From positions 1-24,914 of the IMG/VR virus record IMGVR_UViG_3300009285_005074: a stretch of DNA of 24,914 nucleotides; one strand, 5' to 3'. Each line of letters opens with the position of its first letter. Within the stretch, counting starts at the first letter, position 1. Origin of the DNA: a virus. Under the pieces are notes generated by a model. The model was given only the letters and a program-made list of their open reading frames with translations, made no database searches and was not told the origin of the DNA. Positions 1-24,914 of this stretch are shown here, in pieces. A program made the translations under genes and the position numbers.

Positions 1-4
1 AGAC

Positions 5-20
5 GGGGGGGGGGGGGGGG
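5..20. repeat. Run of 16 G
   Basis: Sixteen consecutive G lie four bases from the window start. Such a run at a contig edge may be a real homopolymer or a sequencing or assembly artefact. The sequence alone cannot decide. Confidence 0.6.
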
Positions 21-305
21 CCTAGCAAGGCTTTTCGGGAAGTGTTCCAGGTTCTGCTTTCTTGGACTGCACTTTCTTGGGAACTGGTTTCGGGGAACGC
101 ACTGCTTTACGGTCGTCCCTATCGTCATTGGAGGAAGTCATTGGCTCGTTTCCTGGATCGACACCCGTATGACAGGGGCGCGCATACACGGGGCTTTCGG
201 TTGCCCCTAGCCAAGTCGAATCTTATCGGGCGCGTTACCGGCGAATGCAGATATCAGCTATCAGCGACGACACTCTACGTCAGGCTTGCTGTGTCAACAT
301 ACGTA

Positions 306-354
306 GCCCAGCCCAGCAGGGGGGCGCCCTTGGGAGGCCCCTGCTGGGCTGGGC
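306..354. repeat. Hairpin H1, perfect 17-bp stem
   Basis: A 17-bp perfect inverted repeat (306-322 with 338-354) encloses a 15-nt loop containing GGCGCC. The arm reads GCCCAGCCCAGCAGGGG. No T-run follows on either strand, so it is not a typical intrinsic terminator. Confidence 0.85.
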
Positions 355-437
355 GTCGTCTCTGATCGTGGCGCAACACTGGTGATCTGTCTGTCTTAGT
401 GAAGCTGGCTATTCTGATCGCGGTCTTTCGGTCTAGA

Positions 438-478
438 GCGCTCCGCGCCGGTGAACGCAGTGAGCCGGCGCGGAGCGC
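438..478. repeat. Hairpin H2, 14-bp stem
   Basis: The arm GCGCTCCGCGCCGG (438-451) pairs perfectly with 465-478 around a 13-nt loop. The hairpin sits four bases upstream of the operator-like palindrome at 482-500. Confidence 0.85.
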
Positions 479-481
479 CGT

Positions 482-500
482 TGTTCACAGATAGTGAACA
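482..500. promoter_or_regulatory. Operator-like palindrome, copy 1
   Basis: TGTTCAC-AGATA-GTGAACA is a 7+7 bp perfect dyad with a 5-bp centre. The same GTTCAC-N5-GTGAAC design recurs at 22080-22096 and, with one mismatch, at 22841-22857, and a half site lies at 22875-22880. A decayed copy follows at 531-547. Repetition at three separated non-coding places suggests the binding site of a dimeric regulator, perhaps one encoded in the leftward operon. Confidence 0.6.
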
Positions 501-625
501 AGGTTCGCTGCATCAGATGCGATGATCATCGTTCACAAATGCGAAATGTTTTATGTCGGCGCACAGGCTTCAACCGTTCAACGTTACGAGGGAACAAGAC
601 GTATCGAATGCGAAATGAAGGCAAA

Positions 626-698
626 GGGCCGCGAGCGGGCAGCCCCCCGGAGCTTCGTCGTTTGCGTCGAAGCTCCGGGGGGCTGCCCGCTGCGGCCC
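626..698. repeat. Hairpin H3, about 31-bp stem
   Basis: This is the longest simple hairpin of the window. Bases 626-657 pair with 668-698 apart from one extra G on the left arm (around 633), leaving a 10-nt loop. The stem is GC-rich and includes GGGCAGCCCCCCGGAGCTTC. As RNA or extruded DNA it would be very stable. Confidence 0.85.
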
Positions 699-845
699 GG
701 CTATACAGTCAGAGGCTGGCAGTTAGAGCAAGGCCGCTTTACGCACAGGCTTTCAGTCGAACACAACATCCGGCCGCGCAGTTAGCGAAGACGCGCTAGC
801 GAATAGTCCGCCGGAGGCAGAGCTTTCGATCTCGTCATATGTAAG

Positions 846-903
846 AAACCGCTCAGCTTGCTTGGCTGCGCTGGAAGCAGTCCAAGCTTGCTGAGCGGTT
901 TTC
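846..903. repeat. Nested hairpin H4
   Basis: An outer stem AAACCGCTCAGC (846-857) pairs with 890-901. A TT/TT internal loop follows (858-859 and 888-889), then an inner stem GCTTGG/CCAAGC (860-865, 882-887), a single-T bulge (881), CTGC/GCAG (866-869, 877-880) and a 7-nt loop. The right arm ends in TTTT, so it could act as a rightward terminator. The fold is shared in detail with H5 at 983-1030 although the outer stems are unrelated. Confidence 0.8.
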
Positions 904-929
904 GTCGAAGCTCTCGGTCTTAGTTCAAA

Positions 930-945
930 AGGGCAGCTTGCTGCC
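930..945. repeat. Simple palindrome H6
   Basis: GGGCAGC-TT-GCTGCCC is a 7-bp stem around TT. It has the outer-stem plus TT layout of H4 and H5 but no inner hairpin, and so looks like an empty version of the nested elements. Confidence 0.65.
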
Positions 946-982
946 CGTCGAGTCTAGTCAAGCGTTGGGGTCTCGACGTCGA

Positions 983-1030
983 GGGCAAGCTTGTTTGGCT
1001 GCGTCGTAAGCAGTCCAAACTTGCTTGCCC
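983..1030. repeat. Nested hairpin H5
   Basis: The outer stem GGGCAAGC (983-990) pairs with 1023-1030. Inside are a TT/TT internal loop, GTTTGG/CCAAAC (993-998, 1015-1020), a one-T bulge (1014), CTGC/GCAG (999-1002, 1010-1013) and a 7-nt loop. Compared with H4 the second inner pair has changed from C-G to T-A on both arms, a compensatory change that supports a conserved structure. Confidence 0.8.
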
Positions 1031-1181
1031 GAGCGTCGTCGTCGTTCTCTGCAATGATGACTTGCTCTCCTTTAAGGCTTGCTTTCTTCTTCTCTGAGCT
1101 TACTATGATGCTGCTTTATGCTTGTATGAACCGTGTTTTTCTGCTTTATGTTTCTTTTGTGGGTATGCCGTCCCGCGATTT

Positions 1182-1218
1182 TTGACCAGTGCTTCGTCGT
1201 AGCTGTATACTCGGTTTA
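1182..1218 (+). promoter_or_regulatory. Promoter of the packaging/head genes, probably leaderless
   Basis: TTGACC (1182-1187) and TATACT (1206-1211), separated by 18 bp, match the sigma70 -35 and -10 consensus at five of six positions each. Transcription would be expected to begin about seven bases after the -10, at 1217-1219, which coincides with the ATG at 1218. No ribosome binding site is present, consistent with a leaderless message. Confidence 0.6.
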
Positions 1219-1820
1219 TGAGGAAGAATGTCCAGGGCAAGAGTCGTTTTCGGACCTATGTGGATGGTAGCAACGTCTACAAGAGGGCTGCGGTCGAGAA
1301 GTTGATGTGGGAGGCTCGGTTGGAGAACGCTAGTGACGACGAGATTGCGTCTCTGGTGGGTTTGCCGATTGCCGGTGTCCGTCGTTCTCTGACGGTGATG
1401 TATAATCGGGTTGCTACTGAGGGCGCTATTTTGGCTCGGACCTGGGCTGTCCGTCAGACGATGTTGCTTTGGACTGATGTGTATGAGGTGGCTGGGGCGC
1501 AGTGGAAGCTTACGAAGGATCCTCGTTACGCTGCTGTTATGCGTGGTGCTCTGGCTGACATCCGTAAGATTTGGGGTGTGGATGCTCCTCAGCGGGTCAT
1601 GCATGCTCACATTCATACTGGTGTGATCAACACTGAACTTGGGCGGTGCACGATTGAAGAACTCGAGCTCTTGCGGCGCCTCTGTGCCGGAAGTGACGGT
1701 GAATGTGCAATCGACGGGGAGTATTCCTCTGAAGTTGCCTCCGGAGGTGACGTTGGAGTCGGTCCGTTTGGCTCTGGCTTACCGGAGGTTTCAGGATTAC
1801 TGCCGGTTGGTGACTCCTGA
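1218..1820 (+). CDS. Putative small terminase subunit
   Basis: This 200-residue protein probably recognises the packaging site and hands DNA to the large terminase. Residues about 38-65 (DDEIASLVGLPIAGVRRSLT) look like a helix-turn-helix. The rest is helical, with an acidic, glycine-rich tail. The call rests mainly on position: it is the first gene of the rightward block, and the terminase large subunit starts inside its 3' end. The ATG at 1218 has no Shine-Dalgarno sequence, but a good promoter places the transcript start on this codon. The C-terminal 20-30 residues overlap the large-subunit frame and may be poorly conserved. It could instead be another HTH regulator, but small terminase is the best reading. 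Confidence 0.6.
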   Translation: MRKNVQGKSRFRTYVDGSNVYKRAAVEKLMWEARLENASDDEIASLVGLPIAGVRRSLTVMYNRVATEGAILARTWAVRQTMLLWTDVYEVAGAQWKLTKDPRYAAVMRGALADIRKIWGVDAPQRVMHAHIHTGVINTELGRCTIEELELLRRLCAGSDGECAIDGEYSSEVASGGDVGVGPFGSGLPEVSGLLPVGDS

Positions 1821-3228
1821 GTGGGTAGACGCGCCTCATCTGGACTATCTGTGCAGCCGCGCTGAGGCTGTTTGTGGTGGTAAGCTTCGTCGTCTGATCA
1901 TCAACATTCCTCCTGGCTATGCGAAGTCGTGGATATTCTCCCGGTGTTTGCCTTCTTGGTTCCTGATGCGATTCCCTCGTCGTGAGTTCATGCTTCTGAG
2001 TTACGGTGATGACCTGGCCACTGAGCATTCGAGCGCTGCTCGGTCGATGTTCGGTGAGTATGCTCCTCTGATGACTGGTTCGGGTATGGCTAAGGACTCG
2101 AAGAGTGTGTCCCGCTGGATGGTGGACATGGGCGATGGGAAGCGTGGCGGTGGTATGACTTCCTGTGGGATCGGTTCTTCGGTCACTGGCCGGCGGGCTG
2201 ATCTTATCGTGATCGATGATCCCTACAAGAACTGGGATGAGGCGAACTCTCAGGTTGTTCGTGAGCGGGTGTGGGATTCGTACCGGTCTGTGATCCGGTC
2301 GCGGTTGCGTCCGAACGGGTGCATTATCGTGATTCAGACGCGGTGGCACAAGGATGATCTGACCGGGCGTCTTCTGACGCATGCTGGTGGGATGAAGTGG
2401 GAACTGTGCAAACTGCCTGCTCGGGCCGTTGCCGGTGATATGCTCGGTCGGGTCCCTGGTGAAGCTTTGTGGCCTGGGATGTATGATGATATGGAGTTGC
2501 ACGAGATCGAGGGTGATATTGGTCCTATCTTCTGGGCTTGCCAGTTTCAGCAGCAGCCGGAGGAGCCTGAAGGTCGGCTGTTCAAGAAGGCGTGGTTCCG
2601 GTATTGGTATGCTGAGGGCGGTGATTACTGTCTTGAGACTGACTCTGGTCTGCTGCGTTACAGCAAGGGCGATTGCTACGTCGTCCAGACTGTGGACCCG
2701 AATCTCACTGATGCTTCGTCGAGTGATTACTTTTGTCAGGCGGCCTGGGCTCTGTGTCCGGGCGGTGAGATACTTCTTTTGGCTGTCCAGAGGGAGCGGA
2801 TCGAGACTACAGAGCACGTCGACGAGGTGGGTGCGTTTTATGACCGGCACGGCGCCGCTTGTATCTTGCTGTCGAAGCGGTCTAGTGGGATGAACCTCTT
2901 CCAGGAGTTGGAGGACCTGGGATACTCTTTAGAGGAGATTGTCGAGGATGTGTCAAAGCTTTCACGTAGTGTTGTTGTCATGCGGAAGTATCGCCGTGGT
3001 GAGGTTTACCATCTTCGGGACGCTGTCTGGATTGGTGATGTCGAGGGTGAACTGAAGGAGTTTCCTGGCGGGAAGAATGATGACTTCGTTGACAATGCTT
3101 CCGCCGTGGGCATATACTCTTCACAGATTGGCGGCGGCATCTCTGACATGGCGGTGACTGGGGGTTCGACTCGTGTGGGAATGGGATTTGGGCTTCGCGA
3201 GAATGAGTTGGGGTCGTTCCTCGGTTAG
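1753..3228 (+). CDS. terL: Terminase large subunit (packaging ATPase/nuclease)
   Basis: This is the motor that translocates and cuts phage DNA at the portal. With the start chosen here it has 491 residues. The ATPase shows a Walker A variant IPPGYAKS (about 52-59), Walker B DLIVIDDP (about 150-157) and the coupling motif IQTRWH (about 194-199). The C-terminal RNase H-like nuclease shows VQTVDPNLTDASSSDY and, near the end, GGKNDDFVDN with the last metal-binding Asp. The frame is open from a TTG at 1639, but TTG 1753 is the first start preceded by a clear ribosome binding site (GGAGGTG), so it overlaps the small subunit by 68 bp; GTG 1747 or 1684 are alternatives. Family assignment is firm, the exact start is not. 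Confidence 0.93.
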   Translation: MESVRLALAYRRFQDYCRLVTPEWVDAPHLDYLCSRAEAVCGGKLRRLIINIPPGYAKSWIFSRCLPSWFLMRFPRREFMLLSYGDDLATEHSSAARSMFGEYAPLMTGSGMAKDSKSVSRWMVDMGDGKRGGGMTSCGIGSSVTGRRADLIVIDDPYKNWDEANSQVVRERVWDSYRSVIRSRLRPNGCIIVIQTRWHKDDLTGRLLTHAGGMKWELCKLPARAVAGDMLGRVPGEALWPGMYDDMELHEIEGDIGPIFWACQFQQQPEEPEGRLFKKAWFRYWYAEGGDYCLETDSGLLRYSKGDCYVVQTVDPNLTDASSSDYFCQAAWALCPGGEILLLAVQRERIETTEHVDEVGAFYDRHGAACILLSKRSSGMNLFQELEDLGYSLEEIVEDVSKLSRSVVVMRKYRRGEVYHLRDAVWIGDVEGELKEFPGGKNDDFVDNASAVGIYSSQIGGGISDMAVTGGSTRVGMGFGLRENELGSFLG

Positions 3229-4486
3229 GACGGAGGATGTTGGCCCTGATGTCGGTATCGCTGGGTCTTTTCAGGGTTATGTGAACCCTGATGATCTGGT
3301 CGGGGCTAAGGGCTTGGAAGTCTACGAGAAGATGTGCCACAACGCTCAGGTGGCCGCGTGTCTGTCGATCAAGCGTTCGAGTGTTCTTGCCCGTGGTTGG
3401 GATATCTCGTCGAAGAAGTCTGACGGCGCCCTGGGCAAGGAGATCTCGGAGTTTTGCACTGACGTGTTCGAGTGGATGGAGGGAACTGTTTTCGAGTTCC
3501 TGGAGGGTGTCTGTGACGCCCTGGCTAAGGGTTACTCTGTTCAGTCGATGGTGTGGGATGTCATCGAACGCGGGAAGTGGGCTGGGAAGATGGCTCCCCG
3601 GTATATCAGCCCGAAGGATCCTGAGGATTGGCAGTTTGAGGTAGACGAGTACAAGCGTGTTCTGCGGTTGATTCACGTTCCGTCCGACGCGAGGTATCCT
3701 CGGTCGGATTTCGTTTTGTACGTCCACCGCGGCCGGTATGGGAACCCCTACGGGGAGTCTGATCTCCGGAACGCTTATCGTAACTGGTGGTCTGTGGACT
3801 TCTTAGAGCGGTTCTGGAATATCTACATGGAGAAGTTCGGGTCGCCGACCGTTAAGGGCAGTTACAGGCGGGGTACAACGGCGGCGGCTAAGCAGCTTTT
3901 CCTAACTGCTCTGAGTTCCGTCCAGTCGAAGTCGGCTGTGGTGTTTCCTGACGATATGAAGGTTGAGCTCTTGGAGACGATCCGGCAGGGTGAAGCCGGG
4001 TTCCGTCTCGCCGTGGAGTATCACAACAAGCAGATCGCGAAGGCGATTCTGAATCAGACTCTCATCACTGACGATGGGTCCGGGGTGGGGTCTTTCGCCC
4101 TGGCGAAGGTGCATCTGGATGTCTTGAGGATGGGTCTTCGTGGTCTGAAGCAAGGCCTGGAGGAGTCTGTTGTTCGTGAGCAGGTTCTTCGTCGTCTTGT
4201 CGAGGTGAACTATGGATATGATGCTCCCGTGCCTCTATTTTCTCTGGGTCCTCTGGAGGATCGCGAGATTGAGCCTCTTTCGAGGGCGGCGAAGAACATT
4301 GTGGACTCGCAGATTGTGGCGGCTGATGATCCGTGGTTGCGGGAGTTCCTGGGTATCGTAGGCGCCGGCAAGGCTCCGGACCGGGTTGTCGGTACTCCTG
4401 GGTCGGCGTCCGGGGCGGTTCCGTCCGTGAGTCGGGCTCGGGTGGACGGTGATACGAATGACGGCGTTGTGAGAGTGGGGGCATAA
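3203..4486 (+). CDS. Portal protein, Mu gp29-like (DUF935)
   Basis: This protein forms the dodecameric ring at the capsid vertex through which DNA enters and leaves. The sequence has the DUF935 (phage Mu gp29) layout: an N-terminal block with YEKMCHNAQVAACLSIKRSSVL, a middle block with YVHRGRYGNPYGESDLRNAY and WNIYMEKFGSPTVKGSY, and the helical EYHNKQIAKAILNQTL region. At 427 residues it is somewhat shorter than Mu gp29, having a short low-complexity Gly/Ser/Val tail. The ATG at 3203 was chosen over the GTG at 3173; both overlap the terminase end. The Mu F-like head gene that usually follows the portal is absent here. Confidence 0.88.
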   Translation: MSWGRSSVRTEDVGPDVGIAGSFQGYVNPDDLVGAKGLEVYEKMCHNAQVAACLSIKRSSVLARGWDISSKKSDGALGKEISEFCTDVFEWMEGTVFEFLEGVCDALAKGYSVQSMVWDVIERGKWAGKMAPRYISPKDPEDWQFEVDEYKRVLRLIHVPSDARYPRSDFVLYVHRGRYGNPYGESDLRNAYRNWWSVDFLERFWNIYMEKFGSPTVKGSYRRGTTAAAKQLFLTALSSVQSKSAVVFPDDMKVELLETIRQGEAGFRLAVEYHNKQIAKAILNQTLITDDGSGVGSFALAKVHLDVLRMGLRGLKQGLEESVVREQVLRRLVEVNYGYDAPVPLFSLGPLEDREIEPLSRAAKNIVDSQIVAADDPWLREFLGIVGAGKAPDRVVGTPGSASGAVPSVSRARVDGDTNDGVVRVGA

Positions 4487-4941
4487 TGGCTACATCGATC
4501 ACGCACGAGGATGTAAAGCCGAGAGTTGGGGTCCCGAGTGCTACCACGACGTATGACACTGAGATGGATACTGTCTGCACGGCCGTGGCGGCCGGTGTCG
4601 ATGCGGCTGTCGATGCGGCTTACCTGACCTCGGCGGCGGCTCTGGTTAAGCTGGCCGCAATCGATATCGCGACCGGGACTCTGATTGTTGGGATTTTCAA
4701 TCGCCCCGGTTATGCTGAGCAGATGATAGCCGCGGGCGTCACGCTTGGCGGTTTGGATAAAGACGGGGCGAAGGAGCTTATCAAGCAGGGATGGGCCACT
4801 CTGGCCCCATACCGTCCGGACAAGGCAACCGCTACAGCAGCGGCCGAGGCGGCTAAGACTCAGGTGGCCGATTCCGCGGAATGCGACTTGTCCAGTGATG
4901 ATATGATCTTCGGTAGTGACTCGGCGGAGTACGACTATTGA
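4486..4941 (+). CDS. Putative head-tail connector/adaptor
   Basis: This 151-residue protein starts with an ATG overlapping the portal stop (TAATG), implying coupled translation. It has an early SITHEDVKPRVG segment, helices rich in Ala and Val (about 30-65), then AAIDIATGTLIVGIFNRPGY and LIKQGWATLAPY, and an acidic tail. This plan resembles small all-helical connector proteins (gp6-like, or Mu gp36/DUF1320-like) that dock under the portal. The assignment is based on pattern and on position just after the portal, not on a search. If right, the particle has at least a neck to which a tail could attach. Confidence 0.45.
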   Translation: MATSITHEDVKPRVGVPSATTTYDTEMDTVCTAVAAGVDAAVDAAYLTSAAALVKLAAIDIATGTLIVGIFNRPGYAEQMIAAGVTLGGLDKDGAKELIKQGWATLAPYRPDKATATAAAEAAKTQVADSAECDLSSDDMIFGSDSAEYDY

Positions 4942-5267
4942 GCCATGCTACTGATCGTTTCGACGCTGGCGTTGATCGCCTGGGTGAGTCGATCACCTGG
5001 ACGAAGTTGAATGGCTCCGCTGGGTCTTTCGCTCACAACGGCATCGTTCGGCAAGCGGATGGCGGTACTTTGAACGTTTATCTGGATGCTATTGAACAGG
5101 CTGCTTTGACGCGTCCGGCTCTGGCTGTGATCTGTAAGAGTGGGACTTCGGTGATCGTGAACGACACTTTCACTCGTGACTCTGTGAACTACATCTGTGT
5201 AAAGGTCGGGATTCATCGTCTGGCTAATGAGATCATCGGTCGCACGGCGATTATGAATACGGTTTGA
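4938..5267 (+). CDS. Putative head-completion or stopper protein
   Basis: This 109-residue protein has its TTG start overlapping the upstream stop codon (ATTGA). It is predicted to be mostly beta: SITWTKLNGSAGSFAHNGIV, then an ALAVICKSGTSVIVNDTF segment and the ending RLANEIIGRTAIM. Small beta-barrel proteins at this position commonly close the portal channel or join head and tail (SPP1 gp16-like, HK97 head-closure type). Function is inferred from size, fold impression and neighbours. There is no enzyme motif. Confidence 0.4.
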   Translation: MSHATDRFDAGVDRLGESITWTKLNGSAGSFAHNGIVRQADGGTLNVYLDAIEQAALTRPALAVICKSGTSVIVNDTFTRDSVNYICVKVGIHRLANEIIGRTAIMNTV

Positions 5268-5274
5268 GGTGGCA

Positions 5275-5775
5275 ATGGTCGATCAGGGTGTCCCTCATTG
5301 GATAGTGGCGGACTGTGCAAACAGGAGTTTGCGGAAGTTGAAGCCGTCGTTCGTGATTCTTCATCACACAGGTGGGCCGGGATCGGGGTCCCTGGAGTGG
5401 CTCCGTACTTCTCGGTCGAATGTGTCCGCTGATTTTCTGATCATGGCCAGCGGTCAGATATACAAGCTCAATCCTCAGCTTTCGGAGTTCTACACGTGGC
5501 ATGCCGGGGTGTCTCGGTATGGCAAGTGCCTGGACCTGAACCCGTCGTCGTTTGGCATCGAGTTGGAGCACGTCCCTGGCGAAGAGTGGCGGGCTGGGCA
5601 GATCGATGCGTGTGTAGCGGTTGTGGCGTTCCTTGTGTGGAAGTTCTCGATCCCGGTAATGAATGTTCTGGGTCATAAGCAGGTGGCCTGGCCGAGGGGT
5701 CGTAAGACTGACCCGGAGGGGTTCCCCTGGGCGGAGTTTCGTCTTGCGTTGAAATCTCGTTTGGGGGTGAAGTAG
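5275..5775 (+). CDS. N-acetylmuramoyl-L-alanine amidase (endolysin)
   Basis: This zinc amidase of the Amidase_2/PGRP family cleaves the amide bond between muramic acid and the stem peptide. The 166-residue protein is essentially one catalytic domain. FVILHHTGG (about 27-35) carries the first zinc His, TWHAG the second conserved His (about 76), FGIELE the conserved Glu region, VLGHKQVAWP the next zinc His (about 134), and GRKTDPEGF the Lys and Asp ligands (about 144-146). There is no signal peptide, so it needs a holin, and the next gene fits that role. ATG 5275 follows GAGGTGG; a GTG at 5269 lies inside that site. Its place within the head genes is unusual for an endolysin, so a virion-associated role is possible. 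Confidence 0.88.
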   Translation: MVDQGVPHWIVADCANRSLRKLKPSFVILHHTGGPGSGSLEWLRTSRSNVSADFLIMASGQIYKLNPQLSEFYTWHAGVSRYGKCLDLNPSSFGIELEHVPGEEWRAGQIDACVAVVAFLVWKFSIPVMNVLGHKQVAWPRGRKTDPEGFPWAEFRLALKSRLGVK

Positions 5776-6077
5776 TGGCAGGTGGACTTGGTATCGAGGG
5801 TGCTGTGATTGCGGGTGTAGGCGGCTTTGTCGGAATGGCCGGTGCGCTGGGGTATGGGTTCAAGCTGATGGTCGACATTCTCGGCAAGCAGCTTACGGTT
5901 CAGAATACTGTGATTTCTGGGCTGGAGAGTGGTATCCAGGGCAAGCTGGATGATCATATCACTTCGTGCGCTGGGTGTCGGTCCGCGATTGATGCGGTTG
6001 GCAAGTCTGCTAAGGATAGTGCGGATCGTGTGGTGAAGTCGGTAAGCGATAGAGATCGGAGGTCTGAGGGTGCCTGA
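5775..6077 (+). CDS. Holin-like small membrane protein
   Basis: This 100-residue protein has one hydrophobic Gly/Ala-rich segment (about 7-29, GIEGAVIAGVGGFVGMAGAL) near the N-terminus, followed by an amphipathic region, a CAGC motif (about 65-68) and a charged tail ending in RDRRSEG. The GTG start overlaps the last base of the amidase stop codon (TAGTG), so the two are probably translated together. A single-span protein next to an amidase suggests a holin or a lysis accessory protein. A structural membrane protein is an alternative. Confidence 0.5.
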   Translation: MAGGLGIEGAVIAGVGGFVGMAGALGYGFKLMVDILGKQLTVQNTVISGLESGIQGKLDDHITSCAGCRSAIDAVGKSAKDSADRVVKSVSDRDRRSEGA

Positions 6078-6987
6078 AGTAGTGGTTCGTGAAGCTAAGC
6101 TCTTCGAGTGCGGCGTTTACCGTGATCGGGAGATATCGTTCACTGAGGCTGATCTCGACGCCATTGTTGCCGGGTTCAAGTCAGACGGTGAGCGTGTTCA
6201 TGTTCGTGTTCAGCATACCCGGACACCGTTCGATGGTATGATGGGTCACGTCGAGAGCGTGTGGCGTGCGGGCAAGGATCTGATGGGTCGTCTTGTGTTC
6301 CCTGAAGTGTTTTGGAAGTTCCTTGAGGCTATGGGAACGAAGAAGCTCAGTGTTGGTTTCGACTATCGACAGCGCAGATTGCGAGAAGTTTCTATAGTGG
6401 ACAACCCTCGCATCTTGACAGCCCGGATATTCGGTGATAGTATCGGTGTCGATGGTCTGTTGGTTTTCGAGGATGGTTTCGGGTCTGACGAAGAAGGGGG
6501 AGGTAGTAGGATGCCTGAAGTGTTGACGCCGGAGTTCCGGCAACTGTTGGAAAGGGAGCGGGAAGCTGGCCGTGTTGAGGGTATGGCCACTGCTGAGACG
6601 CAGTTCAGCGAGCGGATCGGTCCTGTGGCTCAGGAGAATGCGGCTTTGAAGCGCAAGATGGCTTCGGAGCGGGCTTCTGGTATCATGCTGGGCTGGAAGG
6701 CTGAGGGTCGGCTGATGCCGGCTGCTGAGAAGTACGCTGAGGCTCTGCTCGTGGACGGCGCCGCGGAAGTGACGTTCTCCGACGGCGGGCATATGAGCGC
6801 TGCTGAGGCGTTCGTTCAGTTCATGACTCACCAGGGACCGGTTCTCACGACTGTCCGTGGGTCAGGGACTGCGGCTGAGCGGCCTGGCGAGGTGTCGGCG
6901 ACTGAGAAGCGTGTTTACGACGCGCTTGGGGTGACTGCTGAGGAAGTCTGGGAAGCTGAGTCTGCGATTGCGGCTCCGACCGCGTAA
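6070..6987 (+). CDS. Prohead protease with C-terminal scaffold (Mu gpI-like)
   Basis: This 305-residue assembly protease cleaves scaffold and itself inside the prohead. The N-terminal half shows the U35/S78 pattern: VRVQHTRTPFDGMMGHVESV with the catalytic His (about 49), KKLSVGFDY with the catalytic Ser (about 94) and REVSIVDNPRILTARI, the typical strand after the active site. Residues from about 148 onward are charged and coiled-coil-like, as expected of scaffold. The GTG start overlaps the upstream gene by 8 bp. An in-frame internal start at 6511 with a strong ribosome binding site would make the scaffold alone, as Z does within I in phage Mu. Confidence 0.8.
   Translation: MPEVVVREAKLFECGVYRDREISFTEADLDAIVAGFKSDGERVHVRVQHTRTPFDGMMGHVESVWRAGKDLMGRLVFPEVFWKFLEAMGTKKLSVGFDYRQRRLREVSIVDNPRILTARIFGDSIGVDGLLVFEDGFGSDEEGGGSRMPEVLTPEFRQLLEREREAGRVEGMATAETQFSERIGPVAQENAALKRKMASERASGIMLGWKAEGRLMPAAEKYAEALLVDGAAEVTFSDGGHMSAAEAFVQFMTHQGPVLTTVRGSGTAAERPGEVSATEKRVYDALGVTAEEVWEAESAIAAPTA
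6511..6987 (+). CDS. Nested scaffold protein (Mu Z-like, internal start)
   Basis: ATG 6511 is in frame with the protease gene and is preceded by GGGGGAGGTAG, one of the best ribosome binding sites in the block. The 158-residue product keeps the coiled-coil part (FRQLLEREREAGRVEG, ENAALKRKMASERASG) and lacks the protease. It begins MPEVLT, echoing the MPEVVV start of the full protein. Free scaffold made from an internal start is established for Mu I/Z and lambda C/Nu3. Its existence here is inferred from the start signal. Confidence 0.6.
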   Translation: MPEVLTPEFRQLLEREREAGRVEGMATAETQFSERIGPVAQENAALKRKMASERASGIMLGWKAEGRLMPAAEKYAEALLVDGAAEVTFSDGGHMSAAEAFVQFMTHQGPVLTTVRGSGTAAERPGEVSATEKRVYDALGVTAEEVWEAESAIAAPTA

Positions 6988-7040
6988 TCGCGATCGGCGC
7001 GGTGTAGCGGCATTTTGTGAGAGGTTTGGGAGGGGTTGCG
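6983..7040 (+). promoter_or_regulatory. Leader element upstream of decoration gene
   Basis: The intergenic sequence runs CGTAATCGCG, CGGCGCG, TGTAGC, TTTTGTG and a purine-rich ribosome binding site (GGGAGGGG). The same words in the same order lie before the major capsid gene at 7582-7651. Shared leaders before the two most abundant virion proteins could set mRNA stability or translation. Confidence 0.4.
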
Positions 7041-7586
7041 ATGGATGGAGGAATGCTTGGTTGGGTGGTAATGCTGGTCGCCCTGGTATGGGCTATGGGA
7101 GCGTACGGCGCTTCGGCGGCGGCGTTCGACATTGAGAGGATGGAGGGCCAGAAGATCAGCTATAAGATGGGCGCCGAGAAGATCTACAAGGGCACCATGT
7201 GTATGATCAACGCGGCTGGTTACTGTGTCCAGATATCGGATACGGCGACGGGCGATAGTTTTGCTGGTGTGGCTGCGGAAACCGTCGATAACAGTGCGGG
7301 CAGCGCCGGTGATAAGCGAATCGACGTTTGGCGGACCGGCGTCTTCAGGTTCAAGCATGCTGGTGCGGCGATCACGGACATGGGTCTTATGGCCTATGCG
7401 TCTCTTGGTGTCGCGGATGCCGGCCAGACTGTGAAGTCCGCGACGGAGGGAACGCATGCAATGATGGTCGGCAAGATCGTGGGTATGAGCGCGGATTCTT
7501 CGGCGACTCGCTGCGATGTCCTCATCGACGGTTGCACGGCTCTGGCGTCCGCTGAGACTGCCGTGATTGGTGGTTGGACGACGTAA
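7041..7586 (+). CDS. Capsid decoration protein, DUF2190-like, with hydrophobic N-terminus
   Basis: From about residue 34 the sequence resembles the DUF2190 capsid decoration/stabilisation family: MEGQKISYKMGAEKIYKGTM, DSFAGVAAETVDN, IDVWRTGVFRFKHAGAAITDMG and VGKIVGMSADSSATRCDVLIDG. Its place directly before the capsid gene fits. Unexpectedly the first 28 residues read like a signal peptide or membrane anchor (MLGWVVMLVALVWAMGAYGA, then ASAAAF). ATG 7041 is well placed after GGGAGGGG; the GTG at 7017 would lengthen it by eight residues, and the internal ATG at 7140 has no usable ribosome binding site. The hydrophobic start is therefore probably real. Confidence 0.7.
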   Translation: MDGGMLGWVVMLVALVWAMGAYGASAAAFDIERMEGQKISYKMGAEKIYKGTMCMINAAGYCVQISDTATGDSFAGVAAETVDNSAGSAGDKRIDVWRTGVFRFKHAGAAITDMGLMAYASLGVADAGQTVKSATEGTHAMMVGKIVGMSADSSATRCDVLIDGCTALASAETAVIGGWTT

Positions 7587-7651
7587 TCGCGCTACCCGGT
7601 TTCGCCGGCGCGTTCATGTAGCTGTTTTGTGTTGGGGAGGAGGGTAACCTA
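7582..7651 (+). promoter_or_regulatory. Leader element upstream of major capsid gene
   Basis: The element repeats the words seen at 6983-7040 (CGTAATCGCG, CGGCGCG, TGTAGC, TTTTGTG) and then has GGGGAGGAGGG, a strong ribosome binding site eight bases from the GTG start at 7652. Confidence 0.4.
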
Positions 7652-8608
7652 GTGGGCGGAAATCTGTATACTGCGGGGTCAGGGATGGGCGATTTGCCTG
7701 TCGGTCCCCTGACGAAGGGTCTCAAGGCGCTTTTCATGAAAGCGTACAAGGAGTATTCCGAGAAGAGTGTCGTGCTGCGAGTCTGCACGATCACCGACTC
7801 GACGTCGGACTCTGAGGATTACTCCTGGCTCGGGGCGGTTCCGAAGATCCGCGAGTTCCTGGCGGAACGCCGGGCGAAGTCGCTTGCGAACTTCAATTAC
7901 AACCTGAAGAACCAAACCTGGGAGAACACGATCGGGGTCAAGCGCTCCGATCTGGAGGATAACAAGCTTGGCATGCTTCGGACACGCATTCGCCAGCTTG
8001 CCCAGGAGGCGGTTCGCTACAAGGAAGAGAAGGTCATGTCGTTCCTGACCTCGGCTCTCGGTTCTGACGCGGCGCCGTATCTGTGCTACGACGGCACGGG
8101 CCTTATCGACACCGCTCACACCGCGACTTCTGAGGAGGGTGGGGCGACTCAGTCGAACAGGGCCGGGACGGCGCTGGCCATCGCTACTCTGTGGACGGCG
8201 ATCGGGGCTATGCGTGGTTTCAAGGATGACACCGGGCGCATCCTGGGGATGGTGCCGGACACTCTGCTTGTGGAGCCGTGTCTCGAGCAGACCGCATTCG
8301 AGCTCTTGGAACCGATCAGTGCTTCTGCGCAGTCCGCTGCTCTGAAGCACTTGAACATCGAGCCGGTTGTGAGCTCCTATCTCTATTCCACGGCAACGGC
8401 GGCGAACGGGAATTGGTTCTTGCTCGACTCCCAGAGCGAGGTCAAGGGCGTCATCTTGCAGGAACGGACTTCGGTGGAGTTTGGTTCCCTTGAGAAGGAC
8501 TCGGATAGCGGTTTCTTGCGTGACGAGTTCCTTTATGGCACTAGGGCCCGGTGGGCAGTGGGTGCGGGCTTCTGGCCGGCGATCTACGGCAATGCCGGCG
8601 CTGGCTAG
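7652..8608 (+). CDS. Major capsid protein, Mu gpT-like
   Basis: This is the shell subunit, with 318 residues against about 305 in Mu gpT. The N-terminal half shows the family signature: YSWLGAVPKIREFLAERRAK, then LKNQTWENTIGVKRSDLEDN (the gpT phrase that precedes the helical spine) and LAQEAVRYKEEKVMSFLTSALG. The C-terminal half ends with RARWAVGAGFWPAIYGNAG. It probably adopts the HK97 fold. The GTG start follows GGGGAGGAGGG. Together with the DUF935 portal and the I/Z-like protease it shows that the head module is of Mu type throughout. A terminator-like hairpin follows 41 bp after the stop. Confidence 0.88.
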   Translation: MGGNLYTAGSGMGDLPVGPLTKGLKALFMKAYKEYSEKSVVLRVCTITDSTSDSEDYSWLGAVPKIREFLAERRAKSLANFNYNLKNQTWENTIGVKRSDLEDNKLGMLRTRIRQLAQEAVRYKEEKVMSFLTSALGSDAAPYLCYDGTGLIDTAHTATSEEGGATQSNRAGTALAIATLWTAIGAMRGFKDDTGRILGMVPDTLLVEPCLEQTAFELLEPISASAQSAALKHLNIEPVVSSYLYSTATAANGNWFLLDSQSEVKGVILQERTSVEFGSLEKDSDSGFLRDEFLYGTRARWAVGAGFWPAIYGNAGAG

Positions 8609-8649
8609 GGTTAGCAGAATGGCGAAAGCGTCGTTCGGGTGGGGCTGGT

Positions 8650-8683
8650 GGCCCGGGCCGGTATTCCCGGTCCGGGCCTCTTT
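8650..8683 (+). terminator. Terminator/attenuator after the capsid gene
   Basis: GGCCCGGGCCGG (8650-8661) pairs with CCGGTCCGGGCC (8667-8678), 12 bp with one G-T pair, around the loop TATTC, followed by TCTTTC. It probably reduces transcription downstream of the highly expressed capsid gene while letting some through to the surface genes. Confidence 0.65.
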
Positions 8684-8699
8684 CATGTGAGGAGGGACT

Positions 8700-9332
8700 A
8701 TGGAAAAGGGTCAGTTGCTATGGAGTGGGTCGGTTGCTTGGACGGTGAACGAAGACGCGGTAAAGACTCTCGATGTGCCGTTGCTTCCGATCGGAGACGA
8801 GGAACAATTTCTGCTGTCGGTTCGGAACGGCTCCTCCGTTGTCGATCTGACGGTCGACGTTGGGTTTCTCTCTGAGGTCTATCCGTCTTCTACGACGCCC
8901 AGGGTTGAGACGGCTTGTACGACTGTCGACGTTGGGGATAAGGTCACTTGTGTTGGGCATGGCTTGGTTGTTGGCGATTGTATTGTCTTCGGGGATACTG
9001 AGGGCGGCGTCACGGTGGGTACGAAGTACTACGTGATCGCGGTTGCTGACGCGGACAATTTCCAGTTCGCGACCGCGCGCGGCGCCGCGGCGTTCACCGT
9101 GGATGCGACAGCCGGAGCGAATACGTTTACGGTGACTGAGGAGTTCTTCGTGTTGACCTCTATCTCCGTTCCGAAGTTCGCGGCGGGAACGACTGTGGCG
9201 GCGGTTGCCGGTCTGGTGTGCCGGATCATATCGGGATGGCCGTATGGTCCGGATGGCGGTCGGTTGTCGTTCATGAAGTCCGCGGCGACGGCCGCGATTT
9301 TCGGCGCGTATGCTGAGATTCGTCGGTTGTGA
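8700..9332 (+). CDS. Beta-rich structural protein, function unknown
   Basis: This 210-residue protein has an ATG preceded by GAGGAGG. Residues 1-60 look like a small beta domain. The middle holds a module starting at GDKVTCVGHGLVVGDCIVFG and continuing through GGVTVGTKYYVIAVADADNF, a beta pattern common in phage neck, tail and fibre proteins. The C-terminus (YGPDGGRLSFMKSAATAAIFG) is conserved-looking but unassigned. Position right after the capsid gene suggests a virion protein, perhaps a neck or spike base. No tail-tube or tape-measure feature is seen in it. Confidence 0.55.
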   Translation: MEKGQLLWSGSVAWTVNEDAVKTLDVPLLPIGDEEQFLLSVRNGSSVVDLTVDVGFLSEVYPSSTTPRVETACTTVDVGDKVTCVGHGLVVGDCIVFGDTEGGVTVGTKYYVIAVADADNFQFATARGAAAFTVDATAGANTFTVTEEFFVLTSISVPKFAAGTTVAAVAGLVCRIISGWPYGPDGGRLSFMKSAATAAIFGAYAEIRRL

Positions 9333-9340
9333 GGCATGGT

Positions 9341-10597
9341 ATGGAGGTGATCCCTGCTGTTGGTCGTGCCGTGCGGTCAGCTCGTGTGCACGCTGGCAGT
9401 AGCTATGGTCGCACGTTGTGTAACCTTGCTCAGCAGCATTACAGCGTCGATGTGGATGTCGACTGTGGTACGGCTGGGAAGTGGTTCGCGGCGGGCGGGG
9501 GAACGATCGGTTGGGACACGTCCAACTATTATGCGGGGTCTACTCAATCGGTCACGGTTACTGGTGGACCGACTCCGATCTTGCAGTATCGGACTCCTGC
9601 GGCGCCCCTGAACCTGGCTGGCAAGTATTTGCTCGTTCGTCTTCAGAGGAACGACGCGGTGCCGGACGCGACCTATGGCAGCTATACGGTGAAGTTCTAC
9701 AGTGAGTCGAACTACTCGAAGGTGTCTTCGGTATTCACTCTGTGGGGCGTTGGCCGTCACTACAATGCTTGTGATAGCTGTCAGGGTTGGTTTGAGTTCT
9801 GTATGCCTATGGCTGATGTGGGCCTGGGAACGCTGACTGACTTCACGGCAATCACGATGATCACTGTTCAGTCTAACCTGGCGGCGGGTGGTGAGGCTGA
9901 TTTCGGCTTGCATCGATTACAGGTCTTGTCGGCGGTTGGGTCGTATTACTGCATACGCATAGATTGGGTATCTCCGTTGAGGGTAGACGCGGTCGCGGCG
10001 TACGCTAAAGCGGCTGGTGTCAGGTTGACTATCGGGGCATGGATGGCGTCTCTTGACGGTGGAAGCGGTTTGTCGACGTGGGATGTTCGGCGGCTTATCG
10101 ATAGTGGGCATGAAATCGTGGTCTATGGTAATGCTCCTGTAAGTCGGACGTGGGACGATTGGACTCCGGCGCAGAAGTTGGAGTATATCCCTGCTCGGTT
10201 GAAGGATATGTGCAGGCAAGTGGGGATGGATTGGAACGGGGTGTTTTTTGTTCCGGGCGGGAACGGTGTGTCGGTGTGGGATCGGGTTAACCTGGTTGGT
10301 CCGGGGATTCTGTCGTGTATCAGTGGGACTAGTACGACGGTTGTGGGTCTGTATATGCTGCAGGTTCCTGGGTTTCGTCAATTGGATTGGACTGGGTTCA
10401 TAAACGGCGGGGCGGATGGTTTGATCCCGAGTTGGCTTCCTGGGAAGATAACTGAGTGTGAGTCGAACGGTGGATGCGTGGTTCTGGGCGCTCACATATC
10501 GGACGACGATCATGTAGCGAGCCTGGAGGCTGCGATAGATGCGCTGGCGGCTTCGGCGTTGGCTTGCAGGACGTTCGGGGATTTTGTGAGTCAGTGA
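9341..10597 (+). CDS. Spike-like protein: beta domain plus degenerate polysaccharide-deacetylase domain
   Basis: This protein has 418 residues. The N-terminal half (to about 200) reads as a beta-sandwich with carbohydrate-binding character (GKWFAAGGGTIGWDTSNYYA, YGSYTVKFYSESNYSK). From about 205 it follows the NodB/polysaccharide deacetylase order: YYCIRIDWVSPLRVDAVAAY at the first strand, RLTIGAWMASLDG, then RRLIDSGHEIVVYGNAP and a late GVFFVPGGNGVSVWDRVN. Canonical enzymes have an Asp-Asp pair at the first strand and a His-x3-His metal site. Here one Asp and one His (of GHEI) remain, so it may bind glycans without cutting them. A receptor-binding spike is likely. ATG 9341 follows TGAGG; GTG 9329 overlaps the previous stop. 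Confidence 0.6.
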   Translation: MEVIPAVGRAVRSARVHAGSSYGRTLCNLAQQHYSVDVDVDCGTAGKWFAAGGGTIGWDTSNYYAGSTQSVTVTGGPTPILQYRTPAAPLNLAGKYLLVRLQRNDAVPDATYGSYTVKFYSESNYSKVSSVFTLWGVGRHYNACDSCQGWFEFCMPMADVGLGTLTDFTAITMITVQSNLAAGGEADFGLHRLQVLSAVGSYYCIRIDWVSPLRVDAVAAYAKAAGVRLTIGAWMASLDGGSGLSTWDVRRLIDSGHEIVVYGNAPVSRTWDDWTPAQKLEYIPARLKDMCRQVGMDWNGVFFVPGGNGVSVWDRVNLVGPGILSCISGTSTTVVGLYMLQVPGFRQLDWTGFINGGADGLIPSWLPGKITECESNGGCVVLGAHISDDDHVASLEAAIDALAASALACRTFGDFVSQ

Positions 10598-10606
10598 GGT
10601 GTGGCC

Positions 10607-11356
10607 GTGGAGAAGAATGCTGTCGGTCGTGGCAGGGAATGGGATTCGGTTGTCCAGCCGGTGGGGCTTGGCCGTGGGTGCGTTCTGCGGGTCGATATGG
10701 AGTCTGCGGGGTCGGCTCGCGTTCTCGATGGTGTGGGTGTGTCCCATGGGACGGTTACGGGTGCTGTGCGGACCGTGGAGAGGTCGGGGCTTTCGCGTTT
10801 CTTCGACGGCACGGATGATCTGATCGACTGCGGTAAGGCCAGTGTTCTGGGTCTTTTGAACACTCTGACGATTGAGGCGTGGGTCAGGCCTAATATTGCG
10901 TATGCGAGCTCTGATGCCACCGTTCGGTATCGGGCTATTGTCTGCAAGGCTTCGGGCGGCGCCGCTTCCGGCGTGTCTTATCTCATGGACTGGTACGGGG
11001 ATCAGACTGGCCGGACTCTGCGGCTTACCGTGAGTGACGGGGTGGCGCTCAAGAGTCATACGTCGACGGGGTGTGATATGGCTCAGTCTTGGACTCATGT
11101 GGTTGGGACTGTGGAGTACCCGGGCCAGATGAAGTTGTACAAGAACGGGGCTCTGTTGTCCGCTATCGCGAGCACGAAGGGTTGCCAGTTGGTTGACACT
11201 GAAGTCCATATCGGTCGAAATTTCAGGTTGGGGAATACGACGTATACTTGGTCCGGTTGGATCGGGGATGTAGGGTTGTATTCGGTGGCGTTGAGCGCGG
11301 GGGAGATCCGGGATCGGTTCCGTCGTGGCGCTCGGAAGTATGGGGTGGCGTGGTAG
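10607..11356 (+). CDS. LamG/concanavalin-like surface protein
   Basis: This 249-residue protein has a single LamG-type beta-sandwich. The markers are SRFFDGTDDLIDCGKASVLG, LTIEAWVRPNIA, a central WTHVVGTVEYPGQMKLYKNG and the late WSGWIGDVGLYSVALSAGEI followed by RDRFRRGARKYG. Such domains bind glycans or form the head-binding part of fibres. As the last gene before the terminator, and after the deacetylase-like protein, it is probably exposed on the particle and helps host recognition. GTG 10607 is preceded by TGAGGT at good spacing; GTG 10601 is two residues longer. Confidence 0.7.
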   Translation: MEKNAVGRGREWDSVVQPVGLGRGCVLRVDMESAGSARVLDGVGVSHGTVTGAVRTVERSGLSRFFDGTDDLIDCGKASVLGLLNTLTIEAWVRPNIAYASSDATVRYRAIVCKASGGAASGVSYLMDWYGDQTGRTLRLTVSDGVALKSHTSTGCDMAQSWTHVVGTVEYPGQMKLYKNGALLSAIASTKGCQLVDTEVHIGRNFRLGNTTYTWSGWIGDVGLYSVALSAGEIRDRFRRGARKYGVAW

Positions 11357-11387
11357 GTTTGTGTCGGTGGGTGGTCTCCTTGTTGTT

Positions 11388-11422
11388 GCCCGGGTACCTG
11401 TAGTGGTGCCCGGGCTTCTTTT
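11388..11422 (+). terminator. Terminator of the rightward block
   Basis: GCCCGGGTACC (11388-11398) pairs with GGTGCCCGGGC (11405-11415), 11 bp with one T-G pair, around the loop TGTAGT, followed by TTCTTTT. It lies 31 bp after the LamG stop and just before the end of the convergent leftward operon. Confidence 0.8.
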
Positions 11423-11460
11423 GCGCTACGTGGTTGCGCCGGCTGAAGTTTGTAGCGGGG

Positions 11461-11811
11461 TTACTCTGGGGTGTAGAACCTGTCGGAGACTGCTGGCGCG
11501 TCTGCCTCGCCCAGGATGAACCGCGCGTCGATCACGTCTCCGGTCGAGAGGTCATTCCAGTGTTCTGCGATGTATGTGTGGCAGGTTGTGAGTGTCCGGG
11601 AATTCCACCGTATGGCGTCGTAGTGGACTTTGTTCAGTTCCGGCCAAAGCATATAGGTGAACTTGTTTCCGGGCTGCCAGCCGATGGAGCCGAGCAGGAA
11701 TCGTTCCGGTTCCGTGAGGTCGGCTGTGTCTCCGTGGATGCAGATTGCTGTTATCCTTGTCGCGTTGTCTCTGATCTCGAATAGCTTTACTTCGACTGCT
11801 GATTTCTCCAT
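11461..11811 (-). CDS. Conserved phage hypothetical protein
   Basis: The 116-residue protein has the elements IRDNATRITAICIHGDTADL, ERFLLGSIGWQPGNKFTYML, HYDAIRW, HTYIAEHWNDLSTGDVIDAR and FILGEA. I recognise this style from small phage proteins of unknown role in which an initial beta strand is followed by a conserved EHWD-type helix, but no function is known to me. It is the last gene of the leftward operon and has a good ribosome binding site (AAGGAGAGCACC). Confidence 0.65.
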   Translation of the reverse strand: MEKSAVEVKLFEIRDNATRITAICIHGDTADLTEPERFLLGSIGWQPGNKFTYMLWPELNKVHYDAIRWNSRTLTTCHTYIAEHWNDLSTGDVIDARFILGEADAPAVSDRFYTPE

Positions 11812-11873
11812 GGTGCTCTCCTTGTGGGGTCTCTATCCGCTAGGCGTCCCCGATCTCTGGCTTGTAGCGGGGG

Positions 11874-13472
11874 TTACATCTTGCAAGTGCTGGAGCTGGC
11901 CGGCTGGCCGATTATGACGCCTTGCCTGGCTCTTGTGACCGCGACATACATGAGCCTCTGAATCGAGTCTCGGTGAATCCCCGACCATTGGTGGAGTCCC
12001 TGGGGACTGAGGTCCGGGAATACGATTACTACGTCGGCTTCGCCTCCTTTCACGCTGTGAATCGTTCCAATGACGATCTCCGGTGGTATGGCCCTGGCGT
12101 CCAGGAAGTCGGCGCCGCGGGTCCGGGCTATGGTGAGCGGGTATGCGGCCTTGGCCCTGGCGGCGTTGTTGACCAGGTTGGCTTCCCACCAGTCCAGGTC
12201 GCAGGCTAAGATCGCGTTGGCGGCGTCGTCTTCGAACAGCGAAAATAGCACGTCGAGATTGACGTGTGTGATCTCTTCTAGCTTAGATTTCATCCCGTGT
12301 CGGAAGACGCCTTTGGCCTGGAGAACGGACGCCGCGGCTTTGAGTTGGGTTGGCGTCCACCAGGCTTTGTCCTTGGTTCTGACCGATAGGAACGATGACA
12401 CCCGCTCGGCGTATGTGGTTCCCTGGGTAAGCCGAAGTGGGTTCCAGTCTGCTCGGATCATCCGGTATGGGTTGTGGAACGGGATGCCCTTGTCTCTGAG
12501 GGCGTTCTTTATCGGGTCGACCATATACGAACACGACGCTATGACCATTGCCGTCATGCCGCGGTCGATGATCTTGTCGAGCGCTCGGAGTATGCCGAGC
12601 GCATCCTGGAATGTGAACGGGGCTCTGGAGATGAATCCTGGGTCTGCTGACTGCCGGGGCAGGAAGTCCTTTGGAATCCGCTTTGGCACTTTCGATATCC
12701 ACGTGACGGCATATTCCCAGACGTTGAATGGGAGGCGGTGAGATTGTTCGAGGACAATGTCGTCGTCTGTGAGGTCTCCTCCGGCGAATGCTTCTGGCGT
12801 GGCTCCGGCGAACTGATAGATACACTGGTCGTCGTCCCCGCATAGTATCAGGTTGTCCGCGGCCGCTGCCCAATGTTTGACCACGCTCATCTGAAGGGCT
12901 GTGCAATCCTGGGCTTCGTCGACAAGGATAAGCCGTGGCTTGCCCGGCGCTGCCTGGGAACTCTCCAGTGCGGCTTCGAGCATGTCGGTGAAGTCTATGC
13001 CTCCTTCTACTGCCTTCCACCTGTTCCACGCCTCGGCGTATGCACGGGCACGGCTGGGCCATTTCTCCACGGGAATCATACGATTACGGAGGATGGTTAC
13101 GAGCGCGTGGATTTCATCCCCCTGAGTCTGGGAGTCCCCATACTCGAGCCCTGATCCCATATCCTTGCTCTGGGGCAGCGACAGGCTATACTCGGGCGCG
13201 TAGGCGTTCCATAGCTTCACTGAAGCGGGCTTGGATTCCAGAATCGGCGGGCGCCCTATCAGTTCATAGGCGGCCTTGTGAATCGTTCCCACCTGATTCT
13301 CCGGGATGGTCGGCGCCCGCGAAGCTATCTCCTCAGCGGCCGCATTTGTGTAGCTGCAGATCATCACTGCGCCGGGGCCGATGTCCTCTGCGGCCTGGCT
13401 CGCTATCGCGGTGAGGGTGGCGGTCTTACCGGTTCCGGGTGGGCCGAATATGCGTTTGGTGTTCAAGCTCAA
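11874..13472 (-). CDS. UvrD/Rep-like superfamily 1 DNA helicase
   Basis: This ATP-dependent 3'-5' type helicase of 532 residues probably assists replication or recombination of the phage genome. Motifs: Walker A FGPPGTGKT (about 9-17), Ia CSYTNAAAEE (about 39-48), II VDEAQD (about 184-189), III GDDDQCIYQFAGA (about 212-224), IV-V VIGTIHSVKGGEADVV (about 475-490) and VI YVAVTRAR (about 516-523). The central 2B-like part is reduced compared with UvrD, which is near 720 residues. The start is a TTG behind ACGAGG; a second TTG two codons on is equally possible. A 149-bp gap with a hairpin separates it from the upstream gene, one of the wider gaps within the operon. Confidence 0.9.
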   Translation of the reverse strand: MSLNTKRIFGPPGTGKTATLTAIASQAAEDIGPGAVMICSYTNAAAEEIASRAPTIPENQVGTIHKAAYELIGRPPILESKPASVKLWNAYAPEYSLSLPQSKDMGSGLEYGDSQTQGDEIHALVTILRNRMIPVEKWPSRARAYAEAWNRWKAVEGGIDFTDMLEAALESSQAAPGKPRLILVDEAQDCTALQMSVVKHWAAAADNLILCGDDDQCIYQFAGATPEAFAGGDLTDDDIVLEQSHRLPFNVWEYAVTWISKVPKRIPKDFLPRQSADPGFISRAPFTFQDALGILRALDKIIDRGMTAMVIASCSYMVDPIKNALRDKGIPFHNPYRMIRADWNPLRLTQGTTYAERVSSFLSVRTKDKAWWTPTQLKAAASVLQAKGVFRHGMKSKLEEITHVNLDVLFSLFEDDAANAILACDLDWWEANLVNNAARAKAAYPLTIARTRGADFLDARAIPPEIVIGTIHSVKGGEADVVIVFPDLSPQGLHQWSGIHRDSIQRLMYVAVTRARQGVIIGQPASSSTCKM

Positions 13473-13576
13473 TGACCTCGTAGGATTCGATTCTGAGAGA
13501 GCGGGCTATATCTGCCTGTCTGGAGGCTCAGGCGGGTGGTGCCTGCCGCGCTGTGCGGTGGGGTAGGGATAATTGC

Positions 13577-13610
13577 GGCCCGGCTTTGCCCTCGCTGCAT
13601 CCGCCGGGCC
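13577..13610 (-). repeat. Hairpin in gap upstream of helicase
   Basis: GGCCCGGC (13577-13584) pairs with GCCGGGCC (13603-13610) around an 18-nt loop, in the 149-bp gap between the small gene at 13622 and the helicase. No T-run follows on the leftward strand. It could attenuate transcription or protect the 3' end of the upstream message. Confidence 0.4.
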
Positions 13611-13621
13611 TGGCGAAACCT

Positions 13622-13885
13622 CTATTTAGGATTCTTCCGCGCGGCCTCCTCCAGTTCCGCGTCGATCTCCCGCTGGGCGTCGGCCAATGGCCGCTCACAC
13701 CTGTATTCTACAACGGCATGATCTAGCGCAACCTGCGGGCTAAGTTCCGACGCCATTATGCGCATCGCCCGATACAGCACGGCGGCGGTGTAGGCGAATG
13801 CCTCTATGGCGGCGTCGCCGGGTTCGTAGTGATTACGCGGACGCGACCGCTGCTCGCATTCGTCGCGGGTTATAATCTCAGGCAT
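13622..13885 (-). CDS. Small hypothetical protein
   Basis: This 87-residue protein starts at an ATG preceded by GGAGGGTGACC and overlaps the stop of the next upstream gene by 8 bp. It begins MPEIITRDECEQRSR, has an Ala-rich helix (DAAIEAFAYTAAVLYRAMRI) and ends with a charged helix (ADAQREIDAELEEAARKN). It is probably helical and soluble. No domain is recognised. The longer open frame upstream overlaps a real gene and was rejected. Confidence 0.65.
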   Translation of the reverse strand: MPEIITRDECEQRSRPRNHYEPGDAAIEAFAYTAAVLYRAMRIMASELSPQVALDHAVVEYRCERPLADAQREIDAELEEAARKNPK

Positions 13886-14216
13886 GGTCACCCTCCGTAA
13901 TCCGTAACAGACACTTGACGACGCGTTTGTCATCAGGCCCCAAACCCGCATACTCGAAGAACTTCTCGCCACTGCCGACTACCAGCACGCGCTCGCGGGA
14001 TACCTCACACGGCCATTCGATAGGGCAAGTCACGCCCTGCGCGGGGCCGTCGACATCTACCTCCCGCGACTCCTCCTCCTCGCCGATGGCGCAGAGGAGT
14101 TCGTTTGTCATCTGTATCGCGTTGCGGGCATAGTCGTGAGATGTCAGGTTGTCCTTGGCGATCAACGCGGCCTCTATTGTTGTCGCCATCAGCGCGCGAA
14201 GCTCATACGGGGTCAT
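13878..14216 (-). CDS. Small hypothetical protein
   Basis: This 112-residue protein is coupled to both neighbours by short overlaps. The N-terminal half is helical (MTPYELRALMATTIEAALIA and NAIQMTNELLCAIGEEEESR). The C-terminal half looks like a beta unit (GVTCPIEWPCEVSRERVLVV, then KFFEYAGLGPDDKRVVKCLL). No catalytic pattern is seen. It could be an accessory protein of the replication operon. Confidence 0.65.
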   Translation of the reverse strand: MTPYELRALMATTIEAALIAKDNLTSHDYARNAIQMTNELLCAIGEEEESREVDVDGPAQGVTCPIEWPCEVSRERVLVVGSGEKFFEYAGLGPDDKRVVKCLLRITEGDHA

Positions 14217-14403
14217 TGGTTGCCTCTTTGATCTTGGCCGCGAGCGCGATGAGCACGTCGTTCCGTTCTCGTACTGTTTGGTAGTCGATTTCGAGACGCG
14301 CGATAGTGGCCTTGTTCACTCGTGCCAGATCAACCAAGCCGTTGATGGTTTCGATGACGCAGGTGACTTCGGACATGAAGCGGTCGACATCATAGCATGA
14401 CAT
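14203..14403 (-). CDS. Small coiled-coil protein
   Basis: This 66-residue protein is strongly helical (RFMSEVTCVIETINGLVDLA, then RLEIDYQTVRERNDVLIALA). ATG 14403 follows TGGAGG and lies inside the end of the upstream zinc-protein gene (14 bp overlap). The upstream in-frame extension is low-complexity and overlaps that gene, so it was not used. No function recognised. Confidence 0.6.
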   Translation of the reverse strand: MSCYDVDRFMSEVTCVIETINGLVDLARVNKATIARLEIDYQTVRERNDVLIALAAKIKEATNDPV

Positions 14404-14746
14404 GGTCGGCCTCCACGTCTTTTGCTGCTTGGGATTCTTGTTCGGTTCGCCGTTTCTCGGTATGGCATGCCCAACACCAGTGGTGGTGCCAGTATCGTTT
14501 GCCTGGCGGGGGGGGTCCGTGGTGCTGTAAGAGGTTTCCGTGTTTGCATCGGGCATGTGGGGTCCGGGTCGAGTTGACGTGGTGAATCTTGCCGGTGGGG
14601 TCCAGGTAATGTCCGTGGGGCATCTGGCGCTGTGGATCCACGGCGCGTAGTGGTATCATTGTCCCCTTTAGGGGGCCGTATTTGTAGCAGAGGCGAACTC
14701 GAATCAGGTCGGGTTCTTCCGGGGTTGCTTTGAGTATCTTGCACAT
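14390..14746 (-). CDS. Putative zinc-binding protein
   Basis: This 118-residue protein begins with beta-like sequence (LIRVRLCYKYGPLKGTMIPL). A Cys/His-rich part follows: HARCKHG (Cys about 67), then WHHHWCWACHTEKRR (Cys about 91 and 94). The spacing is reminiscent of HNH or zinc-ribbon proteins, but the full HNH catalytic pattern is not present, so I call only a zinc-binding fold. The ribosome binding site is AGGAG ten bases before the ATG. Confidence 0.55.
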   Translation of the reverse strand: MCKILKATPEEPDLIRVRLCYKYGPLKGTMIPLRAVDPQRQMPHGHYLDPTGKIHHVNSTRTPHARCKHGNLLQHHGPPPPGKRYWHHHWCWACHTEKRRTEQESQAAKDVEADHVML

Positions 14747-14787
14747 GGGTGTGTGTCTCCTGGGAATGCGCTACGTTTCATATCGAT

Positions 14788-15120
14788 CTACGGTGCAGGG
14801 TCTTTTGGTCCGGCTCCGGGTGTGCCCTTGCGCTCCCACCAGTTGCCTTTTAGGGCCTGGCGGTTTGGTCCGTCCCCTCCGACCATTCCGTCAATGATCT
14901 CGTCGGAGTGCTTGGCCGGCGTGAAGTCTGGTGGCCACTGGCCGGTTATCTTGTGGGCACAGTACCTGCAGTGTAGGCCGTTGTGGTCAAGACATGTCTC
15001 TCCGGGAAGCAGGGCCGCGCCGCATGTAGCGCATTGGGTGGGCGGCTTTCGCGGTGCGTCGGCCCACTTGATCTCGACGCCGGGCAGATCGTATATGGAG
15101 GTTTGCTTGGGGTGGTTCAC
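14788..15120 (-). CDS. Zinc-ribbon-like protein
   Basis: This 110-residue protein contains QCATCGAALLPGETCL and HNGLHCRYCAHK, giving Cys at about 30, 33, 43, 51 and 54 with His 46, a double CxxC zinc site. The tail is basic and Pro/Gly-rich. GTG 15120 was chosen because it overlaps the upstream stop as GTGA and has CCGAGG nearby; the longer GTG start at 15159 overlaps the neighbour by 43 bp without a ribosome binding site. It may bind nucleic acid or a protein partner. Confidence 0.6.
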   Translation of the reverse strand: MNHPKQTSIYDLPGVEIKWADAPRKPPTQCATCGAALLPGETCLDHNGLHCRYCAHKITGQWPPDFTPAKHSDEIIDGMVGGDGPNRQALKGNWWERKGTPGAGPKDPAP

Positions 15121-15416
15121 TTCGGTGGCCTCGGGCCTTTCCGCAGACAGATCGCCCACTCAAGAATGAGTCGTGCTATGGAGTCCGGGAGGAGGAATCC
15201 GGTTCGCAGTTGGACGGCCCGGCGCAGTTCTGCGAGTGCTGCTTGTCGTTTGCCGGCATCTGAGGTGGCAACTTTGGCGGCGTTGTCGATGATACTGTAG
15301 ACGTGTGCGATGCCTCCTATGAGTCTGAGCCAGCGGGCGACGTCTTCCGGGAGTCCTTCGGTGGGCGGGGTGAACATTCGGCGAATGGCGCTGATGATCG
15401 TGAGTAGCAGTTTCAT
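15117..15416 (-). CDS. Small helical protein, weak LLH-holin resemblance
   Basis: This 99-residue protein has a short hydrophobic/basic start (MKLLLTIISAIRRMF), then helices with AAKVATSDAGKRQAALAELR and FLLPDSIARLILEWAICL. The last half recalls the cytoplasmic part of LLH-family phage holins (a Lys/Gly turn, then a helix pair), but the N-terminal segment is too short and charged for a clear transmembrane span. Holin is therefore only one possibility. It overlaps both neighbours by 4 bp. Confidence 0.5.
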   Translation of the reverse strand: MKLLLTIISAIRRMFTPPTEGLPEDVARWLRLIGGIAHVYSIIDNAAKVATSDAGKRQAALAELRRAVQLRTGFLLPDSIARLILEWAICLRKGPRPPK

Positions 15417-15625
15417 GGGAGCGTCCTTTCTTTGTCGTGGGGAAGTGGGTCGGGCGTCACAGACGGGTCCCCCAGGGCAGGCGGGTTGAGGAGCTTCGTG
15501 TGTCGAAGTATTGACGCGGTGGCCCTGTCCGTGGCGCGGAAGCGGCGGACATCGTTAGCGCGCGGCCTGGATCGGCGGTGCGCCCGAAGCTGCTCTCGTC
15601 TCTGACGCGAGTAGGTGTCACTCAT
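15413..15625 (-). CDS. Small basic protein
   Basis: This 70-residue protein is Arg-rich in its first 45 residues (SRQRREQLRAHRRSRPRAND) with a Pro-rich tail. It is joined to both neighbours by ATGA overlaps, which supports it as a real coupled gene. A nucleic-acid-binding role is plausible from charge alone. No domain is recognised. Confidence 0.5.
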   Translation of the reverse strand: MSDTYSRQRREQLRAHRRSRPRANDVRRFRATDRATASILRHTKLLNPPALGDPSVTPDPLPHDKERTLP

Positions 15626-15837
15626 CTGGGTTTGGGTGCTGCGTTGTGGGCTTCGCGCAGTTCTCTCTCAGCGCGGTTTATTGCGTCGACGGCTGTGTGG
15701 AAGCCTAGTTCTGTGTGTCGGTAGTGTGTTTGAGCGTCGGCATACCTTAGTGATGCTGTGAGCAGGTCTTTCTCGGCTTTTGTGGTGGCTGCTTGTGCAA
15801 GCTCTATTCGGGATTGTGCTACTTGTTCAGGTGTCAT
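15622..15837 (-). CDS. Small coiled-coil protein
   Basis: This 71-residue protein is almost wholly helical (SRIELAQAATTKAEKDLLTA, then LGFHTAVDAINRAERELREA). ATG 15837 overlaps the primase stop and follows AAAGGAGA. An upstream in-frame extension would lie inside the primase gene and is rejected. Function unknown; its coupling to the primase suggests a replication accessory. Confidence 0.6.
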   Translation of the reverse strand: MTPEQVAQSRIELAQAATTKAEKDLLTASLRYADAQTHYRHTELGFHTAVDAINRAERELREAHNAAPKPR

Positions 15838-17477
15838 TGGGATGTCTCCTTTGGCAGGATCCACGCGCTGGAGGATCCCGAGTTGAGTGGAAGTCGTATG
15901 GCCTTGGCTCCTATGGCACGGAGCGCAAGGCCGAGTGAACGGGGCGCGACTCTCTCCTGATAGTGTATGGCTATCCAGTATCTCAGAGAGGCGGCGGTGA
16001 TCATTGTTTGGCCGTCTTCGTCTGTCCATGGTGCGGCGGCTTGCAGACCTTCGGTCATGTTGGCGGCGCTGGGGGTGTGCCGAAGGAACGCTGACAGCCA
16101 GTCCCGCATCTGGCCGCGGAGCGTGGTCTCGTAGCCCGCCGTGTCGTGGTCGACGTAGGAGAGTGCGGCCCGGATGATGTTATCCCACCTGGTGGCGCTC
16201 TTCTTTGGCGGCAGGGTGTGGCTGTGGGCCGCTATGATGTTGCGGCATTTGGTTTGGCTGGTCAAGTGGTCTATGCAGGAGAAGTGGATGGAGTCGCCGT
16301 CGAGTAGCCGTAGTTCGTACGCGGGTTCCTCGGCGTCCAGTCGAGTAAGCCCGATGGCCTGGATGCCGAGCTCGGATGATATGAGGTTCCATGCGGCCTG
16401 GGGGGATTCGAACTTCGGGGTGTTCTCCGGTGGTTTGTTTCCCGTGGCCGTTGTGGTACCGGTCGGGGATGTAGCTGGAACGGGTCCGGCGTTCGCTTCG
16501 AATGCGGCCTTGGATACCGTTGCGTCGTAGTAGGAGTCTGCTTTCTGGGGTATGGAGTGTCGGGTGCGAAGCTGGCGAAGCACGGTCTGTGTCTCGGGCT
16601 GGGTAAAGCCGGCGCGAACACAGTACTGGGCCATGCTCATATCGTAGGCGCTGGGTGATTGGTCCCGCAGGGATGGGTTATCGTGGTTCCACGTGGCCGC
16701 GATTGTGGGGTCGACGGCAATGAGGCAATTGATCTTCTCGGCCAGGTCTCCGGGTAGTGGCTGTGTTTCGGAGTGGGCTACAGCGCTACGATCGGTGAGA
16801 CGTAGCGGTTTTGTTGCTGCTGTTGTGGCGTCTCGCGGCGGTCCTGCCGCGGCGCGGAGATCTAGAAGAGTGTAACGGCAATCCGGGACGTGGAGAATTA
16901 CTTCGATCGGCCTGATGTCCTGTGAGAGCTTGCAGTTCTTTGTTCCCGGAAGCCGCATGACTCGCGATAGGTCCCAGACTGAGTCGGCATCATAGCCGGC
17001 CTGCGTGCACACGAGCCGCCATTGGGCGCTGAAGTCGCTTAGCAGGGTTGCTATGGCTATCCGGTTGCTGTTGTCGATCGGCGTCCAGGCGTCGAGGTAG
17101 TACCATAACTGTAGGCCGTGGCCTGAGTTGACTATGGTCGATGGGCTGACGTCCGGGTATGCTTGGGCGACAAGGTCGAGGGCTTCGTCGGCGTCGACGG
17201 GCAGTGCCGCTTTCTGGTGGGCAGGGCTTCGGAGGTCAACGTCGAGCCACAAAGCTCCTATGCCTGAGACCAGGGCGTTGCCGCCCCGCTTGGTGGCGCC
17301 CAGCTTTGCGGCCTCGGGCCTGGCACCGCAGCCGAAGTAGGTGTCTCGGTGGAAAGCCTGCGGATCTATGTCGATTGGGGACGCGAACCACGAGCTGAGT
17401 TTGGTGGCAGATTGCCAGACGAGTATGAGGTCGGAGTCCGGCATGCCGGTGAATATGTCCCTGAGTAGATCGGTCAC
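15834..17477 (-). CDS. DNA primase of the archaeo-eukaryotic (RepB-like) type
   Basis: The enzyme makes primers for replication and may also polymerise DNA. Of 547 residues the N-terminal domain holds the AEP motifs: ALWLDVDL with the metal-binding Asp pair (about 79 and 81), NSGHGLQLWYYL with the nucleotide-binding His (about 120) and WDLSRVMRLPGTKN, the third motif (about 168-181). A linker rich in Thr and Pro (about 330-360) separates a C-terminal domain (AAWNLISSELGIQAIGLTRL, then LLDGDSIHFSCIDHLTSQTK) of a kind often seen in phage primases. No helicase Walker motif is present, so unwinding must come from another protein, such as the SF1 or SNF2-like helicases of the same operon. GTG start after GGAGG. 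Confidence 0.8.
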   Translation of the reverse strand: MTDLLRDIFTGMPDSDLILVWQSATKLSSWFASPIDIDPQAFHRDTYFGCGARPEAAKLGATKRGGNALVSGIGALWLDVDLRSPAHQKAALPVDADEALDLVAQAYPDVSPSTIVNSGHGLQLWYYLDAWTPIDNSNRIAIATLLSDFSAQWRLVCTQAGYDADSVWDLSRVMRLPGTKNCKLSQDIRPIEVILHVPDCRYTLLDLRAAAGPPRDATTAATKPLRLTDRSAVAHSETQPLPGDLAEKINCLIAVDPTIAATWNHDNPSLRDQSPSAYDMSMAQYCVRAGFTQPETQTVLRQLRTRHSIPQKADSYYDATVSKAAFEANAGPVPATSPTGTTTATGNKPPENTPKFESPQAAWNLISSELGIQAIGLTRLDAEEPAYELRLLDGDSIHFSCIDHLTSQTKCRNIIAAHSHTLPPKKSATRWDNIIRAALSYVDHDTAGYETTLRGQMRDWLSAFLRHTPSAANMTEGLQAAAPWTDEDGQTMITAASLRYWIAIHYQERVAPRSLGLALRAIGAKAIRLPLNSGSSSAWILPKETSQ

Positions 17478-17549
17478 TTGTCGCCTCCGCCGCGGTGTGG
17501 TCAGTGACCGGGCCCGGCTCCGTTGCCGGGTCCCGGTCTGTGGTGAAAC

Positions 17550-18464
17550 CTACATCTCTGCGAAAGGGTCGTAGTCCGTGGGCGGTGGCTCGTTGCCTGG
17601 AATCGGCGCTTCGGGCGTCTGTGTGTCCTGTGTGTCCGGTGCGTCGACCGGCGGTCCCTGTTCGCCGTATGCGCTGGGCGGCTCGGGATCTACGATCATT
17701 GGCTGTGCTGACGTGCGGAGGGCGGTGGCGAGCGCGTCGGCGTATTTCTTGATCGCCGGCCACTCGGATCGTGGGATGTACTCCTGGAAGCACGGCCTGA
17801 CCTGGCTGTAGTCGGGGACCCCGGAGCCTTTGACCTTCTCAAGCTGGAACTGTGTCGTGCACCCGTAGTAGGGTATGGCGGTGGCGCTCAGCCTGGTCAT
17901 GTACTTTCGGTTGGCTGCCACAGAGGTGCGGGGCAGGGCTATCACGATGGGCAGGGCGCTTTGCTCCTGGAGGAGGTAAATCAACTGCTTGTCTTTGCAG
18001 GCTTTGCCGGTTTTGGAGCCTCGGGGATCTGATCCCCACTGATTGAGGTGGCAGGAGAGGCACGGTCCGCCGGGCCGGCCTATTCCGGTGATACCGTCGT
18101 TTGAGTAGCAGACCGGCGGGGTCTTGCCTGATTCTATGTCGGTGTCCCAGTACCCTTTGGCCGGCGCCATCAGCAGGATGATCCCGGTGATTGTTTTGGC
18201 CGGCTCGGAGTCGCCGTCAATGGTCGGAAGCTCAAAGGTTGTGGAGCCGGAGGTTGGGACTGTGATTCTGTCCAGGTCGGATGCTCTGAGGCCCCCTTCA
18301 CCTAGGTTCTCAGTGATGACGTCCAGTACTGCTTGTGCGAGCTCGGGGACAAGGATGGGGAATCGTTCGCTGTCGAATGGCTGGGCGTCTCTGGCGGCTA
18401 TCTTGGCCAGAAGGGTGCTTGGCTGCTGGGCTTCTTCGATGGCGGTGTCTTTGTTCTTTGGCAT
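17550..18464 (-). CDS. Putative zinc-containing ssDNA-binding protein
   Basis: This 304-residue protein has its core at about 90-230. It contains four cysteines in zinc-binding spacing (about 119, 135, 138 and 156; GGPCLSCHLNQWGSDPRGSK and GKACKDK) inside a beta-rich region (TITGIILLMAPAKGYW, LPIVIALPRTSVAANRKYMT). The C-terminal 60 residues are Pro- and acid-rich and end PTDYDPFAEM, which resembles the acidic Phe-containing tip by which SSB proteins recruit replication partners. Placed between a primase and a helicase, a ssDNA-binding role is reasonable but not proven. Good ribosome binding site AAAGGA. Confidence 0.55.
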   Translation of the reverse strand: MPKNKDTAIEEAQQPSTLLAKIAARDAQPFDSERFPILVPELAQAVLDVITENLGEGGLRASDLDRITVPTSGSTTFELPTIDGDSEPAKTITGIILLMAPAKGYWDTDIESGKTPPVCYSNDGITGIGRPGGPCLSCHLNQWGSDPRGSKTGKACKDKQLIYLLQEQSALPIVIALPRTSVAANRKYMTRLSATAIPYYGCTTQFQLEKVKGSGVPDYSQVRPCFQEYIPRSEWPAIKKYADALATALRTSAQPMIVDPEPPSAYGEQGPPVDAPDTQDTQTPEAPIPGNEPPPTDYDPFAEM

Positions 18465-18510
18465 GATGGTTCCTTTCGGCGTCGGGTAGTGGAGTTGTTC
18501 TCCGGGTGGG

Positions 18511-19944
18511 TTAGGTTGTCCTTCCGGCTCTGGCTCTGATGCCGTCGCGGACTGATTCGATTACATCTCCCTTACGCTGAAGGGCCGCGTGGGCGTCCTC
18601 GTCGACGGTGCGGGGTGCGATGAGGTGGTAGTAGGTGACCGGCCTATCCTGTCCGTGGCGCCGGATTCGGCGGCGGCTCTGCTCATACTGGGAGTATGAC
18701 CAGGTGACCGTCGAGTAAATCTGGTATCGGGCTTCGACGAAGCTCACCGCTTCGGCGCCGGCGGCTATCTGGACGATGAGGACGGCTCCGACTGTGTTCT
18801 TCCACTGCTGGAGTTCGTCCCGTCCACCCATGAGAAGGAAGGCTGGCCGGAGGGCCTGCTGTTGTATGGCGGTGTGGTAGTCTGCCATCTCGGGGCGGAA
18901 GCGTGCGAAGATGACGAACCTCTCTGACGGATCCGCGGCGTCGATGATGCTGAGTGCGGCGTCGATCTTGGCGGTGTGGACCTGTCGCGTCTGATTTGTC
19001 TCGGGATCCAGCCAGTGACCGGCTGTAAGCTGGGCCAGCCTTAGTTGCTTTACCAGGGCGTTGTCGACGGTGACGAAGTGTCCGTCGAGTTCTGCGCACA
19101 TCTCCGTCTCGAGCTCGTCGTATGCGGCCTGGGCTTCTTTTGGGAGTGGGGTCGGAACTGTGGTGTCGGTGAAGTCGGGCAGGCCGGCTTCTACGGTGTC
19201 GGGTTCCACGTGGAATGTGAACGTGGCGAGTTGTCGGTGGAAGTCGGCAAGGTTCTTGTACGACTGAATTGTGTGTGCTAGGAATGCCGGATACGGCTTT
19301 CCGTTGGCCTTGTTTACTCCGCTTGGGCCCATAACACAGTAGGCGTCACGGAAGCGTTGCACGCTGGTGCCGAATGCCTTTGGTGCGATAGCTCTCGCCT
19401 GGGCGTAGATGTCGATGGGTCCCTGGGGCATCGGCGTGCCGGATAGGGCTATTACTCTCTTGGCGTTGGCGCACAGCCTGGCCATGAAGCGGCTTTGAAC
19501 TCCTCCTGGCGCCTTGATGCGGTGGGATTCGTCCATGACGATCAGGTCCCAGGGCGTGGCGAGCAGGAGCTTTGCGAGTGGCTCTAGGTGGGCTGCTTCG
19601 TAGTTGAGGATCGCCACCATTGTGCGGTGGCGGGGTGGGGATAGCGCTTCGTGGAGGGCTCGGGTTCTGTCTGGCACTGGGCGGGCGTACAGGCTGGATG
19701 TGTTTACTGGCGTGTCTGGGTGGCCGAACTTAAGGAACTCTCCCGGCCATACGTTGGTGACGGCCTGGTTGGGGCAGACGAGGAGTACGAGCCCGTCGGT
19801 GGGCAGGGTGTTTTGGATGTAGTCTACTACCACTCGCGATTTGCCGCCTCCCATCGGAATCCACAGCAAAGTGCCCCTGCGCGCGTGGATCGCGCGCAGG
19901 GCGTCTAGCTGGTGCGGCCATAGTGGGGGTCCGTTGGTGATCAT
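18511..19944 (-). CDS. SNF2/DEAD-like superfamily 2 helicase
   Basis: The protein has 477 residues and two RecA-like lobes. Lobe 1: LWPHQLDALRAI (Q-like motif), IPMGGGKSR Walker A (about 29-37), VMDESHRIK motif II (about 136-144) and ALSGTPMPQGP motif III. Lobe 2: RFVIFARFRPEM, IAAGAEAVSFVEA and SYSQYEQSRRRIRRHGQDRP motif VI with the arginine finger. This is the compact phage type related to SNF2 helicases, likely acting in replication initiation, fork restart or recombination. The ATG overlaps the upstream stop as ATGA, and with only a weak ribosome binding site translation is probably coupled. Confidence 0.88.
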   Translation of the reverse strand: MITNGPPLWPHQLDALRAIHARRGTLLWIPMGGGKSRVVVDYIQNTLPTDGLVLLVCPNQAVTNVWPGEFLKFGHPDTPVNTSSLYARPVPDRTRALHEALSPPRHRTMVAILNYEAAHLEPLAKLLLATPWDLIVMDESHRIKAPGGVQSRFMARLCANAKRVIALSGTPMPQGPIDIYAQARAIAPKAFGTSVQRFRDAYCVMGPSGVNKANGKPYPAFLAHTIQSYKNLADFHRQLATFTFHVEPDTVEAGLPDFTDTTVPTPLPKEAQAAYDELETEMCAELDGHFVTVDNALVKQLRLAQLTAGHWLDPETNQTRQVHTAKIDAALSIIDAADPSERFVIFARFRPEMADYHTAIQQQALRPAFLLMGGRDELQQWKNTVGAVLIVQIAAGAEAVSFVEARYQIYSTVTWSYSQYEQSRRRIRRHGQDRPVTYYHLIAPRTVDEDAHAALQRKGDVIESVRDGIRARAGRTT

Positions 19945-20471
19945 TGGAGTGTGGTGGTTTCGGGTTGGGCTTCTGTGATGATCTGGTCTGCCGGGAATCC
20001 CTGCTGGCCGGCTGGCCAGTTGTCGGGCGGCGGCGTGGTCGCTTCAATCAGCTCCGCGAGCAGTGAGAGACTTGTCGGCTGGGTGGCGAGGTTCTGAGCC
20101 CAGATGATCCGGGCTGAGAGATTGTCGAACGCGGCGCGCGCGAGTGTAAGGTCGCGGCGAAGCCGGAGGACGCCCACTGCTTGGGCGCGCCGGTCTGCGT
20201 CGAGAACAGCGAACGTGTGGTCCTGCTGCTGTAGTTGGAGTAGGACAGCGCTGCGCTTTTCGGCGTTGCTGTAAAGGGGCTTACCGGTCTCGGGGTGCAG
20301 CTCCGAGGCTATGGCGGCGGTGTTCGTGTCGTTCCACGCGCGTACGGCAGCCTCGGTGTCAAGCAGGGAGAGCTCCGCTAGGGAAACGGTGTGCTGGAGG
20401 GCCGCGGCGGTCGCGGCGGTGTGCATCCGGGCGTCCAGGAGGTCGTGCATGTTGTCGGTGGATGTTTTCAT
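19941..20471 (-). CDS. Helical hypothetical protein
   Basis: This 176-residue protein is mostly helical and Ala/Leu-rich (ATAAALQHTVSLAELSLLDT, RSAVLLQLQQQDHTFAVLDA, LRRDLTLARAAFDNLSARII). The short segment SELHPETGKPLYSNAEKR in the middle looks conserved. ATG 20471 follows AAAGGACAGACAAG; a 4-bp overlap follows into the helicase. The much longer frame upstream overlaps the HTH gene and was rejected. It may be a helicase partner, but no domain is recognised. Confidence 0.6.
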   Translation of the reverse strand: MKTSTDNMHDLLDARMHTAATAAALQHTVSLAELSLLDTEAAVRAWNDTNTAAIASELHPETGKPLYSNAEKRSAVLLQLQQQDHTFAVLDADRRAQAVGVLRLRRDLTLARAAFDNLSARIIWAQNLATQPTSLSLLAELIEATTPPPDNWPAGQQGFPADQIITEAQPETTTLQ

Positions 20472-20707
20472 CTTGTCTGTCCTTTCTGTCGACGGGAAGC
20501 AGTCGTTGTGTGCGTGTGCACACTCCGCACTGGCTGAAGACCGCGCTTTTCTAGCCAATTGCGGACGGTGTGGCGGCTGACTCCGAACTCGCGGGCAAGG
20601 TCGCATTGTGATCGGCCCGCGATGAGCTGGGAGTGCAGGTATAGTCGGAGGTCGGACGGGAAGCATTGTGCTTCGGCCTGGGCTTCCCGGTCCCCTAGTT
20701 GGCGCAT
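20468..20707 (-). CDS. Small helix-turn-helix protein
   Basis: This 79-residue protein is a single HTH: SQCDLAREFGVSRHTVRNWL (about 33-52), of the Trp-repressor/transposase-like or HTH_23/28 kind, flanked by a basic tail (SRRQKGQTR). It may be a transcription regulator binding the repeated palindromes of the control region or a replication helper. It overlaps the nuclease gene by 13 bp and the next gene by 4 bp. Confidence 0.7.
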   Translation of the reverse strand: MRQLGDREAQAEAQCFPSDLRLYLHSQLIAGRSQCDLAREFGVSRHTVRNWLEKRGLQPVRSVHTHTTTASRRQKGQTR

Positions 20708-21027
20708 TCAAGTGTTCTCCCTTCGTAGATCGGGCGTAGGAGGTCGAGCGCCTCTTGGGCGGAGTGGGCGAGTATAACGGTGCCGCCTGCGCGGACTATC
20801 GCCCGTGCCCGGGCGATCTGTATTTTGCTGCTCTGTCCGGCTGGCCGGCCGTTGCGGGCCGGCATTTTGACTTCTATGGAGATGTGGAGGCCGAGCATGC
20901 ATAGGGTGATGTCGGGCTGGCCGGCCCGTGAGTAGGGGCTGCCGTGATTGTTCGTGACGTCGACGTCTGCTCCGAACTCTAGCCTAATGGCTTCGATTAT
21001 GGCGGCCTGGGGGCTTGACTCTCGCAT
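20695..21027 (-). CDS. VRR-NUC domain nuclease
   Basis: This stand-alone nuclease of the PD-(D/E)XK superfamily has 110 residues, typical of phage VRR-NUC proteins. Key elements: a first-helix Glu in AAIIEAIRLEFG (about 12), SRAGQPDITL with the metal Asp (about 39), HISIEVKMP with the Glu-x-Lys pair (about 52-54) and GQSSKIQIARARAIVRAGG with the conserved Gln. Such enzymes cut branched DNA and often sit beside phage SNF2-type helicases, as here. ATG 21027 follows GGGAGAAACTGACC; the longer upstream frame is a shadow of the next gene. Confidence 0.88.
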   Translation of the reverse strand: MRESSPQAAIIEAIRLEFGADVDVTNNHGSPYSRAGQPDITLCMLGLHISIEVKMPARNGRPAGQSSKIQIARARAIVRAGGTVILAHSAQEALDLLRPIYEGRTLECAN

Positions 21028-21029
21028 GG

Positions 21030-21572
21030 TCAGTTTCTCCCGTATGCGTCGATGGCGGCCCGGATGTAAGCGCTGAGGTCTCCGGGGGGGTTGTGCCGTG
21101 CGGCTGCTCGCTGCAGGCACTGGGCCTCGAACGGCGTCACACGGATATGGATGGTCTCCGTGCGGACTCGCGGCGCCGCGGCGTCGAGCGCCGGCGGGAT
21201 AGCGAGTGCGGATGCATCGGCCATTGCGCGTAGAGCCCGTGCGAATCCTGCCGGGGTGGCGGACTGGGGGAGCCTCGCCACGGCGAGGGCGTGTGACCAG
21301 ACCTGTGCTCTTCGCTCGGGTCCTGGGTTCGATTGGATCAGGTCGTCTAGCGGCGCTTGGTAGGCGGCGGATATGGGGCCCTTTGAGATAGGGCTGCCGA
21401 TGCTGGCCTGGCTCGTGAACGCGTCCGCTATGGTGAGGGCTTGGCACGCCGGTACGGCGTGGCGCAGTAGGTGGTCGGCGAGCAGTTGTGAGGCTATCGG
21501 CTGCTCAGGGTCCCAGTACTGGAGGTGCGGATCCGCGGCACGGCGGATCGCGGTCAGGTTAGCGTTGTGCAT
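21030..21572 (-). CDS. Protein with C-terminal ribbon-helix-helix domain
   Basis: This 180-residue protein is Ala-rich and helical over residues 1-130. The last 45 residues (TETIHIRVTPFEAQCLQRAA, then GDLSAYIRAAIDAYGRN) follow the ribbon-helix-helix pattern of CopG/Arc-type DNA-binding proteins: a short strand, then two helices joined by a turn with Ser. It is a candidate for the factor that binds the GTTCAC-N5-GTGAAC sites, although RHH proteins usually prefer shorter half-sites. Good ribosome binding site GGAGG and a 14-bp overlap with its upstream neighbour. Confidence 0.65.
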   Translation of the reverse strand: MHNANLTAIRRAADPHLQYWDPEQPIASQLLADHLLRHAVPACQALTIADAFTSQASIGSPISKGPISAAYQAPLDDLIQSNPGPERRAQVWSHALAVARLPQSATPAGFARALRAMADASALAIPPALDAAAPRVRTETIHIRVTPFEAQCLQRAAARHNPPGDLSAYIRAAIDAYGRN

Positions 21573-21768
21573 CTGTGAGGTCCTCCGGGTTGTGGGCGAC
21601 GATGTTTCCGTTGCGGAGTACTATCAGAATTTGCGTTTTGCCTAGGTAACGGTCGTATCCTACTACCGCACCGACCGCCGACTCGATGTGGAATGTTTGG
21701 TTTCCGATCATTTGGTGATCTGGCGTCCTGACTAGGGAGTGCATCGGCCATTGTTGTTCGGTGGTCAT
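21559..21768 (-). CDS. Small beta-type hypothetical protein
   Basis: This 69-residue protein begins MTTEQQWPMHSLVRTPD and continues GAVVGYDRYLGKTQILIVLR, a pattern of short strands like an SH3-type barrel. ATG overlaps the upstream stop as ATGA and follows GGAGGAACGACG. No function recognised. Confidence 0.6.
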   Translation of the reverse strand: MTTEQQWPMHSLVRTPDHQMIGNQTFHIESAVGAVVGYDRYLGKTQILIVLRNGNIVAHNPEDLTDAQR

Positions 21769-21983
21769 CGTCGTTCCTCCGGGGCGTTGTAGCCCGGTAT
21801 TTTCGGGAGCGGGTCCCCTGGGGTCCAGGGGCGCGGGGCCGTGTGCGGCAGTATGTAGACGACGGGCCGGGTCTCGGCGATCTCGCGCTTGAGTAGCGTC
21901 AGCCGGGCACGGCAGTCCAAGTAGGGCAGGCCGACGGCGAGGATCGCGGCGCCGGCGAGCAGTGCGTGTCGGATCGGTTTCAT
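21765..21983 (-). CDS. Small membrane-anchored protein
   Basis: This 72-residue protein has a hydrophobic segment at about 7-22 (ALLAGAAILAVGLPYL) after two basic residues, then a Pro-rich tail (PHTAPRPWTPGDPLPKIPGY). It is likely a signal-anchored inner-membrane protein with its tail outside the cytoplasm. It is the first gene after the promoter at 22020-22047. Superinfection exclusion or a lysis accessory are possible jobs, without direct support. Confidence 0.6.
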   Translation of the reverse strand: MKPIRHALLAGAAILAVGLPYLDCRARLTLLKREIAETRPVVYILPHTAPRPWTPGDPLPKIPGYNAPEERR

Positions 21984-22019
21984 GGGTCCTGTGGTCTCCT
22001 TTGGGCGTTCCGGGAATAG

Positions 22020-22047
22020 AGTATCACGGTCGCTATACAGATGTCAA
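22020..22047 (-). promoter_or_regulatory. Promoter of the main leftward operon
   Basis: On the leftward strand TTGACA (22047-22042) is followed after 16 bp by GATACT (22025-22020). The -35 is perfect and the -10 matches at four of six positions. It lies about 35 bp upstream of the gene at 21983 and next to the operator-like palindrome at 22080-22096. Confidence 0.6.
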
Positions 22048-22079
22048 GTACTATTTTCAACTATGTTTTTGCGGAGTTT

Positions 22080-22096
22080 GTTCACAAATAGTGAAC
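22080..22096. promoter_or_regulatory. Operator-like palindrome, copy 2
   Basis: GTTCAC-AAATA-GTGAAC is a perfect 6+6 bp dyad with 5-bp centre. It sits about 33 bp upstream of the -35 box of the leftward promoter, a place suited to an activator or to a looping repressor. Confidence 0.6.
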
Positions 22097-22101
22097 GCCA
22101 C

Positions 22102-22147
22102 TGACTCCCCCCGGGCCCGTGGGACCGGGGGGACAAGGCGGGAGTCA
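22102..22147. repeat. Nested GC-rich hairpin after small zinc gene
   Basis: TGACTCC (22102-22108) pairs with 22141-22147. Inside, the C-rich arm ending at 22114 pairs with CCGGGG (22125-22130), with a further CCC-GT-GGG at the tip. It covers the stop codon of the gene ending at 22145 and may end that transcript, although no T-run follows. Confidence 0.55.
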
Positions 22148-22354
22148 TATCGCAATTAAGCACACGTGCGGGCCATGTGTCTCGCAGTCGACTAATATAC
22201 GAAGCTGTGCGTTAGAGGTCCCTTTCTTGCTGTTCACCAGGGATAGAGCCCAACTGCCGGTCTTAACCTTGCCCAAGCAGATCGGGCAGCAGGCGTCCCT
22301 GCGCGCGGTGCGGTTCAGATCATCTCGCGAGTATATGGATACTGTTCGGGACAT
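22145..22354 (-). CDS. Small Cys/His-rich protein
   Basis: This 69-residue protein has DACCPICLGKVKTG (Cys about 22, 23 and 26), then VDCETHGPHVC (Cys 57, His 60, His 63, Cys 65), an arrangement that could bind one zinc ion. ATG 22354 follows AAGGAGA, which itself overlaps the stop of the upstream gene (TAAGGAG). It belongs to the first leftward unit, before the hairpin at 22102-22147. Confidence 0.6.
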   Translation of the reverse strand: MSRTVSIYSRDDLNRTARRDACCPICLGKVKTGSWALSLVNSKKGTSNAQLRILVDCETHGPHVCLIAI

Positions 22355-22366
22355 GGTGTTGTCTCC

Positions 22367-22570
22367 TTACGGTTTCTCCGGCTCGGGCCGGGCATTGGTG
22401 CAACTGCCATAGTAGGCCTGGCTCCAGGCCGGATTGGCAGCTTCCCATTGGGCAGCGGACTGGACCGGCACGACCGGCCGCAGAAGAAATCCTATGCCCT
22501 GGCACGCGAGCACCAGGGCGACAAACAAGAGCTGAGCCCAGAGGAGGCGGGATGCCCACTCTGAGCACAT
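22367..22570 (-). CDS. Small single-span membrane protein
   Basis: This 67-residue protein has a strong hydrophobic stretch (about 10-30, LLWAQLLFVALVLACQGIGF), then a Pro/Val hinge and a polar tail (QWEAANPAWSQAYYGSCTNA). The ATG at 22570 has no clear ribosome binding site but lies 20 bp after the upstream stop, so re-initiation is likely. The frame is open further upstream, but that part overlaps the previous gene and is low-complexity. Function unknown. Confidence 0.5.
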   Translation of the reverse strand: MCSEWASRLLWAQLLFVALVLACQGIGFLLRPVVPVQSAAQWEAANPAWSQAYYGSCTNARPEPEKP

Positions 22571-22590
22571 CGCTGGCTGGAGCCACCGGG

Positions 22591-22806
22591 CTAACGAGCC
22601 CAGCGCGCCGGACCGGAGAGGTCGCACTCGGCGAGATCGAGGCGTCGCTTTGCTTCCGCCGCGAGGGACTGGTAGAGGACGACGTCGTCCGCCGTGGTGC
22701 CGGGGACCTTCTTGAACCACAGGTATTTGGCCAGTGCCGCTGACAGGCGCAGCCTTGCGTATTGAAGCCTTTGTGCTTTCGGTGAGGTGTGTTTCACGTG
22801 AAACAT
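22591..22806 (-). CDS. Small protein whose start codons form a parS site
   Basis: This 71-residue protein is basic and helical (SPKAQRLQYARLRLSAALAK, then YQSLAAEAKRRLDLAECDLS). It begins MFHVKH because its first codons coincide with the 16-bp parS palindrome at 22790-22805. ATG follows AAGGAGAACACACA, a good ribosome binding site, so it is probably expressed. It is the first gene of the leftward strand and lies downstream of the cruciform/promoter region. No domain is recognised. Confidence 0.6.
   Translation of the reverse strand: MFHVKHTSPKAQRLQYARLRLSAALAKYLWFKKVPGTTADDVVLYQSLAAEAKRRLDLAECDLSGPARWAR
22790..22805. promoter_or_regulatory. parS: Perfect parS (ParB-binding) site
   Basis: TGTTTCACGTGAAACA is a perfect 16-bp palindrome and matches the conserved bacterial chromosomal parS consensus TGTTNCACGTGAAACA at every position. 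ParB clamps load at such sites and spread on neighbouring DNA. No ParA or ParB gene is visible in the window, so host ParB would be the likely ligand. The site also encodes residues 1-6 of the small gene that starts at 22806. Confidence 0.85.
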
Positions 22807-22840
22807 TGTGTGTTCTCCTTGTCATAGATTGTGTAGTGTT

Positions 22841-22857
22841 GTTCATCATCTGTGAAC
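22841..22857. promoter_or_regulatory. Operator-like palindrome, copy 3
   Basis: GTTCAT-CATCT-GTGAAC keeps the spacing of the other two copies with one changed base. A further half site GTGAAC lies at 22875-22880. Both are just downstream of the TTGACA box at 22905-22900, in the place expected for a repressor of the leftward transcript. Confidence 0.55.
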
Positions 22858-22876
22858 CCCCGCCCCCCATACTTGT

Positions 22877-22905
22877 GAACTAGTCGGGCAAAATGGCGTT
22901 GTCAA
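22877..22905 (-). promoter_or_regulatory. Candidate leftward promoter
   Basis: TTGACA (22905-22900) is perfect. At 17 bp the -10 position reads TAGTTC (22882-22877), a weak match that overlaps the operator half site at 22875-22880. It may need an activator or be tightly repressed. The first leftward gene starts at 22806. Confidence 0.4.
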
Positions 22906-23072
22906 GGGCAGGCGAATTGGGCTGAAAAGCGGAGTTCCGAGAGTGGAGAAGCTCCAAAGCCGCCCTTCTTCAGGTGTCGGCTTGGAGCTTCGGAACGAAG
23001 GAACGGAGCATTCCAAGCTATGCCAATTCGACTGTTTATATACCCTTGACAATCCCCCACGCCATTTTGCCC
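22886..23072. repeat. 187-bp nested imperfect palindrome with divergent -35 boxes
   Basis: Arms pair in order from outside to inside: GGGCAAAATGGCGT (22886-22899) with 23059-23072; TTGTCAAGGG (22899-22908) with 23043-23052; CGAATTGG (22913-22920) with 23023-23030; GTTCCGA (22934-22940) with 22990-22996; and AAGCTCCAAAGCCG (22949-22962) with 22978-22990, one base unpaired. The tip loop is 15 nt. Each TTGTCAA/TTGACAA arm is a -35 consensus pointing outward. The structure separates the leftward genes from the rightward gene at 23242. Confidence 0.8.
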
Positions 23073-23080
23073 ACTATAAT
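23046..23080 (+). promoter_or_regulatory. Candidate rightward promoter with long spacer
   Basis: TTGACA (23046-23051) and TATAAT (23075-23080) are both perfect but 23 bp apart, about six more than optimal. The extra bases (ATCCCC type) are missing from the mirror copy at 22877-22905. It would serve the YkgJ-like gene at 23242 if active. Confidence 0.4.
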
Positions 23081-23241
23081 AGAAATGGGGGGGGCGTCCG
23101 GGCGCCGCAGGCCCTCTTGCGCCGTAAGGCGGGTCCGGGAAGCTCCGCGAGCGGCACTAAAGCCTGGAGGTCCAACATAGAGGCAGGAATACGCAAACCG
23201 TGTGAAGCACTTATACCGGAGATTGCACAGGAGGACACTAG

Positions 23242-23535
23242 ATGCCAGAATGCTCGAAGTGCGGGAGATGCTGTAGAGTGATTGTCGTCTTCTATCAGTG
23301 GACAGAGGAACTCGAGGAGTTTTTTCAAGCACGGGGACTCAAGTATTCCAGTGATCGCCAGACATTGGTTGTTGAGATACCGCATACCTGCGATATGCTT
23401 AGGGGAAACAGGTGTTCGATTCACAACGGAGCGAAGCCTGCCATCTGCCTCCGCTTTCCAGCAGGCTATACCTACAAGCTCCCCGGGTGCACGCTCGCAA
23501 TCACGGATAGTCAGCGGAGCGGCGTCAAAACCTGA
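23242..23535 (+). CDS. YkgJ-type cysteine-cluster protein
   Basis: This 97-residue protein is of the YkgJ (UPF0153) zinc/iron-chelating family. Markers: CSKCGRCCRV at residues 4-13, HTCDMLRGNRCSIHNGAKPA (about 48-67), then ICLRFPAGY and PGCTLA. Eight cysteines fit one or two metal sites. Family members are of unknown biochemical function; some act near oxidases or modify proteins. ATG 23242 follows an excellent AGGAGG. It is the only gene on this strand outside the structural block and stands next to the control region, which suggests separate, perhaps early or lysogenic, expression. Its own role in phage is unclear. Confidence 0.8.
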   Translation: MPECSKCGRCCRVIVVFYQWTEELEEFFQARGLKYSSDRQTLVVEIPHTCDMLRGNRCSIHNGAKPAICLRFPAGYTYKLPGCTLAITDSQRSGVKT

Positions 23536-23574
23536 CCGGCCATGCGCTAAGCAAACCAACAAGCGAGAACAGGA

Positions 23575-23610
23575 CGCTCCGGACCCGCACAATGCTGCAG
23601 CCCCGGAGCG
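23575..23610. repeat. Hairpin between convergent genes
   Basis: CGCTCCGG (23575-23582) pairs with CCGGAGCG (23603-23610) around a 20-nt loop, between the YkgJ-like gene and the convergent gene at 23645-23908. It may be a two-way transcription stop, but neither side has a T-run. Confidence 0.45.
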
Positions 23611-23644
23611 ATCACAAAGCACATTACTGATCCCCCTGAATCCC

Positions 23645-23908
23645 CTACCTTCCCAGTATCTCTTCTTTGTTCAGATAGGCATGGATGTTCATCAACTCAG
23701 CATCCGTCAGCAGGATCACAAGCCCACAGGACAGCACGATCGCGCTCTCATACTGAGGCATCGTCGGACCAGAGAGCACGCGAACTAGCTTTCGGACCTT
23801 GCCCGCAGGCAAGTGGTTCAGTTCCACAGTGATGAACGGACCTTCAGCATAGACGGAGAGAATCTGGCCCTCTGTGGGCCGTTCGACGAGAAGAGTCTTC
23901 TTGGCCAT
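23645..23908 (-). CDS. Small hypothetical protein
   Basis: This 87-residue protein begins MAKKTLLVERPTEGQILSVY, has beta-like segments (GPFITVELNHLPAGKVRKLV and SAIVLSCGLVILLTDAELMN) and ends with a helix (IHAYLNKEEILGR). ATG 23908 follows AAGGAGACTCCACCAAG. The upstream in-frame extension runs into the repeat region and was rejected. It could be a small regulator or replication protein tied to the adjacent iteron-like region, but no domain is recognised. Confidence 0.6.
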   Translation of the reverse strand: MAKKTLLVERPTEGQILSVYAEGPFITVELNHLPAGKVRKLVRVLSGPTMPQYESAIVLSCGLVILLTDAELMNIHAYLNKEEILGR

Positions 23909-23960
23909 CTTGGTGGAGTCTCCTTGGGAGTGTGTGCTATGGACACCGAAGCCAGGTATC

Positions 23961-24271
23961 CACGCTCCGACATTATAACAGGGATTGCAATAACGCGCAA
24001 TCGTTATTCTGAGATTTGGCAGAATGACGGAGCGTAACTGCGACATTATTCTGGAGTAATTGCCAATATTTCTTTAGTACATGGGGTCAAAATCTCATTG
24101 TGTGAGGTGAAGATAACGTCGCACTAGGCGACATTATAGAATAGTTATAATAACGACGGTGTGTGCGACATTCAAGCCGACACCGGAATAACGATTGTTG
24201 TAGCGGCAATATGCCGGAGAAGAGGAAAATCACGCTCCGACATTATTCCAACTAAATCCACAATGAGATTT
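23961..24271. other. Iteron-like region, candidate replication origin
   Basis: This AT-richer stretch has five copies of CGACATT(AT) (23968, 24041, 24129, 24166 and 24238). The two outer ones are part of an exact 16-bp direct repeat CACGCTCCGACATTAT (23961-23976 and 24231-24246). AATAACG occurs at 23989, 24149 and 24187, and inverted at 24002, forming a small hairpin with the first. A 13-bp inverted pair AAATCTCATTGTG lies at 24090-24102 and 24259-24271. Repeats of this type mark plasmid and phage origins or multi-site operators. No Rep gene sits alongside. Confidence 0.5.
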
Positions 24272-24333
24272 CTCGCATGTATATAAAGGCGTTTTTCAAA
24301 AGAGTCGGTTGACCTGTGCATGCTGGGTTGCTT

Positions 24334-24366
24334 GGCGGCTGGGGAGCAAAGCGACTTCCAGCCGCC
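24334..24366. repeat. Hairpin, 9-bp stem
   Basis: GGCGGCTGG (24334-24342) pairs with CCAGCCGCC (24358-24366) around a 15-nt loop. It is followed within four bases by the next hairpin. Confidence 0.75.
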
Positions 24367-24370
24367 TCCG

Positions 24371-24416
24371 GCTCCGCGTCTTGCTGGGACGAAGTCCGTT
24401 CAGCAAGACGCGGAGC
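24371..24416. repeat. Nested hairpin, 16-bp outer stem
   Basis: GCTCCGCGTCTTGCTG (24371-24386) pairs with 24401-24416. A GGAC-GAA-GTCC hairpin sits inside it, with an unpaired GTT on the 3' side (24398-24400). Confidence 0.8.
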
Positions 24417-24426
24417 TTCCAAGTTC

Positions 24427-24459
24427 ATCGACGCGGCGGCTGTGCCGCATCGCGTCGAT
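24427..24459. repeat. Nested hairpin, 9-bp outer stem
   Basis: ATCGACGCG (24427-24435) pairs with 24451-24459. An inner GCGGC-TGT-GCCGC carries an unpaired AT on the 3' side (24449-24450). The plan of outer stem, inner stem and 3'-side bulge is the same as in the preceding hairpin. Confidence 0.75.
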
Positions 24460-24524
24460 CACAAGGATTCCCTTCTCCTCCGGTGAAGAGCAGCGACGAA
24501 TAACGAGCGTAGTAAGCAAGCCCA

Positions 24525-24575
24525 TTGGCCACCGGAACCCGACAAGGGGCAAAAGGAAGGGTTTCCGGGGGCCAA
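24525..24575. repeat. Imperfect hairpin
   Basis: TTGGCC-A-CCGGAA-CCC (24525-24540) pairs with 24559-24575, with one or two unpaired bases, around an 18-nt loop. Confidence 0.6.
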
Positions 24576-24709
24576 GGAGCGAAGCAGATGAGGGCTGTCG
24601 GCGCGTGCCGCCTACCGGGGCAGGGAAAAGAGGGCAGCTTGTGAGCCCGGCGCTACAAAGCTTTGGTGAGATAATTTCGCCGGTGCGCCGGGGTGGGCTG
24701 CGGGCATAA

Positions 24710-24747
24710 GCATTGACGGGGGGTCCCCAAGGGGGTTCCGGCAATGC
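24710..24747. repeat. Imperfect hairpin
   Basis: GCATTG-A-CGG (24710-24719) pairs with CCG-G-CAATGC (24738-24747). The G/C-rich loop can itself fold. Confidence 0.6.
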
Positions 24748-24914
24748 GTTGCCCGCGAAGCCGACCCCGAAGGGGCGCAGCCGATGCAACGCGGAGGTCT
24801 GCGAGGCTCGGCGCAAGGCGGCTCAACGCCGCCGAAGCGCCGGACCGCCGCAGGCGGCAGATGCGCGCTGCGCGCAACACAGTTGGTCTAGGGCGCAGGC
24901 TGGCTCTGCCGAGC

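Follow-up and report, generated by a model that had tools for sequence, protein, structure and literature searches.

What are the two nested hairpins, H4 and H5, that lie in non-coding DNA about 190–370 nt upstream of the gene in the terminase small subunit (TerS) position of this small phage genome? We analyzed the whole stretch of DNA, a 24,914-nt virus record classed as linear (hereafter the window). The reading that we prefer, with a probability of about 0.35, is that H4 and H5 may be duplicated DNA hairpins of the phage replication-origin region, resembling the single-strand-initiation (ssi) sites of plasmids, a function that we infer by analogy.

The plus-strand genes of the window are the TerS-position gene and those for TerL, portal, head protease, major head protein, and amidase, and the minus-strand genes encode a UvrD-like helicase, a primase, an SNF2-like helicase, and a nuclease-like protein. 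Head and packaging genes were clear in 1218–11356, but the only sign of a tail among the late genes tested there was a weak tail-fibre match (8700–9329). Tail genes may be lacking from this genome of ~25 kb, or too diverged to be recognised. The hairpins and their surroundings are listed below.

Positions 846–901, plus strand: nested hairpin H4 with an outer stem of 12 bp (RNA and DNA folding, pairing check).
Positions 855–892, plus strand: H4 copy of a 38-nt core, with the 8-nt direct repeat AGCTTGCT at its ends.
Positions 931–946, plus strand: H6, the simple palindrome GGGCAGC-TT-GCTGCCC (sequence, pairing check).
Positions 983–1030, plus strand: nested hairpin H5 with an outer stem of 8 bp (RNA and DNA folding, pairing check).
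Positions 988–1025, plus strand: H5 copy of the core, identical to the H4 copy at 33 of 38 positions.
Positions 1218–1820, plus strand: gene just upstream of TerL, taken by its position as the terminase small subunit.

H4 and H5 had the coordinates and the fold given in a preliminary description of this DNA, and the fold was the same for RNA and DNA; H6, placed at 930–945 in that description, lies at 931–946. From the outside in, both hairpins consist of an outer stem, a TT/TT internal loop, 6 bp, 4 bp (CTGC/GCAG), and a 7-nt loop, with a single bulged T on the 3' side of the inner stem. They have the same orientation and are 137 nt apart (133 nt for their cores), and all 40 of their base pairs are Watson-Crick. 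As RNA, H4 had a minimum free energy of −40.4 kcal/mol (z −7.8) and H5 of −31.8 kcal/mol (z −7.6), and none of 200 shuffles was equally stable in either case. A model of H4 and H5 scored 61 bits for the sense and 21–22 bits for the antisense reading.

The two hairpins had been described as sharing a 28-nt inner unit within unrelated outer stems. A common unit is present in both, but its size is 38 nt, and the outer stems share three identical TT-adjacent pairs (AGC/GCT). The five differences between the cores comprise one compensated base pair, which is the C-G to T-A change already noticed in the inner arms, and three bases of the 7-nt loop; the unpaired differences (n = 3) are thus all inside the loop. 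When 280–969 was compared with 970–1217, the best 38-mer identity was 33, while the maximum in 200 block shuffles was 25, and the pattern TTGGCTGC-N7-GCAGTCCAA with up to three mismatches occurred twice in the window against 0.05 expected. The resemblance of the two cores is therefore not chance, and the proposal that the inner unit was copied is borne out as a duplication within the phage's own genome.

The inner hairpin of H4 is flanked by the 8-nt repeat at 855–862 and 885–892, whose counterparts in H5 are AGCTTGTT and AACTTGCT. The preliminary description had pointed to TT flanks, which are present, but merely as the centre of this longer repeat (AGCTTGCT in H4). It had also raised the idea of a tiny mobile hairpin of ~22–28 nt that inserts into TT-centred palindromes and duplicates their centre. 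Consistent with this idea, H4 minus the inner unit and one repeat is a perfect palindrome, and the outer stem of H5 is similar to that of the presumed empty palindrome H6 (GGGCAAGC vs GGGC-AGC). A random outer stem of 5 bp equalled the latter similarity in 884 of 20,000 cases, however, and H6 as the 'empty' form of the H5 palindrome is a possible but weak interpretation. The flanking repeat itself belongs to a motif that recurs in the region, also at 284 and 1077 without the inserted unit, which speaks against insertion; GCTTGC was found six times on the plus strand of 1–1,217 vs eight times in the 22.9 kb that separate both parts of the non-coding block. Because GCTTGC also occurs without the unit, there is no need to take the repeat for a target duplication.

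Another point against mobility is that there are two copies only, close together in a single genome, and no convincing third copy. A pattern scan of IMG/VR gave 30 matching stretches, none of them with nested stems; a second exact pattern had no match there, and a further pattern had one (L051), which was AT-rich and had no inner stem of the H4/H5 type. Searches with blastn returned three short sub-significant matches from phages and no match from plasmids. The covariance-model search that had been suggested as a check found no third copy across 17 sources. In 298 bacterial genomes, the matches (0/149 in one phylum and 2/149 in another) included no convincing copy, which shows little given that the phyla were arbitrary. 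The genome matches L053 and L054, both inside long ORFs, were dropped as extra copies. A descriptor scan of 430,304 nt of other loci yielded seven matches, all with only four outer pairs and none in the relative G001 (IMGVR_UViG_3300037487_001646 from IMG/VR, 23,581 nt, TerL 69% identical), and one extra match within the window at 16403, likewise with only four outer pairs. G001 was the only relative with this region and carries different hairpins there; the H4/H5 model gave nothing significant in it (best 13.2 bits, E 0.15, hairpin 8213–8258). TT targeting and mobility thus remained unsupported, with no other convincing copy in the relative or the collections searched. Since there are no further copies and the TT belongs to a recurrent motif, we rejected a mobile TT-targeting element as the best reading and consider it highly improbable. 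It is also very unlikely, as a joint claim, that a 22-nt stem-loop with AGCTTGCT flanks is a self-copying cassette spreading between TT-centred origin palindromes by replication template switching, with origin hairpins exchanging their apical modules and stems being rewritten freely.

H4 and H5 belong to a non-coding block of ~1.85 kb (24,120–24,914 plus 1–1,217), which makes up 8% of the window and is flanked by AT-rich direct repeats on the left and a sigma70-like promoter at TerS on the right. Seven of the 18 perfect stems of at least 8 bp in the window fall within the block, as do all four stems of at least 14 bp in the window-wide scan. Folding z-scores reached −10.1 and −5.1 in the block, compared to 0.11 ± 1.02 in coding windows. 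The other features of the block and its flanks are as follows.

Positions 306–354, plus strand: H1, perfect 17-bp stem (stem scan).
Positions 420–436, plus strand: short block GC(G/C)GTCTTTCGGTCTAG, common to the G001 region (sequence comparison).
Positions 438–478, plus strand: H2, perfect 14-bp stem (stem scan).
Positions 634–691, plus strand: H3, perfect 24-bp stem (stem scan).
Positions 1182–1211, plus strand: sigma70-like promoter TTGACC-18-TATACT immediately ahead of the TerS start, with a similar site in G001 (promoter scan, whose matches are consensus matches only).
Positions 23961–24248, unstranded: AT-rich repeat region with CGACATT five times and the heptamer AATAACG/CGTTATT (repeat counts).
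Positions 24280–24287, plus strand: TATATAAA, a promoter-like or unwinding element (TATATA; comparison with G001 by eye).
Positions 24334–24366, plus strand: hairpin with a 9-bp outer stem (stem scan).
Positions 24371–24416, plus strand: hairpin with a 16-bp outer stem (stem scan).
Positions 24427–24459, plus strand: hairpin with a 9-bp outer and a 5-bp inner stem and a 2-nt 3' bulge (stem scan, folding).

Inner stems with bulges on the 3' side are present in the hairpins at 24371 and 24427 as well. CGAAG occurs five times on the plus strand and not on the minus strand of 24120–24914, often as C-GAA-G mini-hairpins. Beside the repeat region, a CxxCxxCC zinc/iron-binding-type protein (23242–23535) and an 86-aa protein without a family (23645–23905) are conserved in G001. 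A run of 16 G at positions 5–20, close to where the contig begins, may reflect an error of assembly or sequencing where the ends of the circular genome meet. The TATACT or TATGAT hexamer ends 6–9 nt upstream of the TerS start codon in the window and G001, and the terminase mRNA may therefore be leaderless or nearly so.

The comparison with G001 bears on how the block evolves. A portal query found no relatives, helicase and TerL alignments found only G001, the record L033, and distant ones, and a search with a leader motif found G001 only; L033 (TerL 82%) starts inside the TerS gene and has no leader. G001 is colinear with the window apart from a circular shift. Its repeats, block, and TerS are contiguous, and thus the two ends of the window very probably join, judging from this gene and repeat order. 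Between the TATATA element and the TerS start lie 1852 nt in the window with its ends joined, and 3023 − 1126 (insertion sequence, IS) = 1897 nt in G001. AATAACG/CGTTATT is concentrated in both genomes, with four of five copies within 23940–24300 in the window and six of eight within 5560–6080 in G001. By eye, G001 also has the TATATA element and a promoter-like site at TerS (TTGCCA-17-TATGAT), and the two leaders have short blocks in common, such as GTCTTTCGGTCTAG. Folding z-scores in the G001 block reached −8.4 and −6.2.

G001 has a hairpin pair of its own, with two 23-bp stems (8209–8262 and 8347–8401) that are 138 nt apart, much like H4 and H5, and have the same loop; the best-scoring position of the H4/H5 model in G001 is the first of the two. 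Without gaps, 11 of the 23 stem pairs differ; with gaps, three pairs are different and two are indels, and all are Watson-Crick. Shuffled arms aligned equally well in 6 of 20,000 cases. The window and G001 each have a paralogous hairpin pair in which the loop or apex is alike and the stems have changed on both sides together. Over 12 hairpins, 204 of 208 pairs were Watson-Crick; 9 of the 12 had been selected in the first place as perfect Watson-Crick stems, which softens any argument from the absence of G-U pairs. The G001 block also contains a 1126-nt IS3-family insertion (6430–7555) flanked on either side by GAG, which is probably a target duplication of 3 bp, and eight plasmid transposases among the matches listed were 51–57% identical to its transposase.

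Such stems could be by-products, that is, palindromes that template switching has made and perfected in a spacer free of constraint, with H4 and H5 as a functionless local duplication. PMC8794818 describes template switching as creating and repairing perfect stems, with multi-base compensated changes, and as yielding changed stems without G-U intermediates. The hypervariable sequence and the IS3-family insertion in the G001 block also fit an unconstrained spacer. However, G001 keeps the block length, the flanking repeats, the promoter-like sites, and the short blocks, the stems of at least 14 bp are confined to the block, and the three unpaired core differences are all in the 7-nt loop. We regard this by-product reading as rather unlikely.

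If the hairpins have a function, they might act as RNA. A transcript starting at the TATATAAA element would then span the block, either as a long leader or as a separate non-coding RNA, and H4 and H5 would be protein-binding hairpins with a conserved apical motif, serving antitermination, RNA chaperoning, or packaging. The retention of stems despite altered sequence and the stability of H4 and H5 as RNA are consistent with this, as are the U-U mismatches and the bulged U that the plus strand would present. Short motifs also prefer the plus strand: GCTTG occurs nine times on the plus and three times on the minus strand of 1–1217, and GTCTAG twice vs none there, three times vs none in the whole window block, and five times vs once in G001 (7560–9050). 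In contrast, no match to Rfam 15 reached the gathering score in the window, H4 and H5 have no G-U pair among their 40, and the promoter-like site right before TerS in both genomes puts the hairpins upstream of the transcript that starts there. Permissive matches to known RNA families were mostly rods of the pre-miRNA type, far below the cut-off, and were dismissed. A scan for intrinsic terminators (stem plus T run), whose limits could miss nested stems, found none at H4 or H5, which are followed by T-CG and GAGC, respectively, with no T run. A structured RNA is thus a possible but doubtful explanation; if correct, phages would have a new structured RNA in which the apical motif is duplicated.

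The hairpins and repeats might otherwise form a cos- or pac-type packaging region recognised by the terminase. In both genomes, they are immediately upstream of the terminase genes, and short directional motifs recur among them. However, a cos or pac site needs less than about 1.85 kb of hairpins, and the contig ends differ (position 1 in the window, inside the SNF2-like gene in G001), so that no common cut is visible. We consider a packaging site improbable.

We return to the replication-origin reading, which we adopted because repeats stand beside hairpins and shape is kept without sequence, as in the plasmids RSF1010 and pRN1. It is supported by the concentration of stems and the strong folding in the block, by the same layout in G001, with a different hairpin pair of its own, and by stems that stay Watson-Crick while their sequences change. 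Counting against it, H4 and H5 have a single orientation, the assignment of the primase is weak, the apical unit of H4 and H5 was not seen in G001, the block adjoins the terminase, where packaging sites also lie, and the plus-strand bias of GCTTG and GTCTAG fits RNA as well. The GC skew has its minimum at the block; we dropped it as independent evidence for an origin since the coding direction switches at the same place. Between 12,000 and 22,500, the skew was positive through most of the minus-coded half of the window, and near zero or negative in G001.

The origin reading assigns the use of the hairpins to the following gene.

Positions 15834–17477, minus strand: putative RepB/prim-pol-like primase, proposed user of the hairpins (PHROG and plasmid primase matches).

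This protein matched PHROG 2478 'DNA polymerase/primase' (E 3.3e-13), as did its G001 counterpart (E 1.4e-12). Among plasmid proteins, it matched a P4-family primase (E 1e-16) and one with a RepB domain (E 4e-3), while its match to Pfam RepB_primase (E 0.13) was below the cut-off. There was no convincing match by sequence in the PDB, and the predicted structure was unusable (pLDDT 39). The motifs DVD/DID, SGHG, and SRVMRLPGT were recognised by eye in the primases of the window and G001.

During replication, the block would become single-stranded and H4 and H5 would fold. The primase could then use them as single-strand-initiation sites, as RepB' of RSF1010 does with ssiA and ssiB, and the apical part (bulge, CTGC/GCAG, and loop) may be the feature that it recognises. 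Template switching would rewrite both arms of a stem together, and the inner unit might be copied from one palindrome to another by way of the AGCTTGCT repeats. Should the block be an origin, hairpin shape has been kept while sequence turned over almost completely between relatives with 69% identical TerL, prim-pol-type primases of a small phage would be tied to start sites that are read by structure, and the maintenance of palindromes by template switching could be observed in a natural setting. Open-access literature searches found no paper on phage non-coding regions that are rich in hairpins and have terminase and origin, non-coding RNA ahead of the terminase in phages, nested palindromes with template switching, or hairpins inserted into loops in phages; this absence is weak evidence of novelty, as the phrases searched were narrow.

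Several known systems resemble this locus in part. Mitochondrial double-hairpin and other palindromic elements, as portrayed in parts of PMC7218506, are very short, multi-copy, found in non-coding DNA, and thought to be mobile. H4 and H5 are likewise very short palindromic units with copies in non-coding DNA; the mitochondrial elements have many copies and sites that are optional between relatives, whereas here there are two copies and no optional site was seen. The hairpins that PMC8794818 attributes to template switching share with ours perfect stems, multi-base compensated change, and no G-U intermediates. That proposal concerns RNA genes, while here the only hint of the process comes from two pairs of paralogous hairpins in the non-coding block of a phage.

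For pRN1, sections of PMC4234260 report that a stem-loop is required for replication although its sequence is not conserved between plasmids, and that one stem change that blocked replication worked only once a second change restored symmetry; some phages are said there to resemble this stem-loop origin. Unlike pRN1, which has one 100-nt stem-loop beside its replication gene, the window has many hairpins, which lie close to the terminase and at a distance from the primase gene, and a prim-pol/SF3 fusion was not found in it. Like pRN1, it has large stem-loops whose shape is kept without sequence, and its presumed replication protein may be of the prim-pol type. In RSF1010, according to portions of PMC4434180 and PMC4234260, the RepB' primase recognises the hairpins ssiA and ssiB near iterons. 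RSF1010 has one ssi hairpin per strand, whereas H4 and H5 have the same orientation on one strand and are nested and longer, and the putative link to the phage primase is weak by sequence. Iteron-type repeats, as candidate initiator sites, are present in 23940–24300 (CGACATT five times, AATAACG/CGTTATT four times). As in RSF1010, a short hairpin pair lies near iteron-type repeats, in a replicon that may encode a RepB/prim-pol-like primase.

What the first reader, a model, noticed from the sequence alone, without database searches (positions are those of the whole stretch)
1218..11422. Complete Mu-type head and packaging set with no recognisable tail genes
Terminase, DUF935 portal, two connector candidates, I/Z-like protease/scaffold, DUF2190-like decoration and gpT-like capsid protein are all present. 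The block then gives only three surface-type proteins and stops at a strong terminator facing a convergent operon. No tail tube, sheath, tape measure or baseplate is seen anywhere in the 24.9 kb. This would fit a tail-less or very short-tailed particle, or a satellite that makes its own heads and borrows tails, as described for capsid-forming PICIs. Unlike those islands, it has no integrase and brings its own replication genes.
Basis: partly seen in the sequence, partly recalled or inferred. Interest (0 to 1): 0.75.

Follow-up and report, generated by a model that had tools for sequence, protein, structure and literature searches.

The report
Complete phage-like genome lacking tail genes
This is a nearly complete 25-kb virus-like genome that encodes a full DNA-filled head, packaging motor, lysis enzyme and replication helicases but no recognisable tail genes; a closed circular relative has the same layout, so it probably borrows tails from another phage or uses a very unusual tail-less particle.

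Summary
The window is an entire IMG/VR record. Profile searches confirm a Mu-type head and packaging block: TerL, DUF935 portal, Mu-I-like protease, PHROG-1731 decoration protein and gpT capsid, plus an amidase. It ends at a terminator facing a convergent replication operon.

The decisive new evidence is relative IMGVR_3300037487_001646 (TerL and capsid 68% identical). Its ends overlap by 152 bases at 99%, so it closes as a circle of about 23.4 kb. It has the same head block and replication operon and no tail module. The window's two ends are neighbours there, separated only by hairpin-rich noncoding DNA and an IS3 element. So "tail genes beyond the contig ends" is excluded for the relative and very unlikely for the window.

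As a control, the same search recognises most tail genes of the related Meiothermus phage MMP7.

The 109-aa protein at 4938 is predicted to fold like head-closure (stopper) proteins of long-tailed phages, so the gene set stops just before tail assembly. Best reading: a head-building, integrase-free satellite docking helper tails, working like cf-PICIs, cf-PISP and MulchRoom. Its own lysis, replication and adhesin genes keep an autonomous tail-less virus open. Neither mechanism has been shown.

The parts
1218..1820 (+). putative small terminase (TerS), 200 aa
   Evidence: Position upstream of TerL; homologue in closed relative G001 9029-9580. PHROG 645 at 6e-7 carries an unrelated label.
1639..3228 (+). 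large terminase
   Evidence: PHROG 38 2.6e-83, Terminase_6N above cut-off; 68% and 83% identical relatives
3173..4486 (+). portal, Mu type (DUF935)
   Evidence: Portal_Mu PF06074 1.5e-65
4486..4941 (+). putative head-tail adaptor, 151 aa (264 aa in G001 with a helical-looking insertion)
   Evidence: Position between portal and stopper; conserved in L008 and G001; no family hit; no match to MMP7/Riverbug gp36: inferred only
4938..5267 (+). predicted head-closure (stopper) protein, 109 aa
   Evidence: AlphaFold2 pLDDT 62; top VIA matches are mainly necks/stoppers: T1 Z 8.4, FCWL1 8.4, phiCD508 7.5, Pam3 7.4, lambda 6.6, SPP1 5.4
5269..5775 (+). N-acetylmuramoyl-L-alanine amidase (lysin)
   Evidence: Amidase_2 4.4e-21
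5775..6077 (+). small protein with apparent membrane segment, possible holin
   Evidence: Sequence reading and position; conserved in G001 and L008
6070..6987 (+). Mu-I-like protease/scaffold
   Evidence: PHROG 976 1.1e-10; PF10123 below cut-off
7017..7586 (+). head decoration protein
   Evidence: PHROG 1731 8.4e-17
7652..8608 (+). major capsid protein, Mu gpT type
   Evidence: PF10124 3.4e-53, PHROG 371 2.6e-60
8700..9332 (+). conserved beta-rich virion protein with a tail-fibre-type module
   Evidence: PHROG 9370 7e-6 at residues 74-138; 67% identical in G001
9329..10597 (+). accessory surface protein, 422 aa, possibly polysaccharide-deacetylase-like; absent from G001
   Evidence: No convincing family or PDB hit; motif reading only; absent in G001
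10601..11356 (+). LamG-domain surface protein
   Evidence: Laminin_G_3 2.3e-19; most diverged structural gene, 37%
11388..11415 (+). terminator at end of the late operon
   Evidence: 11-pair stem then T-rich run
11874..13472 (-). UvrD-type helicase
   Evidence: PF00580 8e-23; 33-35% identical to Thermus/Meiothermus phage helicases
15834..17477 (-). primase/polymerase-like protein
   Evidence: PHROG 2478 3e-13
17550..18464 (-). conserved early protein (PHROG 23155)
   Evidence: 1.5e-40; homologue in MMP7
18511..19944 (-). SNF2-type helicase
   Evidence: PHROG 62 5.8e-93
20695..21036 (-). endonuclease/resolvase-like protein (VRR-NUC-like by reading)
   Evidence: PHROG 93 2.9e-10
24047..24914 (.). 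right part of the noncoding junction: AATAACG motifs, TATA-like site, hairpin 24371-24416
1..1217 (.). left part of the noncoding junction: hairpins at 301-359, 438-478, 634-691, 846-901
   Evidence: equivalent junction in G001 at 5564-9028

Best explanation
The window is an essentially complete genome (about 25 kb, circular map) of a head-building, tail-less satellite. It makes its own Mu-type procapsid, packages its own DNA and closes the filled head with a stopper of the kind that long-tailed phages use to receive a pre-made tail. It encodes nothing past that step. The mature head then joins a tail supplied by a helper phage in the same cell, giving a chimeric particle. Shown here: head gene content, closed tail-less relative, purifying selection on the head genes, and detection controls. 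Predicted: the stopper fold. Inferred: docking of helper tails, the helper itself, and maintenance as an integrase-free episome or virulent element.
For: 1) The closed relative G001 (152-base terminal overlap at 99.3%) carries the same head block and replication operon, with the window's two ends joined by noncoding DNA plus an IS3 element. 2) Control: PHROGs recognises sheath, tape measure, baseplate and tail-completion proteins in MMP7, and none of 31 tail/connector proteins of MMP7 and Riverbug matches any open reading frame of the window or G001 at E<=1, while 15 of 16 Riverbug proteins match MMP7. 3) Protein 4938: most top structural matches are stoppers or necks of sipho- and myophages, with a gene transfer agent and the SaPI1 neck also listed, so the gene set ends at the head/tail assembly boundary. 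4) Genes of both genomes are intact at 37-68% amino-acid identity, with third codon positions 31-52% identical against 57-82% at second positions, so this is not a decayed phage. 5) Precedents exist: MulchRoom has a helper-length tail attributed to its helper (PMC10690885); cf-PISP TG54 is episomal, integrase-free and tail-less (PMC13230959).
Against: No helper phage was found. The element carries its own amidase, a possible holin, two helicases and a primase-like protein; the head-forming satellites described in the passages read here are not reported to bring a lysin. It also carries fast-evolving LamG and accessory surface proteins, which look like its own adhesins and would be unnecessary if the whole tail is borrowed. 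The stopper model has only moderate confidence (pLDDT 62, alignment of 3), and individual Z scores of 5-8 are not conclusive.
Confidence: 0.5

Rival explanations
1. An autonomous virus with no tail or a minimal stubby one. Portal, adaptor (4486) and stopper (4938) form the whole exit channel, the conserved 8700 protein and the LamG protein sit on it or on the capsid as adhesins, and the amidase helps entry or lysis.
For: Own lysin, replication helicases, primase-like protein and adhesin-like genes; 8700 and LamG are conserved after the capsid gene in both genomes. A low-confidence model of 8700 best matches a T4 gp9 domain (fibre connector), Z 5.6. No helper seen.
Against: The 4938 protein resembles stoppers of long-tailed phages. 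No nozzle, knob or ejection-protein family was hit. I know of no established tail-less bacterial virus with an HK97-type head (own knowledge).
Confidence: 0.28
2. A split genome: the tail genes are on a second packaged segment or on a co-maintained replicon or prophage of the same lineage, so the pair is a multipartite phage rather than parasite and host.
For: Would explain a lysis and replication set without a tail set, and the same gap in two diverged genomes.
Against: No contig sharing close homologues of the head or early genes but carrying tails was found in viral contigs, though those scans reach close relatives only. No multipartite tailed phage is established (own knowledge).
Confidence: 0.08
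3. The tail genes are present but too diverged to be recognised (for example 8700, 9329 or early-operon proteins of unknown function).
For: Several proteins have no family hit; 8700 has a tail-fibre-type module.
Against: Only two to three genes follow the capsid gene, none is long enough for a normal tape measure (the longest, 422 aa, is absent from the relative), and the early unknowns are small and lie in the replication operon.
Confidence: 0.09
4. The contig is a fragment and the tail genes lie outside it.
For: The window itself is linear, without terminal repeat.
Against: The relative closes as a circle with the two window ends adjacent; the junction is 2085 bases in the window against about 2.3 kb in the relative without its IS3.
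Confidence: 0.04

Closest known systems
Capsid-forming PICIs (cf-PICIs; Alqurainy et al. 2023, as described in PMC10690885 and PMC13230959)
   Same: Full head, packaging and head-tail connector set, no tail genes; tails taken from helpers.
   Different: cf-PICIs are integrated islands with an HNH endonuclease and PF05065 capsids; here no integrase, no HNH hit, Mu-type portal/protease/capsid, an amidase, two helicases, 23-25 kb circular map.
cf-PISP TG54, Vibrio satellite-plasmid (PMC13230959)
   Same: Circular, no integrase, own head genes, closure protein, no tail genes.
   Different: 15.8 kb, parA/repA, HNH, Stl-like regulator, PF05065 capsid, Vibrio only; none of these genes were hit here.
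MulchRoom and MiniFlayer, Streptomyces satellites (PMC10690885)
   Same: Own TerS, TerL, portal, capsid and adapter; MulchRoom's tail is attributed to its helper; MiniFlayer lacks a lysogeny module and has a fibre-type adsorption module.
   Different: They lack primases and key replication genes; here UvrD and SNF2 helicases, a primase-like protein and an amidase are present. No sequence comparison was made here.
Thermus phage Riverbug and Meiothermus phages MMP7/MMP17 (33-34 kb; Riverbug and MMP7 are annotated with contractile-tail genes)
   Same: Mu-like heads (DUF935 portal in MMP7); related UvrD helicase (33-35%), early protein 17550 (about 30% in MMP7) and portal (MMP7).
   Different: Riverbug and MMP7 have a tail block of about 11 kb; Riverbug also has an integrase. 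The window has neither.

Membership tests
cf-PICI | Complete head and packaging genes with head-tail connectors | tested here: met
   (stopper by predicted fold; adaptor inferred)
cf-PICI | No tail genes | tested here: met
   and closed relative
cf-PICI | HK97-type capsid PF05065 related to satellite capsids | tested here: not met
   Capsid hits PF10124 (Mu gpT) and PF25209, not PF05065
cf-PICI | Integrase / chromosomal island | tested here: not met
   No integrase hit in any scanned protein; relative closes as a circle
cf-PICI | HNH endonuclease next to terminases | tested here: not met
   No HNH hit
cf-PICI | Mobilised by a helper phage through its tails | not testable with these tools
   Needs culture, microscopy or co-abundance data
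cf-PISP satellite-plasmid | parA/repA maintenance genes | tested here: not met
   No ParA or RepA family above cut-off; RepB_primase only at 0.13
Mu-like tailed phage (Caudoviricetes with full virion set) | Mu-type head genes | tested here: met
Mu-like tailed phage (Caudoviricetes with full virion set) | Tail tube, tape measure, baseplate | tested here: not met
   with control
Podovirus with short tail | Nozzle/knob and ejection proteins | tested here: inconclusive
   No family hit; 8700 model unreliable; 4486, 9329 and 10601 not folded

The most novel reading that the evidence does not exclude
A lineage of bacterial viruses with an HK97-type, Mu-like head that replicates, lyses and spreads on its own without any tail, entering cells through portal, stopper and capsid-borne adhesins.
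Probability: 0.18. Interest if true: 0.92.

Novelty: new variant of a known kind. Interest (0 to 1): 0.62.

Why it matters
Head-building satellites that borrow only tails were recognised recently, from integrated islands, Streptomyces satellites and Vibrio plasmids. This would be an independent lineage with a Mu-type head, its own lysis and replication genes and no integrase, so it sits between phage and satellite. It makes a concrete question testable: can a genome with a head, a stopper and adhesins but no tail spread alone, and if not, what tail does it take? Its gene list appears to end at the head/tail assembly boundary.

Tried and rejected
Fragment explanation: disfavoured by the closed relative. 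Host by genome scan: the capsid alignment found nothing; TerL gave only 31-37% relatives in Aneurinibacillus, candidate division TA06 and Acidobacteriota, so the host stays unknown. Thermus/Meiothermus phages are the best matches for the UvrD helicase, and the relative's IS3 is closest to a Deinococcus plasmid (57%); this hints at Deinococcota but does not show it. Other relatives: scans with 8700, TerL, stopper, UvrD and portal returned no close relative beyond the same two contigs; the early protein 17550 found none. Structure of 8700: pLDDT 44; VIA and Foldseek searches inconclusive. PDB sequence searches with 8700, 4938 and 9329 gave nothing useful. Adaptor identity of 4486 against MMP7/Riverbug gp36: no match. 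Terminal overlap of the window itself: none. Phage and plasmid collections for TerL, portal and capsid: only distant matches.

Full report
WHAT WAS CHECKED. The window is a complete IMG/VR virus record of 24,914 bases. Its rightward block 1218-11356 has TerL, DUF935 portal, amidase, Mu-I-like protease, PHROG-1731 decoration protein and gpT capsid, all by profile search. TerS is named from position, and two small connector candidates follow the portal. After the capsid come three genes: a 210-aa beta-rich protein with a tail-fibre-type module, a 422-aa protein without a convincing family hit, and a LamG protein. A terminator follows at 11388-11415. The leftward operon carries UvrD and SNF2 helicases, a primase-like protein, a conserved PHROG-23155 protein and an endonuclease-like protein. 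No integrase, replicative DNA polymerase or tail-shaft gene was hit.

IS IT TRUNCATED? Scans with TerL found two close relatives: L008 (4.3 kb, TerL 83% identical) and L009/G001 (23,581 bases, TerL 68%). G001 starts and ends inside the SNF2 helicase gene, and its first 152 bases repeat at its end at 99.3% identity. It therefore closes to a circle of about 23.4 kb; the inexact repeat may be why it is not classed as circular (inference). In G001 the replication operon, a noncoding junction with an IS3 element, and the head block follow one another. The window's two ends are thus adjacent in the relative. The junction measures 2085 bases in the window and about 2.3 kb in G001 after subtracting an IS of about 1.1 kb. 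No room for a tail module remains.

IS THE ABSENCE A DETECTION FAILURE? The best matches to the UvrD helicase are the 33-34 kb phages Riverbug (Thermus) and MMP7/MMP17 (Meiothermus); the portal and early protein 17550 also match MMP7. Riverbug and MMP7 are annotated with a head, a contractile-tail set and a tail block of about 11 kb. The same PHROG scan finds sheath, tape measure, baseplate and tail-completion proteins in MMP7. None of their 31 tail and connector proteins matches any reading frame of the window or G001 at E<=1, while 15 of the 16 Riverbug proteins match MMP7 at E<1e-7. The remaining unknown proteins are small, and none in the late block is both of tape-measure length and conserved.

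IS IT DECAYED? No. Synteny and reading frames persist at 37-68% amino-acid identity. Third codon positions (31-52% identical) are more diverged than second positions (57-82%) in all 15 genes compared. TerS and TerL overlap, which raises their third-position identity.

WHERE DOES THE GENE SET STOP? The 109-aa protein after the putative adaptor was folded from three sequences (pLDDT 62). Foldseek gives weak E-values, but its viral matches include head-closure and head-tail joining proteins. VIA-align ranks T1 stopper (Z 8.4), FCWL1 interface (8.4), phiCD508 neck (7.5), Pam3 neck (7.4), T4 neck, lambda and R4C connectors (6.6), then SPP1 and gene-transfer-agent connectors. Single scores are modest, but nearly all of the top rows are of one kind. 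In such phages the stopper completes the head, and a separately built tail with its terminator is then joined (established knowledge). The element's genes end at this boundary.

MECHANISM. Most likely the element packages its own DNA into its own head, closes it, and joins helper-made tails (confidence 0.5). MulchRoom shows helper-length tails attributed to its helper (PMC10690885), and cf-PISP TG54 is a circular, integrase-free, tail-less head-former (PMC13230959). Against this stand the element's amidase, replication genes and variable surface proteins; LamG is its most diverged structural protein and 9329 is missing from the relative. These suit an autonomous particle or, as in MiniFlayer, attachment to a helper. 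The autonomous rival gets 0.28, and the other readings share the rest.

FILING. It works like a tail-borrowing satellite but is not a member of cf-PICI or cf-PISP by the features tested: capsid family, integrase, HNH and plasmid genes were not met. Hence it is filed as a new variant of a known kind, with an autonomous tail-less virus as the most novel reading not excluded.

Noticed in passing
window 1-1217 and 24047-24914; L015 (G001) 5564-9028: The divergent noncoding junction is rich in long hairpins (arms of 14-27 bases) in both genomes, with different sequences; possible origin, packaging or regulatory region.
   Followed up: partly
window 24000-24260; L015 5590-5950: AATAACG/CGTTATT motifs are concentrated in the junction of both genomes (window 3 against 2 in the 11-times-longer rest; G001 7 against 1), as operator or origin iterons would be.
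   Followed up: partly
L015 about 6434-7555: An IS3-family element with two transposase frames sits in the G001 junction; the nearest plasmid match is from Deinococcus wulumuqiensis (57%).
   Followed up: partly
L015 7682-7720 and window 13464-13502: A 39-base stretch around the window's UvrD start is found, 90% identical and in the opposite orientation, in the G001 junction rather than near G001's UvrD gene.
   Followed up: no
L009 12218-13012 versus window 4486-4941: The putative adaptor of G001 carries a helical-looking insertion of about 113-117 residues absent from the window and L008.
   Followed up: no
window 23242-23535; L009 4952-5251: A conserved CxxCxxCC (zinc- or iron-chelating, PF03692) small protein on the opposite strand of the early region.
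   Followed up: no
window 21033-21572; L009 2236-2787: A protein with a C-terminal ribbon-helix-helix-like stretch, weak match to mobilisation protein NikA (0.0012, below cut-off); candidate regulator of the junction.
   Followed up: no
window 1-25: The contig starts with AGAC followed by a run of G, possibly a sequencing or assembly artefact at the contig end.
   Followed up: no
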